DNA of 64,000 nucleotides. It comes from Agrobacterium tumefaciens (GTDB lineage: Bacteria > Pseudomonadota > Alphaproteobacteria > Rhizobiales > Rhizobiaceae). A program made the translations under genes and the position numbers. Shown here piece by piece: positions 1 to 64,000 of this stretch. The DNA lies in assembly GCF_005221325.1 (NCBI RefSeq), contig NZ_CP039889.1, forward strand, positions 620,001-684,000, read 5' to 3'. The notes under the pieces are model-generated. The model worked only from the letters and a program-made list of their open reading frames with translations, ran no database searches and was not told the DNA's origin. The first letter of the stretch is position 1; the number at the start of each line of letters is the position of its first letter.

Positions 1-1
1 C

Positions 2-964
2 TTCAAGCTCGAAAAATTCGAGCCCGGCGTCCGTTCGATCATGTCGAAAAACAGCAATTACTGGAAACAGAGCGGCCCGCACGTCGATAGTTTCGAGTTC
101 TTCGCGATCGCCGAAGACAATGCCCGCGTCAACGCGCTGATTTCGGGCGATATCCATCTTGCGGCTGCGATCAATCCGCGTTCGCTGCGCCTGCTCGACA
201 AGCAGGAGGGTATCGTTCTGTCCAAGGGAACGTCCGGCAACTATACCAACCTCAACATGCGGCTGGATCAGACGCCCGGTAACAATGCCGATTTCGTTGC
301 CGGCATGAAGTCGATCGTCAATCGCGAGCAGATCGTTAAGGCGGCGCTGCGTGGCCTCGGCGAAGTCGGCAACGACCAGCCCGTGCCGCCCATGAGCCCC
401 TACCACAATCCCGACCTGAAGCCGAAAGCCTTCGATCCGGACAAGGCGAAGTTTCACTTCGAAAAAGCGGGGCTCATCGGCCAGTCCATTCCGGTCATCA
501 CCTCGGATGCCGCAAACTCCGCCGTGGACATGGCGATGATCATCCAGGCATCGGCCGCGGAAATCGGCGTCAAGCTGGACGTGCAGCGCGTTCCTTCCGA
601 CGGTTACTGGAGCAATTACTGGCTGAAAGCGCCCATTCACTTCGGCAACATCAACCCGCGCCCGACCCCGGATATTCTGTTCTCGTTGCTTTACGCCTCC
701 GACGCGCCATGGAACGAGAGCCAGTACAAGTCGCCGAAGTTCGACAAGATGATGCTCGAAGCACGCGGCATGCTGGACATGGAAAAGCGCAAGCAGATCT
801 ACTTCGAGATGGAAACGATGATTTCCGAAGAGGCTGGCACGATCATTCCCGCCTATATTACGAATGTCGATGCCATCAACGCCAAGCTGAAGGGCCTGGA
901 AGCCAATCCGCTCGGCGGCATGATGGGTTACGCCTTTGCGGAATACGTCTGGCTAGAAGCCTGA
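2..964 (+). CDS. ABC transporter substrate-binding protein, family 5, C-terminal part
   Basis: This is the C-terminal part of a periplasmic dipeptide/oligopeptide/nickel-type solute-binding protein. The frame is open from the first base of the window and the residues before the first internal Met (FKLEKFEPG...) continue the usual pattern of this family ahead of the SNYWK segment, so the gene starts upstream of the window. Visible family marks are NSNYW near the left edge, GEVGNDQPVPP in the middle and the late YKSPKFDKMMLEA segment. About 320 residues are present of a usual 500-540. It precedes two permeases and a double ATPase on the same strand, so it is presumably their binding protein. 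The ligand cannot be told from the sequence. Confidence 0.85.
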   Translation, partial: FKLEKFEPGVRSIMSKNSNYWKQSGPHVDSFEFFAIAEDNARVNALISGDIHLAAAINPRSLRLLDKQEGIVLSKGTSGNYTNLNMRLDQTPGNNADFVAGMKSIVNREQIVKAALRGLGEVGNDQPVPPMSPYHNPDLKPKAFDPDKAKFHFEKAGLIGQSIPVITSDAANSAVDMAMIIQASAAEIGVKLDVQRVPSDGYWSNYWLKAPIHFGNINPRPTPDILFSLLYASDAPWNESQYKSPKFDKMMLEARGMLDMEKRKQIYFEMETMISEEAGTIIPAYITNVDAINAKLKGLEANPLGGMMGYAFAEYVWLEA

Positions 965-1097
965 TAGACCATGGAGCCGGGCGCCGATGCGCCCGACAAC
1001 CTTTCCGCCGGTTGCGGAAAGCCTCCATAGCCGGAGCGGGATGGCGAAAGTGCAAGCGGTTTTCGCCTGAAATCCCGCCCCGGCTCTATAATTTGGA

Positions 1098-1138
1098 TCA
1101 TGATGATTTCGGGTCGGCCCGGACCGAAATCATCATGA
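1098..1138. repeat. Inverted repeat between binding protein and permease genes
   Basis: Perfect 15-nt arms, TCATGATGATTTCGG (1098-1112) and its reverse complement (1124-1138), enclose an 11-nt GC-rich loop. It lies in the 200-nt gap between the binding-protein gene and the first permease gene. No T tract follows, so it is more likely an mRNA-stabilising or attenuating hairpin, or a mobile palindromic repeat, than a simple terminator. A hairpin at this point could lower permease expression relative to the binding protein, as is common in ABC operons; that is inference. Confidence 0.7.
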
Positions 1139-1164
1139 CCCAGCCAGGTCGCAGGAGCATGTGA

Positions 1165-2115
1165 ATGAACAGCCGTATATTGTCCCTTGTCGCCAGGCGG
1201 CTGGTCGTCATGTTGACGACGCTGCTGATCGTGTCGTTTATCGTCTTTTCCGCCACCAGCCTTTTGCCCGGCGACACGGCGACGATCCTTCTCGGCCAGT
1301 CGGCGACGCCGGAGGCCGTGGCCGGTCTGCGCACCGCCATGCATCTTGACGACCCCGCCCTTTTTCGTTTCGTTCGCTGGCTGTTTGGCCTGCTGCACGG
1401 CGAACTCGGCACCTCCTATGCCAACAACATGGCGATTGCCGATCTCATCGGTCCACGTTTCATCAACTCCATGAAGCTTGCCGGCATCACCACCATTATT
1501 GCCGTGCCCCTGGCGCTCACACTCGGCATCAGCTCCGCCATGCTGCGCGGAACGCTTTATGATCGGGTTGTCACCATCCTGACCATCGGCGTTATCTCTG
1601 TGCCGGAATTCATGATCGCGACGCTTGCCGTGCTACTTTTCGCCGTTTACCTGAAATGGCTTCCCGCTTTGTCGCTGGTCAGCGAGATTCATTCCGTCTT
1701 CGATGTACTGCGTGTTTACGCCATGCCGGTCATCACGCTCACCTTCGTCGTCTCGGCGCAGATGATCCGCATGAGCCGCGCCGCCGTGATCGAAACGCTC
1801 GATACGCCCTATGTCGAAATGGCGCTCTTGAAGGGCGCGCCGCGCATGCGCATCGTGCTGCGCCATGCGCTGCCCAATGCGCTCGGCCCCATCGTCAATG
1901 CCGTGGCGCTGTCGCTTTCTTATCTCGTCGGCGGCGTCATCATCGTCGAGACGATCTTCAATTATCCTGGCATCGCCAAGCTGATGGTCGATGGCGTCGC
2001 GACCCGCGACCTGCCGCTGATCCAGACCTGCGCGATGATCTTCTGCGTCGGTTATCTCCTCCTCATCACGACAGCTGACATCATCGCCATCATGTCCAAT
2101 CCAAGGCTGCGCTGA
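1165..2115 (+). CDS. ABC transporter permease, DppB-like
   Basis: Inner-membrane permease of the binding-protein-dependent family (DppB/OppB type), 316 residues. The N-terminus (ILSLVARRLVVMLTTLLIVSF) is the typical first helix, followed by a periplasmic loop with LLPGDTATILLG and further hydrophobic segments. The EAA-type cytoplasmic loop is visible around ALLKGAPRMRIVLRHALPNALGP, which contacts the ATPase. The ATG at 1165 is preceded by a GCAGGAG ribosome-binding site. The stop overlaps the next ATG (TGATG at 2113), so translation of the two permeases is probably coupled. Confidence 0.9.
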   Translation: MNSRILSLVARRLVVMLTTLLIVSFIVFSATSLLPGDTATILLGQSATPEAVAGLRTAMHLDDPALFRFVRWLFGLLHGELGTSYANNMAIADLIGPRFINSMKLAGITTIIAVPLALTLGISSAMLRGTLYDRVVTILTIGVISVPEFMIATLAVLLFAVYLKWLPALSLVSEIHSVFDVLRVYAMPVITLTFVVSAQMIRMSRAAVIETLDTPYVEMALLKGAPRMRIVLRHALPNALGPIVNAVALSLSYLVGGVIIVETIFNYPGIAKLMVDGVATRDLPLIQTCAMIFCVGYLLLITTADIIAIMSNPRLR

Positions 2116-2969
2116 TGACCGATCATATCAAGACATATCAGGGGACTTCGCGTTTGGGTTACAAGATCAACGCAGTCGGCGTTTTGGGCTTTCTCGTCAT
2201 TTTCTTCTGGGCGATGGTTGCGATTTTCGCACCCTATCTCATTCCGCATCCGGTGGGTGAAATCGTCGATTTCGATTATTTCGGGCCGATGACGTCAGAT
2301 CTCTGGCTCGGTTCCGATTATCTCGGCCGTGACGTCTTCTCCCGCATTCTCATGGGTGCACGTTTCACGGTCGGCATTTCGCTGGCGGCCGTCACGGTCG
2401 CCTGCGTGTCCGGCGTCGTGCTCGGCATGTGCGCGGCCGTCATCGGCGGCTGGTTCGATGCCGCGCTCAGCCGGTTTCTTGATGCGGTGAATTCCATTCC
2501 AAGCAAGCTGTTCGGCCTCGTGGTCGTCGCCGCCGTCGGTTCGTCCATCCCGGTGCTGATCGTCACGCTCTCGGTCATCTATACGCCGGGCGCCTATCGT
2601 TTCGCCCGGGCGCTGGCGGTGAATGTCAACACCATGGATTTCGTCACCGTCGCCCGCGTGCGCGGCGAAAGCCTGCTCTACCTCATCGGCTCCGAAATCC
2701 TGCCGAACATCATCCGTCCCGTGCTTGCCGATCTCGGCGTGCGTTTCGTCTTCATCGTGCTGCTTTTGTCGGGCCTCTCCTTCCTCGGCCTCGGCCTGCA
2801 GCCGCCGAACGCGGACTGGGGCGCACTGGTGCGTGAAAATATCGGCGGCCTGCCTTTTGCAGCGCCCGCCGTGATCTTCCCTTCGCTGGCAATTGCCAGC
2901 CTGACGATCAGCGTCAATCTTCTGATCGACAATCTGCCGCAGAAAATCCGCGACAGGAGCGAAGCATGA
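2115..2969 (+). CDS. ABC transporter permease, DppC-like
   Basis: Second inner-membrane permease of the importer (DppC/OppC type), 284 residues. It shows the usual N-terminal helix, then the family segment DLWLGSDYLGRDVFSR before the core helices and the EAA loop VARVRGESLLYLIGSEILPNII. Near the C-terminus the SFLGLGLQPPNADWG segment is characteristic of DppC proteins. It overlaps the preceding permease by one base and the following ATPase by four bases (ATGA), so the three genes form one transcription and translation unit. Confidence 0.9.
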   Translation: MTDHIKTYQGTSRLGYKINAVGVLGFLVIFFWAMVAIFAPYLIPHPVGEIVDFDYFGPMTSDLWLGSDYLGRDVFSRILMGARFTVGISLAAVTVACVSGVVLGMCAAVIGGWFDAALSRFLDAVNSIPSKLFGLVVVAAVGSSIPVLIVTLSVIYTPGAYRFARALAVNVNTMDFVTVARVRGESLLYLIGSEILPNIIRPVLADLGVRFVFIVLLLSGLSFLGLGLQPPNADWGALVRENIGGLPFAAPAVIFPSLAIASLTISVNLLIDNLPQKIRDRSEA

Positions 2970-4621
2970 AAAATCTCGTTGAAATCCGCGGACTGAAAGT
3001 TGAAGCGACCACCGACAGCGGCCGCCGCATCGATATCATCAAGGGTGTCGACATCGACATCGCCGATGGCGAGATCGTCGCGCTGATCGGGGAAAGCGGC
3101 TCCGGCAAGACAACGATCGCGCTGACGCTGATGGGCTATGCCCGCCCCGGCTGCCGTATTTCCGGTGGCAGCGTCAAGATTGCCGGTCGCGACATGGTGC
3201 AGCTTTCGGAAGCCGAGCGCGCCAAGGTGCGCGGCACGAAAGTGACCTATGTACCGCAAAGTGCGGCCGCCGCCTTCAACCCGGCGCAGAAGATCATCGA
3301 TCAGGTCATCGAAGTCACGCGCATCCACCATCTGATGCCGCCGCAGGAAGCTCGCGCCCGGGCGGTGGAACTCTTCAAGGCTCTGTCGCTGCCCAACCCG
3401 GAGACCATCGGCGAGCGTTACCCGCATCAGGTCTCCGGCGGCCAGTTGCAGCGCCTCTCGGCCGCCATGGCGCTGATTGGCGACCCGAAGCTGGTGATCT
3501 TCGACGAACCGACCACCGCTCTTGATGTGACGACACAGATCGAGGTTCTGCGCGCCTTCAAATCAGCCATGCGCAAGGGCGGCATCGGTGGCGTTTACGT
3601 GTCGCACGATCTCGCCGTCGTCGCCCAGATCGCCGACCGGATCGTTGTGCTGAAAGGCGGCGAAGTGCAGGAAACCGGCACCACGAAGGATATTCTCGAA
3701 AATGCACAGCATCCCTACACCAAGGAATTGCTGACGGCGTTTCATGACAAGGTCCGCGCAGTCACCCCAGCCAAGCAGGAACGGGCAACACCGCTGCTGG
3801 ATATTGAAAATCTGATCGCCGGTTATGGCACCAAAGGTGAAGACAATTTGCCGCTGGTGCGGGCGGTGGATTCCGTCAACCTCGCAGTCTATCCCGGCCG
3901 CAATCTCGGCATCATCGGCGAATCCGGTTGCGGAAAGTCAACACTTGCTCGGGCGATTGCCGGCATTCTGCCGGCGGCAAGCGGCCATGTCATCTTCGAA
4001 GGCCGTGAACTGGATGCCGATGCCCGGCGCCGGACCAGCGACCAGCTGCGCCGCATGCAGATCGTCTTCCAATATGCCGATACGGCGCTCAACCCGTCAA
4101 AACCCATCGAGGATATTCTAGGGCGGCCGCTGACCTTTTATCACGGCATGAAGGGCAAGGCTCGCGATGCACGGATCGACGAGCTTCTCGATATGGTGAA
4201 GCTGCCGCGTTCGGTGCGCCATCGCCACCCCTCCGGCCTTTCGGGTGGCCAGAAACAGCGTGTTAATTTCGCCCGGGCGCTCGCGGCCGAACCGTCGCTG
4301 ATCATCTGCGATGAAATCACCTCGGCGCTCGATACCGTGGTCGCGTCCGCGATCATCGATCTTCTGGGGGAACTCCAGCGCGAGCTTGGCCTCTCCTATA
4401 TCTTCATCAGCCACGATCTTTCTGTCGTGGAAACCATCTGCGACGAAATCGTCGTGATGTATGGCGGGCAGAAGGTGGAGCATCTGGAAACGGAAGCGAT
4501 CAAATCGCCCACCCATCCCTATTCGAAACTGCTCTTCTCCTCGGTGCCGAAACTCGACCCGACATGGCTCGACAATCTTCAGCAGGACGCGGAACTGGTG
4601 CGGGCGTTTTCGAAAAGGTGA
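2966..4621 (+). CDS. ABC transporter double ATP-binding protein (DppD-DppF fusion)
   Basis: Cytoplasmic ATPase with two nucleotide-binding domains in one 551-residue chain, replacing separate DppD and DppF subunits. Domain 1 has Walker A GESGSGKTT at 42-50, signature VSGGQ at 156-160 and Walker B LVIFDEP at 176-182. Domain 2 has Walker A GESGCGKST at 318-326, signature LSGGQ at 425-429 and Walker B LIICDE at 445-450. The second Walker B is followed by ITSALD instead of the usual PTSALD, a small deviation. It energises the two permeases immediately upstream. An intergenic repeat follows directly after the stop. Confidence 0.92.
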   Translation: MKNLVEIRGLKVEATTDSGRRIDIIKGVDIDIADGEIVALIGESGSGKTTIALTLMGYARPGCRISGGSVKIAGRDMVQLSEAERAKVRGTKVTYVPQSAAAAFNPAQKIIDQVIEVTRIHHLMPPQEARARAVELFKALSLPNPETIGERYPHQVSGGQLQRLSAAMALIGDPKLVIFDEPTTALDVTTQIEVLRAFKSAMRKGGIGGVYVSHDLAVVAQIADRIVVLKGGEVQETGTTKDILENAQHPYTKELLTAFHDKVRAVTPAKQERATPLLDIENLIAGYGTKGEDNLPLVRAVDSVNLAVYPGRNLGIIGESGCGKSTLARAIAGILPAASGHVIFEGRELDADARRRTSDQLRRMQIVFQYADTALNPSKPIEDILGRPLTFYHGMKGKARDARIDELLDMVKLPRSVRHRHPSGLSGGQKQRVNFARALAAEPSLIICDEITSALDTVVASAIIDLLGELQRELGLSYIFISHDLSVVETICDEIVVMYGGQKVEHLETEAIKSPTHPYSKLLFSSVPKLDPTWLDNLQQDAELVRAFSKR

Positions 4622-4625
4622 GAAA

Positions 4626-4687
4626 CTCTCCTCCGTCATGCCGGCCTTGAGCCGGCATCCAGCTACGGCGCATCTGCGCCGTGAAAA
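4626..4687. repeat. RIME-like intergenic palindromic repeat, copy 1
   Basis: The segment contains TGCCGGCCTTGAGCCGGCA, a palindrome with a 5-nt loop, followed by a second dyad around ACGGCGCATCTGCGCCGT. Almost the same sequence recurs at 36305-36366, in the same orientation. Such mosaic palindromes are common between genes in Rhizobiaceae genomes (RIME-type elements). Here it lies at the 3' end of the transporter operon, facing the convergent Lrp-type gene, and may form a stem-loop in either transcript. Confidence 0.75.
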
Positions 4688-4732
4688 GACTTTCCGCATT
4701 GGTTCTGCGACGCCTGAGACGCCTCATCCACT

Positions 4733-5212
4733 TCAAAGCGGAAACAGGCTGGTCAGCGGCATATGTGATTTGATGATCGGCGATTTTAGCACCACGAAGC
4801 TGAAATATTTATCGATGCCGACATCCATATCCGTCAGCCGCTCCATGATCGACTGATATTCGACGATGCCTGATGTGACGAATTTCAGCAGATAATCATA
4901 ACCGCCGGAAACAAGGTGGCATTCCACCACCTGGTCGATCTTTTCGACGACGCCGAGGAAGCGGGCGAAATCGATCTGGCGATGGTTCTTGAGCGTGATC
5001 TCCGTGAAAACCGTCAGCGTCTGGCCGAGCTTGTTGATGTTGATCTGCGCCGAATAACCCTCGATATAACCTTCGGACTGCAGCTTCTTCACCCGCATCA
5101 GGCAGGGGCTGGGCGACAGGTTGACGAGCTCCGCCAGTTCAACATTGGTGATACGACCGTTTTTCTGCAATTCGTAGAGGATCTTGATGTCGATCCGGTC
5201 AAGTTTCATCAT
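4733..5212 (-). CDS. Lrp/AsnC family transcriptional regulator
   Basis: DNA-binding regulator of the feast/famine family, 159 residues, which is the usual length. The N-terminal helix-turn-helix (LDRIDIKILYELQKNGRI, then ELAELVNLSPSPCLMRVKKL) is typical, followed by a linker and a C-terminal ligand-binding RAM domain beginning near VFTEITLK. Two adjacent ATG codons (5212 and 5209) are possible starts. It is transcribed divergently from the FAD oxidoreductase at 5440, an arrangement in which Lrp-type proteins commonly activate the neighbour in response to its amino-acid substrate. That pairing is inferred from position only. Confidence 0.9.
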   Translation of the reverse strand: MMKLDRIDIKILYELQKNGRITNVELAELVNLSPSPCLMRVKKLQSEGYIEGYSAQININKLGQTLTVFTEITLKNHRQIDFARFLGVVEKIDQVVECHLVSGGYDYLLKFVTSGIVEYQSIMERLTDMDVGIDKYFSFVVLKSPIIKSHMPLTSLFPL

Positions 5213-5439
5213 GTGCGGGACCCCTTTTTTGTTTTTTGTAAGCGCAGCATAAAATTCTGGCGCGTTGACGGAAATCTTATCACATGGGCGGGTCCTGTCG
5301 ACGTGGGGATATTTTTTTGATGCAGCATAAAGAGTTGCAGAAGCGTCATCGAACAGCAGGAGATTCCGGCTGGAGGCTCAGTCTGGCAGCGTTTACATGC
5401 CGGCTGAGGTAAATTAGGACGAACACAAGGAGTCCGACC

Positions 5440-6765
5440 ATGCCCGCCCCGCTGCAACAGATCACGACATCGCCGGAACTGCCAGAATCCGCGGACGCCG
5501 TCATTATAGGCGGCGGCATTGTCGGTGTCTTTGCGGCCTATTACCTCGCCCGGCGCGGCCTGAAAGTGGCACTGGTCGAAAAAGGCCTAATCGGCGCTGA
5601 GCAATCCAGCCGCAACTGGGGTTGGTGCCGCCAGCAGAACCGCGATGCCCGTGAGTTGCCGATCTCGACCCAGAGCCTTGCGCTCTGGGAACAATTCGCC
5701 ACTGAGAGCGGTGAAGACACCGGTTTTCGCCGCTGCGGGCTGTTTTATCTCAGCGACAACGAGGCAGAGCTTGCCGGCTGGGCGCGCTGGCGCGACTTTG
5801 CCATCACGGCAGGCGTGACAACCCATATGCTGAGTGCGGACGAGGCCAGCGAACGCGGCCGCGCCACCGGAAAACGCTGGAAGGGCGGTGTCTTTTCACC
5901 GACCGACGGCACGGCAGATCCTTCCATGGCGGCACCCGCCGTCGCACGCGCCATCATCAAACTGGGTGGCACCGTGCATCAGAATTGCGCTGCCCGCGGT
6001 CTTGAGACGGAAGGCGGCCGCGTCAGCGCCGTCGTCACCGAAAAAGGCACCATCCGCACCAAAACCGCCATCATGTCCGGCGGGGCCTGGGCCTCCTCCT
6101 TCTGCCGTCAGCTCGGCATTCGTTTTCCGCAGGCTTCCGTTCGCTCTTCCATTCTGTCCGTCACGCCGGGCGCGGAAGGCCTGCCGGATGCGCTGCATAC
6201 AAAAGCCGTTTCCATAACGCGCCGGAACAACGGCGGTTATACGCTTGCCATCAGCGGCCTCGGTCGCATCGACCCAACGGCGCAGCAGATGCGGTTTTCG
6301 CGCGAATTCGTTCCGATGTTCCTGAAGCGCTGGCGCAGCCTGCGACCGGGCGGGCTGGAGGGCGTTCGCGGCGGCCACGAGACGCTGAAGCACTGGCGCC
6401 TCGATGCGCCGACTCCGATGGAGCGGGTGCGCATTCTTGACCCAAAACCCAATGCCGCCGCCATCCAGGAAACCCACAAAAGGGCACTGGAACTTCTGCC
6501 TGCACTGAACAGGACTCGGATTTCCGCCACTTGGGCCGGTTTCATCGACAGCACGCCGGATGGGGTGCCCGCAATAGGTGAAACCAGTGAATTGCCCGGT
6601 TTCATTCTCGCCGCCGGCTTCAGTGGCCACGGTTTCGGCATCGGGCCGGGTGCCGGCCATCTGATCGCCGATATCGTGACGGGTTCAAACCCGATCGTCG
6701 ATCCCGCTCCCTATCACCCCAGCCGTTTCCAGGGCTCTGCCTGGGGCAAAGTCGCGGATTTCTAA
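5440..6765 (+). CDS. FAD-dependent amino-acid oxidoreductase, DadA/DAO family
   Basis: Flavoprotein of the D-amino-acid oxidase/dehydrogenase (DAO) fold, 441 residues. Near residue 21 the Rossmann motif VIIGGGIVGVFAAYYLARRG binds FAD, with the acidic ribose-binding residue about 20 residues later (VALVEKG). An SSRNWGWCRQQNR segment follows, and near the C-terminus GFSGHGFGIGPGAGHLIAD is the second flavin-contact motif. It probably oxidises an amino acid or opine-like secondary amine to the oxo acid. The start is supported by AAGGAG ahead of the ATG. No signal peptide is seen. It is divergent from the Lrp-type regulator and ends at a hairpin shared with the convergent operon. Confidence 0.85.
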   Translation: MPAPLQQITTSPELPESADAVIIGGGIVGVFAAYYLARRGLKVALVEKGLIGAEQSSRNWGWCRQQNRDARELPISTQSLALWEQFATESGEDTGFRRCGLFYLSDNEAELAGWARWRDFAITAGVTTHMLSADEASERGRATGKRWKGGVFSPTDGTADPSMAAPAVARAIIKLGGTVHQNCAARGLETEGGRVSAVVTEKGTIRTKTAIMSGGAWASSFCRQLGIRFPQASVRSSILSVTPGAEGLPDALHTKAVSITRRNNGGYTLAISGLGRIDPTAQQMRFSREFVPMFLKRWRSLRPGGLEGVRGGHETLKHWRLDAPTPMERVRILDPKPNAAAIQETHKRALELLPALNRTRISATWAGFIDSTPDGVPAIGETSELPGFILAAGFSGHGFGIGPGAGHLIADIVTGSNPIVDPAPYHPSRFQGSAWGKVADF

Positions 6766-6780
6766 AGGTGCCGACGAAAC

Positions 6781-6810
6781 AATATCCGCAGGCCGGAACC
6801 TGCGGATATT
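6781..6810. terminator. Hairpin between convergent genes
   Basis: Perfect 12-nt arms AATATCCGCAGG (6781-6792) and CCTGCGGATATT (6799-6810) enclose a 6-nt loop. It sits between the oxidoreductase gene (plus) and the binding-protein gene (minus), 15 nt after one stop and 26 nt from the other, so it could serve both transcripts. A clear T tract is absent on both sides, so termination strength is uncertain. Confidence 0.6.
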
Positions 6811-6836
6811 GCCGTCCGCCGCATTTATTCGAGCAA

Positions 6837-7772
6837 TCAGCTTTTTGGCAGGCCGGGTGGGTTGGTGCGTGATTCCGGCAGGGCCTCTTCCGAAAGTTGC
6901 CAGCGATCCAGAATTTTCGCGTAGGCGCCACTCTTGATCAGATCATTGGTGGCAAGCGTCAGGGCATCGGCCAACCCCGAACCCTTGCGCGTGGTGATGG
7001 CGACATCGGAACGTTCCGGCCAGCCAGCGGAAAGGGTTCCGACACGCTTGATAGTCTTGTCGCGTGCAGCGATGAAAACCAGCTGCGCATGCGGCTGGAC
7101 GATGACATCCGCCCGCCCCGCCGAAAGCGCAACGAACCGGGTAGCTTCGTCATCGTAATATTGCAACTCGATCGGCTTCAATCCGGCGGCGACATTCTCA
7201 TCGCTCCATTTCAGCAGGATACGCTCCTGATTGGTGCCAGCGCCGACGATGATCCTCAGGCCGGCCGCGTCCTTCGGCTCCTTGATTTCGGTAATGCCGC
7301 TGTCCGACTTGACGAAAAAGCCGTGTAGGCCCTGACGATAGGTCGAGAAATCGAACTTCTCCTTGCGCTGTTCGGTCACACCGACATTGGAGATGACGGC
7401 ATCGTATTTTCCCGAGGCGAGGCCGAGCGGCCAGTCCGCCCATGCCACCGCCACCAGTTCCAGCTTGAGACCGAGGCTGTCGGCCACCGCAAGAGCATAG
7501 TCGGGATCTGCGCCGACCACCGTTTTTGCATCCGTCGCATAGGTCGCGAGCGGCGGTCCGCCGGGTGCGACCGCGACGGTGAGTTTGCCCGGCGAGACGA
7601 ATTTGAAATTCTTGGGAACAGCAGCAATGGCAGCGGGGTCTTTTTCAACCCTGATGCGGCCCGGCTGATCCGGTGACAGGTCGAAGACATCGGTTGCAAA
7701 AGCCGACGCAAAACCGGCGATGGAGAGAAAGGCGCCGAGCGTGGCCGTGGCGAGACGAGAGGTGAAGGTCAT
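6837..7772 (-). CDS. Amino-acid ABC transporter substrate-binding protein (TcyJ/TcyK-like position), copy 1
   Basis: Periplasmic family-3 solute-binding protein, 311 residues from the ATG at 7772. That start puts the Sec signal peptide (MTFTSRLATATLGAFLSIAG, with an ASA cleavage region near residue 25) at the N-terminus; the open frame extends further upstream but without signal-peptide character. Family-3 marks are VGADPDYALAVADSLGLKLELV and a late GRADV segment. It is a close paralogue of the next gene: both share DLSP near the mature N-terminus and end in ESRTNPPGLPKS. Downstream partners are a permease-ATPase fusion and organosulfur-modifying enzymes, so cystine or an S-substituted cysteine is the likely ligand. 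That is inference from context. Confidence 0.85.
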   Translation of the reverse strand: MTFTSRLATATLGAFLSIAGFASAFATDVFDLSPDQPGRIRVEKDPAAIAAVPKNFKFVSPGKLTVAVAPGGPPLATYATDAKTVVGADPDYALAVADSLGLKLELVAVAWADWPLGLASGKYDAVISNVGVTEQRKEKFDFSTYRQGLHGFFVKSDSGITEIKEPKDAAGLRIIVGAGTNQERILLKWSDENVAAGLKPIELQYYDDEATRFVALSAGRADVIVQPHAQLVFIAARDKTIKRVGTLSAGWPERSDVAITTRKGSGLADALTLATNDLIKSGAYAKILDRWQLSEEALPESRTNPPGLPKS

Positions 7773-7860
7773 TGTGGTTTCCCGATGAAATGATGGCGGG
7801 ACGGGAGGTAGCGCGGACGGGAGGATGCCCGCGCTACCGGCTGAGTGATGTCCCACCTTC

Positions 7861-7905
7861 AACTCAGCGTTTGGCAACTCAGCCTTTGGCAGTTCAGCTT
7901 TTGGG
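7861..7905 (-). repeat. Three tandem 15-nt degenerate repeats after the stop of the binding-protein gene
   Basis: Three successive 15-nt units (7861-7875, 7876-7890, 7891-7905) read AACTCAGCGTTTGGC, AACTCAGCCTTTGGC and a slightly changed third copy. On the minus strand each resembles the last codons of the upstream binding-protein gene (TGCCGAAGAGCTGA, ending Leu-Pro-Lys-Ser-stop). They lie 11 nt downstream of that stop. They look like slippage copies of the gene's 3' end. No function is evident. Confidence 0.6.
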
Positions 7906-7915
7906 CACGTCGCGC

Positions 7916-8854
7916 TCAGCTCTTCGGCAGGCCGGGCGGGTTGGTGCGGGATTCGGTGATGGCTTCCGAGCCGAGGTTCCAGCGGGCGAGAACCTTGCCG
8001 TAATTGCCGTTCTTGATCTGGGCATTCAGTGCCGCAGTGACGGCTTCGGCAATGCCGGCATCCTTTTTCGAAGCAACGGCGATTTCCGCCGCTTCCGGCC
8101 AGCCGCCGGAGAAGGTGCCGACGAGCTTGGTCTTCTTCTGGCTTGCCGCCTGGAAGGCCGAGGTGGCGTTGGGGCCAAGATAGGCGTCCGCGCGGCCGGA
8201 TTGCAGGGCGACGTCAAGCACGGCCTGATCGTCGTAATATTGCACATCGGTATCGGCCAATCCCTTCGCCTTGTTCTCCTTGATCCATTTCAGCAGAATC
8301 TGCTCCTGATTGGTGGCGGCGCCGACAATGACCTTCAACCCGGCAACATCCTCGGGCTTGCCGATTGACGTCACCTTGCTGTTATTGCCCACGTAAAAAC
8401 CGAGCAGGTCGTTGCGATAGCTGGAAAAATCGAACTTTTCCTTGCGCGCTTCCGTCACGGTGATGTTGGAGGTAACGGCGTCGTATTTGCCGGAAGCAAG
8501 GCCGAGCGGCCAGTCGGCCCAGGCGATCGGTACAAGCTGCAGCTCGAGCCCCAGGCTGTCGGCGACCAGCTGGGCAATATCCGGCTCAACGCCAATAGGT
8601 GTTTTCGTGTCACTCGCATAATCCACCAGCGGCAGGCGGAAGGGTACGGTCGCGACCGTCAGCTTTCCATCGGCGATGAATTTATGACCGGCGGGCAGAA
8701 GCTTGATCGCCCCCTCCACCTTTTCGGCGCGCACCCGGCCCTTCTGCTCGGGTGACAGGTCCACCTCCTGCGCATGCGCGACCGGCACAAGGGAAGCGGT
8801 GGCGGTGAAAAGACCGCCTACGAGAAGGGACAATAATTTCGATGAAAATGCCAT
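7916..8854 (-). CDS. Amino-acid ABC transporter substrate-binding protein, copy 2
   Basis: Periplasmic family-3 solute-binding protein, 312 residues, with a clear Sec signal peptide (KLLSLLVGGLFTATASL, then VAHA before QEVDLSPEQ). IGVEPDIAQLVADSLGLELQLV, SGKYDAVTSNITVTEARKEK and GRADAYLG are family-3 marks. It parallels the copy at 6837-7772 over the whole length and shares its unusual C-terminal ESRTNPPGLPKS. The pair recalls TcyJ and TcyK, the two binding proteins of the B. subtilis cystine importer in the ytm operon. It begins 24 nt after the permease-ATPase fusion gene and belongs to the same operon. Confidence 0.87.
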   Translation of the reverse strand: MAFSSKLLSLLVGGLFTATASLVPVAHAQEVDLSPEQKGRVRAEKVEGAIKLLPAGHKFIADGKLTVATVPFRLPLVDYASDTKTPIGVEPDIAQLVADSLGLELQLVPIAWADWPLGLASGKYDAVTSNITVTEARKEKFDFSSYRNDLLGFYVGNNSKVTSIGKPEDVAGLKVIVGAATNQEQILLKWIKENKAKGLADTDVQYYDDQAVLDVALQSGRADAYLGPNATSAFQAASQKKTKLVGTFSGGWPEAAEIAVASKKDAGIAEAVTAALNAQIKNGNYGKVLARWNLGSEAITESRTNPPGLPKS

Positions 8855-8878
8855 GTGAGTGTTTCCTTTGTTTTTTGA

Positions 8879-10675
<1,797 letters not shown>

Positions 10676-10688
10676 CGGGAGGAGCCTT

Positions 10689-11240
10689 TCAGGGGTGGGT
10701 CAGGGAAGATTGCAGGCGGGCGACCGGTATCGGCGGGCCTTCCGCAAGGGAGACGGTATCGGAAAGCCATTTTTCGAAGGGCAGCGATTTGATCGTTTCG
10801 GGATCAGCCGCCGTGTCGAACAAAGCGCGATAACCATTGGTGAGATAAAGACCCACCGCTTCCGGCTGGCGGAAACCTGTCGTCAGATAGGCACGCGCAT
10901 AGCCCTGCCGCACCGCCTGCTGCTCCAGTTCCCGAAGCACTATTTTTGCAAGCCCCTGCCGGCGGTAGGCCGAATGGGTCCAGACCCGCTTGAACTCGGC
11001 GCTCTCTTCGTCGTAGCGCATGAAAGCGCCGCCGGCGATTGCCTTGCCGTCGCGCAGCAGCAGCAGGAAATTGCCCGAAGGCGGGCTGAAGGCTTCCGGC
11101 GGGTATTTGTTCATTTCCGCCCTGGCGCCTTCCGCGTTGAAAAATGTGCCGTAACGGCTGTCATATTCGAACAGCAACTCCTCCAGAAGCGGGGTTGCGA
11201 GCGGATCCTTGACAGATGTGTAGAGAAAACTGTCGCTCAT
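10689..11240 (-). CDS. GNAT family N-acetyltransferase, SnaA-like by context
   Basis: Cytoplasmic acetyl-CoA-dependent N-acetyltransferase, 183 residues from the ATG at 11240, which has AAGGA just upstream; the open frame continues upstream but overlaps the M20 gene. The GNAT core is visible: a strand [18 protein letters not shown], then [21 protein letters not shown], in which YRRQGLAK is the acetyl-CoA pyrophosphate-binding motif A, and a late [11 protein letters not shown] strand. In B. subtilis the equivalent operon position is held by SnaA, which N-acetylates S-substituted cysteines before C-S cleavage. That role is inferred from the neighbours: a transporter, an M20 deacylase and CmoJ/CmoO-like monooxygenases. 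Confidence 0.8.
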
Positions 11241-11262
11241 ATCCTTGTCCTCAATTTTAGCG

Positions 11263-12450
11263 TCAGGAGAGGTAGGCTTCGGCCAGACGCACCCAGAAGC
11301 GCGCTGCCGGTGCGATGATCGCATCGTTGAAATCATAGCGGGGGCTGTGCAGTGTCGCGCTTTCGCCATTGCCGACGAAGAGATAGGAGCCGGGCCGCTC
11401 CTGCAGCATGAAGGCAAAATCCTCGCTCGCCGTCCGGGGCTGAAAGGCGTCGGCGATCTGTGGAGCAGGAAAATGCCGTCTGGCGACATCGCGGGCGAAA
11501 GCGGTCTGTTCGGCGTGATTGATGACTGGCGGGAAACCACGAGAATAGGAGACATCCGCCGTTGCGCCAAAACTTTCCGCCTGCGCTTTGGCGAGCGCCG
11601 GCAGCCGCTCCTCCAGCCTGTCCCGCACGGCAGGTGAGAAGGCGCGCGCGGTGATTTGCAGCTCCACGCTTTCGGGAATGACATTTGATGCCGTTCCGCC
11701 ATGGATGGAGCCGACCGTCAGCACCGCCATCTCGCGCGGATCGACATTGCGCGAGACGATGCTCTGCAGGGCGGTGACGAAGCTGGCCGAGGCGAGAACC
11801 GGATCGATCGTCTCATGCGGTGCTGCGCCATGGCCGCCCTTGCCGATGATCCGCACGCTTGCCTTATCGACGGAGGCCATGGCCGGGCCTTCGACGAAGC
11901 CGAACTGGCCGGTTTCCACACCCGGCCAATTGTGCAGGCCGAAGACGGCATCGACGGGAAAGCGCTCGAACAGCCGGTCCTTTATCATCGCTCTCGCACC
12001 CGCGCCAATTTCCTCCGCAGGCTGGAAGATCAGCGTCAGCGTGCCGGAAAAATTCGAGGTTTCGGCGAGATACCGGGCAGCGGCAAGCAGGATCGCCGTG
12101 TGGCCATCGTGACCGCAGGCATGCATGATACCCGGTGTTTCGCTGGCATAGGCAAGGCCGGTCTCTTCGTGGATCGGCAGCGCATCGATATCAGCGCGGA
12201 TGCCGAGACGTTTTTCACCGTGGCCACGTTTTAGCGTGGCGACAACACCATGGCCACCGACACCCTCCGTCACCTCATAACCGAAAGACAGGAGATAACG
12301 GGCGATGAGCCCCGCCGTGCGCGTCTCCTTGAGCGAAAGCTCCGGATACCGGTGAAGATCATGCCGGATGGCTATGATTTCATCGATGAAGGCAAGGATT
12401 CCCCGTTCGGCGTCGTCCTGCGGACGCGCGCCGTCAATGCGGATATTCAT
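11263..12450 (-). CDS. M20 family amidohydrolase, SndA/HipO-like
   Basis: Zinc-dependent M20D amidohydrolase (N-acyl amino acid hydrolase), 395 residues, cytoplasmic. Metal-site segments are in order: IRADIDALPIHEETGL near residue 85, MHACGHDGHTAILLAAA with the conserved His-Asp-His, FQPAEEIGAG with the catalytic Glu pair, then GLHNWPG, and a late SEDFAFML. It follows the monooxygenase gene by 83 nt and precedes the GNAT gene by 22 nt. In the salvage pathway known from B. subtilis the M20 enzyme SndA removes the N-acetyl group after S-dealkylation, releasing cysteine. The start is supported by AGGAGACAGAACC ahead of the ATG. Confidence 0.87.
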   Translation of the reverse strand: MNIRIDGARPQDDAERGILAFIDEIIAIRHDLHRYPELSLKETRTAGLIARYLLSFGYEVTEGVGGHGVVATLKRGHGEKRLGIRADIDALPIHEETGLAYASETPGIMHACGHDGHTAILLAAARYLAETSNFSGTLTLIFQPAEEIGAGARAMIKDRLFERFPVDAVFGLHNWPGVETGQFGFVEGPAMASVDKASVRIIGKGGHGAAPHETIDPVLASASFVTALQSIVSRNVDPREMAVLTVGSIHGGTASNVIPESVELQITARAFSPAVRDRLEERLPALAKAQAESFGATADVSYSRGFPPVINHAEQTAFARDVARRHFPAPQIADAFQPRTASEDFAFMLQERPGSYLFVGNGESATLHSPRYDFNDAIIAPAARFWVRLAEAYLS

Positions 12451-12533
12451 GGTTCTGTCTCCTGCACAACGCTTTTTCGCGCCGCGTCTTGAAATCTGTG
12501 CCGGGCTGCGATCACCACCGCCTGGCCACGACC

Positions 12534-13874
12534 TTATGCGATGGCCTTGTCCGCGCTGCTTTCGCCGCCGGAATAGACACTTTCCTTGAAAGGCAGGCCG
12601 AGATGCTCGCGCAGCGTCGTCCCTTCCAGATGCGGATCGAAATAACCGCGCCGCTGCAGCACCGGGATGACGAGACGGATGAAATCATCCAGCCCTTCGG
12701 CAATCACCGGGAAGCCCAGAATGAAGCCATCGGCCGCATCATGCTCCACCCAGCGGATGATCTCGTCGGCGACCTTGTCCGGCGTACCGATGAAACCTTC
12801 GCGCGGCGTTGCGGCCTCCAGCGCCGCCTCGCGCAACGTCTGGTTCTTTTCTTTCGCGCGCCGCTTGATGCGGTCGGTCGTCGAGCGGAAGCTGTTCTTG
12901 CCGATCTCGCCAAGCTCAGGGAAAGGCTCATCCAGCGGATAGACGCTGAAATCATGATGATCGAAGAAACGGCCGAGATAAGCGAGCGCATCCTCTATCG
13001 TGATGAGGTTGCGGATGACGTCATATTTCGCCTCCGCCTCCTCCTGCGTCTCCCCGACGATCGGGCCGATGCCGGGGAAAATCTTGACGTCTGCCGCCGA
13101 TCGACCCTGTGCGACGGCGCTCTGCTTCACCCGCTTCAGGAAGGTCTGGTTTTCCTCCAGCGAGGCGGAATTGGTGAAGACGGCATCCGCATGTTTGCCC
13201 GCAAGACCGATCCCGGCATCGGAAGAACCGGCCTGGAACACCACCGGCTGCCCCTGCGGCGAACGCTGGATGTTCAACGGGCCTTCCACCTGGAAGAAAC
13301 GGCCCTTGTGGCCGAGCGTATGGAGCTTGGCGCGGTCGAAGAATTGCCCCGTCTCGCGGTTGCGCACGAAGGCGCCGTCGTCCCAGCTGTCCCACAGGCC
13401 TTTGATGACTTCGAGATATTCGTCAGCGATTTCGTAGCGCAACGCATGTTCGGGATGATTGCGGCTGTAGTTCTTCGCCGTCCCTTCAAGCGGCGTCGTC
13501 ACCGCGTTCCATCCGGCCCGTCCGCCGCTTAGAAGATCAAGCGAGCCGAATTGGCGCGCGATGGTGAAGGGATCGCTATAGGAGGTGGAAACAGTACCCG
13601 CGAGACCGATTTTCGAGGTGACGGCGGCGAGCGCGGAAAGGATGGTCAGCGGCTCGAACCGGTTGAGGAAATGCGGAATGGACTTGTCGTTGATGTAGAG
13701 GCCATCAGCAACGAAGGCGAAGGCGATGCCGGCAGCCTCCGCTTTCAGCGCGTTTTTTTTGAAGAAGTCGAAATTGACGCTGGCATCCACCGGGCTCTTG
13801 GGGTGCCGCCAGGCATTCATGTGCCCGCCGGGACCCTGAAGCATGATACCGAAACGGATTTTCTTTTTCGTCAT
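12534..13874 (-). CDS. LLM class flavin-dependent monooxygenase, CmoJ/YtnJ-like (NtaA/SnaA/DszA group)
   Basis: Two-component FMN-dependent monooxygenase with a luciferase-like TIM barrel, 446 residues. The ATG at 13874 is chosen because AGGAGG lies a few bases upstream; an in-frame start nine codons earlier lacks this. Group marks are GGHMNAWRHP near residue 20, SIPHFLNRFEPLTILSALAAVT, SGGRAGWNAVTTP and FQAGSSDAG. The length and the SIPHFLNRFEP and DFSVYPLDEPFPELG segments closely recall B. subtilis YtnJ (CmoJ), which cleaves the C-S bond of N-acetylated S-alkyl cysteines. It needs reduced flavin from a partner reductase; the one at 16674 is nearest. The substrate is inferred from the operon. 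Confidence 0.85.
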   Translation of the reverse strand: MTKKKIRFGIMLQGPGGHMNAWRHPKSPVDASVNFDFFKKNALKAEAAGIAFAFVADGLYINDKSIPHFLNRFEPLTILSALAAVTSKIGLAGTVSTSYSDPFTIARQFGSLDLLSGGRAGWNAVTTPLEGTAKNYSRNHPEHALRYEIADEYLEVIKGLWDSWDDGAFVRNRETGQFFDRAKLHTLGHKGRFFQVEGPLNIQRSPQGQPVVFQAGSSDAGIGLAGKHADAVFTNSASLEENQTFLKRVKQSAVAQGRSAADVKIFPGIGPIVGETQEEAEAKYDVIRNLITIEDALAYLGRFFDHHDFSVYPLDEPFPELGEIGKNSFRSTTDRIKRRAKEKNQTLREAALEAATPREGFIGTPDKVADEIIRWVEHDAADGFILGFPVIAEGLDDFIRLVIPVLQRRGYFDPHLEGTTLREHLGLPFKESVYSGGESSADKAIA

Positions 13875-13897
13875 GTCATTTCCTCCTGAGGACAAAA

Positions 13898-14899
13898 TCA
13901 CGCCGCCCGGGAAAGGCGATGCGTGGCCAAGAGTTCGATCGAGGCAAGCCGCTGATCGGCCCCGACATGCGGCGGCTCGATGATGAATTCTTCGATGCCG
14001 TGTTCTTCAGAAAGCGCGCGCAACGCCCGGTGAATATCGTCCGGCCCGCCATGCAGGACATTGGGCTTGCGCTCCTCGATGCGATAATCGCTATCGCCGG
14101 ACTGGCGGGCGAATTCTTCCGCCTGTTCGCGGCGACCGAGGTTGAACGCCCTGCCATCGCTCAGAAATACGCGGTAGATACGCTGGCCTTCGACCTGTCT
14201 TGCCGCATGGGCAGGATCGCTTGCGGCAAAAGCCGAAAGGGCAAGGATCGGCGCGCTCCCGCCGCTCGCTTCGCGGAAAGCCGAGAGGCTGCGGCGCAGA
14301 ACCTCCGGATCGCCATTGAGGTGGCCGGCAAAAACGAAACTCCATCCTTTCGACGCCGCAAGCCTTGCGCTTTCGGGGCTGGCGCCGAGCAGGAACCGCT
14401 CCGCGGCAACCGGCGGCACGGGTGTCGCCTGCAGTCCAGCCTGCGCATGGTTCAGCGGCGTGTTACCGGTGAGAAATCTCGTGAGCTCACCAAAAGCCGT
14501 CTCGAAATTCGGCTTACGGTCGGGATCATAGGCCTGCTGCAAAGCGGAGGTCGCAAGCGGCAGGCCGCCCGGCGTCTTGCCGATACCAAGATCGACCCGG
14601 CCGGGCGCCAGCGAAGAGAGGACATTGAAGACCTCGGCAACCTTGTAAGGGCTGTAATGCTGCAGCATGACGCCACCCGAACCGACGCGGATATGCGATG
14701 TCTTCGCCAATATCCATGCCACGAGCGCCTCGGGCGCCGAACCGGCAAGCTCCGGCGAATTGTGATGTTCTGCCACCCAGAACCGGCGATACCCCAGTTC
14801 CTCGGCGCGCCTGGCCAGATTGATCGTGTCGCGGAACGCGCTTGCCGCGTCCTCACCCGTTGGCACCGGGCTCTTGTCGAGCAAACTGAGCGTATACAT
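13898..14899 (-). CDS. LLM class flavin-dependent oxidoreductase, CmoO/YtmO-like
   Basis: Luciferase-like flavoenzyme of the group that begins LSLLDKSPV, 333 residues from the ATG at 14899, which follows GAGGTGACG; an ATG five codons earlier is less well placed. Characteristic segments are RFWVAEHHNSPELAGSAP, HIRVGSGGVMLQHYSPYKVAE and GRVDLGIGKTPGG. B. subtilis YtmO (CmoO) has the same size and opening and works next to CmoJ in S-alkyl-cysteine salvage. It is the first gene of the minus-strand operon running to 6837, and its promoter region is shared with the divergent Rrf2 gene. Confidence 0.85.
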   Translation of the reverse strand: MYTLSLLDKSPVPTGEDAASAFRDTINLARRAEELGYRRFWVAEHHNSPELAGSAPEALVAWILAKTSHIRVGSGGVMLQHYSPYKVAEVFNVLSSLAPGRVDLGIGKTPGGLPLATSALQQAYDPDRKPNFETAFGELTRFLTGNTPLNHAQAGLQATPVPPVAAERFLLGASPESARLAASKGWSFVFAGHLNGDPEVLRRSLSAFREASGGSAPILALSAFAASDPAHAARQVEGQRIYRVFLSDGRAFNLGRREQAEEFARQSGDSDYRIEERKPNVLHGGPDDIHRALRALSEEHGIEEFIIEPPHVGADQRLASIELLATHRLSRAA

Positions 14900-15202
14900 C
14901 GTCACCTCGTGCATCTTTGATGCATAGTTTGTCTACCGATTTTATATTCTAATAAAGGATGTTTGTTCCATGCTGCGAGGGGATCAGAGAAAATATTGTT
15001 TTCAGTCAGATTTTCGAATGCTGCCCTGATCAAAGCGCTCGAAAATGCTGAAAACCGTGCGCCAATCGGCTGCAGCAAGCCACTTTCACCGGAGATCTTA
15101 CGGAAACGGGCTTGCACCGGAATTCGCTAAAAACTACTAAGTAAGTTGGGAATAATACGATCCGGCATTGTGACTGTGCCGGTTCTCTTTTCGGATCAGG
15201 CA
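14900..15202. promoter_or_regulatory. Divergent promoter region between CmoO-like gene and Rrf2 regulator
   Basis: This 303-nt gene-free stretch should hold the promoters of the long minus-strand operon and of the Rrf2 gene. Two AT-rich dyad-like sites are visible: TTTTATATTCTAATAAAGG at 14940-14958, about 41 nt upstream of the minus-strand start, and a CTACTAAGTAAG element at about 15134-15145, centred on the 9-nt palindrome TACTAAGTA. They are candidate operators for the adjacent Rrf2 protein. No riboswitch or small gene was recognised. Confidence 0.45.
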
Positions 15203-15652
15203 ATGTTGACCAAAAAAGGCAAATACGGATTAAAGGCGCTTGTCGATCTGGCACGGCTGCCGCAGGGCGAGACCGCCTTCGTGACCGAGATCGCGACTCG
15301 TAACAACATCCCGAAAAAATTCCTGGATACTATTCTTCTGGAACTGCGCAACAGCGGCATTCTGCGCTCCAAGAAGGGCCCGAATGGCGGTTATTCGCTT
15401 TCGAAAATGCCATCCGAAATCATGATCGGACAGGTCATCCGCACGCTGGACGGCCCGCTCGCGCCTATTCGCTGTGCAAGCCGCACGGCCTTTGAAGCCT
15501 GTGATGACTGCGATGATCCCGAGACCTGTCAGGTCAGGGTTTCGATGACGGACGTACGTGACGCCATCGCAACCATTCTCGACAATATGACGCTTGCGCA
15601 ATTCGTCGCAAAAGATGGGCAGGACCAGCGGTCGATCACAGCCGTCGAATAG
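15203..15652 (+). CDS. Rrf2 family transcriptional regulator with four clustered cysteines
   Basis: Winged-helix regulator of the Rrf2 family (relatives IscR, RirA, CymR), 149 residues from the ATG at 15203. The start MLTKKGKYGLKALVDLA is the classic first helix; the DNA-reading region includes NNIPKKFLDTILLELRNSGIL and the wing KKGPNGGYSLSK. Cysteines lie at 91, 100, 103 and 109, in the region where Fe-S-binding Rrf2 members carry three ligands. A cluster or thiol sensor is therefore plausible, linking sulfur or iron-sulfur status to gene expression. It sits between the cysteine-salvage operon and the sulfonate genes, so it is a candidate regulator of this island. Confidence 0.88.
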   Translation: MLTKKGKYGLKALVDLARLPQGETAFVTEIATRNNIPKKFLDTILLELRNSGILRSKKGPNGGYSLSKMPSEIMIGQVIRTLDGPLAPIRCASRTAFEACDDCDDPETCQVRVSMTDVRDAIATILDNMTLAQFVAKDGQDQRSITAVE

Positions 15653-15678
15653 GATTTCGCGGAAACGGCACGTCCTCT

Positions 15679-16623
15679 TTACTGCCGGCGCAAATCATCC
15701 ACCAGTGATGCGATGAGCCCGGATTCGCTAACGCCCTCGATAAGACCAAGGCGCGCCATCAGGATTTCAAGCGTGATGGCATTGTTTCGAACTGAACGAA
15801 AAGTGACGTTTTCCGCTCCGACCTGCGCCGCATCGATATTCGTCGCGAGACTTGATATCTGCGCCTTCAGCAGTTCGATAGCGAGAAATATTTCCCCTAT
15901 GACTGGTCTTGCCGCACCATCATCGGCCAGCCTGTCGATCAGGAGCCCTGAAAGCTCACGCTGTTTTTGCCCCAGAGCCACTGCGGCCTTCAACAAGGTG
16001 GAAACGGAGGCGGCGAGATTTCCCGCACCCCGGGCAAGGAACACCACCTGATCGGCGCGCAGCAGGCCCTCCCATGTACTATTCGGCCGATTGCGCAAAA
16101 CGACGAGCAGGGGCTGCCCGGACGTATTGACGGCAGGGACGACGATCCAGTCCGCATTGCCCCTCGCCGATCGCGCAATGTCGTCGGGAAGCCGCAGGGC
16201 ATAGTCGTCGGCGGTCACCGGGACCGCTTGATCCAGCTCGCCACCGGATGTCGCCAGCGCGAAGGTCTCACCAAGATCGAGGCGGGCGAAGAGGGCCTTG
16301 CGCTGCTCTTCGCTGCCCGCATTCCGGATGAATTCAAGCGCGGTGAAATGTTCGACAAGATCATGCGCCGCCTCGGCATTGACTGCGGAAATGATCGAAA
16401 GTGCCTGCGAGAGAACATCGTTGGTTATATCCGCCCCGCCGAGTTCCGTTGGAACCGAAAGAGCGAGAAGACCGGAGCGGGCGATCCGGGCATGGATTTG
16501 CCCCGAATTTTCAATGGCGCATTTTTCGGCGATCGTCCGGGCGACGGTCAGCACATCCATATCCGCGCCGAGGCGTGGAGGAACGAAACGAAGTCTTTCG
16601 CCAAGAGGCGTGACGGATCCCAT
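15679..16623 (-). CDS. Acyl-CoA dehydrogenase-like protein (DszC/SfnB superfamily), short form
   Basis: Shortened member of the acyl-CoA dehydrogenase fold, 314 residues against the usual 390-410. The N-terminal helical domain is recognisable (ARIARSGLLALSVPTELGGADITNDVLSQALSIISAVNAEAAHDLVEHF), as is a C-terminal helical domain. The middle beta domain is reduced, and the usual flavin-contacting TGxKxxxT region is not evident. The ATG at 16623 follows GAGGGAG and is preferred to an upstream in-frame TTG. It is the second gene after the flavin reductase in a minus-strand pair, so it may be a DszC/SfnB-like flavin monooxygenase or a degenerate one. Activity is uncertain. Confidence 0.65.
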   Translation of the reverse strand: MGSVTPLGERLRFVPPRLGADMDVLTVARTIAEKCAIENSGQIHARIARSGLLALSVPTELGGADITNDVLSQALSIISAVNAEAAHDLVEHFTALEFIRNAGSEEQRKALFARLDLGETFALATSGGELDQAVPVTADDYALRLPDDIARSARGNADWIVVPAVNTSGQPLLVVLRNRPNSTWEGLLRADQVVFLARGAGNLAASVSTLLKAAVALGQKQRELSGLLIDRLADDGAARPVIGEIFLAIELLKAQISSLATNIDAAQVGAENVTFRSVRNNAITLEILMARLGLIEGVSESGLIASLVDDLRRQ

Positions 16624-16673
16624 GCTCAACTCCCTCAAACAACGACAAAATGAAAGCGCCGAACGGCCAACGC

Positions 16674-17219
16674 TCAGTCCACTGAATGATAACGCCCGTT
16701 TTGATAGAGCAGCGAATGGCCCGATCCGACACGAATCGCCTCCACCTTGCCGATGACGATGACGTGGCTATGGCGCTCGATCGCCTCTTCGATGGTGCAA
16801 TCGATCGCAGCCACGGCATCTTCGAGGATGGGTGCGCCGCTCGCCAGCCTTGTCCACTCCGCGCCACGATACCGGTCGGGACCCTTCAGGCCGCCAATGC
16901 CGGCAAACTGGTTGGCGACGAACTGATGGTTCGTGCCGATGATGTTGACGGCAAAGTGACCGAAATGCTGCACCACCGGCCATGTCGATGAGGAGCGGTT
17001 GAGCGCCACCAGGATTCGCGGCGGATCGACCGACAAAGCGGTGGCCGATGTCACGGTCGCGCCCGTTCGCTCATCCCCTTCGCCTGCGGTAATCACGCTG
17101 ACGCCGCCGCCTAATGTTCTCAGCGCCGCCTTGAGACTATCTGCATCCGCCGCCTTGCCGGCGACCGGATCGCGGAGATTGATGAATTGTTGGTCCTTGG
17201 CCGCATATTGCAATGTCAT
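16674..17219 (-). CDS. Flavin reductase (HpaC/DszD-like NAD(P)H:FMN reductase)
   Basis: Small flavin reductase-like domain protein, 181 residues, with FMN-binding split-barrel features: GGGVSVITAG near the N-terminus, GATVTSATALSVDPPRILVALNRSSSTW and FAVNIIGTNHQFVANQFAG. Such proteins supply reduced FMN to two-component monooxygenases (SsuE/DszD role). The ATG at 17219 is used because CAGGAG precedes it; an ATG five bases upstream hits a stop at once. It is the only obvious flavin reductase in the window, whereas eight LLM monooxygenases are present, so it may serve several of them. It is the first gene of a pair with the acyl-CoA-dehydrogenase-like gene. Confidence 0.85.
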   Translation of the reverse strand: MTLQYAAKDQQFINLRDPVAGKAADADSLKAALRTLGGGVSVITAGEGDERTGATVTSATALSVDPPRILVALNRSSSTWPVVQHFGHFAVNIIGTNHQFVANQFAGIGGLKGPDRYRGAEWTRLASGAPILEDAVAAIDCTIEEAIERHSHVIVIGKVEAIRVGSGHSLLYQNGRYHSVD

Positions 17220-17289
17220 CGCATGGCTCCTGAAAACAGCTGAATTGTTCAATAGCTAGCAGCGGCAACGGGGGCAGAAATAGACATCG

Positions 17290-17322
17290 TTTTCCATAAT
17301 CATAATATTCTATAGAAATAAT
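17290..17322. promoter_or_regulatory. AT-rich candidate operator upstream of the flavin reductase
   Basis: The site contains TTTTCCATAATCATAA followed by the perfect 10-nt palindrome TTCTATAGAA. It lies about 70-100 nt upstream of the flavin-reductase start. The same TTTTCCATAA core followed by TATTCTATA occurs at 18969-18999 upstream of the small ORF/ssuD unit. Variants occur at 25257, 19840 and 45433, so this is probably a shared regulator site of the sulfur island. The regulator is unknown. Confidence 0.5.
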
Positions 17323-17375
17323 GTTTTATATGCCGCCTTTACGTTTATACCGCTGCACGCCTTTCCGTGGACGGA

Positions 17376-18545
17376 TCAGGATCCGGACACCAGCTTGACG
17401 TTGCCGCCATGGCCGCCACCACCGAAAACCTGTTTCGCCCCAAACGACGAACGGATCTGGTTTCGCGGCCCGCCGAGGCCGATTTCCGGAAACAGCAGCT
17501 CGGACAGGCGATAGGCTTCTTCAAGATGCGGATAACCGGAAGCAATGACGGTATCGATGCCAAGTGCCTGATATTCCCTGAGCCGTGCCGCCACCGTCTT
17601 CGGCGAACCCACAAGTGCCGTACCTGCGCCAGAGCGCACGAGACCGATGCCCGCCCATAGGTTGGGGGAAACTTCCAGCTTGTCACGCCGGCCATTGTGC
17701 AGCGCTTGCATTCTCGACTGCCCGACGGAATCCGACGCCTTGGAGAAGACTTCCTGGGCAGAGGCGATGGTCTCATCGGAAAGCTTCGAAATCAGCTTCT
17801 CCGCATCGGCCCAGGCTTCCTCGTCGGTTTCGCGCACGATGAAGTGCAGACGGATGCCGAAGGTAACCTCCCGCCCCTTTTTCGCGGCAGCGGCGCGCAC
17901 CTTGGCGATTTTTTCCGCCACCTGTGCCGGCGGCTCACCCCACGTCAGGTATTTGTCGGTGATGCCAGCCGAAAACTCGATACCGGCATCGGAGGAACCG
18001 CCGAAATAAAGCGGTGGGCGCGGCTCCTGCACCGGCGGCAGACCGAGCTTGGCATCCACCGCCTTGATATATTTGCCGTCGAGGCTGCCCTTGCCGGTTT
18101 CGATCAGAGAATTGAACACCTGAAAGAACTCGTCCGCGTGATCGTATCGCTCGTCATGCGGCAGGAAGATGCCGTCACCCGCCAGCTCCTGAGCGCTGCC
18201 CCCGACCACGATATTGAGCAGCAACCGGCCGTGGGACACGCGATCAAGCGTGGAAGCCAACCGCGCATAATAGGCGGGTGAAGCGACACCCGGACGGATG
18301 GCGACAAGGAACTTCAGCTTTTCGGTATAGGCGGCAAGATTGGCCGCGAGAATGAAGGATTCCTCACAGGCGACACCGGTGGGAATGAGCACGCCGGAAT
18401 AACCGAGCCTGTCCGCCGCCTGCGCTATCTCACGGAAATATCCGGGATCGGAGGGACGCGACAGATCGTCCGAACCAAGATAGCTGCCGTCGCCGGAGGT
18501 GGGTATGAACCACAGGAAATCGAGTGGTTTGTCATGTGTGCTCAT
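17376..18545 (-). CDS. ssuD: Alkanesulfonate monooxygenase SsuD
   Basis: FMNH2-dependent alkanesulfonate monooxygenase, 389 residues from the ATG at 18545 (AAAGGA upstream). It converts aliphatic sulfonates to aldehyde and sulfite. The protein follows the SsuD pattern along its length: [32 protein letters not shown] with a conserved Cys a few residues on (CEES), [55 protein letters not shown] and [19 protein letters not shown]. The tail after residue 370 is Gly-rich (FGGGGHGG) and not typical. No ssuA, ssuB or ssuC lies beside it, so sulfonate uptake would depend on other transporters. Reduced FMN probably comes from the adjacent reductase. Confidence 0.93.
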
Positions 18546-18711
18546 CGGCAGGTCCTTTGCAATCCGCCCTCGGGCGATGCGGCGTGATGGTAAAAGGGTA
18601 GCCACTTCCGCGGCGCGTTTAAGAAATTTTGTTCCAATTTCCATCCGTCGAGGAGAGTTTCTCTCCCGGATGAACGGGATTAAAAGGGAAAGCAGCGCTT
18701 GTGAACCGTGC

Positions 18712-18909
18712 TTAAAAGACCGGGTAAAGGCCCAGCATCGCAAAGTTCATTTCGCAAATCTCTTCCCGCTCGAGTTCGAGATCGCTTTTCTCCTGCCGGT
18801 TGCGCCCGGAGTGATCCAGCGGATGAAGATGAAGCTGTTCTTCTTCACGGGGCTGACGCCGCGTCAAACCGAACAGATCGAAAGTAAACGCATGAAGTCC
18901 CTGCGGCAT
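18712..18909 (-). CDS. Small hypothetical protein with a strong ribosome-binding site
   Basis: A 65-residue frame, starting [18 protein letters not shown], whose ATG has AAAGGAGG about 7 nt upstream, one of the best Shine-Dalgarno matches in the window. It is rich in Glu, Arg and His in the middle and ends [13 protein letters not shown] do not recognise the family, and it has no signal peptide or clear membrane helix. It lies between the candidate operator at 18969 and ssuD, about 165 nt ahead of ssuD, so it could be the first gene of the ssuD transcript or a leader. The coding status is unproved. Confidence 0.45.
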
Positions 18910-18968
18910 GTGCGCCTCCTTTGCTCAACTCTCCCCTATCCTCCGGCGACCGGTAAAAATCGTCAATA

Positions 18969-18999
18969 TTTTCCATAAAATTACTATTCTATAATTGAT
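18969..18999. promoter_or_regulatory. AT-rich candidate operator upstream of the small ORF/ssuD unit
   Basis: TTTTCCATAAAATTA is followed by CTATTCTATAATTGAT. Ten bases of the first half (TTTTCCATAA) and the TATTCTATA of the second half match the site at 17290-17322 with the same spacing. It lies 60-90 nt upstream of the small minus-strand ORF, in promoter position. The repeated arrangement at two neighbouring sulfur promoters supports a regulator-binding role. Confidence 0.5.
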
Positions 19000-19050
19000 G
19001 CATCGCCGGCAAAGGTGGACCAAGGATGTGGCAGTGGGAAAAATTCCGTT

Positions 19051-19668
19051 TCAGAGCGCGCCGACGTCACCATGAAGATGCCCGTCATGTATCGCGGGCA
19101 ATCCGTGCAGCCTCGATCCGGTCGTGGTCTTTTCAGCGGTCGCTTTCAGACGGTCGAAAAGCGCATAGCCACCGGGCCACCGGCCAAAGCCTGCAGCAAT
19201 GTTGATGTGCCCGACGGAGCCGAGATTGACGAGGTCGCTTCCCCAGTTGGCGGCGGTGTACGCCAGCTCCTCAGGGTTCATATAGGGATCGTTCATGCTG
19301 CCAACGACGAGACTGGGAAAAGCAAGCGGTTGCTGCGGAAACGCGCCGAACCGGACGATACACGGATGCATCGCCTCGACCCGATCGAGATGAGCAGGAG
19401 CAACGAGAAGCGCGCCCTTGATTTTGGCAGACGAAGGGCGCGACGCCATATTCGCCACGAGCGGGCAACCGAGGCTGTGGGCAACGATATAGGCGCTTTC
19501 AACCGCGCTCAGCGCTGCCTCAAGACGGTCAATCCAGTCTTCGAGGACCGGGCATTGCCAATTGTCCTGATCGACCAGCTGAGCCTGAGGATCATCCAGC
19601 AACCAGTGCCGCTGCCAATGCCCCTCATCCGAACCGTTCAGACCGGGGACAATCAAGGTGGTACACAT
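19051..19668 (-). CDS. RBBP9/YdeN family alpha/beta hydrolase
   Basis: Small cytoplasmic serine hydrolase of the RBBP9/YdeN family, 205 residues. The opening TLIVPGLNGSDEGHWQ is typical and the nucleophile is Ser65 in AHSLGCP. A later Asp (near VVGSMNDPY) and the His in SVGHINIAAGFG complete the expected triad. The substrate is unknown. Genes of this family often accompany ssu-type sulfonate or other ABC clusters, but that does not define a reaction. It is divergent from the SsuD-like gene at 20055 and shares its promoter region. Confidence 0.82.
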   Translation of the reverse strand: MCTTLIVPGLNGSDEGHWQRHWLLDDPQAQLVDQDNWQCPVLEDWIDRLEAALSAVESAYIVAHSLGCPLVANMASRPSSAKIKGALLVAPAHLDRVEAMHPCIVRFGAFPQQPLAFPSLVVGSMNDPYMNPEELAYTAANWGSDLVNLGSVGHINIAAGFGRWPGGYALFDRLKATAEKTTTGSRLHGLPAIHDGHLHGDVGAL

Positions 19669-20054
19669 GCCTACTCCGTGGTTTGTGGGCGGTGTGTCTC
19701 AAGAATGGAGAAACTTGCGATTCCCGTCGAATATTGCCTTGCTCACCTTTTCAAACCTTGGGAAAAATCAAACCATGTAATGACAGCAGCGTAGAAAATG
19801 GGTTCTCGTTGCCATTAGCATTGCCTGAAGAACGGAATCTTTTATCCTAATTTTTTACATGGAAAATATGTGCAATATAGGCAAAGTCTGAGCAAAGCTT
19901 TTTCGCCGCCGCATGCCAAAAGAAACGCTGCTGCTTGGCCGTCCAGACGCAGCTTTGCCATTCTCCTGCCATCGGAGGTTTTCGCCTCCCAAACCGAACG
20001 TCGCGGCGGCGGGCCTCTCCTGCGCGCGACAAACCGACAATTCAGGCGGATGAT
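19669..20054. promoter_or_regulatory. Divergent promoter region of hydrolase and SsuD-like genes
   Basis: This 386-nt stretch has no convincing gene. Around 19840-19870, read on the minus strand, it holds CATATTTTCCATGTAAAA followed by ATTAGGATAAAA, a variant of the TTTTCCATAA element found elsewhere in the island. The part from 19900 to 20054 is GC-rich and open in several frames without coding character. The plus-strand gene is assigned a GTG start at 20055 with GGCGG upstream. Confidence 0.4.
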
Positions 20055-21125
20055 GTGAGCAGCACGAGCGAATTTCTCTGGTACATTCCCAATGACGTCA
20101 AACCCGGCCATCGCGGCGATGCCGTCAGCGGCGACCATAACAGTCTCGATACATTGACCAGCCACGCCAGGGCACTGGAAAATCATGGCTGGAAGGGCGC
20201 GCTGATCGGCACCGGCTGGGGCCGACCCGACACCTTCACAGTGGCAACCGCCCTTGCGGCGCGCACGACCACATTCGAGCCGCTGATCGCCATTCGTCCG
20301 GGTTACTGGAAACCCGCCAACCTTGCCTCGGCCGCCGCCACGCTCGATCAGCTTTCCGGTGGCCGGGTGCGGATCAATGTCGTCTCGGGTCGAGACGAGC
20401 TTGCAGCCTATGGCGACGAAGAAGGTGACCAGGCGCAGCGTTATGCCCGCACGAAAGAGTTCATGCGGCTGGTGCGTCGCTTATGGACCGAAGAAAACGT
20501 CACCTTTGACGGTGACCATTTCCGGGTGAAAAACTCCACCGTCTTGCCACGAATCGCCGCACACGACGGCAGGCCGCATCCCAGGCTCTATTTCGGCGGC
20601 GCTTCCGAAGCAGCCGAGCAGGTCGCCGCAACCGAGGCCGATGTACAATTGTTCTGGGGAGAGCCGCTTGCCGGCGTGCGCGAAAGGATAGAAAGGCTCA
20701 AGCATTTCAGTGAAACGCTTGGCCGTGACCTGCCGCCGCTGCAATTCGGCCTGCGGATCACCACACTGGTGCGTGAGACGACAGCAGAAGCATGGCGCGA
20801 TGCGGAAGCGAAGGTTGCCGAAATGGCTGCGAATAACGGCGTGCGATGGAACGACCATCTGCAAGGCGTGGCGGTCGGCCAGCGCCGACTGCTGGATTTG
20901 CACCATCAGAGCGATGTGCTGGACGACAATCTTTACACCGCGCCGGGCAAATTCGGCGGCGGCGGTGCCGCAACGACGTGGCTGGTGGGTTCGGCGGAGG
21001 ATGTCGCCGCCTCACTGCGCAAATACCGTGCGCTTGGCATCACCCATTTTGTGCTTTCCGACACGCCCTATCTGAAGGAGATTGAGCGGCAGGGCGACAG
21101 GCTGCTGCCGCTGCTGCGGGATTGA
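20055..21125 (+). CDS. LLM class flavin-dependent monooxygenase, SsuD-like
   Basis: FMNH2-dependent monooxygenase of the SsuD/MsuD branch, 356 residues from a GTG at 20055. The open frame reaches further upstream, but the conserved region begins only with SSTSEFLWYIPND and nearby ATG codons are out of frame. Family marks are the SsuD-like opening FLWYIP, IAIRPGYWKPANLASAAATLDQLSGGRVRINVVSG, LYFGGASEAAE and TTLVRETTAEAWRDAE. It probably desulfonates a sulfonate or sulfone different from that of ssuD. The usual Cys region of SsuD is replaced by GTGWGRPD. It stands alone on the plus strand. Confidence 0.85.
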   Translation: MSSTSEFLWYIPNDVKPGHRGDAVSGDHNSLDTLTSHARALENHGWKGALIGTGWGRPDTFTVATALAARTTTFEPLIAIRPGYWKPANLASAAATLDQLSGGRVRINVVSGRDELAAYGDEEGDQAQRYARTKEFMRLVRRLWTEENVTFDGDHFRVKNSTVLPRIAAHDGRPHPRLYFGGASEAAEQVAATEADVQLFWGEPLAGVRERIERLKHFSETLGRDLPPLQFGLRITTLVRETTAEAWRDAEAKVAEMAANNGVRWNDHLQGVAVGQRRLLDLHHQSDVLDDNLYTAPGKFGGGGAATTWLVGSAEDVAASLRKYRALGITHFVLSDTPYLKEIERQGDRLLPLLRD

Positions 21126-21183
21126 CGCGGAGACGACCGCAGGGCGATCTTGCCGCAGCAAGGCCGCCCGGTGTCTTCGCCAA

Positions 21184-22362
21184 TCAGCCACCCGCCGCCT
21201 TGATGCTTTGACGGCCGAGAATCGTGCGGATCATGTGACTTTGCGGCGCATGCGCCCTTGCCGTGATGGCATCGCGATGATGTCGCTCGAGATTGTAGTC
21301 CCGGCGCAGGCCGCGATTGCCGCCAAGATCCAGCGCCAGATCGGTCACGGCCACCGCATTGTCGATCACCACATGGCGAACGGCCAGCGCATCCGTTCCG
21401 ACCCGCTCTCCCGCATCGATATCGCGGGCGACGGACAGAAGCAGGCGCCGGTTTGCCGCAAGAAGTACCTCGATCTGGCCGAGACCTTCCTGAATACGCG
21501 GAATGGAGGAAAGCGGCGCACCGAGGCTTGCCGGAACATGGCCCGTCAGATGGCGCAGCAGATCATCCCGCGCCGAAATCGCAACGCCATGATAAACGGA
21601 AGCCAGAAGCGCGAAGAAATTATAGCCGTCGGCCTCATCGCGCCGCAGCGGCTCGTCCGCGGGCTGTTCGGCAACGATGTCTGCAAGCGGTACCCTTACA
21701 TCCTTCAGGACGAGGTCGTGGCTGGCGGTGGCATACATGCCAGTCGCCTCCCATGCCTTTTCCTGGGCGATGCCAGGCGCATCGAGCGGGACCAGAAGCT
21801 GGATGAGGCGCGGCGTTTCTTCCGTCGTCACGGCAAGCACGATCGCCCATTTCAGCCCCGGCAGGCCGGTGACGAAGCTCTTGCGGCCATTGACCACCCA
21901 GACATCGCCGTCGATCCGCGCCGTTGTTTCCGGCAGGCCGCCATGAGCCGGCGAACCAACGCCCGGCTCCGCCTGCGCATTGTTCAGAAGCGCCAGCTCC
22001 CTGTTATTGGCGGCCAGCACCTTTGCTGAAAGAGCAGCCGGCCATTTGCCGCGCCGGATGGCCGCATGAACGCTGTAATGCATGGCCAGGATGAGCGCTG
22101 TGGACGGATCACCCTTGGCAATGGCCGTAATGACGGCATGCGCCGTCTCCATGCCCTCGCCCCGACCGCCATCCTTCTCAGCCGTCACGAGACCGAGCAG
22201 ACCCGACTTGAAAAGCGCTTCGAAATTGCCGGCAGCGAATTCACCGCTTTTGTCATGTTCGGCCGCCGTCTGGCTGAAATCTTCGGCCAGCGCGGTTGCG
22301 ACGGCAATGGAGCTGGATTGCTGTTCCTGCGGGCGCGGAACGGCGGATAAAGCCCCACTCAT
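21184..22362 (-). CDS. Acyl-CoA dehydrogenase-like flavin monooxygenase, DszC/SfnB-like
   Basis: Protein of the acyl-CoA dehydrogenase superfamily, 392 residues, close to full length. N-terminal helices (FEALFKSGLLGLVTAEKDGGRG, ITAIAKGDPSTALILAMHYSVH), a middle beta domain (WVVNGRKSFVTGLPGLKWAIVL) and C-terminal helices are all visible. In sulfur-limited bacteria such proteins (SfnB, DszC) act as FMNH2-dependent monooxygenases on sulfur compounds instead of as acyl-CoA dehydrogenases. The start overlaps the stop of the DszB-like gene by four bases (ATGA), so the two are translationally coupled. This pairing with a DszB-like protein supports a desulfurisation role. Confidence 0.82.
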   Translation of the reverse strand: MSGALSAVPRPQEQQSSSIAVATALAEDFSQTAAEHDKSGEFAAGNFEALFKSGLLGLVTAEKDGGRGEGMETAHAVITAIAKGDPSTALILAMHYSVHAAIRRGKWPAALSAKVLAANNRELALLNNAQAEPGVGSPAHGGLPETTARIDGDVWVVNGRKSFVTGLPGLKWAIVLAVTTEETPRLIQLLVPLDAPGIAQEKAWEATGMYATASHDLVLKDVRVPLADIVAEQPADEPLRRDEADGYNFFALLASVYHGVAISARDDLLRHLTGHVPASLGAPLSSIPRIQEGLGQIEVLLAANRRLLLSVARDIDAGERVGTDALAVRHVVIDNAVAVTDLALDLGGNRGLRRDYNLERHHRDAITARAHAPQSHMIRTILGRQSIKAAGG

Positions 22363-23390
22363 GCCACCGCCCTCTCACTTGCCGTCACGAAACGGTCGTC
22401 GATCCAGGCAGCGAGCTCGAAGTCGTTTTCAAGGAAACTCCATTGGTGCAGGAAGTCCTTGTAGTGGCCGACAGCGGCAACAAGGTCGGCATCAAGGCCG
22501 AGACCAAGATGGCGGTGAACATCCGGCCCGTTGGCAGCCAAAACCTGTTCTTCAGTCGCACCCGCCTCGCGCGCGATGAAACGGCGCGTCTCTTCCGGAT
22601 GCTGTTCCGCCCAGAGCGAGGCTTTGCGAATGGCGCCAACCAGCCGTTCCACCAGATCGGGACGTTCATCTGCAAGCCGTCCATCAACCGTCAGCACGCG
22701 GGGCGATCCGGAGTTGATGCGTATCTTCGGATCGGGGTGGAAGCCGAATTCGACCACCTGCACGGCCCCGATCAGGTTCGCGGCGGCAATACCGGCCGTT
22801 CCCTTGACGAAAATCGCATCGACCTCACCGCGCAGCAGCGCGATGATCTCCTCACCGAAGGATTGCCGGCGCTTCAACCCGAAAAGCGACGGTCCCTCCT
22901 GCGAGGCCAGCACCGAATCCTTGATGACAATATCCTTCAGTTCGATGTCCTCAACCGTCAGCCCTTCCAGCGAAAGCGCGGAGACAATGCCCTTCAGCGC
23001 CGTCGCCCGCATGAAATCGACAATGCCTTCCGGGCGGCGCGGCACGCCGAAACGGCGGCCGACAAGATCGGCAAGCGAGCGGATACCCGTTTCCGGCAGG
23101 GTGATGATCGCCTGAAACTCATCCGTCCAGGTAATGCCGATGAGACGCGTATTACGCCCCTCCGAGCGGGCGCGGATGGGCGGCACATTGCCGCCGTGGC
23201 GGAAGGACCATTCCAGCGTGTGGTTGAAATGGCTCTGGCGAACGGAACGGTCAGGCGAATCGATGATGGATTTCAGCGATATACCGACCTCCTCGAAGGT
23301 TTCGCCGAGATAACCGAGCTGTGCCGCCAGCCCCACGGGTGTCGGCACCGGGCAGCGTGTGTACCAGATTTCAGAAAGTGTCGTGCTCAT
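22359..23390 (-). CDS. DszB-like sulfinate desulfinase homologue
   Basis: A 343-residue protein with a periplasmic-binding-protein fold but no signal peptide. It resembles DszB, the 2-hydroxybiphenyl-2-sulfinate desulfinase, in the catalytic region. Cys13 in YTRCPVPTP matches DszB Cys27 (NCPVPN). His54, Arg64 and Gly67 in SHFNHTLEWSFRHGG match DszB His60, Arg70 and Gly73 with identical spacing between them. Such genes are usually annotated as sulfonate-binding proteins because the fold is shared with SsuA. It would cleave a C-S bond of a sulfinate and release sulfite in the cytoplasm. It lies between a binding-protein gene and the DszC-like gene in one operon. The true substrate is unknown. 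Confidence 0.75.
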   Translation of the reverse strand: MSTTLSEIWYTRCPVPTPVGLAAQLGYLGETFEEVGISLKSIIDSPDRSVRQSHFNHTLEWSFRHGGNVPPIRARSEGRNTRLIGITWTDEFQAIITLPETGIRSLADLVGRRFGVPRRPEGIVDFMRATALKGIVSALSLEGLTVEDIELKDIVIKDSVLASQEGPSLFGLKRRQSFGEEIIALLRGEVDAIFVKGTAGIAAANLIGAVQVVEFGFHPDPKIRINSGSPRVLTVDGRLADERPDLVERLVGAIRKASLWAEQHPEETRRFIAREAGATEEQVLAANGPDVHRHLGLGLDADLVAAVGHYKDFLHQWSFLENDFELAAWIDDRFVTASERAVA

Positions 23391-23458
23391 GGCTTTGGCC
23401 TCGATGAGATGGAAAGGTCCCGGCCCGCCGCAAAGGGGGGCCGGGTCTGGCGAGACGG

Positions 23459-25066
23459 TCAGGATGCGGCGATATGCGCGAAGGCGAGGCTTCCCGCGAC
23501 ACCTTCGGCACCGATGGTGTGGTCAGCGATGCGTTTGTTGTAGATGGTGATTTCCGGTGCCGCGACGATATCGATGGCGGGCACGTCCTCAACGAGGATT
23601 TGCTGGATTTCCTTCCATTGCGCGACGCGTTTGTCCGGATCGATCTCGATGGCAGCGGCTTCGAGAAGCGCATCCACCTTCGGATTGCTGTAGGCAGCAC
23701 CGTTGGAGAAGGGCACGCCCTTCTTGAAGTTCTTCGACCAGTAAAGCCGCTGCACACCGACGGTCGGATCGAAGAGATTGCTCATGCCCTCATAGGCAAA
23801 ATCGAAATCGCGATCCGTGTAGATGCGCTTGGTATAGGTGGCGAAATCCTGCGTTCGCACCGTTACATCCACGCCGACTTTCGCCAGCGCCTGGCGAATA
23901 TAGTCCGCACCACGCGGATAGGCCTCGGTGCTTGGCACATAATCCAGATTGAGCTTGAAACGGATGCCATCCGCGCCACGCTTGTATCCGGCCTCATCCA
24001 ACAGTGCTTCGGCCGCCTTAAGATCGATCGGATAGGTTTTCAGATCATCCACGAACCATTTCGTCAGCTTCGGATTGATTGGCCCAGTGATCGTCGCGCC
24101 ATAACCGAAATTGACGGTGTTGAAGATGACGTTGCGGTCGATCACATGCGCGAAAGCGCGGCGGACACGCACGTCCTTGAAGACATCCTTTTCAAGGTTG
24201 AACTCTACGCGACTGACGGAATTAGAATATTGATAGCCGTTCGTCTCAAAACCGAGGCTCGGCAGCTCCTTCAGCCGGTCGAGATCGCTATAGGCGACAG
24301 GCGTGCTGGGCGCGAGATCGATCTCGCCGGTTTCGATGGCAATCGCCCGGGCGGAAGCGTCGGGAATGAAGCGGACGATCAGCTTGTCGAGGTATGGACG
24401 GGGCGCATCCCAATAATCGGCATTGCGCTCAAAAACGATGTGGCTGCCGCGCACCCATTCCTTGAACTTGAACGGACCAGTGCCGATAGGAGCAAGATTG
24501 ACCGGATTTTCCGTCACTTTCGTGCCTTCATAGAGATGTTTCGGCACGATGGGCGTTTCGGCGGCGGCGAGCGCCGTGATCAGGTATGGCGCGGGTTTGG
24601 AAAGAACCAGAACCGCCGTCAGATCATCCGGCGTCTCGACAGTAGTGAGGTTCAGAAATGTATTGCGACCGCGCGGATGCACTTCCTTGATGGTGTTGAT
24701 GGAGAAAGCCACATCGGCGGAGGTGAAGGGTTTGCCGTCATGCCACTTCACACCGGGCCGCAGATTAAAGGTGTAACGCAGGCCATCCGCGCTCACTTCC
24801 CAGGATTTGGCCAGAAGCGGCTTGGGATTGAGATCGAAATCATAGGTCAGCAGACCCTCGGTCACCTTTGGCGATATATAGACGGAATTATAGGCCGTAT
24901 GTGCGATCGTCGTCAGCACCGGCGGCTCCGATGAGATGAGCAAGGTGGCCGTGCCGCCACTTGCCGGCTCCGCCGCCTGCAGCTTCAGCCCCGGCAACGA
25001 CACCACGCCAAGCGCCACCGACGCCAGCAGAAATCCACGCCGCGTCGTCTGGTTGAAAATAGTCAT
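23459..25066 (-). CDS. ABC transporter substrate-binding protein, family 5, Tat signal
   Basis: Periplasmic solute-binding protein of the oligopeptide/nickel family, 535 residues from the ATG at 25066. That start exposes a twin-arginine signal, TTRRGFLLASVALG, and follows GGAGAGGG; an upstream in-frame ATG would bury it. Family-5 marks are KWHDGKPFTSADVAFSI, GTGPFKFKEW and RNADYWD. It is divergent from the permease/ATPase operon that starts at 25336 and shares its promoter region, so it is the primary binding protein of that importer. Its downstream genes are DszB-like and DszC-like, which points to an organosulfur ligand. It resembles the binding proteins at 34038 and 36455. Confidence 0.9.
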   Translation of the reverse strand: MTIFNQTTRRGFLLASVALGVVSLPGLKLQAAEPASGGTATLLISSEPPVLTTIAHTAYNSVYISPKVTEGLLTYDFDLNPKPLLAKSWEVSADGLRYTFNLRPGVKWHDGKPFTSADVAFSINTIKEVHPRGRNTFLNLTTVETPDDLTAVLVLSKPAPYLITALAAAETPIVPKHLYEGTKVTENPVNLAPIGTGPFKFKEWVRGSHIVFERNADYWDAPRPYLDKLIVRFIPDASARAIAIETGEIDLAPSTPVAYSDLDRLKELPSLGFETNGYQYSNSVSRVEFNLEKDVFKDVRVRRAFAHVIDRNVIFNTVNFGYGATITGPINPKLTKWFVDDLKTYPIDLKAAEALLDEAGYKRGADGIRFKLNLDYVPSTEAYPRGADYIRQALAKVGVDVTVRTQDFATYTKRIYTDRDFDFAYEGMSNLFDPTVGVQRLYWSKNFKKGVPFSNGAAYSNPKVDALLEAAAIEIDPDKRVAQWKEIQQILVEDVPAIDIVAAPEITIYNKRIADHTIGAEGVAGSLAFAHIAAS

Positions 25067-25251
25067 GCGATACCCTCTCCTTAATCGAACCGGCGAAAAC
25101 CGGCAAAACTGAACGGGAGCGCTTGAGAAGAAGTTTGTTCTGCAGAGGAGAGTGAGATTGGCATGAAGAACCAACCATTCCCATAAACAGGAATTATCTT
25201 TTCTTTATAGCGCATATTTCCGTAAATTTCAGAAAATAATTCTATTACTCT

Positions 25252-25286
25252 TTGACAAATTCCATAAAATTAGTCAACTAATACTC
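25252..25286. promoter_or_regulatory. Promoter/operator region of the organosulfur importer
   Basis: A TTGACA hexamer (25252-25257) overlaps ATTCCATAAAATTA, a variant of the island's TTTTCCATAA element. A dyad ATTAGT-CA-ACTAAT (25269-25282) follows directly. It lies 50 nt upstream of the plus-strand permease start and about 190 nt from the divergent binding-protein start. An upstream AT-rich stretch (25230-25250, AATAATTCTATTACTC) adds a second TTCTAT-like half. The overlap with a -35-like hexamer suggests control of the promoter at this point. Confidence 0.5.
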
Positions 25287-25335
25287 ACGCCGTCACGGGC
25301 TGATTTCACATTTTCACGCTTACGGACTGGAGCCG

Positions 25336-26325
25336 ATGTCGAATTCGAAAAGGATTTTATCCCAGGCAAGACGGGTGGCCATTCAGGCCATTCCGACAGT
25401 TCTCGGTATCGTCATCCTGAACTTCTTCCTGCTGCAACTGGCACCCGGCGACGCGGCCGATGTGCTGGCGGCGGAAGCAGGTTCTGCAACCGTGGAGACC
25501 ATGGCGGAAATCCGCTCCCGCTTCGGTCTTGATTTGCCGGTTCTGCATCAGCTGATGAATTATCTCGGCAATCTGGCCCAGTTCAGCCTTGGTTTTTCGC
25601 CGCGATACGGCATGCCGGTGGCAGACCTCATCGGCCAGCGCCTGCCCGGCACGCTTGCGCTGATGGGCGCAGCGCTTGGCATCGCGATTTTCGTCGGCGT
25701 ATTCCTTGGCTCGATCATGGCGCTTTTCTCCGGCAAGCTGCCGGACCGGATCATTTCGATCGGCTCGTTGATCTTTTATTCCGTGCCGGGTTTCTGGATC
25801 GGCCTGATGCTGATCCTGACCTTTTCGGTGAAGCTCGGCTGGCTTCCCTCAGGCGGTGACAGCACCATCGGCAGCAGTCTTACCGGTTTCGCCGCCTTTC
25901 TTGACAGGTTGCGTTACATCGTCCTTCCCGCTTTGTCGCTCGCGCTTTATTTTCTGGCGATCTATGCCCGCCTAACCCGCGCGGCGATGCTGGAGGTGAA
26001 ATCCCAGGACTATGTGCGAACGGCGCGTGCCAAGGGTGTCTCGCCGCTCCGGCTCACCACACGCCATATCCTTCGCAACGCGCTGATCCCCATCACCACC
26101 ATGGCCGGCATGCATATTGGCGGCCTCTTGGGCGGTGCGGTCGTGGTCGAGACCGTCTTCAGCTGGCCGGGCCTTGGCCGTCTCGCCTTTGAAGCCGTGA
26201 TGGCGCGGGATTTCAGCGTGCTGCTCGGCATTCTGCTTCTCTCCTCCCTCGTCGTCATTATCGTCAATGCGGCCGTGGACCTGTTGCAGGCATGGCTTGA
26301 CCCCCGCATCGGAGAAAGCCGATGA
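25336..26325 (+). CDS. ABC transporter permease, DppB/GsiC-like
   Basis: Inner-membrane permease, 329 residues. It begins with a short charged segment, then helix 1 (IPTVLGIVILNFFLLQLAPGD), and has the GD-A pattern after helix 1 and a C-terminal LDPRIGESR usual for DppB proteins. The EAA loop is RTARAKGVSPLRLTTRHILRNALIP. The ATG follows GGAG at close spacing. The last bases overlap the next gene by four (ATGA). It is the first gene of a five-gene plus-strand operon (permeases, two ATPases and an aldo/keto reductase). Confidence 0.9.
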   Translation: MSNSKRILSQARRVAIQAIPTVLGIVILNFFLLQLAPGDAADVLAAEAGSATVETMAEIRSRFGLDLPVLHQLMNYLGNLAQFSLGFSPRYGMPVADLIGQRLPGTLALMGAALGIAIFVGVFLGSIMALFSGKLPDRIISIGSLIFYSVPGFWIGLMLILTFSVKLGWLPSGGDSTIGSSLTGFAAFLDRLRYIVLPALSLALYFLAIYARLTRAAMLEVKSQDYVRTARAKGVSPLRLTTRHILRNALIPITTMAGMHIGGLLGGAVVVETVFSWPGLGRLAFEAVMARDFSVLLGILLLSSLVVIIVNAAVDLLQAWLDPRIGESR

Positions 26326-27317
26326 ATTCCTCCCATACATCAGCGGTTCTCGACACGGCCGAACTCGGCGCTGAAGAGACCAATCCGAAACCGAAGAAGC
26401 CCGAAGAAAAGGCCTGGCCGTATATCCATGCCCCGGATGCGCTTTCGGCCCGCTCCGTTTCCGTGCCCCGGCGCGGACTACGGCGGGAACTGAAAATCTT
26501 CCTGACCAATCCCAACGCCATCGTCGGGTTGCTGTTTCTCGCCACCGTCATCGTCACCGCACTGATCGCCCCGTTGATCTATCCCGGCGATCCCCTGGAA
26601 ATGGTGGCCCGCCCGTTCCTGTGGCCGGGCCAGAACGCGGCCTATCCGCTCGGAACCGATTCCATGGGCCGGGATGTTCTGGCCGGCATCGTGCACGGCG
26701 CGCGCATTTCGCTCACCGTCGGTGTCGTGGCAACGCTGATCGGCCTCACCATCGGCATCGCGGTTGGCGCCTTCGCCGGTTATTTTGGTGGCATCATTGA
26801 TGATATCCTCGTCAAGCTGATCGAAATCTTCCAGACCTTGCCGAATTTCGTGCTCTTGGTGGTGCTGGTCGCCATCGCCCAGCCGTCTGTCACCACGGTC
26901 ACGTCAGCCATCGGCATCATCACCTGGCCGCTCGTTGCGCGTCTTACCCGTGCGGAATTCCGCGCCATTCGCGAAAAGGATTATGTGCTCGCCGCCCGCA
27001 GCCTGGGTTATGGCCATGCGCGCATCGTTTTTCAGGAAATCCTGCCCAATGCGCTGCCGCCGATCATCGTCACCTCCTCGGTCATGGTGGCGGGCGCGAT
27101 CCTCATGGAAGCAGCGCTGTCTTTCATGGGGCTCGGCGATCCCAACCGGGTCTCCTGGGGTTCGATGATCGGTTCGGGCCGCGATGTCATCCGCACCGCC
27201 TGGTATCTGACCGCCCTTCCCGGCCTTGCCATCGTCTTCACCGTCATTTCGTTGAACCTCATCAGCGATGGCCTCAACGATGCGCTCAACCCCCGTTTTT
27301 CGGAGGAACGCCGATGA
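26322..27317 (+). CDS. ABC transporter permease, DppC-like, with N-terminal extension
   Basis: Inner-membrane permease, 331 residues. It carries a roughly 55-residue hydrophilic N-terminal extension rich in Lys, Pro and Glu (NPKPKKPEEKAWPYIHAPDAL) before the first helix, longer than in most DppC proteins. The core shows YPLGTDSMGRDVLAGIVHGARIS, the EAA loop ARSLGYGHARIVFQEILPNALPP and the C-terminal SFMGLGDPNRVSWGSMIG. It overlaps both neighbours by four bases. The extension could contact the ATPases or be dispensable; nothing in the sequence decides this. Confidence 0.9.
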   Translation: MNSSHTSAVLDTAELGAEETNPKPKKPEEKAWPYIHAPDALSARSVSVPRRGLRRELKIFLTNPNAIVGLLFLATVIVTALIAPLIYPGDPLEMVARPFLWPGQNAAYPLGTDSMGRDVLAGIVHGARISLTVGVVATLIGLTIGIAVGAFAGYFGGIIDDILVKLIEIFQTLPNFVLLVVLVAIAQPSVTTVTSAIGIITWPLVARLTRAEFRAIREKDYVLAARSLGYGHARIVFQEILPNALPPIIVTSSVMVAGAILMEAALSFMGLGDPNRVSWGSMIGSGRDVIRTAWYLTALPGLAIVFTVISLNLISDGLNDALNPRFSEERR

Positions 27318-28289
27318 GCAAACTGATCGAAGTCCACGATCTCTCCGTCAGCTTCGGCTCGGCCCAGCCGGTAAAAGGCGTCAGTTTCGATGTCAGCCCC
27401 GGCGAAATGCTGGCGATCGTCGGCGAAAGCGGCTCCGGCAAATCCCTGACGGCGCTTGGTCTGATCGGCCTTTTGCCCTCCCACGCCAAGACCGGCGGGC
27501 GGGTTCTGCTCGAGGGCCACGATCTGCTGCCGCTTTCCGAGCGGCAATGGCGCGGCATTCGCGGCCGGGATATCGGTATGATCTTTCAGGAACCGATGAC
27601 CTCGCTCAACCCCGTGCTGACGGTCGGCGAGCAGATCATCGAGGTGCTGCGCATCCATGAGAAGATCGACCGGCATCAGGCGCGCAAGCGCGCCATCGAG
27701 CTGCTGGACCTCGTCAATATTCCCGATGCCGGCCGCCGGGTGGATGATTATCCGCACCAGCTGTCCGGCGGCATGCGCCAGCGTGTGATGATCGCCATCG
27801 GCGTCGCCTGCAATCCGAAACTCCTGATCGCCGACGAGGCGACGACGGCGCTCGACGTGACCATTCAGGCACAGATCCTGCAACTGCTCGACAATCTGCG
27901 CCGCGATCTCAACATGGCCGTCATCCTCATCACCCACGATCTCGGTATCGTGGCGCAATGGGCGGACCGGGTGATGGTCATGTATGCCGGCCGCAAGGTC
28001 GAAGAGGGATTGCCGGAACCGGTTTTCTCCAATCCCTACCATCCCTATACGCGCGGGCTGCTCGCGGCTTCTCCGCGCGCGGAAGACGGCCAGCATTATC
28101 GCGACGGGCCGCTCATCGAGATACCCGGCTCCATCGTTTCCGCCACGGGCGAGCGGGGCTGCGCCTTCCGGCCCCGCTGTCCGAGCGCCCGCGGTTTCTG
28201 CGGGCAGTTCGTGCCGCCACTGCGGCTTATCTCGGAAGGCCGCCATGCCGCGTGCCCCTTCGTATCCCCCACACACCAGGAGGTTTCCG

Positions 28290-28312
<23 letters not shown>
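27314..28312 (+). CDS. ABC transporter ATP-binding protein, DppD-like
   Basis: Cytoplasmic ATPase, 332 residues. Walker A is GESGSGKS at 37-44, the signature LSGGMRQR has the Met variant typical of DppD/OppD, and Walker B is [12 protein letters not shown]. The C-terminal oligopeptide-transporter domain has the cysteine pattern [14 protein letters not shown], with a further Cys near the end, as in DppD proteins that bind an iron-sulfur cluster. The 3' end overlaps the next ATPase gene by 23 nt, which is unusual inside this operon but leaves AGGAGG for the next start. Confidence 0.92.
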
Positions 28313-29225
<913 letters not shown>

Positions 29226-29243
29226 CTTAAAGGAGCAACCATA

Positions 29244-30299
29244 ATGGTCGACTATCGCTATCTCGGACGCAGCGCGCTGAAAGTTTCACCGCTGAGCCTC
29301 GGCACGATGATGTTCGGAGGCCCGACGCCGGATGACGTGGCCTTCCGCATCATCGACAAGGCGCGCGAACAGGGCATCAACTTCATCGATACCGCTGATG
29401 TCTATCACGACGGCAAGTCGGAAGAAGTCGTCGGTCGCGGCATCAAGGCCACGCGCGATCACTGGGTTCTGGCGACGAAATTCGTCAATTCCCATACCAA
29501 GGGTCCGAACCTCGGCGGCCATTCGCGCAAGTGGGTGATCGAGACCGTCGAGAATTCGCTACGCCGTCTGAACACCGACTATATCGACATTCTCTATTTC
29601 CACCGCGCCGTCTTCGACGCGCCGCTGGAAGAGCCGGTGCGCGCCATTGCCGATCTTATCCGCGCCGGCAAGCTGCGCTATTTCGGCGTTTCGAACTTCC
29701 GCGGCTGGCGCATCGCCGAGATTTCGCATCTGGCCGACCAGCTCGGCATCGACCGACCGGTTGCCAGCCAGCCGCTCTACAACATCGTCAACCGCACGGC
29801 CGAAGCCGAACAGCTGCCGGCGGCCAATCATTATGGCCTTGGTGTCGTGTCCTATTCACCGCTCGCACGCGGCGTGCTGACCGGCAAATATCAGCCGGGC
29901 GAACAGCCGGGCGCCGATACGCGCGTCGGCCGTGGCGACAAGCGCGTTCTGGAAACGGAATGGCGTCCGGAATCGGTTGAAATCGCCCAGAAGGTTGCGG
30001 CCCATGCCGCTTCAAAGGGTGTTTCGGCGGCGGATTTCGCACTCGCCTGGGTGCTGAACAACAAGTTCGTCACCGCAGCCATCACCGGCCCGCGCACCGA
30101 AGAACATTGGGACGGATATGTCCGCGCGCTCGATGTGAAGATCGATGCGGAAGACGAAGCGCTGGTCGATAGCCTTGTTACGACAGGCCATCCCTCCACG
30201 CCCGGTTTCAACGATCCGAGCCATCCCGTCGAAGGCCGCGTGCCGCGCAATGTCGAACCCGCGCCCCGCCCGGCCCTCAAGCCGCGCGCGGTTGCCTGA
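29244..30299 (+). CDS. Aldo/keto reductase
   Basis: NADPH-dependent aldo/keto reductase, 351 residues, cytoplasmic. The catalytic tetrad is visible as Asp49, Tyr54, Lys79 and His120 (FIDTADVY, LATKF, LYFHR). The late segment AITGPRTEEHWDGYVRAL fits the cofactor-binding region. AAAGGAG precedes the ATG by eight bases. Its place at the end of the importer operon suggests that it reduces a carbonyl product, such as an aldehyde released by oxidative C-S cleavage. That role is inferred. A hairpin at 30317 separates it from the following DszC/SfnB-like gene. Confidence 0.88.
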   Translation: MVDYRYLGRSALKVSPLSLGTMMFGGPTPDDVAFRIIDKAREQGINFIDTADVYHDGKSEEVVGRGIKATRDHWVLATKFVNSHTKGPNLGGHSRKWVIETVENSLRRLNTDYIDILYFHRAVFDAPLEEPVRAIADLIRAGKLRYFGVSNFRGWRIAEISHLADQLGIDRPVASQPLYNIVNRTAEAEQLPAANHYGLGVVSYSPLARGVLTGKYQPGEQPGADTRVGRGDKRVLETEWRPESVEIAQKVAAHAASKGVSAADFALAWVLNNKFVTAAITGPRTEEHWDGYVRALDVKIDAEDEALVDSLVTTGHPSTPGFNDPSHPVEGRVPRNVEPAPRPALKPRAVA

Positions 30300-30316
30300 T
30301 CGCCCAGACGAAAAAG

Positions 30317-30340
30317 CCTGCGGCGCGACTGTGCCGCAGG
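30317..30340 (+). terminator. Hairpin after aldo/keto reductase gene
   Basis: Arms CCTGCGGC (30317-30324) and GCCGCAGG (30333-30340) enclose an 8-nt loop, 18 nt after the stop. No T run follows, so it could be a partial attenuator between the importer operon and the DszC/SfnB-like gene instead of a full terminator. Confidence 0.45.
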
Positions 30341-30368
30341 TCCCCACATCCGCTCAGGGAAAGCCGCA

Positions 30369-31607
30369 ATGTCCAATCCGAAACTGCAGACAAACACCAC
30401 CGATAATTCCGGCGTACCGAGCCGGGATGAGATTCTGGCCCGGGCGAAGGACATTGGGGCTATCGCGGCCAGAGATGCCGCCCGCCGCGAGCGCCAGCGC
30501 GAACTGCCCTTCGATATCTTCGCGCTTATCAAGGAAGCCAAGATCGGCACGCTGCGCATCCCCGAGGCCAAGGGCGGACCGGGCGGCTCGATTGCGGACT
30601 ATATCGAAGTGCTGATGATCCTCGGCGAAGCCGACAGCAATATTCCGCACGCGCTTCGCAGCCACTTCAATTTCACTGAAAACCTCGCTCTCGCACCCAT
30701 CGAGCTGGAGGATCGGCGGCATCTCGAACATGTGCTTGCCGGTAAACTCTTCGCCGGCGCCAGCACCGAACAGGGCACCAAGCGCCCCGGCGAAATCACC
30801 ACACGGCTGAGTGCCGATGGCGACCGCTATCGGCTGAACGGCCGCAAATGGTATGCGACAGGCACGGCCTTTGCCGATTTCGGCACATTCAGCGCCATTG
30901 GTGACGACGAGCAGCCGATCGGCGTGCTCATTCCGCTCGATCGCCGGGGCATCACGATCCTCGATGACTGGGACAGCATGGGCCAGCGCATGACGGCGAG
31001 CGGCGGCGTGCTGCTCGAAAATGTCGAGGTACTGCCGCATGAATTGACAACCCGCAAGCTCGGCAGCCAGATCGGCCGCCACAGCTCGGCCATGCGGCAG
31101 CTGCACCTCGCCGCTTCGGCCGCCGGCGCCGTTCAAGGCGCGCTGAATGACGGTGTGGAGTATGTTCTACGCCAGGCGCGCACGACACTTCATAGTGCTG
31201 CGGAAACCGCCAATCAGGACCCCTTCGTGCAGAAGATGCTGGGCGAAATCAGCGCCGGCGCTTTCGCCGTCAAGACTTTGATCCGCGAAGCCGCTCGAAC
31301 GCTAGACCGGACCGCTGTCGCCTTTGCCACCGGTGACGAAGAGGCGATAGAGGCAGCCTTGCTGGAAGGCTCGCTCGCCACCGCCCGCACCCAGATCATC
31401 GCCTCGCAGCTTTCTTTGACGGTCGCCACCAATCTCTACGAACTCGGCGGCGGCTCGGCGACATCGAGCGAGCGGAATTTCGACCGCCACTGGCGCAACA
31501 TCCGCACCGTCTACAATCACAATCCGCTTGCCCACAAGGCGCGCGTCATCGGTGACTATTACCTCAACGGCACCACGACACACCTTCGGGAAGGCCGGGT
31601 GTTCTGA
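30369..31607 (+). CDS. Acyl-CoA dehydrogenase-like flavin monooxygenase, DszC/SfnB-like, second copy
   Basis: Full-length acyl-CoA-dehydrogenase-fold protein, 412 residues. N-terminal helices include LPFDIFALIKEAKIGTLRIP followed by KGGPGGSIADYIEVLMILGEADSNIPH. The beta domain has RLNGRKWYATGTAFADF, and the C-terminal part ELGGGSATSSERNFDRHWRN followed by IRTVYNHNPLAHKARVIGDY resembles the DszC/SfnB group (the HWRN-R-T segment) more than true acyl-CoA dehydrogenases. The usual catalytic Glu of dehydrogenases is not recognisable. It probably oxygenates a sulfur or carbon centre with reduced FMN. It follows the importer operon by 69 nt and precedes a LysR gene by 37 nt. Confidence 0.85.
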   Translation: MSNPKLQTNTTDNSGVPSRDEILARAKDIGAIAARDAARRERQRELPFDIFALIKEAKIGTLRIPEAKGGPGGSIADYIEVLMILGEADSNIPHALRSHFNFTENLALAPIELEDRRHLEHVLAGKLFAGASTEQGTKRPGEITTRLSADGDRYRLNGRKWYATGTAFADFGTFSAIGDDEQPIGVLIPLDRRGITILDDWDSMGQRMTASGGVLLENVEVLPHELTTRKLGSQIGRHSSAMRQLHLAASAAGAVQGALNDGVEYVLRQARTTLHSAAETANQDPFVQKMLGEISAGAFAVKTLIREAARTLDRTAVAFATGDEEAIEAALLEGSLATARTQIIASQLSLTVATNLYELGGGSATSSERNFDRHWRNIRTVYNHNPLAHKARVIGDYYLNGTTTHLREGRVF

Positions 31608-31644
31608 TCATGCGGAAGATGCAGGCGACAAAGGAGGAACAGCA

Positions 31645-32616
31645 ATGAGAACGGAGTTTGTCGCTCCAGCCGGGAGCCGGGCGGCTTTTCGCCTGCCGAC
31701 ACTTTCCCGGCTGCCACCGCTGACAGCCTTGCGTGCCTTCGTCGTGGCCGCCCGCCATGCCAGCTTCTCGCGGGCGGCGGAGGAATTGCACGTCTCGACC
31801 GCTGCCATCGGCCAGCAGGTTCGCATTCTCGAAACCCATCTCGGCCAGCCGCTTTTCAGCCGCCAGCGCGGTGAATTGCTGCTGACCGATGCCGGTAGCG
31901 CACTTTATCCCGGCCTTGCGGATGCTTTCGACACCATGATCGGCAGTCTTTCCGACCTGATGGTTTCGAATGCACGACCGCAGCTGAAGGTGCTGGCCGA
32001 GGGCTGTTTTGCCGCCCGCTGGCTGGCGCCGCGGCTGGGAAGCATTGTTCCGGCGCTCGGAGACGTGGAACTTTCCATCGAATCCCTTGAAAGCGAAGCC
32101 ATCGACCTCACGAATTTCGATGCCGATTGCGCCATCGTCGCTACTCATGCGCAAATTCCTGGCTTCATTCACGAGCCACTTTTCGCCGATACCGTCAGCG
32201 CCGTCTGCACCCCGGAATTCGCAGCCCGCCATGAGCTTGCAGGCGAGCCCGCGCAGTTGCGGGATCTCGGTTTTACGATGTTGCGCGGCAATGGCCTGGA
32301 CCCAGCCTTCGAATGGGCGAACTGGCTGCGCGCCTGCCGCATCCCGCTCAGGCTGTCGGCGACAGGTCCGCGTTTCTCACGCCAGACGGCGCTGATAGAA
32401 GCAATCTCATCCGGCCATGGCATCGGCCTCGTACGCCACTCCCTGATTTCGGGCGAACTGAAAAACGGCCGCCTGATCGCTCCCTTTGGTTCACCGCAGC
32501 CGACCGCAAGCCGTTACCACCTGCTGACCAGCCCTGACAGGCGGCGGCTGCCGGAGGTCGCATCTCTACTCGCCTTGTTGCGCGAGGATATGCGCTCTCT
32601 CGAGGCCGCCGCCTGA
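31645..32616 (+). CDS. LysR family transcriptional regulator, GcvA-like
   Basis: LysR-type regulator, 323 residues from the ATG at 31645, which has AAAGGAGG upstream; the frame extends further back into the preceding gene without coding character. The helix-turn-helix covers about residues 26-83 (LTALRAFVVAARHASFSRAAEELHV, STAAIGQQVRILE). The effector domain opens with LKVLAEGCFAARWLAPRL and has IEAISSGHGIGLV, as in GcvA/AmpR relatives. It probably regulates the adjacent sulfur genes in response to a metabolite. Convergent with the DszA/NtaA-like gene, only 16 nt apart. Confidence 0.9.
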   Translation: MRTEFVAPAGSRAAFRLPTLSRLPPLTALRAFVVAARHASFSRAAEELHVSTAAIGQQVRILETHLGQPLFSRQRGELLLTDAGSALYPGLADAFDTMIGSLSDLMVSNARPQLKVLAEGCFAARWLAPRLGSIVPALGDVELSIESLESEAIDLTNFDADCAIVATHAQIPGFIHEPLFADTVSAVCTPEFAARHELAGEPAQLRDLGFTMLRGNGLDPAFEWANWLRACRIPLRLSATGPRFSRQTALIEAISSGHGIGLVRHSLISGELKNGRLIAPFGSPQPTASRYHLLTSPDRRRLPEVASLLALLREDMRSLEAAA

Positions 32617-32632
32617 ACACGCCCGTCCCACC

Positions 32633-33985
32633 TCAGGCGCGTTCCTTTTGCAACTCTTTGGCCGCGTAGATATTGTCCGGGCGCGGTAGGCCGTAATGGT
32701 CACGCAACGTGTCGCCCTCATAATCCTGACGGAAGAGGCCGCGCTGTTTGAGGATCGGCACCACCTCGTCCACGAAGATGTCGAACCCGCCGTTCAGCCA
32801 TGGCGGCATGATGTTGAAGCCATCGGCAGCGCCTTCGCGGAACCAGGTCTCTATCCAGTCCGCCACCTGTTCCGGTGTTCCGGAAATCACCTTGTGGCCA
32901 CGCCCGCCGGCAAGCCGGTGCAGCAATTGCCGGATCGTCGGGTTTTCCCGGTCGATGACATCAAGAACAAGCTGATGACGGCTGCTATCCGCCCGTGCCC
33001 GTGTCGCCTCCACGGCGTCGTGCGGCAGCGGCTGGTCGAGATCGGCCGATGACAGGTCGATGCCGGTGATGCGCTGCAATTGCCCGAGCGAGAAAGCCGG
33101 CTGGATGAGATCGTTGAAGGAAGCTTCCAGCCTGCGTGCCTCTTCTTCGGTTGACGCGATGAAAGGGCTGATGCCCGGCAGGATTTTCACATGGGCGGGA
33201 TTGCGCCCCGTGGCCGCCACGCGCCGCTTGATATCAGAATAAAAAGACCGCGCACTCTCCAGAGTCTGATGCGCGGTAAAGATCGCCTCCGCATAGTCAG
33301 CCGCAAAACCACGGCCCTCCTCCGAGGAACCGGCCTGCACATAGACCGGGCGTCCCTGCGGCGAACGCGGCAGGTTGAGAGCGCCGCGCACCCGGTAAAA
33401 TTCGCCATGATGATTGGCGGGATGAATACGGTCCGTATCGGCAAACAAACCGCTCTCCTTGTCCGCAACAATGGCGTCATCCTCCCAACTGTCCCAGAGC
33501 TTGGTCACCACGTCCACAAACTCTGTCGCCTGACGGTAACGGTCGGCATGTGGCGGATGCTGCTGCAGATTGAAGTTGCCGGCCGCCGCGTCAGCAGAAG
33601 TCGTCACGATGTTCCAGCCCACCCGGCCGCCGCTGATATGATCGACCGAAGCGAACAGCCGGGCGAGATTATAAGGCTCGTAGTAGGTGGTGGAGGCCGT
33701 GGCGATGAAGCCGATCTTTTCGGTGACGGCGGCCAAGGCCGCCAGCATGGTGATCGGCTCCAGCCGGTGGCGGGCGGCATAGCGGATATTGGCATCCAGA
33801 ACCGGAGCATCGGCAAAGAAGATGGCATCAAGCTTTGCCGCCTCGGCCTTGCGGGCGATATCCTGATAGAGCCTTATATCGGTAACCCGGTGGGGCTCGG
33901 AGTCCGGATGCCGCCAGGCTGCCTCATGATGGCCACCCGGATAGATGAACGCATTGAGAACCAGCTTTTCGGATTTTCTGCTCAT
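32633..33985 (-). CDS. LLM class monooxygenase, NtaA/SnaA/DszA family
   Basis: FMNH2-dependent monooxygenase of the NtaA/SnaA/DszA group, 450 residues. The ATG at 33985 follows GAGGTG; a GTG three codons earlier overlaps that site. Group marks are YPGGHHEAAWRHPDSEP, PITMLAALAAVTEKIGFIATA, SGGRVGWNIVTTSADAAAGNF, VQAGSSEEG and the C-terminal LRDHYGLPRP. DszA itself converts a sulfone to a sulfinate, the substrate class of DszB. Last gene of a minus-strand operon (CPHC thioredoxin-like protein, binding protein, this enzyme). The substrate is not known. Confidence 0.87.
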   Translation of the reverse strand: MSRKSEKLVLNAFIYPGGHHEAAWRHPDSEPHRVTDIRLYQDIARKAEAAKLDAIFFADAPVLDANIRYAARHRLEPITMLAALAAVTEKIGFIATASTTYYEPYNLARLFASVDHISGGRVGWNIVTTSADAAAGNFNLQQHPPHADRYRQATEFVDVVTKLWDSWEDDAIVADKESGLFADTDRIHPANHHGEFYRVRGALNLPRSPQGRPVYVQAGSSEEGRGFAADYAEAIFTAHQTLESARSFYSDIKRRVAATGRNPAHVKILPGISPFIASTEEEARRLEASFNDLIQPAFSLGQLQRITGIDLSSADLDQPLPHDAVEATRARADSSRHQLVLDVIDRENPTIRQLLHRLAGGRGHKVISGTPEQVADWIETWFREGAADGFNIMPPWLNGGFDIFVDEVVPILKQRGLFRQDYEGDTLRDHYGLPRPDNIYAAKELQKERA

Positions 33986-34037
33986 GGAAATCACCTCTTA
34001 TTCGCTCTGACGCGGCCTGAACCCAAGGCAAGGGGGC

Positions 34038-35633
34038 TCACGCCTCCTTCGTCGCCCAGGCCTTGGCGAGATTGCCGCTCAGCCCTTCCGCCCCGGTCGC
34101 ATAATCCTTGATGCGCACGCTGCCGACGACCGGCTGGATGGGAGAGACGAGATTGATGACGGGAAGATCTTTCGCGACAACGGCCTGAAACTCCTTGAAG
34201 AAGGCGGCGCGTTTTTCGATATCCGGCTCCACCGCCGCCGCTTCCAGCAGCCGGTCCACCTCCGGGTTGGCATAGTGGCTGGCATTCGAGAAAGGCAGGC
34301 CAATCTTGAAGTTCTTGCTCCAGTAGACGCGCTGGACACCGGCTGTCGGATCGAAGGTGTTGGAGAGGGATTCGACCGAAAGATCCCAGGCCCGGTCGGT
34401 ATAGACCACCTTCACATAGGTGCCGAAATCGAATTTCTGGATGTCCGCCTCAATGCCGATCTTCGACAGCGCCTGCGCGATGAAATCCGAATAGGTCTGC
34501 GGGTTGAACGGGTTGGTGGTGACGCGGAGCTTGAAGCGTTTGCCGCCGTCCTTGCGCGGGAAACCCGCCTCATCCAGCAATTTTTCCGACAGAGCGATAT
34601 CGAACTTGGCAAAACCGATATTGGGATTGTGGAATTTTGCGAGGCCGGGACTGATCGGCGTTGGCGATGGCACGGCATAACCGTAAAGCACGGTATCGAT
34701 GAGCGCCGGAACATCAATGGCGTGGGCGATAGCCTGCCGGACCTTCAATTCCTTCAGATATTCATTCTCAAGATTGATCACCAGCTGGTTCTGCTGGCCG
34801 GCATAGGCATAGATGCGGTCATCCACCTTCAGCGTCGGGATGGATTTCAGCCTCTCGAGATCGGCAAGCGCCACCGGGTTCGGGCCAATGTCGCCCTCTC
34901 CGGTTTCCAGCGCCGCCGCGCGGGCGCCCGCATCATTGATGAGGCGGATGATGACCCGGTCAAGGTGAGGGCGCGGTGCATCCCAGTAGTCAGCATTTTT
35001 TTCCAGAAGAATATGACTGCCCGGCACCCATTCCTTCAGAACGAAGGGACCGCTGCCAATGATCTGCGCAGGCTTGGGATTATCGGTTGGCTTGAAGGTC
35101 TCGAAGATATGCTTCGGCACAACGGGCGATTCCGAGGAGGCCAGCGCGGTGATCAGGCCCGGCGCGGGCTTTGAAAGCTTCACCTTCGCGACCAGCGGAT
35201 CGGAGGTATCGACACTTTCGACATTCGAGAACGTCGCCCGGCCGCGCGGATGGGCCTCTTTCAGACGCAGGATCGAAAATTCCACATCCGCCGATGTTAC
35301 CGGTTTGCCGTCATGGAATTTGGCATTCGGCTGCAGATGGAAGACATATTCCAGCCCATCGGCCGAAACGCTCCATTCCTTCGCAAGACTCGGCTGGGGC
35401 GAAAGCTCGTAATCGTAGGTCAAAAGCCCGTCATAAATCTTCGAGCCGATGAACTGCGGACCGCCCGCGCTGGTGTTGATGGCGACAAGCTGGGTCGGTT
35501 CAGGGAAATATACGATCTTCAGCGTGCCGCCCGAAACGGGCTCTTCGGCAGCGGCGAAAGAACCGCCCGGAAGCGCCACGAATGCGCCGGCGGCAAGTGC
35601 AATTTTATGAAACTGGCGTCTGGAAATGGTCAT
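34038..35633 (-). CDS. ABC transporter substrate-binding protein, family 5, Tat signal, without own permease
   Basis: Periplasmic family-5 binding protein, 531 residues, with twin-arginine signal ISRRQFHKIALAAG and an AFA-type region after the hydrophobic core. Family marks are AKFHDGKPVTSADVEFSI, GSGPFVLKEWVPGSH and KNADYWDAPRP. The segment SKNFKIGLPFSNASHYANPE is nearly the same as in the binding protein at 23459. No permease or ATPase genes accompany it. It is followed after 52 nt by the DszA/NtaA-like gene. It probably delivers a different ligand to the importer encoded at 25336-29225. Confidence 0.9.
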   Translation of the reverse strand: MTISRRQFHKIALAAGAFVALPGGSFAAAEEPVSGGTLKIVYFPEPTQLVAINTSAGGPQFIGSKIYDGLLTYDYELSPQPSLAKEWSVSADGLEYVFHLQPNAKFHDGKPVTSADVEFSILRLKEAHPRGRATFSNVESVDTSDPLVAKVKLSKPAPGLITALASSESPVVPKHIFETFKPTDNPKPAQIIGSGPFVLKEWVPGSHILLEKNADYWDAPRPHLDRVIIRLINDAGARAAALETGEGDIGPNPVALADLERLKSIPTLKVDDRIYAYAGQQNQLVINLENEYLKELKVRQAIAHAIDVPALIDTVLYGYAVPSPTPISPGLAKFHNPNIGFAKFDIALSEKLLDEAGFPRKDGGKRFKLRVTTNPFNPQTYSDFIAQALSKIGIEADIQKFDFGTYVKVVYTDRAWDLSVESLSNTFDPTAGVQRVYWSKNFKIGLPFSNASHYANPEVDRLLEAAAVEPDIEKRAAFFKEFQAVVAKDLPVINLVSPIQPVVGSVRIKDYATGAEGLSGNLAKAWATKEA

Positions 35634-35674
35634 GTCTGTCTCCGAAAAAATCCGATGGGCGAGGGTGCGGCGGC

Positions 35675-36013
35675 TTAATGCAGCTGCGGGAACCCGTGGC
35701 GCTCGGCGAGGATTTGCAAAATGCGTTTGGTGTCCTGAATGAAGTGCTTGTCGCCCTTGGCCGTGGCGTCAGCGGGCGCATCGCCGGCAAAGATGAAGAG
35801 CGGCAGCGACTGATTTTCCTCCCCCACAGTAGCGATGACCGCCTCACGCGGGCGCAGGAAACCGACGCGGCGAATATCTATTCTGGCGGCAAGGTCTGGA
35901 AAGGAGGCAAGCAGGCCTTCGATCTGGTTACAATGCGGGCAGACGAAGCGGACACCGGGGTGCTTTGGGTCTTCGAAACCGGGGGCGATCAAAAAAAGCG
36001 TATCCTTGGCCAT
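35675..36013 (-). CDS. DUF3088-like thioredoxin-fold protein with CPHC motif
   Basis: Small cytoplasmic protein, 112 residues from the ATG at 36013; upstream in-frame ATG codons exist, but the conserved opening MAKDTLFLIAPGFEDP fits the DUF3088 family from here. A CPHC motif at Cys25-Cys28 followed by a helix is thioredoxin-like, and GEENQSLPLFIF resembles a cis-Pro strand. It may hold or reduce a disulfide or a persulfide. It is the first gene of an operon with a binding protein and a DszA/NtaA-like monooxygenase, which suggests a link to organosulfur use. The function is otherwise unknown. Confidence 0.75.
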   Translation of the reverse strand: MAKDTLFLIAPGFEDPKHPGVRFVCPHCNQIEGLLASFPDLAARIDIRRVGFLRPREAVIATVGEENQSLPLFIFAGDAPADATAKGDKHFIQDTKRILQILAERHGFPQLH

Positions 36014-36077
36014 GGTATCCATCATTTGCGGGTGAGATTTCCAGTTCACAGTGCAGGTGGCCAAAGCGTGGGTCCAG

Positions 36078-36112
36078 AAAGCAATTCTTGCGTCGCGGCG
36101 AAGAATTGCTTT
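36078..36112. repeat. 12-nt inverted repeat upstream of the CPHC protein operon
   Basis: Perfect arms AAAGCAATTCTT (36078-36089) and AAGAATTGCTTT (36101-36112) enclose an 11-nt GC-rich loop. It lies 65-100 nt upstream of the minus-strand start at 36013, in leader or promoter position. The rest of the gap to 36454 holds an AT-rich stretch (36113-36160), a terminator-like hairpin and a RIME-type repeat, and no gene was recognised there. Confidence 0.6.
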
Positions 36113-36262
36113 GCGCTAAATTATTGATGAAACTTATTTTTTCTGAATTCAGCCAACAGGGACCGCTGTTCTGAACGACTTGTCTCACGAGCAATGTTTT
36201 TCTCGAAAACGGGCTTGGCGCGCGAAGGCACAAACGTAGCTGGGAGCCGTTTCAACAATAAA

Positions 36263-36286
36263 AAAACCGGCAAAATTGCCGGTTTT
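36263..36286. terminator. Symmetric terminator-like hairpin
   Basis: AAAACCGGCAA (36263-36273) and TTGCCGGTTTT (36276-36286) form an 11-nt stem with an AA loop, preceded by an A run and ending in a T run. The shape fits a bidirectional intrinsic terminator. On the minus strand it would end transcription coming from the binding-protein gene at 36455 before the next operon. Confidence 0.7.
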
Positions 36287-36304
36287 GCGTTGGTTCTGGC
36301 GGAC

Positions 36305-36426
36305 CTCTCCTCCGTCATGCCGGCCTTGAGCCGGCATCCAGCCACGGCGCGTCCGCGCCGTGAAAGGAGCCTCTCGCGATCAAGGACTTGATCGCGCTGA
36401 ACCCGGATCTAGTCCGGGGGTGACGG
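36305..36426. repeat. RIME-like intergenic mosaic repeat, copy 2, longer
   Basis: The first part repeats the element at 4626-4687 almost base for base, including TGCCGGCCTTGAGCCGGCA and the ACGGCGCG dyad. It then adds two more palindromic modules, GCGATCAAGGACTTGATCGC and CCGGATCTAGTCCGG. Such mosaics of short palindromes are typical Rhizobiaceae intergenic elements. It lies immediately downstream (minus strand) of the binding-protein gene at 36455. Confidence 0.75.
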
Positions 36427-36454
36427 AGTGTGGATTAGACCGCTTGCCAAATAC

Positions 36455-38044
36455 TCACTCGCTTTTCCAGGCCGTCGACAGATCGCCATAGGCAATGTCA
36501 ATGGTTGTCACGAGGGACTTCAGGCTGGTGTTGCGCAGAACGACGGTCGGCAGGGCGACGATCGAGAAATTCGGCAGGTCATCGCCGGCGATTTTCTGGA
36601 TGTCGTGGAATTGACCGGCCCGCTTCGTCTCGTCCACTTCTATAGCGGCCGCGCGGAAAAGATCGTCAACCCTAGGGTTGTTGTAGTGGGCAGCGTTGAC
36701 ATAGGGCGCGGGGTTCTTGATGCCGTCAGACCAGTACAGACGCTGCACGCCCGCTGTCGGATCGAACAGCCGGCTGATACCGTTCACAGTCAGGTCGAAA
36801 CCACGCTCGGTGTAAACGCGCTTGATGAAGGTGGCGAGATCGCCTTCGACGATATCCACCTTCACACCGAGCTTGCCGAAGGAGGAGCGCAGATATTCCG
36901 CGGTTTTGCGGAAGACGTCGGAGGGCAGGAAGGCGAGCCGCAGTGAAAAACGGGTGCCGTCTGCGCCTTTGGGATAACCGGCCTTGTCCAGCAGCTCGTT
37001 CGCTTTCACCAGATCGAAAGGATAGGTGAAGGGCTTTTCATCATTATAGGCAGTGAAGACCGCCGGGATGTTTGAACCAGCCGGTTTCGCGGTGCCGAAG
37101 AAGATGGCGTCATTGATGAAATTGCGGTCGATGGCGTGGGCCAGCGCGTGGCGGACCTCCTTTTTGGCAAGGATGGGGTTTTCCAGATTGTACTCGAAGA
37201 TGGCGGCGTTGTTGAGATAGGAGTCGGTATAAACCTCCACCGAGAGCTTGGGATTTTGGCGAAGGCGCTCCAGATCGCTGTAGGAAACATCCGCCGTGTA
37301 ATCCGCCTCACCCGTTTCGACCGAGATGGTGGTGGAGGCCGCGTCGGCGAAAAAGCGCGCCACGAAACCGTCGAGATAGGGAAGATCAGCCTGCCAGTAG
37401 TTCGGGTTCTTCTTCAGCTTGACATAGCTGCCGCGTTTCCATTCCTCGAAGACGAACGGGCCGGTGCCGATAGGGGCGTTGCCGTTCGGGCTTTCGTTAT
37501 ATTTTTCAGTAGTATAGGCATGGGCCGGCAGAATGGGCGTTTCGCCCCCCGTCAGCGCCCGCAGCAGATAAGGCGCGGGTTTGGAGAGCACCACCACCGC
37601 CGTCAGCGGATCGGGCGTTTCAATATCGGCGACATTGGCGAAGGTGATGCGCCCGCGCGGGCCGACCTTCTTGAAGGCAAGCAGGGAAAATTTCACGTCC
37701 TGCGCGGTGAAATCCTTGCCGTCATGCCATTTGACCCCCTTGCGCAGCTTGAAAGTGTAACGCAGCCCGTCGGCGGAGGTTTCCCAGCTTTCAGCCAGCA
37801 CGGGATGTGGTTTGAACTCGCTGTCGAACCGCACCAGACCTTCCAGAATTTTGGTGGAAATGGCACGGGTCCGCGTGTTGGAATCGGAAAGCGGCACCAG
37901 CGTCGTCGGCTCGCCAAGACCCGCAAGGGTGACGATCCCACCCTTTTTCGGCGTTTCGACCGCCAGAGCGGGCAATGACGGCAACAGCATGGCCCCGGCA
38001 AGGGCAGCGCTCAGAAGCAATGTCTTACGTCTTGTAATATTCAT
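36455..38044 (-). CDS. ABC transporter substrate-binding protein, family 5, without own permease
   Basis: Periplasmic family-5 binding protein, 529 residues from the ATG at 38044, which follows AAAGGA. The N-terminus NITRRKTLLLSAALAGAMLL with PALA cleavage region can be a Tat or Sec signal. Family marks are KWHDGKDFTAQDVKFSLLAF, GTGPFVFEEWKRGSYVKL and FDPTAGVQRLYWSDG. It is the last gene of a minus-strand operon (DszB-like, NmrA-like, SfnG-like, M20, this gene). No permease lies beside it, so it probably feeds the importer at 25336-29225, like the one at 34038. Confidence 0.9.
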   Translation of the reverse strand: MNITRRKTLLLSAALAGAMLLPSLPALAVETPKKGGIVTLAGLGEPTTLVPLSDSNTRTRAISTKILEGLVRFDSEFKPHPVLAESWETSADGLRYTFKLRKGVKWHDGKDFTAQDVKFSLLAFKKVGPRGRITFANVADIETPDPLTAVVVLSKPAPYLLRALTGGETPILPAHAYTTEKYNESPNGNAPIGTGPFVFEEWKRGSYVKLKKNPNYWQADLPYLDGFVARFFADAASTTISVETGEADYTADVSYSDLERLRQNPKLSVEVYTDSYLNNAAIFEYNLENPILAKKEVRHALAHAIDRNFINDAIFFGTAKPAGSNIPAVFTAYNDEKPFTYPFDLVKANELLDKAGYPKGADGTRFSLRLAFLPSDVFRKTAEYLRSSFGKLGVKVDIVEGDLATFIKRVYTERGFDLTVNGISRLFDPTAGVQRLYWSDGIKNPAPYVNAAHYNNPRVDDLFRAAAIEVDETKRAGQFHDIQKIAGDDLPNFSIVALPTVVLRNTSLKSLVTTIDIAYGDLSTAWKSE

Positions 38045-38078
38045 GGATGTTTCCTTTTGCGAATTTGTTTTCAAATAC

Positions 38079-39278
38079 TCACGCAACCTTCAGCCGGGTC
38101 TCGACCAGCCGGGCAAACAATGTGGCACCAACCGGCAGAATAGCGTCGTCAACGATGAAACCGGGGTTATGGGCTGGCACGGTGCCGGAGTGACCGAGGG
38201 TGAAGAACGCTCCGGGCGCGTGTTTGAGAAGATCGGCGAAATCCTCGCTGCCCATGAAACGGCTCCGCTCGGTGGAAACGCGCTCGTCTCCCAGAACCTC
38301 ACGCGCCACGCCGGCGACAATGTCCACCGATGCGTCATCGTTGGTGAGGACCGAGAATATGTCGCGGATATCCACCTCGGCGGTGAGACCGTGAGCCGCA
38401 GCGATGTGATCGGAAATCGTGCGGATGCGCTCCCGGATGGTTTCGCGCACGCTGTCGGAGAAGGCCCGCACCGTTCCGGCAATCGCAGCCGTTTCCGGGA
38501 TGACATTATAGGCCGATCCCGCCTCGATGCGCGTGATCGACAGCACGGCGGGATCGGTCGGCGACACGTTACGGCTGACGATGGTCTGCAAGGCCTGAAT
38601 GAGTTCGCCCGTTGCCGGCACCGGGTCGCGCGACACATCGGGATGCGCGGCGTGTGCGCCCCTCCCCTTCAGCCGGATATCGAAGAAATCCGCCCCTGCC
38701 AGAATGGTGCCGGGCGAGACCTTCAGATGATTGGGCGCCGCATGGGTGGAATTGTGCAGCCCGTAAATCTCGTCGACAGGAAAATCCCTGAACAACCCGT
38801 CGGCAATCATGGCGCGCGCGCCGCCGAGACCCTCCTCCGCCGGCTGGAAAATGAACACCACCGTGCCGGCAAAATCGCGGGTTTCAGCCAGATAACGCGC
38901 GGTGCCGAGCAGGATGGTTGTATGCACATCATGCCCGCAGCCATGGAACTTGCCGGGGTAGATCGACGCATAAGGCAACCCGGTCTCCTCGGGCATCGGC
39001 AGCGCATCCATGTCGGCCCGCAGCCCTATGGAGCGATTGCCCGCGTGGCGGCCACGCAGCACGCCGACCACGCCGGTTTTGCCATAACCGCGGTGCACCT
39101 CGATGCCCCAGGAGGCGAGCTTTTCGGCGACGATGCCTGAGGTGCGTACCTCTTCGAAGCCGATTTCCGGATGCTGGTGCAGATCGTGACGGATGGAGAC
39201 GAGTTCGGGAACATAGGTCCCGATCCGGTCTATTATTTTCGGAGCGGGTGTTTTGACGGGATCGACGGCAATATTCAC
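38079..39278 (-). CDS. M20 family amidohydrolase, second copy
   Basis: M20D amidohydrolase, 399 residues. The metal site is visible as LRADMDALPMPEETGL, HGCGHDVHTTILLGTA, FQPAEEGLGGARAMI and GLHNSTH, with a late GSEDFADLL. It probably removes an acyl group from an N-acyl amino acid or conjugate. It lies 34 nt ahead of a binding-protein gene and 94 nt after an SfnG/RutA-like monooxygenase gene. Together with the first M20 enzyme (11263) it suggests that N-acylated sulfur amino acids or conjugates are a recurring substrate class here; this is inference. Confidence 0.87.
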   Translation of the reverse strand: MNIAVDPVKTPAPKIIDRIGTYVPELVSIRHDLHQHPEIGFEEVRTSGIVAEKLASWGIEVHRGYGKTGVVGVLRGRHAGNRSIGLRADMDALPMPEETGLPYASIYPGKFHGCGHDVHTTILLGTARYLAETRDFAGTVVFIFQPAEEGLGGARAMIADGLFRDFPVDEIYGLHNSTHAAPNHLKVSPGTILAGADFFDIRLKGRGAHAAHPDVSRDPVPATGELIQALQTIVSRNVSPTDPAVLSITRIEAGSAYNVIPETAAIAGTVRAFSDSVRETIRERIRTISDHIAAAHGLTAEVDIRDIFSVLTNDDASVDIVAGVAREVLGDERVSTERSRFMGSEDFADLLKHAPGAFFTLGHSGTVPAHNPGFIVDDAILPVGATLFARLVETRLKVA

Positions 39279-39308
39279 GGTATCTCCTCAGGGCAAAGAA
39301 TATCGTTC

Positions 39309-39329
39309 TCGCAATCTTGGTGATTGCGA
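39309..39329. repeat. Short hairpin between monooxygenase and M20 genes
   Basis: TCGCAATC (39309-39316) and GATTGCGA (39322-39329) form an 8-nt perfect stem with a 5-nt loop in the 94-nt gap of the operon. No T run follows on the minus strand. It may adjust the downstream mRNA level or be incidental. Confidence 0.4.
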
Positions 39330-39372
39330 AGTGCTAAGCTTCAGAACTGGAAAGCTGAGGCAGGGAGAGGCG

Positions 39373-40557
39373 TTAGAACCTCAGGCCCGCCTCCTTCATC
39401 AAGGGCAAAATGCGCTCGGCGAAATAATCGAGATCTTCGCGGAAATCGTAGAAATTCAGCTGCACACCATCGATGCCGGCCTTTTTCAGGCCGACAAGCT
39501 GCTCGACCACCTGTTCCGGTGAACCGATGATCTCGATATTGCCGCCGAGATTGCGCCCCTGCTTGTGGCGCGCATCCCCGCGGCCGCGCCAGGCATGGGC
39601 GTCGCTTTCGTAATTATTGGTGGCGAAGGCGCGGGTGCCGGGCTGCGGTTTTCCAGCCTCAATGGCATCGGCATAGGCGATCGCCTCCTTCTCCGTATCC
39701 CGGCTGACGATAATCGGGTTGATGAGCGTCTTCACCTGCCGGCCATAGGCCTTGGCGCGGTTCTTGATGTTCGCGATATGATCCGGAAGCGTTTCCAGCG
39801 CGCTGTCTATATGCGCGCCGCCGGGCGAGGTGACGAAAACCAGATCGGAATGGCGGGCGGCGAAATCGATGCCGGCGGGTGAACCGGTCGCCGTCACCAG
39901 CGGCGGGCGCCCAAAGGTGGGTTTCGGCGTTATCCAGCCATTGTTGATCGCCCAGGGATTGAGCTTGCCCTCATAGGAAAAGTTTTCGGTTTCGCCCCAG
40001 AGACGATGGAGCACATCGAACAATTCACCCGCCATATCGTAACGCTTGTCATGATCGATCCGCTGCCAGCCGAACATTTCATGCTCGATGGCGCGGTGGC
40101 CGGTGACAATGTTGATGCCCCAGCGCCCCTTGGCGATATGATCCAGCGTCGCGCCATATTTGGCGAGATGCAGCGGATGCAGAGGCCCGTAAAGAACATG
40201 GATGGTGGAGATCAGCAGAATGCTCTTCGTGACCGCCGCCATGGCGCCAAGCGCGATGAAACTGTCAAGCGAGGATTCACCGTCATAACCGCCCTTGGGC
40301 AGCCATTGCGTGCGGCTGAAGGCGATTTCGAAACCAAGCTCCTCCGCGCGCTTCACCAGTTCGACATTATAATCGAAGGTCCAGCTGTTGCTCGTCGGCA
40401 GGCTGGAGAAATTGATGTCCTGCAGATTGAGGAACAGGCCCAGCATCATCGGCTGCTTCGCCGCCCGGCTGAGCGGGCTGTCTTCGAAATCGGCCGGGCT
40501 TTTCAGCTCAATATCTTTCAGTTCCGGACCATCCGGCAATGAAACAGTCAGCGCCAT
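39373..40557 (-). CDS. LLM class monooxygenase, SfnG/RutA-like
   Basis: Flavin-dependent monooxygenase of the SfnG/MsuD/RutA branch, 394 residues. The core begins at TFDYNVELVKRAEELGFEIAFSRTQW, and family marks are GAMAAVTKSILLISTI, ATLDHIAKGRWGINIVTGHRAIEHEMFGW, RYDMAGELFDVLHRLWGE and TGSPAGIDFAARHSD. SfnG acts on dimethyl sulfone and RutA on pyrimidines, so the reaction may be on a sulfone or on a cyclic amide; context favours sulfur. It overlaps the NmrA-like gene by ten bases. Reduced FMN must come from another locus. Confidence 0.82.
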   Translation of the reverse strand: MALTVSLPDGPELKDIELKSPADFEDSPLSRAAKQPMMLGLFLNLQDINFSSLPTSNSWTFDYNVELVKRAEELGFEIAFSRTQWLPKGGYDGESSLDSFIALGAMAAVTKSILLISTIHVLYGPLHPLHLAKYGATLDHIAKGRWGINIVTGHRAIEHEMFGWQRIDHDKRYDMAGELFDVLHRLWGETENFSYEGKLNPWAINNGWITPKPTFGRPPLVTATGSPAGIDFAARHSDLVFVTSPGGAHIDSALETLPDHIANIKNRAKAYGRQVKTLINPIIVSRDTEKEAIAYADAIEAGKPQPGTRAFATNNYESDAHAWRGRGDARHKQGRNLGGNIEIIGSPEQVVEQLVGLKKAGIDGVQLNFYDFREDLDYFAERILPLMKEAGLRF

Positions 40558-41441
40558 GTCTTTTCTCCCTCGGGTTGGTCGCCCTGTGGGGCCGCTGCCA
40601 GCCTTGCGCGCAGATAGCCTTCCACGCTGCGGGGCAGACGACCGGTGATCTGCTGGACGTTATCGTCGATGGATGCTGCGAGACCTTCGCGGATGAGCTG
40701 GCCGAATTCGCTGATCGCTTTCTGCTCGAACGCGCCGATATGGGGCGGAAAGGCGGCGGCGGCATGGTGCGAAACCCCGACGGGACGATGCAGGATGCGC
40801 GCGGCGATGCGGGCGATCTCCAGCGCCGTCAGCGCTTCTCCACCGGTCAGCACCAAAGCGCCGCAAACAGGCGCATCTGCGGTCAACGCGTGAACCGCGA
40901 CATCGGCGATATCGTCGGCATCGATGAAGGAGACGGCAGCATTTCCGAAACGGGCGGGCACATCCTCCCCATTGCGCAGGGCGGCAACAACGGGTTCCAG
41001 CGCCACCTGCATCCAGGCATTCGGCCGCAGCACCGTATGGGCTATGCCGCTTCCGGCCAGATACGCTTCCACCTGTGCATGGGCCGTGCCCGAGATGGAG
41101 CGGGCGGCATTCTCAATCGTCCAGTCGGAGCCGGATATTTTCACGATCCGAGACACGCCGGCGGAAAGAGTCGCGTCAATGACCGCATTCTGGTCAGCCG
41201 CCAGCGTTTCACCGATGGGGGAAAGCAGGAAGACCCTGTCTATACCGCGTGAGGCCTCTTTCAGGCTCGCCGCATCGGAGAAATTTCCCTCCGCTATATC
41301 GACGCGGTCGCCCCAGAGCTTCAGCGCATCCTCCCGCCTGCGGGTCAGCACCCGAACCTTGGCCTGTTTTTGCAAAAGACGGCTGACGACACGTTGGCCG
41401 AGCTTGCCGGTTGCGCCCGTTACAAAAATGGTGGCTGCCAT
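40548..41441 (-). CDS. NmrA/QorB-like NAD(P)-binding protein
   Basis: Atypical short-chain dehydrogenase of the NmrA/TMR group, 297 residues from the ATG at 41441 (GTGAGG upstream); a start seven codons earlier would overlap the DszB-like gene. The N-terminal TGATGKLGQRVVSRLL is the NAD(P)-binding glycine motif, and VRVLTRRREDALKLWGD follows the second strand with Arg residues suited to NADP. The usual SDR Tyr-Lys pair is not evident. It could be an oxidoreductase acting on quinones or carbonyls, or a redox sensor. It is the second gene in the DszB-like minus-strand operon. Confidence 0.8.
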   Translation of the reverse strand: MAATIFVTGATGKLGQRVVSRLLQKQAKVRVLTRRREDALKLWGDRVDIAEGNFSDAASLKEASRGIDRVFLLSPIGETLAADQNAVIDATLSAGVSRIVKISGSDWTIENAARSISGTAHAQVEAYLAGSGIAHTVLRPNAWMQVALEPVVAALRNGEDVPARFGNAAVSFIDADDIADVAVHALTADAPVCGALVLTGGEALTALEIARIAARILHRPVGVSHHAAAAFPPHIGAFEQKAISEFGQLIREGLAASIDDNVQQITGRLPRSVEGYLRARLAAAPQGDQPEGEKTWR

Positions 41442-41448
41442 AGCGTCC

Positions 41449-42501
41449 TCACTTTCCCGCATTATGCTGCGCTGTAAGCGCGCGTGGATCGGCCCAAGCC
41501 CTCACATCGAAATCCTCGGGGACGAATTTCCATTCCAGCAGGAAGTCCTTGAAATGGCTGAGCGCATCCAGTTCGGCAGGATCGAGGTCGAGCTTCAGAT
41601 TGCGGTGCAGATCCGCGCCATTGGCGGCCAGAACCGCCTCCTCGCTCACACCGATCTCGCGGGCGATGAAATGCACGGCTTCCGCCGGATTATCATCAGC
41701 CCATTGGGCCACCCGCTGCACGGTAGCGACGAGTTCCGCCACCAGATCTGGCCGCTCATCGGCAAAGGTGGCATCGACAGTCAAGGGACGCGGCGTGCCA
41801 TTGTTGATGCGGATTTTCGGATCAGGGTGGAACCCCGTCGATACCACGACCTGCGCCCCGATCAGATTGGCGACGGTTACACCTTCCGCTCCCTTGACGA
41901 AGAAAGCATCGATCTGGCCCCGGTGCAACGCGGCGATTTCCTCGCCATAGGGGAGCCGTCGACGCAGACCATGGAACCGCTCATCGTCAGGGCTAAGCAA
42001 CACCGGCTCCCGGGCGGTCAGATCGACAAGCTCGACATCCGCAACGGAGAGCCCGGAGACGGTGAGCGCCGACACGATGCCCTTGAGCGATGTGGCGCGC
42101 TGGAAATCGATGGTTTCATTCGGCCGTTTCGGCAGGCCGATGCGCCGCCCCTTCAAATCGCCGCCCTTGCTTATGCCGCTTGCGGGCAGCGTGATGACCG
42201 CCTGAAACTCATCGGTCCTCGTCAGCCCCACCAGCCGCGTCTGCCGGCCACCTGATTTCGCCCAGATGGGCGGAATATTACCGCCCTGGCGGAAGGACCA
42301 GTCGAGACGATGATCGAAATGGCTTTGCCTGATGGCCGGATCGGCGGAATCACGAATGGAGGACACCGAAATACCATGGCCGGCAAAACGTTCCTCTATC
42401 CAGCCAAGTTGCACCGCGATGGAAAGCGGCGTGGGCGCCGGGCAGCGCGTATACCACAGGGTTACGGGCTGGGTTACCTGGCGAAGGGCGGCATCGGCCA
42501 T
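41449..42501 (-). CDS. DszB-like sulfinate desulfinase homologue, second copy
   Basis: A 350-residue paralogue of the protein at 22359, again without a signal peptide. Cys20 in WYTRCPAPTP, His61, Arg71 and Gly74 in SHFDHRLDWSFRQGG correspond to the catalytic Cys27, His60, Arg70 and Gly73 of DszB with the same His-Arg-Gly spacing. Later segments (LVGLTRTDEFQAVITLPASG, RATSLKGIVSALTVSG) parallel the first copy. It is first in a minus-strand operon with NmrA-like, SfnG-like, M20 and binding-protein genes, and divergent from a DszA/NtaA-like monooxygenase gene. This context supports a sulfinate-cleaving role better than transport. The fold alone would also fit an SsuA-type binding protein. Confidence 0.75.
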   Translation of the reverse strand: MADAALRQVTQPVTLWYTRCPAPTPLSIAVQLGWIEERFAGHGISVSSIRDSADPAIRQSHFDHRLDWSFRQGGNIPPIWAKSGGRQTRLVGLTRTDEFQAVITLPASGISKGGDLKGRRIGLPKRPNETIDFQRATSLKGIVSALTVSGLSVADVELVDLTAREPVLLSPDDERFHGLRRRLPYGEEIAALHRGQIDAFFVKGAEGVTVANLIGAQVVVSTGFHPDPKIRINNGTPRPLTVDATFADERPDLVAELVATVQRVAQWADDNPAEAVHFIAREIGVSEEAVLAANGADLHRNLKLDLDPAELDALSHFKDFLLEWKFVPEDFDVRAWADPRALTAQHNAGK

Positions 42502-42862
42502 AGTGTACGTCCTCGAAATTGCGATCTGGACGGCACGCTACACGGCGGACGATATTTTCTATAGAAACAGTGTACTATTTGAGGCGCGATTGAGGAAATT
42601 CGTTTCCATCCTGTCATCGCTTGAGCGAGATGACGGAATATCCTTTCGATAATGGCGAGATTTTGGGTCGGATCGTCGCCTGTGCCTTTGATTGCTTCCT
42701 CCATTCAACCGCGCACCAGCTGCAAAGACTGATGAAAGTTTTTCTTCTTCCAACAGCAAGGATTTTTAACTCGCGACCGCAATTCCGGCTGTTACGCTTT
42801 CGGACAATCGCACCGGCCGCAGGCCGGAAATCCCGCACGGACCGAAAAGAAAAAGTAGAAGC
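42502..42862. promoter_or_regulatory. Divergent promoter region with TTTCTATAGAAA palindrome
   Basis: The 361-nt gap between the DszB-like gene (minus) and the DszA/NtaA-like gene (plus) contains the perfect 12-nt palindrome TTTCTATAGAAA at 42556-42567, 55 nt upstream of the minus-strand start. The core TTCTATAGAA also occurs at the flavin-reductase promoter (17290-17322). A short dyad with GTCATC and GATGAC arms lies around 42616-42637. A frame of 81 codons from 42621 lacks a ribosome-binding site and coding character. The plus-strand gene has only a weak purine-rich site. Confidence 0.5.
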
Positions 42863-44170
42863 ATGAGCAAGACCAAACGCCGGCTCAATCTGAATGTTGG
42901 CATCAACACGACAGGATATCTTCCCAATGCCTGGAAATACCGGAGCGGAGACCGGCACGATATCAACGATATCAGCTATTATCGGCGGCTGACGGAACTG
43001 GCCCACAAGGGTCGGTTCGACGCCGTTTTCCTGTCCGACCATCCGGCATTGCTGACCGATCCGGCCAGCCGCCCGTTTCACACCATCGATCCGCTCATCC
43101 TCTCCACATCGCTTGCCGCGCAGGTGCCGGATATCGGTTTTGTGGCGACGGTGTCTTCCACCTATAATTCGCCTTACAATTTCGCGAGACGGACGCAGTC
43201 CATCGACGTCGTCACCGGCGGCCGGCTGATCGTCAACATTGTCTCCTCCTTCAATCCCAATGTCGCCGCCAATTTCGGCAACGATCCGCTGCCGCCGCGC
43301 AGCGAGCGATATGCCAAGGCCACCGAATTTCTCGATGTCGCGAAAAAGCTTTGGTCGAGTTGGGATCCGCGCCGCGAAGGCGACGTGCCGGAAGATCGGT
43401 TCTGGGATGCGGCAACCGCCGAGACAATCGATCACGAGGGGCAATATTTCCAGGTGAAAGGCCCGCTCAACGTTCCGCGCGGGCCACAGGGGCATCCCGT
43501 CATTGCGCAGGCCGGCGCATCCGAGGGCGGCATCGATCTGGCCGCGCGCCATGGCGAGATCATCTATTGCAACATCCTGTCCCGGCCCGCGGGTCAGGCC
43601 TTCGGCAAAAAGGTGCGTGACCGCGCCGTTTCTTTCGGCCGCGATCCCTCCGGCATCCGCATCGTTCCCGGCCTTGTCGTCATTCTCGGCGAGACCCGTG
43701 AGGAAGCTTTGCGCAAACACGAGCTTTACAGTGGAACCGGCTCGGAAGACGGGCTTCTGGCGCGTTTCGCCAAGGAAAACGGTATCGATCCGCGTGATTT
43801 CAACCCCGATGCGAAACTCGAAGGTCAGCGCTTCATTCCCGACCAGAACCGGCAATGGGCCGTCGGCATGGGGCTCGGCCTTTCCGAGTTGCTGACCCAC
43901 GAAAAGCTCACGGCCCGCGAGGCCGTGCGCCGTTCGGAGGGGCACCACCGGCTGCTGCTTGGCACGCCGGAAGAGGTGGCTGATGGTATCATCGATCTCT
44001 GGCAGGATGGCACGGTGGATGGCTACACCCTGCAGCCGCCGCGAGCGCCCGACGATATTGCTGAATTCGTCGAGAAGGTCGTGCCGGTCCTGCAGGATCG
44101 TGGCGTTTACCCGCGTGACTACGAAGGCGTGACAATCCGCGACCGCTACGATCTGCCCTATCCCGATTGA
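42863..44170 (+). CDS. LLM class monooxygenase, NtaA/SnaA/DszA family, second
   Basis: FMNH2-dependent monooxygenase, 435 residues. NtaA/DszA-group marks are TTGYLPNAWKYRSG, DAVFLSDHPALLTDP, PLILSTSLAAQVPDIGFVATV, TGGRLIVNIVSSFNP, SERYAKATEFLDVAKKLWSSW and AQAGASEGGIDLAARHGE. The C-terminal IRDRYDLPYPD matches the LRDHYGLP ending of the group. It is divergent from the second DszB-like gene. In the dsz pathway a DszA enzyme makes the sulfinate that DszB cleaves, so these divergent genes may act in series. Substrate unknown. Confidence 0.86.
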   Translation: MSKTKRRLNLNVGINTTGYLPNAWKYRSGDRHDINDISYYRRLTELAHKGRFDAVFLSDHPALLTDPASRPFHTIDPLILSTSLAAQVPDIGFVATVSSTYNSPYNFARRTQSIDVVTGGRLIVNIVSSFNPNVAANFGNDPLPPRSERYAKATEFLDVAKKLWSSWDPRREGDVPEDRFWDAATAETIDHEGQYFQVKGPLNVPRGPQGHPVIAQAGASEGGIDLAARHGEIIYCNILSRPAGQAFGKKVRDRAVSFGRDPSGIRIVPGLVVILGETREEALRKHELYSGTGSEDGLLARFAKENGIDPRDFNPDAKLEGQRFIPDQNRQWAVGMGLGLSELLTHEKLTAREAVRRSEGHHRLLLGTPEEVADGIIDLWQDGTVDGYTLQPPRAPDDIAEFVEKVVPVLQDRGVYPRDYEGVTIRDRYDLPYPD

Positions 44171-44180
44171 CGAAAGATGC

Positions 44181-44197
44181 GGCGCTGTTGAAGCGCC
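44181..44197. terminator. Hairpin between convergent monooxygenase genes
   Basis: GGCGCT (44181-44186) and AGCGCC (44192-44197) form a short GC stem with a 5-nt loop, 10 nt after the stop at 44170. A second GC dyad with CTCCCGC and GCGGGAG arms follows at about 44208-44234. No T run is present, so this is only a probable transcript end between convergent genes. Confidence 0.35.
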
Positions 44198-44255
44198 ACA
44201 GGTCCATCTCCCGCCATTCCCGCTGCGCGCGGGAGTGGCTGATGTTAGGGACATA

Positions 44256-45293
44256 TCATTGACCCGTCGCCACTTTCAAAACAGGCCGTCCACCGGAAAG
44301 CTGCGGTAAAACGGAAGCGAAATCCGTAACGATCTGACGATAATCATCAGGCTGGAACTCATAGGGCAATTCCAGACGGAATTCCGAGACATGCGGCAGC
44401 ACGGGATCACGCGACAACGTCTCCAGAATTTCATCCGTCGTACCGACAATGTCAGGCAGAAAAAGCGTGCGGCGCGCGCCATGTGGCGCATGCGTGCGCT
44501 TGTCGCGCTCGGCAACAAATTCCGCATAACGGCGGCGTGTTGCGGGGCTTGCGCTATCGGTCGGCAGGATCACACGGCCAAGCGCGATACGCGGCTGGCG
44601 TTCATGCGCCCATTCCTGCCGGAAGCGCGCAACGAGGGCCGCCTGCGCCGTCAGAAAATCATCGGTATTTTCACCACTGACGATATTGCCGGTCAGAAGA
44701 TTGAACCCTGCCTTGCCCGCCCAGCGGGCCGAATTCTGCGATCCGCCACCATACCACAGCCGGTCGGTCAGCCCCTTTGCGAAGGGCCGAAGGCGCGGCA
44801 CCTGCGCGCCGGCCGCATTACCCGCCTCCGTATCGCTCGACAATGGTTCCGATCTCAACGCCCTCGCCAGCTTTTCGGCGCGGGCATGGCTGTAATCCGC
44901 AGCGGGAGCCGTATCGACATAATCCGAAATGAGATGGGCGAAGGGCGGCGCGCCCACGGAAACGCCGACGTTCAACCGCCCGCGTGACAGGATATCCACG
45001 GTGGCTAAATCCTCGGCCAGCCTGAACGGGTTTTCGTAACCCAGTTGAATGACGGCGGTGCCGAGGCCAATCCGCTTCGTGCGCTGCGAGGCCGCCGCAA
45101 GAAAGGTGGCCGCCGAAGATACGCCCCGTTCCAGGTGGCGCTGGCGAACCCAGGCGCTGTGATAGCCCAGCGCCTCCCCGGCCTCGAAAAGCTGCAGGGT
45201 CTCCTCCAGTCCCCGCTCCGGATCATCATCGTGATAATTACCGGGAACCAGAAAGGCGAAATGGGAAATATGGGAAAGGGGCATGGTGTGCAT
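44256..45293 (-). CDS. LLM class flavin-dependent oxidoreductase
   Basis: Luciferase-like flavoenzyme, 345 residues. The barrel opens with ISHFAFLVPGNYHDDDPERG, then GEALGYHSAWVRQRHLERGVSSAATFLAAASQ, RIGLGTAVIQLGYENPFRLAEDLATVDILSRGRLNVGVS and a late FRLELPYEF. It belongs to a branch other than SsuD or DszA, nearer to bacterial luciferase-type monooxygenases. Two Met codons (1 and 4) are possible starts, and neither has a good ribosome-binding site. It stands alone on the minus strand. A variant of the island's TCCATAA element lies 140 nt upstream. Confidence 0.82.
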   Translation of the reverse strand: MHTMPLSHISHFAFLVPGNYHDDDPERGLEETLQLFEAGEALGYHSAWVRQRHLERGVSSAATFLAAASQRTKRIGLGTAVIQLGYENPFRLAEDLATVDILSRGRLNVGVSVGAPPFAHLISDYVDTAPAADYSHARAEKLARALRSEPLSSDTEAGNAAGAQVPRLRPFAKGLTDRLWYGGGSQNSARWAGKAGFNLLTGNIVSGENTDDFLTAQAALVARFRQEWAHERQPRIALGRVILPTDSASPATRRRYAEFVAERDKRTHAPHGARRTLFLPDIVGTTDEILETLSRDPVLPHVSEFRLELPYEFQPDDYRQIVTDFASVLPQLSGGRPVLKVATGQ

Positions 45294-45432
45294 CCGGGAC
45301 CAGGTGTTGACGGAAGATCGGGCTCACGCAGCGCAGGTGCAGCGCATACTTCCGCAGAATGCACGATGACCGGCAGGGCTGGCACGGCATGGTCTTTTAT
45401 AGTCCCGGCGATTGTTGAAAGATCGTTGCGCG

Positions 45433-45464
45433 ATTCAATAATCTACTAAAATTATGGATTATTC
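45433..45464. promoter_or_regulatory. AT-rich candidate operator upstream of LLM gene
   Basis: Read on the minus strand it is AATAATCCATAATTTTAG followed by TAGATTATTG, a variant of the TTTTCCATAA element of the sulfur island. It contains a 7-nt inverted repeat, AATAATC (45438-45444) and GATTATT (45457-45463). It lies about 140 nt upstream of the LLM gene start at 45293. Confidence 0.4.
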
Positions 45465-45592
45465 TGCGATGGCTGGTGTTGGTCATACGCCTTCCTATTT
45501 TGAGGTGACGCTGCCCCTAGCGCGCCTAAGGACGCACTCCCTCTGGCACGCCACATCGCGTTCCGCGCAAATAAACTTGATTTCCCACCCAA

Positions 45593-45644
45593 ACATGTAA
45601 TACAGATTATCATACATGTTGACAAATAACGCAGACATGTATGA
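45593..45644. promoter_or_regulatory. Three ACATGT boxes at exact 21-nt spacing upstream of the enolase-superfamily operon
   Basis: ACATGT occurs at 45593-45598, 45614-45619 and 45635-45640, each 21 nt from the last, close to two helical turns. The second and third are part of a larger perfect inverted repeat, TCATACATGT (45610-45619) and ACATGTATGA (45635-45644). A TTGACA hexamer (45619-45624) lies between them. This looks like a multi-site operator overlapping the promoter of the plus-strand gene at 45692. A GntR-type or similar dimeric regulator is likely. The remaining part of the 398-nt gap (45294-45691) shows no gene. Confidence 0.6.
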
Positions 45645-45691
45645 CATTGCAGCCATCACGAAAGCTGCGATACCTGCATGAGGGAGGAATT

Positions 45692-46840
45692 ATGATCATC
45701 ACCGACGTCGAGGTCCGTGTTTTCCGCACGACGACCCGTCGGCACTCGGACAGTGCGGGCCATGCACATCCGGGGCCGGCGCATCAGGTGGAACAGGCCA
45801 TGCTGACCATCCGCACGGAGGATGGACAGGAAGGGCATTCCTTCACCGCGCCGGAGATCGTTCGCCCGCACGTCATCGAGAAATTCGTCAAGAAAGTCCT
45901 GATCGGCGAGGACCATCGCGACCGTGAACGGTTGTGGCAGGATCTTGCTCACTGGCAGCGCGGCTCGGCCGCGCAGCTGACCGACCGCACGCTGGCCGTG
46001 GTGGACTGCGCGCTGTGGGACCTTGCCGGCCGCTCCCTCAATCAACCTGTATACAAGTTGATCGGCAGCTATCGCGACAAGGTGCTGGCCTATGGCTCCA
46101 TCATGTGCGGCGACGAGCTGGAAAGCGGGCTTGCGACGCCCGAAGATTACGGCCGCTTTGCCGAAACGCTGGTGAAGCGCGGTTACAAGGGTATCAAGCT
46201 GCACACCTGGATGCCGCCCGTCAGCTGGGCGCCGGATGTGAAGATGGACCTCAAGGCCTGTGCCGCCGTGCGCGAGGCTGTTGGTCCCGATATTCGCCTG
46301 ATGATCGACGCCTTCCACTGGTATTCGCGCACCGATGCGCTGGCGCTGGGCCGTGGCCTCGAAAAACTTGGTTTCGACTGGATCGAGGAGCCGATGGACG
46401 AGCAGTCGCTCTCCTCCTACAAATGGCTCTCAGATAATCTCGATATTCCCGTCGTCGGCCCGGAAAGTGCAGCCGGCAAGCATTGGCACCGCGCCGAATG
46501 GATCAAGTCCGGCGCCTGCGATATTCTGCGCACCGGCGTCAATGATGTCGGCGGCATTACCCCGGCGCTGAAGACCATGCATCTGGCCGAAGCCTTCGGC
46601 ATGGAGTGCGAAGTCCACGGCAATACGGCCATGAACCTGCACGTTGTCGCCGCCACCAAAAATTGCCGCTGGTATGAGCGCGGGCTCTTACACCCCTTCC
46701 TCGAATATGATGACGGCCACGACTATCTGAAATCGCTGTCGGATCCGATGGACCGCGACGGCTTCGTGCACGTCCCTGACCGGCCGGGCCTTGGCGAGGA
46801 CATCGATTTTACCTTCATCGACAACAACCGGGTGAGGTAA
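45692..46840 (+). CDS. Enolase superfamily protein (mandelate racemase/muconate lactonizing enzyme type)
   Basis: Cytoplasmic Mg-dependent enzyme of the enolase superfamily, 382 residues from the ATG at 45692 (GAGGAATT upstream). The metal ligands are expected at Asp206, Glu232 and Glu258 (LMIDAFHW, DWIEEPMD, VGPESA). The acid/base side has Lys169 and His171 in IKLHTW and a distal His309 in EVHGN. This fits a sugar-acid or hydroxy-acid dehydratase or a racemase; the KxH motif instead of KxK argues against a simple mandelate racemase. The substrate is unknown. It is followed after six bases by an SGNH esterase gene and then by a binding protein, so its substrate is probably an imported acid or ester. 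Confidence 0.87.
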   Translation: MIITDVEVRVFRTTTRRHSDSAGHAHPGPAHQVEQAMLTIRTEDGQEGHSFTAPEIVRPHVIEKFVKKVLIGEDHRDRERLWQDLAHWQRGSAAQLTDRTLAVVDCALWDLAGRSLNQPVYKLIGSYRDKVLAYGSIMCGDELESGLATPEDYGRFAETLVKRGYKGIKLHTWMPPVSWAPDVKMDLKACAAVREAVGPDIRLMIDAFHWYSRTDALALGRGLEKLGFDWIEEPMDEQSLSSYKWLSDNLDIPVVGPESAAGKHWHRAEWIKSGACDILRTGVNDVGGITPALKTMHLAEAFGMECEVHGNTAMNLHVVAATKNCRWYERGLLHPFLEYDDGHDYLKSLSDPMDRDGFVHVPDRPGLGEDIDFTFIDNNRVR

Positions 46841-46846
46841 CGGGTA

Positions 46847-47476
46847 ATGAAAACGGTGCTCGCCTTCGGAGACAGCCTCACCTGGGGTGCCGACCCGGCC
46901 ACGGGTCTGAGGCACTCGGTCGAGCATCGCTGGCCCGATGTGCTGGAGGCCGAGCTTGCCGGAAGGGCGAAGGTTCACCCCGAAGGACTTGGCGGGCGCA
47001 CCACCTGTTATGACGACCATGCCGGTCCTGCCTGCCGCAACGGCGCGCGGGCGCTTGAAGTTGCACTGTCGTGCCACATGCCGCTCGATCTCGTCATCAT
47101 CATGCTCGGCACCAATGATATCAAGCCGGTGCATGGCGGGCGGGCGGAAGCCGCCGTTTCCGGCATGCGCAGGCTGGCGCAGATTGTCGAAACCTTCATC
47201 TATAAGCCGCGCGAGGCCGTACCGAACCTGCTGATCGTCGCGCCGCCACCCTGCGCCGCAGGACCCGGCGGCGAACCGGCCGGTGGACGGGATATCGAAC
47301 AGTCACTGCGGCTTGCGCCGCTTTACCGCAAACTCGCTGCCGAACTGGGGCATCATTTCTTCGATGCCGGATCGATCGCCAGCGCCTCGCCGGTGGATGG
47401 CGTGCATCTGGATGCGCCGGCAACGGCGGCAATCGGCCGGGCGCTCGCAGCACCCGTAAGAGACATTCTTGGCTGA
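46847..47476 (+). CDS. SGNH/GDSL-family arylesterase
   Basis: SGNH hydrolase, 209 residues, of the group that includes arylesterases and the acyltransferase MsAcT. Block I is AFGDSLTWG with Ser10 as nucleophile, block II has the oxyanion Gly around GLGGRTT, block III is LGTND with Asn90, and block V is DGVHLD with Asp184 and His187. No signal peptide is seen, so it works in the cytoplasm or as an oligomer there. It sits in one operon with the enolase-superfamily enzyme and a binding protein, and may open an ester or lactone before dehydration. That order of reactions is inference. Confidence 0.88.
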   Translation: MKTVLAFGDSLTWGADPATGLRHSVEHRWPDVLEAELAGRAKVHPEGLGGRTTCYDDHAGPACRNGARALEVALSCHMPLDLVIIMLGTNDIKPVHGGRAEAAVSGMRRLAQIVETFIYKPREAVPNLLIVAPPPCAAGPGGEPAGGRDIEQSLRLAPLYRKLAAELGHHFFDAGSIASASPVDGVHLDAPATAAIGRALAAPVRDILG

Positions 47477-47555
47477 TCACGCAACGCCTGTGGAGGAACC
47501 AGGCGCGTGGATCAAAACGTGGAAAGGCCGCTTGAACCGGCCATAGGGAGGAAAG

Positions 47556-49154
47556 ATGAAACATTTTCTTGCAACCGCAGCGCTTGGCGCCCTGCTGATC
47601 GGCGCCATGCCGCTCAGTGTTTTCGCCGAAACGCCGAAAGACCAGCTTATCGTCGCCACGACCATGAGCAACATCCTGACCCTCGACCCCGCCGCCATCA
47701 CCGGCCGCGAGACCGTGCAGGTTCTAAACAACGTCTATGACACGCTGGTCGTGCTTTCCCCTGAAGATCGCAGTCTTCAGCCACGCCTTGCCGAACGCTG
47801 GGAAATTGCCGAAGACCGTAAATCGATCCGTTTCCATCTGCGCGCCGATGCGAAATTCGCCTCCGGCAATGCGGTGACGGCAAAGGACGTGGCGTGGAGC
47901 CTGAAGCGGCTGCTCGCCCGCAACCTGGCGCAATCGTCCTTCCTGAAAACCCGTGGTTTCAAGCTGGAAGAGGCCGACAAGCTGTTCGTGGCCGAAAACG
48001 ACCAGACCTTTGTGCTCAATATCCCCAAACCAGACGACCCGAACCTGCTGCTGATGATCCTTGGGCAGAACGGTCCCGGCTCGATCATCGACAGCAAGAC
48101 GGCGCTTGAGAATGAGAAGGACGGCGATCTGGGCGGCGCATGGCTGACGCTGAATTCCGCCGGCTCCGGCCCCTTCAAGCTGACGCAGTGGAAGTCCAAC
48201 GAATATATCATTCTTACCCGCAATGATGATTATTGGGGTGAAAAGGCCAAGATGAAACGCATCCTGATGCGCCATCTGCCGGAATCGCAATCGCAGCGGC
48301 TGATGCTGGAAAAAGGCGATATCGATGTTGCCTATTCCCTGCAGGCACCGGACCTGAAATCGCTTGAGGCCGACAAGGCCGTCACCATCGAATCCACGCC
48401 CGGCTCCGGTTTTTATTACCTCAGCGTTTCGATGAAGGATGAGAAGTTCGCGAAGAAGAAGGTGCGCGAGGCCTTGCGTTACCTGATCGATTACGACGGT
48501 CTCGACAAGGCGGTCATGCCCTATTACGGCAAGCTGCATCAGCGTTCTCTCAGCACCGGCGTGATGGGTGCGCTGCCGGATCAGGGCTACAAGCTCGACA
48601 TCGAAAAAGCCAAGGCGCTTCTGGCTGAGGCCGGTTATCCCAACGGCTTCAAGACCACGCTGCGCGTGCTTTCGGAAGACCCCTTCATGAAGGCGGCAAC
48701 GGCGATCCAGAACACGCTTGCCCAGGCCGGCATTCAGGCCGAACTGATCAGCGGTTCTGGCGACCAGATCTATGGCGCGATGCGCGAGCGGAATTTCGAA
48801 CTGCTGCTCGGCCGCGGCGGCGGTGGCCAGCAGCCGCATCCCGACAACAACCTGCGCTCCATCGCCTATAATCCCAACAATGCCGACGACGCCAAGCTCA
48901 CCAATTACCAGAGCTGGCGCACCAGCTTCTTCGATGAAAAGCTGAACAAGATGATCGAGGAAGCGCTTGTAGAGCGTGACGTGGCCAAACAAACGAAGCT
49001 TTATGAAGACCTGCAGGGCTACATGGACGAGATCGTCATGTCCATTCAGCCCTTCTCGGAGGTCATCGACACCGCCGCCTTCCGCAGCGATATCAAGGGC
49101 ATGATCGTCAGCCCCTGGCTCTCGCGGTTTGAAGAGGTGAGCAAGGAACGGTAA
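47556..49154 (+). CDS. ABC transporter substrate-binding protein, family 5
   Basis: Periplasmic family-5 binding protein, 532 residues, with a Sec signal peptide (KHFLATAALGALLIGAMPL, VFA before ETPKDQ). GGGAGGAAAG precedes the ATG. Family marks are LAERWEIAEDRKSIRFHLR, AGSGPFKLTQWKSNEYIILTR and NDDYWGEK. Its permeases and ATPases are on the opposite strand, converging from 52834 to 49326. A strong terminator follows at 49179. It differs from the three island binding proteins and belongs with the enolase-superfamily operon. Confidence 0.9.
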   Translation: MKHFLATAALGALLIGAMPLSVFAETPKDQLIVATTMSNILTLDPAAITGRETVQVLNNVYDTLVVLSPEDRSLQPRLAERWEIAEDRKSIRFHLRADAKFASGNAVTAKDVAWSLKRLLARNLAQSSFLKTRGFKLEEADKLFVAENDQTFVLNIPKPDDPNLLLMILGQNGPGSIIDSKTALENEKDGDLGGAWLTLNSAGSGPFKLTQWKSNEYIILTRNDDYWGEKAKMKRILMRHLPESQSQRLMLEKGDIDVAYSLQAPDLKSLEADKAVTIESTPGSGFYYLSVSMKDEKFAKKKVREALRYLIDYDGLDKAVMPYYGKLHQRSLSTGVMGALPDQGYKLDIEKAKALLAEAGYPNGFKTTLRVLSEDPFMKAATAIQNTLAQAGIQAELISGSGDQIYGAMRERNFELLLGRGGGGQQPHPDNNLRSIAYNPNNADDAKLTNYQSWRTSFFDEKLNKMIEEALVERDVAKQTKLYEDLQGYMDEIVMSIQPFSEVIDTAAFRSDIKGMIVSPWLSRFEEVSKER

Positions 49155-49178
49155 TCTGCCGCCATATCTGCGAATAAG

Positions 49179-49208
49179 AAAAGGCGCGGCTAACCCCCGC
49201 GCCTTTTT
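49179..49208 (+). terminator. Intrinsic terminator after the binding-protein gene
   Basis: AAAAGGCGCGG (49179-49189) and CCGCGCCTTTT (from 49197) form an 11-nt stem with a 7-nt loop, ending in TTTTT. It lies 25 nt after the stop at 49154. This is one of the clearest rho-independent terminators in the window. Confidence 0.85.
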
Positions 49209-49235
49209 CCGTTTTCCGCTCGTGCACTCGCCATC

Positions 49236-49264
49236 AAAAAAATGCCCGGCAGGGAGGCCGGGCA
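49236..49264 (-). terminator. Intrinsic terminator of the minus-strand transporter operon
   Basis: Read on the minus strand, TGCCCGGC and GCCGGGCA arms (49243-49264) with a 6-nt loop are followed by a run of seven T. It lies about 60 nt beyond the stop at 49326 and ends the dppBCDF-type transcript. With the plus-strand terminator at 49179 it separates the convergent operons. Confidence 0.8.
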
Positions 49265-49325
49265 AGGAAGGAGGACTTTATTATCCGTGACGCCCCGGAG
49301 GAGGACAGTCACGTTTTGGAAGCCG

Positions 49326-50084
49326 TCAGGCGCCTTCATATTCCAGTGAGGCACCGATCAATTCGCGGGCATAGGGATGCGCCGCGCCATTGCCGGCGAT
49401 GGCGTCGCGCGGCAGGATTTCGGTGATTTCGCCACGCAGCATCACCGCGAAACGGTCGCACATGTGGTCAACGACGGCGAGATCGTGGGTCACCATGATA
49501 TAGGTGAAGCCTCGTTCTTCACGCAGGCGCTGCAACAGGTTGAGGATTTCCGCCTGCACCGAGACATCGAGCGCCGATGTCGGCTCATCGAGCAGAAGCA
49601 GCGAGGGTTCAAGGATCAGCGCGCGCGCAATCGCCACGCGCTGCCGCTGGCCGCCGGAAAGCTGGTGCGGAAAGCGATCCAGGAACGACACGGGCAGGCC
49701 GACATCGGTGATGACCTTGCGCATGCGCTCTTCACGGTCGCCGAGCTTATGGATCGCAAGCGATTCCGAAAGCACGGTGCGTACCGACTGGCGCGGATGC
49801 AGCGAACCATAGGGATCCTGAAACACCATCTGCAGCATGCGGCAGCGCTCGATCAACGGCATGTCACGCACCGACCTGCCGTCAATGAGGATGTCGCCGG
49901 TCCAGAAATCGTTGAGCATGGATACGCAGCGCAGCACGGTGGACTTGCCCGAGCCGCTTTCGCCGACAAGGCCGAAACATTCGCCCGGCTCGACGCGGAA
50001 CGATACCGAGGGGAGCACTTTCAGCGCCGTATGGCCACTGCCGAAGGTGATGGAGAGATCGCGGGTTTCAACGGAAACGGCCAT
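49326..50084 (-). CDS. ABC transporter ATP-binding protein, DppF-like
   Basis: Cytoplasmic ATPase, 252 residues from the ATG at 50084, where GAGGAGAAAG lies upstream; the start codon overlaps the stop of the preceding ATPase (TAATG). Walker A is GESGSGKST, the signature [15 protein letters not shown] and Walker [13 protein letters not shown]. It lacks the long C-terminal Cys-containing extension of many DppF proteins and is shorter than usual (252 against about 320). Last gene of the minus-strand transporter operon. Confidence 0.9.
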   Translation of the reverse strand: MAVSVETRDLSITFGSGHTALKVLPSVSFRVEPGECFGLVGESGSGKSTVLRCVSMLNDFWTGDILIDGRSVRDMPLIERCRMLQMVFQDPYGSLHPRQSVRTVLSESLAIHKLGDREERMRKVITDVGLPVSFLDRFPHQLSGGQRQRVAIARALILEPSLLLLDEPTSALDVSVQAEILNLLQRLREERGFTYIMVTHDLAVVDHMCDRFAVMLRGEITEILPRDAIAGNGAAHPYARELIGASLEYEGA

Positions 50085-50920
50085 TATACTTTCTCCTCCA
50101 GCCATTCGGGGCGGCGATCGAGCACCGCAAGCGGTGAGCGCGAGCCGCCGATGCGCGGCTGCGCCGCCAGAAGGCCACGCGTATAGGGATGCTGCGCCTG
50201 ATCGAGATCGCGCGCGGCCAGCGTTTCCACCACCCGTCCGGCATACATGATGAGAACCCGGTCGCAGAAATTGCGCACGAGATTGAGGTCGTGACTGATC
50301 ATGATGAGGCCAATGCCCCGATCGCGCACCAGACCGTCGAGAATGTTCAAGACCTGCAACCGCACAGTCACATCCAGCGCCGAGGTCGGTTCGTCGGCAA
50401 TGACGAGATCGGGATCGGCAAGCAACATCATGGCGATCATGACGCGCTGGCCCATGCCGCCGGAGATTTCATGCGGATATTGCTCATAGACGCGCTCCGC
50501 ATCGCGGATTTTCACCGCATCGAGCATAGCCAGCGCCTTTTTCCGGGCTTCCGATTTCGACGCCTTGAAGTGACGCAGATAGGTTTCCGTCACCTGATCG
50601 CCGACACGGCGGATGGGATTAAGCGAAAATTTCGGATCCTGAAGGATCATCGACATGCGCCGGCCACGCACCTTCAGCATCTCTTTTTCGCTGAGTGCTA
50701 GAAGATCGAGCCCTTCGAAATCAAGCCTGTCAGCGGTGATCGTCGCCGACGGCAGGAGCCGCAGCAGGGCGCGGCCCACGGTCGATTTGCCAGAGCCGCT
50801 TTCGCCAACGATGCCGAGCCGTTCCCGGCCAAGGGTAAAGGAGATGCCGCGCACCGCCTCCGTGGGTGAGCCGCCGTAGCGGATGCGAAGATTTTCGACG
50901 TCAAGGATTGGTTTTTCCAT
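50084..50920 (-). CDS. ABC transporter ATP-binding protein, DppD-like
   Basis: Cytoplasmic ATPase, 278 residues. Walker A is GESGSGKST, the signature [15 protein letters not shown] has the Met variant of DppD proteins, and Walker B is [12 protein letters not shown]. As in its partner, the C-terminal oligopeptide domain with the Cys cluster is missing, so both ATPases of this transporter are of a short type. It overlaps the DppF-like gene by one base and follows the DppC-like gene after four bases. Confidence 0.9.
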
Positions 50921-50924
50921 GGCC

Positions 50925-51812
50925 TTATCTCCGGTTCATCTGCTTCGGATCAAGCGCATCCCGCAGGCCGTCACCCAGCAGGTTGAAGGCGAGGCTGACG
51001 GAGAGGATCGCCACGCCGGGAAAGGTCACCAGCCACCAGCTATCGAGCATGTAACGCCGTCCCGTGGCGATCATCGCACCCCATTCCGGCAGCGGCGGCT
51101 GCGCGCCGAGGCCGAGAAAGCCGAGGCCGGCGGCGGTGAGGATGACGGTCGCCATGTTCAGCGTCAGGCGAATGAGAACAGACGGCAGGCACATGGGCAT
51201 GATCGATTTGACGATGATGCGCAGCGGTGACGCCCCCTGAAGCCGCGCGGCGGCGATGTAATCCGCCTTGCGGAAAGTCATGGCTTCAGCCCGGGCAAGA
51301 CGCGCGATCGGTGGCCAGGAGGTGAGCGCAATGGCGATGATCGCGTTGTTGAGGCTCGGCCCAAGCGCTGCGACGAAGGCGAGCGACAGGATGAGGCTGG
51401 GGAAGGACAGGAAGATATCCGTGATGCGCATCATCACCGTATCGAATTTGCCGCCGAGATAACCGGATGCCGTGCCGACGAGAAGACCGACGGGGCCAAC
51501 GATGATCGATACCAGCGAGATGATGGTGAGCGTGATGCGTGCACCCCAGAGAAGGCGGCTGTAAATATCTCGTCCCAGCTCGTCCGTGCCGAAGACGTGG
51601 CCATTGCCCGGCGCCTTCAGCGTATTGGCGAGATCCTGCGCGTAAGGGTCATGCGTCGCAAGCCAGGGCGCGAAAATCGCGGCGATGACGAGGAGCAGCA
51701 GGACAGCCAGGCCGAAGGCCGATGTCGGGCTTTTCAGCAGGAAAATGATGATGTTCTTCAGCGCGTTCAAGGGCACGGGAAGACGAGAAGAGGTTTCTGC
51801 ACGAGCCGTCAT
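50925..51812 (-). CDS. ABC transporter permease, DppC-like
   Basis: Inner-membrane permease, 295 residues from the ATG at 51812, which overlaps the preceding stop (TGATG). The frame continues far upstream, but that part lies inside the other permease gene and reads as non-coding. The sequence has helix 1 (TSAFGLAVLLLLVIAAIFAPWL), then HVFGTDELGRDIYSRLLWGARIT, the EAA loop AARLQGASPLRIIVKSIMP and GLGAQPPLPEWGAMI near the end. Confidence 0.9.
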   Translation of the reverse strand: MTARAETSSRLPVPLNALKNIIIFLLKSPTSAFGLAVLLLLVIAAIFAPWLATHDPYAQDLANTLKAPGNGHVFGTDELGRDIYSRLLWGARITLTIISLVSIIVGPVGLLVGTASGYLGGKFDTVMMRITDIFLSFPSLILSLAFVAALGPSLNNAIIAIALTSWPPIARLARAEAMTFRKADYIAAARLQGASPLRIIVKSIMPMCLPSVLIRLTLNMATVILTAAGLGFLGLGAQPPLPEWGAMIATGRRYMLDSWWLVTFPGVAILSVSLAFNLLGDGLRDALDPKQMNRR

Positions 51813-52834
51813 CAGCGGGTCCTCGGATCGAAAAAGCGATAGAGAATGTCGGACAGGAGATTGAGCCCGATGAAGATGACGCCGACAATGAGCACGCAGG
51901 TCATCACGGCATTCATGTCGCCGATAATAAGATTGCTGGTGAGATATTGTCCGAAACCCGGCCAGGCGAAGACGGTCTCGATGAGCACCGCGCCTTCCAG
52001 CAGCGAGCCATAGGCAAGGGCGATGATGGTGACGAGCTGCACGCGGATATTGCCAAAAGCGTGTAGCCACACCGTCTGCCGTTGCGACAGGCCTTTGACG
52101 CGGGCTGTCGTCACATATTCCTGGCCCAGCTGATCCAGCATGAAGCTGCGCGTCATGCGGGTGATATAGGCCGAGGAGGAGTAACCGAGCAGGGCGGCGG
52201 GAAGGATGAGGTGGTTGATGGCCGACCAGAACACTTCCATATCGCCGGCAAGCAGGCTGTCGATCAGCAGGAAGCCCGTCCGCTCCTCCACCAGACCGAT
52301 ATAGAACTGGTCCATGCGGCCGCCGCCACCGACAAGGCCGAGATGGGCGTAAAACACGATCAGCGCGATCATGCCGGTCCAGAAGATCGGCATCGAATGG
52401 CCGAACAGGCTGAGCACCCGCACAAGATGGTCCTGCCAGCGGTCTTTGTTGACGGCGGCGTAAACGCCCATGGGAATGCCAAGGCCGGCGCCGATCAGGA
52501 TCGCGAAGGTCGCAAGCTCCATCGTTGCCGGCATGACGCGTATGATGTCCTCGATCACAGGGCGGCCGGTGCGAATCGAGGTTCCGAAATCGCCGGTGAA
52601 GACATCACCGAGATAATAGATGAACTGCTGCCACAGTGGTCGGTCGAAGCCGAGCGCATGATAGACCTGCTCATAGGTTTCGCGCGTCGCATCCTCGCCG
52701 ACGATCGCCCGCACCGGATCGGCGGGCATCAGGCGGCCAATAAAAAAGGTCAGCAGCAGCAATCCAAGCAGCGTAACCGCAATGCTTCCGATCTGGCCGG
52801 AGAGGCCATACAGCGAAAGGCGTCTTCTTGACAT
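51812..52834 (-). CDS. ABC transporter permease, DppB-like
   Basis: Inner-membrane permease, 340 residues from the ATG at 52834, preceded by GGGAGGAATC. Helix 1 is IAVTLLGLLLLTFFIGRLMPADP, followed by the usual periplasmic loop and a long extra segment between helices (AHLGLVGGGGRMDQFYIGLVEERTG read as two parts). The EAA loop is TTARVKGLSQRQTVWLHAFGN and the C-terminus RFFDPRTR. It is the first gene of the minus-strand operon and has a palindromic operator 53-75 nt upstream. Confidence 0.9.
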   Translation of the reverse strand: MSRRRLSLYGLSGQIGSIAVTLLGLLLLTFFIGRLMPADPVRAIVGEDATRETYEQVYHALGFDRPLWQQFIYYLGDVFTGDFGTSIRTGRPVIEDIIRVMPATMELATFAILIGAGLGIPMGVYAAVNKDRWQDHLVRVLSLFGHSMPIFWTGMIALIVFYAHLGLVGGGGRMDQFYIGLVEERTGFLLIDSLLAGDMEVFWSAINHLILPAALLGYSSSAYITRMTRSFMLDQLGQEYVTTARVKGLSQRQTVWLHAFGNIRVQLVTIIALAYGSLLEGAVLIETVFAWPGFGQYLTSNLIIGDMNAVMTCVLIVGVIFIGLNLLSDILYRFFDPRTR

Positions 52835-52886
52835 GATTCCTCCCTTGCCAGAGATCGACTGCGCAAGCGATGAAGGCACAATCCTG

Positions 52887-52909
52887 TCTGACAACTATTC
52901 ATAAGTTGT
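52887..52909. promoter_or_regulatory. Palindromic operator upstream of dppB-like operon
   Basis: TGACAACT (52887-52894) and AGTTGTCA (52902-52909) are perfect arms around a 7-nt AT-rich centre. The position is 53-75 nt upstream of the permease start at 52834. Palindromes with TTGTCA-like halves are typical for FadR-type GntR regulators, one of which is encoded at 53803-54531. The rest of the 305-nt gap (52835-53139) shows no gene. Confidence 0.6.
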
Positions 52910-53139
52910 CACAGGTGTCGAAGGCTGTCAAGCACGGGCGGTCAAAATCGATATCTCCAAGGGCGGCAAAATGCATGCACCGTGTTGTTTCGGGCCGCGG
53001 TTGCGGCACCGTTGCTTCACAGAAAAATCGCCCACATTGCCGCAAATGCAAAAGCCTGTATTCTCCCGTTCACAACAGGCGGACATGGAAGCTTGCGGCA
53101 ATATTGCCGACGATGTCTGCGACCTCGGGGGAGGAAAAC

Positions 53140-53775
53140 ATGATCGACGTGACACTTCTGGCCTTTGCCGTGGTCGCCTTTATCGGCATTGCGACACCCG
53201 GCCCTACCGTCTTGCTGGCACTTGCCAATGGCTCGAAATTCGGCGTGCGGCGCGCCATGATCGGCATGGCTGGTGCTGTCCTTTCGGATTTCGTCCTGAT
53301 CGGCGCGGTTGCGCTGGGATTGGGGGCTCTCCTCGCCGCCTCGGAATTCTGGTTCGGAGTCGTCAAATGGGTGGGTGTTTGTTATCTGGTTTTCCTCGGC
53401 ATCATGCTTTTGCGCTCAAGAGGAACGCTTGATGGCGCTCTTGGGTCGACAGAGGCAAACGGGGCAGCATCGGCGCGCTCGATCTTTCTGAAAAGCTTTC
53501 TCGTCGCCGTGACCAACCCCAAGGGATATCTGTTCTTTTCGGCTTTCCTGCCGCAATTCATCGATCCCGCCGCGCCGCAAATCCAACAATATGCCGTGCT
53601 TGCGCTGGTCTTCGCCGGCATCGATGTCATGGTGATGTGCGGATACGCGCTGCTCGGCGCGCAGGCGGTCAGGATGTTGCGCAAGTCCGGCGCCCTGTGG
53701 CTCGACCGCATCTGCGGCGGCGCGCTGCTGACGCTTGCCGCTTCCCTTGCCCTTTACCGACGGGCCAGCGCATAA
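53140..53775 (+). CDS. LysE/RhtB family exporter
   Basis: Inner-membrane amino-acid or metabolite exporter of the LysE/RhtB family, 211 residues from the ATG at 53140, preceded by GGGGGAGG. The frame extends 90 codons upstream without membrane or coding character. The opening LLAFAVVAFIGIATPGPTVLLALANGSKFGVRRA is the family signature (the TPGP motif), followed by five further hydrophobic segments and VTNPKGYLFFSAFLPQF. The substrate is unknown. It lies between the transporter operon and the GntR gene and is convergent with the latter. Confidence 0.9.
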   Translation: MIDVTLLAFAVVAFIGIATPGPTVLLALANGSKFGVRRAMIGMAGAVLSDFVLIGAVALGLGALLAASEFWFGVVKWVGVCYLVFLGIMLLRSRGTLDGALGSTEANGAASARSIFLKSFLVAVTNPKGYLFFSAFLPQFIDPAAPQIQQYAVLALVFAGIDVMVMCGYALLGAQAVRMLRKSGALWLDRICGGALLTLAASLALYRRASA

Positions 53776-53802
53776 GCCTTTGCCGTTTCTGCTATTTTCG
53801 CC

Positions 53803-54531
53803 TCACTCAGCCATGGTGCGGGAACGCAGAAGCACCTTGTAACGCTCAAGGCTGCCGCGCAGATGCGCGGCCATATATTGGCGCGCAGCATCAGCGTCCC
53901 CTTCGATGATGGCATCGACGATCTTGGCATGCTCCTCCTGGAGATGCAGATTGTAGTCCTTGGGACGCGACCCCGGCGCCGCACCCTGCAATTCGCCACG
54001 GGGAATGATGCCGGAGCGGATAAGCTGGAGAAATTCGGGGAAGCGCCGGTTCTGGGTCGCCTGCGCAATGGCCAGATGAAACTCGAAATCCGCGTCGCGC
54101 GTCGGCAAGCCCGCGCCAAGACAGTCCCCCACGCGCCGATGCGCATCGACAATCGCTTCCACCTGCACGGCGGAACGACGCGAGGCAGCAAGGCCGGCGG
54201 ATTCGACCTCAAAGACGGTGCGCAATTCCAAGAGCTCGATGACGGAGGAAATTCGTCCCACCGCCAGATCGTTGAAAGGCACTTCCTTGGCCGGTTTCGC
54301 CTCAATGGCAAAAACGCCTGCCCCCTTGCGGGCTTCAACCAGACCATCGGCACGAAGAATGGCAATGGCCTCACGCACAACCGTGCGGCTGACGGAATAT
54401 TCCCGGGTCAATTCACTTTCGCTCGGAAGCCGGTCACCAGCGCGGAACACGCCTTCCGCCAGATCCCGCCGCAAGGCCGAACTGATTTTCGCCGCAAGCG
54501 ATACTTGCTTGGTGCTGCTCTCAACGTCCAT
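53803..54531 (-). CDS. GntR family regulator, FadR (FCD) subfamily
   Basis: DNA-binding repressor or activator, 242 residues. The N-terminal winged helix has LAEGVFRAGDRLPSESELTREYSVSRTVVREAIAILRADGLVEARKG (read across residues 24-70), the GntR signature. The C-terminal FCD domain has metal-site His residues in the segments HRRVGDCLG, EFHLAIAQATQN and EEHAKIVDAIIEGDADAARQYMAAHL. It probably senses the organic acid handled by the nearby transporter and enolase-superfamily enzyme and binds the dyads at 52887 or 45610. That assignment is inferred. Confidence 0.9.
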   Translation of the reverse strand: MDVESSTKQVSLAAKISSALRRDLAEGVFRAGDRLPSESELTREYSVSRTVVREAIAILRADGLVEARKGAGVFAIEAKPAKEVPFNDLAVGRISSVIELLELRTVFEVESAGLAASRRSAVQVEAIVDAHRRVGDCLGAGLPTRDADFEFHLAIAQATQNRRFPEFLQLIRSGIIPRGELQGAAPGSRPKDYNLHLQEEHAKIVDAIIEGDADAARQYMAAHLRGSLERYKVLLRSRTMAE

Positions 54532-54626
54532 TCCGGCCCACCTGTTTTAAACCTGTCTGGCATGTTAGCAAACACCCGCCACATTGCAAGGGCCGGCGTC
54601 AGCGTCGGAGGAGCCGCAGGTGCAGT

Positions 54627-55610
54627 TCAGGCGGCTGCCATGGCCGAGTTGCTGGAAAAGCGGCTTCTATACTCACCCGGTGAAAGCCCGAGAATGCGAT
54701 GAAACACGCGGCGGAATGCGGCGGCATCCTCGTAACCTACCGACCAGGCAATCTGATCGACCGAACGGCGGGTGAATTCCAGAAGTTCCCGCGCCTTGCC
54801 GACGCGCAGATGCTGGACATATTCGATTGGCTTCATACCGGTCGCCGCCTTGAAGCGACGCAGGAAGGTCCGCTCCTCCAGCCCGGCGTGGCCAGCCATA
54901 TCGGCCACGCTCGTCGCCCGCCCGGCACGCGCCTGCAACCAGTGCTGCACCTTCAGGATCGGCTCGTCGCCATGCGTCAGCCTCGGGGCAAAACTGCTAT
55001 AGTGGCGCTGCTCCCGCCCGGAAGGATCGATCAACAGGAATTTGCCGGTCTCGATCATGACCGAGGGGCCAAGCAGCCGGTCGACGATGCGCAGGCCAAG
55101 ATCGGTCCACGCCATCAGCCCGCCGGCGGTAATGATATCGCCGTCCTCGATGACGATCTTGTCTATTTCCAGCCGCACATCGGGAAAACGCTCACGGAAC
55201 CGTTCGGCAAACAGCCAGTGGGTCGTGGCCGGGCGGGCGGCCAGAAGCCCGGTCGCGGCGATCAGGAAGGAACGGCCGCAACTGGCCGCCAGCGTCGCGC
55301 CCTGCGCATGCCGGTCCAGCAGCCAGCGAGCGTAAGGCTCGGCCTCCTCGATTTCGGCCGGCCCGGTCAGCCTCCCGGGTACGACGAAGATATCGGGATG
55401 CCCCGGACCTGGATCGGTATCATGACAGCGGGAAAATTCACCGCCCTCACCCATGCTCCAGTGGCTGATCCGCAATTTCGGCCCACCGCGATCCTGTGAA
55501 AATACCGATGCGATGGCGAAAAGATCGGTGATGCCATGCACCATGGCAATCTGACAGTCCCGGTAGAGGACCAGACCGACTTCCAGCGTGCTTCCCGTTA
55601 CACCCGTCAT
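54627..55610 (-). CDS. GlxA family transcriptional regulator (DJ-1/PfpI and AraC domains)
   Basis: Regulator of 327 residues with an N-terminal class I glutamine-amidotransferase-like (DJ-1/PfpI) domain, about 10-195, including [20 protein letters not shown] with a Cys at the nucleophile-elbow position. A C-terminal AraC domain has two helix-turn-helices, [26 protein letters not shown] and [20 protein letters not shown]. This is the usual size and order of GlxA-type proteins. It is divergent from the hydrolase-SDR-membrane protein operon at 55740, which it may control. Confidence 0.9.
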
Positions 55611-55739
55611 GCCCCTTACCCCTGTTTTGTCAGTTTCGGCTCGCTTTCTGTCAGAAGCGCCAATCCAGCCCCGGCTGCATCAAGAGTATCTCTATTCCCA
55701 CGGGACGCAAGCAAGCCCCCTGCAACAGGAGAGAGAGCC

Positions 55740-56567
55740 ATGACAACGATTACCACCAGAGACGGAACGCACATCTTCTACAAGGACTGGGGTCCGAAAG
55801 ACGGCCAGCCCATCATCTTCTCCCATGGCTGGCCGCTCAGCGCCGATACCTGGGATGCGCAGATGGTGTTCTTCGCCAATAACGGTTTCCGCACCATAGC
55901 CCATGACCGGCGCAGCCACGGCCGTTCGGATCAGGTCTGGCACAACAATACCATGGATCAATATGCCGACGATCTGGCCGAACTGATCGAACAGCTCGAT
56001 CTCCACGACATCATTCTGGTTGGCCATTCCACCGGCGGCGGCGAGGTGACACGTTATATCGGCCGCCACGGCACGGCCCGCGTTGCCAAGATCGCCCTCA
56101 TCGGCGCGGTGCCGCCGCTGATGCTGAAGACGGAAAGCAATACCATCGGCCTGCCCATCGATGTCTTCGATGGCATCCGCAAGGGCACCTATGACAATCG
56201 CAGCCAGTTCTTCAAGGACCTGACCATTCCCTTCTATGGCTATAACCGCGAAGGCGCCGTGATTTCGGAAGGCATTCGCGAGGAATTCTGGCGGCAGGGC
56301 ATGATGGGCGGTCTCAAGGGCCAGCTCGACAGCATCCGCGCCTTCTCGGAAAGCGACTTCCACCAGGACCTGAAAGCCTTCGACAAACCGACGCTGGTGC
56401 TACATGGCGATGACGACCAGATCGTACCGGTCGGCGCTTCAGCACTTTCCACGGTCAGAATAGTCAAACACGCGGTCCTCAAAATCTACGAGGGCGCCGA
56501 TCATGGCCTGACCCAGACACATCAGGACCGGTTCAACGCCGACCTCCTCACCTTCATCAACGCCTGA
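55740..56567 (+). CDS. Alpha/beta hydrolase, chloroperoxidase/arylesterase-like
   Basis: Alpha/beta hydrolase of the non-haem chloroperoxidase/esterase group, 275 residues from the ATG at 55740 (CAGGAG upstream). The oxyanion segment is [12 protein letters not shown], the nucleophile Ser97 in [10 protein letters not shown], and the acid and base are Asp226 ([10 protein letters not shown]) and His255 (GADHGLTQ). Such enzymes are cofactor-free esterases with secondary perhydrolase activity. It leads an operon with an SDR and a membrane protein, divergent from a GlxA-type regulator. No signal peptide is present. Confidence 0.9.
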
Positions 56568-56593
56568 AACCACCAGACACCGGAGACACGGAC

Positions 56594-57385
56594 ATGACAC
56601 AGAATACCTTTCTCATCACCGGCGCATCCGATGGTATCGGCGCCGTTTACGCCGAACGCCTCGCAAGACGCGGCCACGATCTCATCCTCGTCGCGCGGCG
56701 TGCCGAGAAGCTGAAGGCACTGGCAGCGCAGCTGGAAAAGGACCACGGCATCGCCGTCGAGGTTCTCAGCGCCGATCTTTCCAGGGCGGAAGACCTCGAA
56801 AAGGTCGAGGCGCGGCTGCGCGAAGACCGACGCATCACCGGCCTCGTCAACAATGCCGGCATCGCCGGGGAAGGCGTAATCACGGCGCTGGACCCGGCCT
56901 ATGTGACGACGATGATCAACCTCAACATTCTCGCCGTCACCCGGCTCGCGGCAGCCATCGCGCCGCGCCTTGCCGCCGAAGGCAAAGGCACGATCATCAA
57001 CATGACTTCAGTCACGGCGCTGATGCCAGCGGCATTCACCGCCGTCTATCCGGCCACAAAGGCTTTTGTGCTCGCCTTCACCGAGGCGTTGCAGGCGCAG
57101 CTTTCGCCGTCCGGTGTACGGGTTCAGGCCGTTCTGCCCGGCATCACCCGCACCGCGATATGGGAAGAGGAACGACTCGACGCCATTCCGGCCGCCATGG
57201 TCATGGATGTGCACGACATGGTGGATGCGGCCCTTGCCGGTCTCGATCTCGGTGAAGCGCTGACCATTCCTTCCCTGCCGGATACGGCCGACCTTGAAAA
57301 TTTCCTTGCAGCACGCGCGGCGTTGAGGCCCAATCTGTCGCATGCACTTGCCGCCAGCCGGTATCGTGCGGCCAAAACCGAATAG
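56594..57385 (+). CDS. Short-chain dehydrogenase/reductase
   Basis: Classical SDR, 263 residues. TGASDGIG at 9-16 binds the cofactor, NNAG is at 86-89, and the catalytic Ser139, Tyr152 and Lys156 are in place (MTSVTALMP, VYPATKAF). Arg residues after the second strand (VARRAEK) favour NADP. It resembles the DltE/YqjQ type of SDR, with unknown substrate. It follows the hydrolase gene after 26 nt and precedes a small membrane-protein gene after 13 nt. Confidence 0.88.
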   Translation: MTQNTFLITGASDGIGAVYAERLARRGHDLILVARRAEKLKALAAQLEKDHGIAVEVLSADLSRAEDLEKVEARLREDRRITGLVNNAGIAGEGVITALDPAYVTTMINLNILAVTRLAAAIAPRLAAEGKGTIINMTSVTALMPAAFTAVYPATKAFVLAFTEALQAQLSPSGVRVQAVLPGITRTAIWEEERLDAIPAAMVMDVHDMVDAALAGLDLGEALTIPSLPDTADLENFLAARAALRPNLSHALAASRYRAAKTE

Positions 57386-57398
57386 TGGGAGACGTATC

Positions 57399-57884
57399 AT
57401 GATCCTTGGACTGACCATTCCCCAATTCACGGCATTGCATGTGGCCTTAAGCTTCATCGGCATTGCCACCGGACTGATCGCCCTGCCCGCTTATGCGGTA
57501 GGGCGGTGGATGCCGCGCATGACGGCGGTTTTTCTCGTCACCACGCTCGCCACCACGCTTACGGGCTTTCTGTTTCCCATCGGGAATTTCACGCCTGCGC
57601 TCGGCGTCGGTATCATCTCGAGCGCCTTTCTGGCCATCGCGCTCGTTGCGCTTTACGGGTACGGCCTCAATGGCAGATCGCGCATCATCTATATAATCAC
57701 CGCCACGATCAGCCTTTACCTCAATATGTTCGTGCTGATCGTTCAGGCCTTCCTCAAGGTCGAAACGCTCAACAACCTAGCCCCGAACGGCAACGAGCCG
57801 CCTTTTGTCGTGGCTCAGACGGTCCTGCTCTTGGCAGCAATCTGTCTTGGCTGGAAGGCGACCCGCCGCAGGCTGGCCGTCTGA
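57399..57884 (+). CDS. Four-helix membrane protein, unknown function
   Basis: Inner-membrane protein, 161 residues from the ATG at 57399 (GGGAG upstream), with four clear hydrophobic segments: FTALHVALSFIGIATGLIAL, MTAVFLVTTLATTLTGFLFPI, VGIISSAFLAIALVALYGYGL and a C-terminal VAQTVLLLAAICLGW, plus a probable fifth in IIYIITATISLYLNMFVLIVQ. I do not recognise a characterised family. The link to the SDR and hydrolase is operonic only. A strong hairpin follows at 57917. Confidence 0.75.
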   Translation: MILGLTIPQFTALHVALSFIGIATGLIALPAYAVGRWMPRMTAVFLVTTLATTLTGFLFPIGNFTPALGVGIISSAFLAIALVALYGYGLNGRSRIIYIITATISLYLNMFVLIVQAFLKVETLNNLAPNGNEPPFVVAQTVLLLAAICLGWKATRRRLAV

Positions 57885-57916
57885 AGCACGCCGAATTTGC
57901 GCCGGCTTCCGGGAAA

Positions 57917-57952
57917 ACGCCTTGTGCCAGAATAGCTTCAGGCACAAGGCGT
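57917..57952 (+). terminator. Hairpin after the hydrolase-SDR-membrane protein operon
   Basis: Perfect 12-nt arms ACGCCTTGTGCC (57917-57928) and GGCACAAGGCGT (57941-57952) with a 12-nt loop, followed by CTTT. It is 32 nt after the stop at 57884 and is the probable transcript end before the blh promoter. Confidence 0.7.
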
Positions 57953-58010
57953 CTTTGCGTGCCAGGCAGAAGGCCATTCGGCACGAGGATATTCTCCACC
58001 CCTTGCGGGA

Positions 58011-58045
58011 AATCAATATACATTATATGATATTATATATTAATT
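58011..58045. promoter_or_regulatory. AT-rich palindrome, candidate BigR operator
   Basis: AATCAATATA (58011-58020) and TATATTAATT (58036-58045) form a dyad with nine of ten paired positions around a 15-nt AT-rich centre. It ends 20 nt upstream of the blh start. BigR of plant-associated bacteria is known to repress its own operon through an AT-rich palindrome overlapping the promoter, so this is the expected operator. Confidence 0.7.
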
Positions 58046-58065
58046 CATAACAACAGGAGATGCCG

Positions 58066-59361
58066 ATGAATGCCGTGAAGATTAACGAGCATCTGACGGT
58101 TGCGGGCCAGCCGGCGATTGCCGATTTCCCATCGCTCTCCGCCCAAGGCTTTAAAAGCATCATTAATGCGCGGCCCGATGGCGAAGAGCCCGGTCAGCCT
58201 GGCAATACGCAGGAAAAGAGTGCAGCCGGTGCAGCCGGCATGGATTATGGTTTCATCCCGGTCAGTGGCCCCACCATCACGGAAGCCGATATCCGCGCCT
58301 TCCAGCAGAAGATGGCCGAGGCCGAAGGTCCTGTTTTTGCCCATTGCAAGGGCGGCACCCGGGCGCTGACGCTTTATGTTCTCGGCGAAGCGCTGGATGG
58401 GCGCATGCAGCCGGAGGATATCGAGGCTTTCGGCAAGACGCATGGTTTTGATCTTTCCGCCGCCACGCGCTGGCTGGAGCGTCGGTCGGCAGCGGTGCCG
58501 CACATCAAGGCGTTTTTCGACCCACGCACATCGAGTGTCCAATATGTCGTTTCCGATCCCGCGACCGGCGGCTGTGCCATCATCGATCCGGTCTATGATT
58601 TCGATGAAAAATCCGGCGCGACCGGAACGATGAATGCCGACGCCATTCTGGACTATGTGGAGCGCCAGGGGCTTTCGGTGGAATGGATTCTCGATACCCA
58701 TCCGCATGCCGACCATTTTTCCGCCGCCCATTATCTAAAGCAGAAGACCGGTGCAAAGACCGCCATCGGCGCCAAAGTCACCGGCGTACAGAAGCTTTGG
58801 CAGGAGAAATACAATTGGCCCGATCTCAAGACCGACGGCTCCCAATGGGACCGGCTGTTCGAGACAGGCGACCGGTTCAGCATCGGTTCGCTGGAAGCCC
58901 GCGTCTTGTTTTCACCCGGCCATACGCTGGCTTCCGTGACCTATGCGGTAGGCGACGCGGCCTTCGTGCACGATACGCTTTTCATGCCGGATTCCGGCAC
59001 GGCGCGCGCCGATTTTCCGGGCGGCGGCGCCAAAGAGCTCTGGGCATCGATTCAGGATATCCTCGCCCTTCCCGACGACACACGGCTTTTCACCGGCCAT
59101 GATTATCAACCCGGCGGCCGCGCCCCGAAATGGGAAAGCACGGTTGGCGAACAGAAACGCAGCAATCCGCATCTGGCCGGCATGACGGAGGAGGGCTACA
59201 TTCGTTTGAGGGAAGCGCGGGATCGCACCTTGCCGATGCCGAAGCTCATTCTCCATGCCCTGCAGGTCAATATTCGTGGCGGCCGCATGCCGGAGCCGGA
59301 GGCGAATGGCAAGCGTTATCTGAAATTTCCGCTGGACGTGCTGGAGGGCAGCACATGGTGA
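58066..59361 (+). CDS. blh: Blh: beta-lactamase-like persulfide dioxygenase with N-terminal phosphatase-like domain
   Basis: Bifunctional protein, 431 residues. The N-terminal 110 residues form the DUF442/dual-specificity-phosphatase-like domain, with HCKGGTR at 93-99. The C-terminal metallo-beta-lactamase domain has HPHADH at 212-217, a later SPGHTLASVTY with the third His and VHDTLFMPD with the bridging Asp. Such enzymes oxidise glutathione persulfide to sulfite in hydrogen-sulfide detoxification. The ATG at 58066 is preferred because AGGAG is seven bases upstream; another ATG six bases earlier sits directly on it. The last bases overlap bigR. Confidence 0.92.
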   Translation: MNAVKINEHLTVAGQPAIADFPSLSAQGFKSIINARPDGEEPGQPGNTQEKSAAGAAGMDYGFIPVSGPTITEADIRAFQQKMAEAEGPVFAHCKGGTRALTLYVLGEALDGRMQPEDIEAFGKTHGFDLSAATRWLERRSAAVPHIKAFFDPRTSSVQYVVSDPATGGCAIIDPVYDFDEKSGATGTMNADAILDYVERQGLSVEWILDTHPHADHFSAAHYLKQKTGAKTAIGAKVTGVQKLWQEKYNWPDLKTDGSQWDRLFETGDRFSIGSLEARVLFSPGHTLASVTYAVGDAAFVHDTLFMPDSGTARADFPGGGAKELWASIQDILALPDDTRLFTGHDYQPGGRAPKWESTVGEQKRSNPHLAGMTEEGYIRLREARDRTLPMPKLILHALQVNIRGGRMPEPEANGKRYLKFPLDVLEGSTW

Positions 59362-59708
59362 CGGAAACCCCACTGGAAAAGCCCAAAAATGTCGGTGAGA
59401 TTCCCCTTCCCGCTATGGAAAAGCGCGCCGTCGAGGTCGCGATACTTTTAAAGACGCTGGCTCATCCTGCCCGGCTGATGCTCGCCTGCACGCTGGCGCA
59501 GGGGGAGTTTTCCGTCGGCGAACTGGAAACCAAGCTCGATATCCGCCAGCCGACGCTCTCCCAGCAACTCGGGGTGTTGCGGGAAGCCGGCGTCGTCGAA
59601 ACACGGCGGGAAGCCAAACAAATCTTCTACCGGCTGGCAGAAGACAAGGCGGCGCGGCTGATAGAGGCTCTCTACGCCATTTTCTGCGCGCCGGAGGAAA
59701 ACCCGTGA
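59355..59708 (+). CDS. bigR: BigR: ArsR-type thiol redox repressor
   Basis: ArsR/SmtB-type winged-helix repressor, 117 residues from the ATG at 59355, overlapping the end of blh by seven bases. The recognition region is FSVGELETKLDIRQPTLSQQLGVLREAGVV. Cys45 and Cys111 are separated by 66 residues, as are Cys42 and Cys108 of Xylella BigR, which form the disulfide that releases DNA under sulfide or oxidant stress. It regulates the blh operon via the palindrome at 58011. Confidence 0.92.
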   Translation: MVTETPLEKPKNVGEIPLPAMEKRAVEVAILLKTLAHPARLMLACTLAQGEFSVGELETKLDIRQPTLSQQLGVLREAGVVETRREAKQIFYRLAEDKAARLIEALYAIFCAPEENP

Positions 59709-59840
59709 CGCCCTATTGGCCGCCTCTGTTCGGAGGCATGCTGCTGGGTCTCGCCAGCATTTTGCTGTTTGTCTTCAACGGCCGCATCGCCGGCATCAGC
59801 AGTATCATGGGGCTGGCGCGCTTTTCCCGACTGCGTTCGA

Positions 59841-61358
<1,518 letters not shown>

Positions 61359-61544
61359 GGGAGGACCTTCTTCTTCATTCGGTTGCCGGCGGACAGCGAA
61401 CCACCGGGCACCCGAGCGCCCCCGTCCGCCACTATGATCATGATGAGAAAACATGCTTCTCGTTCTTCTCTTCTATACCCGAAGATGACGAACGCAAGCC
61501 TATAGCGACAGCGAAACAGTTCCATGAAGGTCGAAAACGGCGGC

Positions 61545-61597
61545 TAAAAAACGCGCGCCCCTCCCACCTGTGCTTGTCACAGGGGGGGAGGGGCGCG
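61545..61597 (-). terminator. Intrinsic terminator of the bkd operon
   Basis: Read on the minus strand, the 12-nt arms CGCGCCCCTCCC and GGGAGGGGCGCG (61554-61597) with an inner CCTGTG/CACAGG stem are followed by a TTTTTT run (61545-61551). It lies 26 nt beyond the bkdB stop and is a clear rho-independent terminator. Confidence 0.85.
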
Positions 61598-61622
61598 TGA
61601 CCGAATGGTCGCCGGTCGCCTC

Positions 61623-62900
61623 TCACTCGATGAAAATAAGCGCCGGCTTCTCCAGCAGCGCTTTGATGGCCTGAATGAAGACCGCCGCATCCCAGCCATC
61701 GACGACCCGATGGTCGAAGCTCGAAGACAGGTTCATCATCTTGCGCGGCACAAAACGCGACCCATCCCAGACCGGCCGTGTCATGATCTTGTTGACACCG
61801 ATGATCGCCACCTCGGGATGGTTGATGATGGGCGTCGAAACAACACCACCCAGAGCCCCCAGCGAACTGATGGTGATGGTGGAGCCCATCAGCTCTTCCC
61901 GATGGGCGGTGCCGGTGCGGGCGGCTTCCGCAACACGCGCGACTTCTTCCGCACAGTCCCAAAGGCCGAGTGTTTCCGTGTGGCGGACGACCGGAACAGT
62001 CAGGCCCGCCGGCGTTTGCGTGGCGATGCCGATATGAACCGCTTCATAGTGGCTGACGACCCCTTTTTCATCATCGAAAGTGGCGTTCATGCCGGGGTGA
62101 TCGGCCACGGCTTTCACCAGCGCACGCATCAAAAACGGCAGGATCGTCAGCTTCGGCTGCCCGGAACGGCGATTGCCGTTCATCGTGGCGCGCAGATCCT
62201 CCAGATCGGTCACGTCGACTTCTTCGACATAGGTGATGTGGGGAATGCGCGAGACGGAAAGCACCATCTTCTCGGCAATCTTGCGCCGCAGACCCGTTAT
62301 CTTCACTTCCTCGACGGCGCTATCGTGCGGCGTCATCGGCTCGGGACGTTCCGGCCGGCCCCGTATCGTTAAAAATCCATCGAGATCGGCATGGGTGATA
62401 TGCCCGTCTGGCCCGGTTCCCTTGACCTTGGTGAGATCGATATCGAGATCATCGGCGCGCTGGCGAACGGCGGGGGATGCGAGCGGCTTGTGATGGGGCT
62501 CGGCTGCGGGCACGGAAGGTGCCTCTTCGGCCTGGCGCGGAGCTGGCTGGGTTTCAACAGGTGGCGGCGCTTCCGTCATGTCGGCAGGCGCTTCCTCTTC
62601 CGTCGTCCGGGTTGGCGCCTCCGCCTCCGGCGCGCTGCCATCGGGTGCGGCCGCAGCGACATCGGTTTCGATACGGACGAGCGGTGCTTTCACCGGCACC
62701 GTGTTTCCGACCGTCACGGCGAGCCAGGTGATGATCCCCGCCACCGGCGAGGGGATTTCCACCGTCGCCTTGTCCGTCATGACAGCGGCCAGCACCATGT
62801 CCTCATGGACGATATCGCCCGGCTTGACGTTCCATTCCACCAGCTCGGCTTCCGCCACGCCTTCACCGACATCGGGCATAGTGATAACAAATTCCGCCAT
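61623..62900 (-). CDS. bkdB: Branched-chain 2-oxoacid dehydrogenase E2 (dihydrolipoyl acyltransferase)
   Basis: E2 core of the branched-chain 2-oxoacid dehydrogenase complex, 425 residues from the ATG at 62900. The lipoyl domain is residues 1-80, with Lys44 in MTDKATVEIPSP as lipoylation site. A Pro/Ala/Glu-rich linker follows, then the E1/E3-binding domain (ASPAVRQRADDLDIDLTKVKGTGPDGHI) and the catalytic domain with SFDHRVVDGWDAA, containing the active-site His and Asp. The frame continues upstream into the E1-beta gene without domain character. It starts 2 nt after the E1-beta stop, so translation is coupled. Confidence 0.93.
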   Translation of the reverse strand: MAEFVITMPDVGEGVAEAELVEWNVKPGDIVHEDMVLAAVMTDKATVEIPSPVAGIITWLAVTVGNTVPVKAPLVRIETDVAAAAPDGSAPEAEAPTRTTEEEAPADMTEAPPPVETQPAPRQAEEAPSVPAAEPHHKPLASPAVRQRADDLDIDLTKVKGTGPDGHITHADLDGFLTIRGRPERPEPMTPHDSAVEEVKITGLRRKIAEKMVLSVSRIPHITYVEEVDVTDLEDLRATMNGNRRSGQPKLTILPFLMRALVKAVADHPGMNATFDDEKGVVSHYEAVHIGIATQTPAGLTVPVVRHTETLGLWDCAEEVARVAEAARTGTAHREELMGSTITISSLGALGGVVSTPIINHPEVAIIGVNKIMTRPVWDGSRFVPRKMMNLSSSFDHRVVDGWDAAVFIQAIKALLEKPALIFIE

Positions 62901-62902
62901 AA

Positions 62903-63916
62903 TCAGGCCTCCATGACGTCTACGAGGGCGCGCCCGACGCGGGCGGGTCCCGGAAAATAGTCCCATTCCTGCGCATGGGGATAAGGCGTATCCCAGCCGG
63001 CGACCCGGACGACGGGAGCCTCCAGATGATAAAAGCAATGTTCCTGCACCAGCGACACGACCTCCGCGCCGAAGCCGGAGGTGAGTGTCGCCTCATGCAC
63101 CATCACGCAGCGGCCGGTCTTCGAAACGGACTTCACGATGGTATCAAGATCGAGCGGCAGCAGGCTGCGAAGATCGATGATCTCGGCATCCACACCCGTC
63201 TCTTCCGCCGCCGCCAGCGCCACATGCACCATGGTGCCATAAGCGATGACGGTGACAGCGTTGCCGGGGCGGCGGATTTCCGCCTTGCCGATGGGGATGG
63301 TGTAATGACCTTCCGGCACTTCGCCCATCTCGTGCTTGGACCAGGGCGTTACCGGCCGATCATGATGGCCGTCGAAAGGACCGTTATAAAGCCGTTTCGG
63401 CTCCAGAAACATGACCGGATCGGGGTCTTCTATGGACGCAATCAGCAGCCCCTTGGCATCATAGGGATTGGAGGGAACCACCACCTTCAGCCCGCAGACA
63501 TGGGTGAAAAGCGCCTCCGGGCTCTGGCTGTGCGTCTGCCCGCCAAAAATGCCGCCGCCGGTCGGCATTCTGAGAACGATGGGGCAGGTGAAATCGCCAT
63601 TGGAGCGATAGCGGATGCGCGCTGCTTCCTGGGTGATCTGGTCATAGGCGGGATACATGTAATCGGCGAACTGGATTTCGACGCAGGGCCGCAGCCCATA
63701 AGCGGCCATGCCGATGGCCGTGCCGACGATGCCGGATTCACTGATCGGCGCATCGAAACAGCGGGTCTTGCCGTATTTTCCCTGTAGCCCCTGCGTGGCG
63801 CGGAACACGCCGCCGAAATAACCCACATCCTCGCCGAACACCACGACATCGTCGCTGCGTTCCATGGAAACATCCATGGCGCTGCGGACGGCTTCGATCA
63901 TCGTCATTCTTGTCAT
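62903..63916 (-). CDS. bkdA2: Branched-chain 2-oxoacid dehydrogenase E1 beta subunit
   Basis: Transketolase-like beta subunit of the E1 component, 337 residues. Marks are FGEDVGYFGGVFRATQGLQ, FDAPISESGIVGTAIGMAAYGLRP, EIQFADYMYPAYDQI and the C-terminal DLRSLLPLDLDTIVKSVSKTGR. The YFGGVFRAT segment favours the branched-chain over the pyruvate enzyme. It works with the alpha subunit encoded just upstream on the minus strand (stop three bases before this ATG) and with BkdB. Confidence 0.93.
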   Translation of the reverse strand: MTRMTMIEAVRSAMDVSMERSDDVVVFGEDVGYFGGVFRATQGLQGKYGKTRCFDAPISESGIVGTAIGMAAYGLRPCVEIQFADYMYPAYDQITQEAARIRYRSNGDFTCPIVLRMPTGGGIFGGQTHSQSPEALFTHVCGLKVVVPSNPYDAKGLLIASIEDPDPVMFLEPKRLYNGPFDGHHDRPVTPWSKHEMGEVPEGHYTIPIGKAEIRRPGNAVTVIAYGTMVHVALAAAEETGVDAEIIDLRSLLPLDLDTIVKSVSKTGRCVMVHEATLTSGFGAEVVSLVQEHCFYHLEAPVVRVAGWDTPYPHAQEWDYFPGPARVGRALVDVMEA

Positions 63917-63919
63917 GTC

Positions 63920-64000
63920 CTACCACCCTGCCTTCTGGCGCTGGCGGGCGAGATGCGGCGGCATCTCCTCATAAACGCCTTCGAAAATATCCTTTTTCGG
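63920..64000 (-). CDS. bkdA1: Branched-chain 2-oxoacid dehydrogenase E1 alpha subunit, C-terminal end
   Basis: Only the last 26 codons are in the window (PKKDIFEGVYEEMPPHL then ARQRQKAGW and stop TAG at 63920-63922). The FEGVYEEMPPHLARQR segment matches the usual C-terminal helix of BkdA1 proteins, and the gene order alpha-beta-E2 is standard. The rest lies beyond the right edge. Confidence 0.8.
   Translation of the reverse strand, partial: PKKDIFEGVYEEMPPHLARQRQKAGW

Follow-up and report, generated by a model that had tools for sequence, protein, structure and literature searches.

In the 64,000-nucleotide stretch of Agrobacterium tumefaciens DNA analysed here (the window, G000:C2:620001-684000 of a 6.1 Mb genome), the reverse-strand gene at 22359..23390 probably encodes a cytoplasmic, cofactor-free sulfinate desulfinase that belongs to a sister family of DszB and ends a 4S-type organosulfur pathway, a reading to which a probability of roughly 0.7 is assigned. 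The gene starts with ATG, and its product (copy 1) is a putative desulfinase of 343 residues without a signal peptide. The desulfinase reading is based on homology, the retained catalytic residues, the predicted fold, and gene order together with its conservation. The closest known system is DszB (2′-hydroxybiphenyl-2-sulfinate desulfinase), represented by the Rhodococcus enzyme (PDB 2DE2/2DE3) and Paenibacillus TdsB and noted for acting on a compound found in oil. Copy 1 resembles DszB in its predicted fold, its Cys-His-Arg-RxGG residues, the absence of a signal peptide and a gene that directly precedes a DszC-type gene with an ATGA overlap; it differs in forming a sister clade and in adjoining a peptide-type ABC importer and an aldo/keto reductase.

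In a HMMER alignment, Cys13, His54, Arg64 and Gly67 of copy 1 pair with C27, H60, R70 and G73 of DszB. The Cys13 codon (23352..23354, reverse strand), aligned with the catalytic Cys27, lies in the context YTRCPVPTP, and the stretch from His54 to Arg64-x-Gly66-Gly67, the RxGG motif (23190..23231, reverse strand), is aligned with H60 and R70-G73. The initial annotation, which had described a 343-residue protein with Cys13 in a CPVP context and a His54-Arg64-Gly67 spacing like that of DszB, is confirmed by the sequence: the spacings are 10 and 3, matching DszB, while the Cys-to-His distance differs (41 in copy 1 vs 33 in DszB). A joint alignment of 380 rows included 240 listed relatives of both window copies (P0001-P0240), 79 DszB relatives and 12 SsuA/TauA-type controls. 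Cys13 is present in 239 of the 240 listed relatives (with one gap), and His54, Arg64 and Gly67 are each present in all 240. At the same positions the DszB relatives score 74/79, 76/79, 76/79 and 76/79, their exceptions being gaps apart from one Gly at the Cys position, and the controls score 0/12, 0/12, 0/12 and 9/12. Judged from these aligned residues, the four-residue agreement with DszB is more than chance. Of the matches from the three homologue searches, each of which scored the 8000 candidates sharing most words, the top 120 were listed from 922, the top 120 from 1608, and all from a set of 82. RxGG is described as highly conserved in DszB homologues in one study (PMC6100217). Elsewhere in the window's own genome, the motif is absent from anywhere in the matching frame at 13 of the 14 other PF09084 places; at the remaining one it is present, but upstream of the frame's first Met.

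By analogy with the published DszB mechanism, worked out on an aromatic sulfinate, we infer that the Cys13 thiol proton would be passed to the sulfur-bearing carbon, upon which SO2 (sulfite) would leave. A Thr11-His54 pair would replace the Ser25-His60 dyad of DszB, while Arg64 and Gly67 would hold the sulfinate. From the gene families present, we also infer the order of the pathway steps: an organosulfur compound would be imported by the peptide-type ABC importer, its sulfur would be oxidised by DszC/SfnB-like flavin monooxygenases, and one C-S bond would be cleaved by luciferase-type (SfnG/DszA-like) monooxygenases, leaving a sulfinate for the desulfinase. A carbonyl in the product would be reduced by the aldo/keto reductase.

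Upstream of copy 1, a reverse-strand gene (23459..25066, PF00496 2.7e-93, start codon inferred) encodes an SBP_bac_5 solute-binding protein with a signal-like N-terminus, which is probably the importer's own binding protein. Divergent from this gene, a forward-strand series at 25336-31607 begins with two peptide-type ABC permeases (25336..26325 and 26322..27317) and two peptide-type ABC ATPases (27314..28312 and 28290..29225, the latter with an inferred start), whose labels come from 82–88% identity to annotated A. vitis genes (locus L006): ABC permeases at 85 and 84%, an ABC ATPase at 82% and an oligopeptide/dipeptide ATPase at 88%, respectively. These are followed by an aldo/keto reductase (29244..30299, PF00248 3.1e-69) and an SfnB/DszC-like putative monooxygenase (30369..31607, TIGR04022 291 bits, below the cut-off of 430.9) that matches PDB 8cda, TdsC and methanesulfinate monooxygenase. 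A reverse-strand flavin reductase (16674..17252, PF01613 8.2e-39) could act as supplier for the monooxygenases. The neighbouring ABC transporter named in the initial annotation is present, and it is conserved across loci.

Eight luciferase-type monooxygenases (PF00296) are encoded within about 33 kb of the window (12534-45293), of which three NtaA/DmoA, one SsuD and one MsnO8 protein score above cut-offs and the remainder are SsuD-, SfnG- and KPN_01858-like, below cut-offs. As read from its open reading frames, the region 6837-14914 carries two amino-acid-type binding proteins, a fused permease-ATPase and an M20-type amidohydrolase, followed by an NtaA-type and an MsnO8-type monooxygenase, and it resembles a ytm-type S-alkylcysteine salvage set.

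Like dszABC of the 4S pathway, the island joins DszC-type oxygenation, luciferase-type C-S cleavage, a desulfinase and a flavin reductase; unlike it, the island has more monooxygenases, an importer and an aldo/keto reductase, a different substrate is expected, and it is not a dszABC operon. SfnG-like and SfnB-like genes are shared with the SfnG-MsuC-MsuD sulfone pathway, which oxidises the sulfinate to a sulfonate ahead of C-S cleavage, whereas here the desulfinase would stand in for both sulfinate oxidation and C-S cleavage.

A second DszB-like putative desulfinase, copy 2 (41449..42501, reverse strand), has 350 residues with WYTRCPAP and RQGG motifs, is 57% identical to copy 1 and matches DszB in the PDB at 8.5e-13. 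It is overlapped by an NmrA-like NAD(P)-binding protein gene (40548..41462, reverse strand, PF05368), and beyond this lies an SfnG-like luciferase-type monooxygenase (39373..40557, reverse strand) with a TIGR04021 score of 187 bits, below the cut-off of 382.95, and a match to PDB SfnG 8t0u at 8.4e-42.

The setting was compared across 80 loci from named genomes, kept from 549 relatives found and including many near relatives; each was assigned to whichever window copy gave its best BLAST hit, which made 67 copy-1-type and 13 copy-2-type, with uncertainty in the more remote loci, Comamonas among them. One search pattern for these loci (WYTRCP) contains the Cys, so the Cys there is not independent evidence. 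Near the copy-1-type genes, an SBP5 gene was observed in 67/67 loci, permeases in 65/67, a luciferase-type monooxygenase of any kind in 65/67, a DszC/SfnB-type gene in 65/67 and an aldo/keto reductase in 61/67; a flavin reductase was near in only 17/67. In 12/13 copy-2-type loci the NmrA-like gene comes next after the desulfinase. Both copies occur in one run in the S. meliloti pSymA locus L012 and in 7/67 copy-1-type loci (Devosia, Ensifer, Neorhizobium). Among named genomes, the loci closest to the window, with 97% identity in copy 1, belong to Agrobacterium arsenijevicii, Rhizobium nepotum and an A. tumefaciens MAG. The distribution of the family is otherwise patchy: among 398 genomes drawn from the phylum, 63 gave some match at E 0.001, but a genome was counted as carrying it when E fell below 1e-90, as it did in 7; at E 1e-40 it was found in 5 of 151 genomes drawn from Rhizobiaceae, being absent from the two other same-genus genomes in that draw.

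At the L012 two-desulfinase locus an annotated sulfite oxidase (16550-17944) adjoins the desulfinases. The enzyme was found in 0/80 other loci, with stretches reaching up to 10 kb on each side, and was therefore dropped as a general neighbour and as a general argument. Three further sulfite-oxidising S. meliloti genes, SMa2103 included, rise with taurine according to one report (PMC3511301). A distant Rhizobium branch with 23–24% identity (L008 7962-9137 and L009 5953-7119) carries YTNCP, the His and RxGG; the first of these genes adjoins an annotated homocysteine S-methyltransferase and the second 2-hydroxyacyl-CoA dehydratases, rhodaneses and a sulfate permease.

Copy 1 might instead be a PBP-fold enzyme that uses the same cysteine proton donation with another leaving group, for example in a decarboxylase-like or other C-S/C-C protonation, and this alternative retains a small share of the probability. 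Against it, the RxGG motif, the Cys and the His agree with those of DszB, DszB stands far above such enzymes in Z, and the setting is made up of organosulfur families, with SsuD and NtaA/DmoA above cut-offs and SfnG- and SfnB-like proteins below.

Natural Cys-to-Ser replacements bear on the role of the family. In one genus, the desulfinase family was found in 15 of the 25 genomes searched (L097-L099, L140-L151), and all 15 carry a tandem pair in which one copy reads WYTRCPVP and the other WYTHSPVP, with Ser at the catalytic Cys; the Ser copies keep His54, His57, Arg64, Gly67 and Lys196. Such a pair also occurs in one genome of a second genus (L096), where His57 is Gln. Two other Ser copies, from Burkholderia arboris (L005 5246-6319) and Devosia (L060 1843-2946), are less complete, since His54 is lost as well (Ile and Tyr, respectively). 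In DszB itself the Cys27Ser change abolishes activity, and a substrate-bound crystal of that mutant has been obtained (PMC6100217). The retention of the Ser copy therefore hints at a partner with a binding or regulatory function, or at a different chemistry.

That observation is also one of the points in favour of copy 1 being a sulfonate- or sulfinate-binding protein of the SsuA/TauA kind, either without an export signal or acting as a cytoplasmic carrier, because the persistence of a Ser copy alongside a Cys copy points to a non-catalytic role in the family. In addition, Pfam NMT1 (PF09084) matches copy 1 at 41.1 bits, above its cut-off, the superfamily still matches SsuA through both PF09084 and TIGR01728, and most named entries among the matches listed bear binding-protein names. 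The TIGR01728 (SsuA_fam) score, however, is 67.4 bits against a cut-off of 163.5. The tree also bore out the initial annotation in reading copy 1 as DszB-like rather than SsuA/TauA-like: a 100/99 branch sets the 12 SsuA/TauA-type controls apart, and the placement inside SsuA/TauA that would have spoken against the annotation did not occur. The control rows have long branches, and the pairing of two of them was flagged as a possible artefact; they are 12 of 20 candidates, the other 8 having been dropped before the tree for a wrong reading frame, and comprise E. coli SsuA, E. coli TauA and two others as annotated proteins plus 8 labelled from match and sequence. The predicted fold of copy 1 is likewise closer to DszB than to binding proteins.

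The absence of a signal peptide, as claimed initially, is supported by two measures, a modelled first strand at residues 7-12 and low N-terminal hydropathy. The top 11-residue hydropathy within the first 40 residues is 1.20 for copy 1 and 1.40 for copy 2, compared with a median of 2.29 for the 12 controls, 11 of which span 1.92-2.62 and the lowest of which (1.17) has a start set too far upstream; the neighbouring SBP_bac_5 protein reaches 2.65. Another PF09084 protein encoded in this genome (G000:C2:438743-439111, L135) has a frame without a signal-like start and a hydropathy of 0.54. Copy 1 therefore differs from the aliphatic sulfonate- and taurine-binding proteins SsuA and TauA in lacking a signal peptide, in failing the TIGR01728 cut-off, in its catalytic residues, which the controls lack apart from Gly67, and in lying outside their tree group. 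With an importer-type binding protein already next door, and with tree, profile and fold siding with DszB, the binding-protein interpretation appears improbable.

The gene that follows copy 1 (21184..22362, reverse strand) encodes a 392-residue protein of acyl-CoA-dehydrogenase fold, a DszC/SfnB-like putative flavin monooxygenase, and overlaps copy 1 by 4 bases. The overlap had been part of the initial annotation, and the shared bases, 22359-22362, indeed read ATGA; the claimed coupling to a DszC-like gene also holds, as the B-to-C order and ATGA overlap are those of a true dsz operon. In pMyong1 the order is dszA-dszB-dszC, with ATGA at both junctions. A DszC-like gene comes next on the same strand in 50/67 copy-1-type loci, and such a partner was not found in 12/67. 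In the 52 loci where the following gene could be measured, 17 have a 4-base overlap at the junction, 31 have the two genes separated by 9 to 31 bases, and 4 have another arrangement. An SfnG-like monooxygenase precedes the desulfinase in 29/67 copy-1-type loci, and where a DszC-like gene also follows, the order monooxygenase-desulfinase-DszC-like is that of pMyong1. In the window, neither the DszA-side (SfnG-like) nor the DszC-like type passes curated cut-offs: the partner scores 69.2 bits with the NCBIfam DszC model NF043015 (cut-off 850) and 106.7 bits with SfnB TIGR04022 (cut-off 430.9). Its best PDB matches, 5z8t/5gj7, are labelled acyl-CoA dehydrogenase type 2 domain protein, and a search for papers on these structures listed nothing of apparent use. 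Its His95, Trp204 and His371, which presumably correspond to residues with roles in DszC, do not vary among the 6 rows aligned, which include a true DszC.

The gene coupling would also fit a scheme in which the DszB-like protein does no more than hand the sulfinate to its DszC-like partner, which would oxidise it to a sulfonate in the manner of methanesulfinate monooxygenase. The product of 30369-31607 resembles methanesulfinate monooxygenase 6u76 (1.7e-31), and the partner does so weakly (3.6e-10). The Cys, His and Arg residues, kept in 239–240 of the 240 listed relatives, would then be unneeded, and a DszC/SfnB-type gene was not found in 8/13 copy-2-type loci; this scheme is accordingly given little credence.

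The copy 1 family departs from DszB in the substrate pocket, which W155 and W225 are taken to line in DszB. W155, present in 79/79 DszB relatives, is Thr (Thr130 in copy 1) in 235/240 listed relatives, so an HBPS-like substrate cannot be assumed; position 225 is Trp in 54/79 and Phe in 23/79 DszB relatives and Lys196 in 240/240 listed relatives. DszB Asn26 is replaced by Arg12 in 239/240, Tyr63 by His57 in 240/240, Ser253 by Arg231 in 240/240 and Ser25 by Thr (Thr11 in copy 1) in 232/240. Arg12, His57, Lys196 and Arg231 and a short insert around 220-224 are near-invariant in the family. In a published calculation (PMC6100217), Ser25 pairs with His60 of DszB. The pocket differences make a substrate other than that of DszB likely, while the non-thiophenic natural substrate proposed in the initial annotation stays hypothetical, as does its desulfination; Arg12, Lys196, Arg231 and Thr130 at the aligned positions suggest that the natural substrate is polar and probably anionic; evidence naming a substrate was looked for and none was found. 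That copy 1 is DszB proper, desulfurising dibenzothiophene-type compounds, is very unlikely: the catalytic residues and B-C gene order are identical, but copy 1 lies outside the DszB clade (14 rows of its own, 100/99), to which its family is the sister group, is about 27% identical to DszB, lacks W155 and has Lys for W225, and has a partner below the DszC cut-off.

The suspicion that such proteins are misread as binding proteins is borne out in most cases, as 'ABC transporter substrate-binding protein' or a similar name stands on most named entries among the matches listed. Some relatives, however, are named 'desulfurase', '2'-hydroxybiphenyl-2-sulfinate desulfinase' or 'dibenzothiophene desulfurization enzyme B', so that the misreading is not universal and automatic annotation already recognises the homology. 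To this the present analysis adds the placement as a sister family, the differences in the pocket, the conservation of the setting and the Cys/Ser pairs. No paper on the copy 1 family was found among the open-licence papers searched.

To our knowledge, the natural role of the Dsz enzymes is an open question. It may be speculated, tentatively, that the copy 1 family is the natural form of 4S chemistry, by which rhizobia and their relatives would desulfurise a polar, anionic plant- or soil-derived compound, with the fuel-active DszB as an offshoot; in the genus with the Cys/Ser pairs, the active enzyme and its natural Ser version would form an obligate pair, the latter serving as a substrate-binding or regulatory subunit. 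A number of database entries under the name 'ABC transporter substrate-binding protein' are probably enzymes, and a sister family with the DszB catalytic residues, kept beside an importer in plant-associated bacteria, makes the natural role of Dsz chemistry testable.
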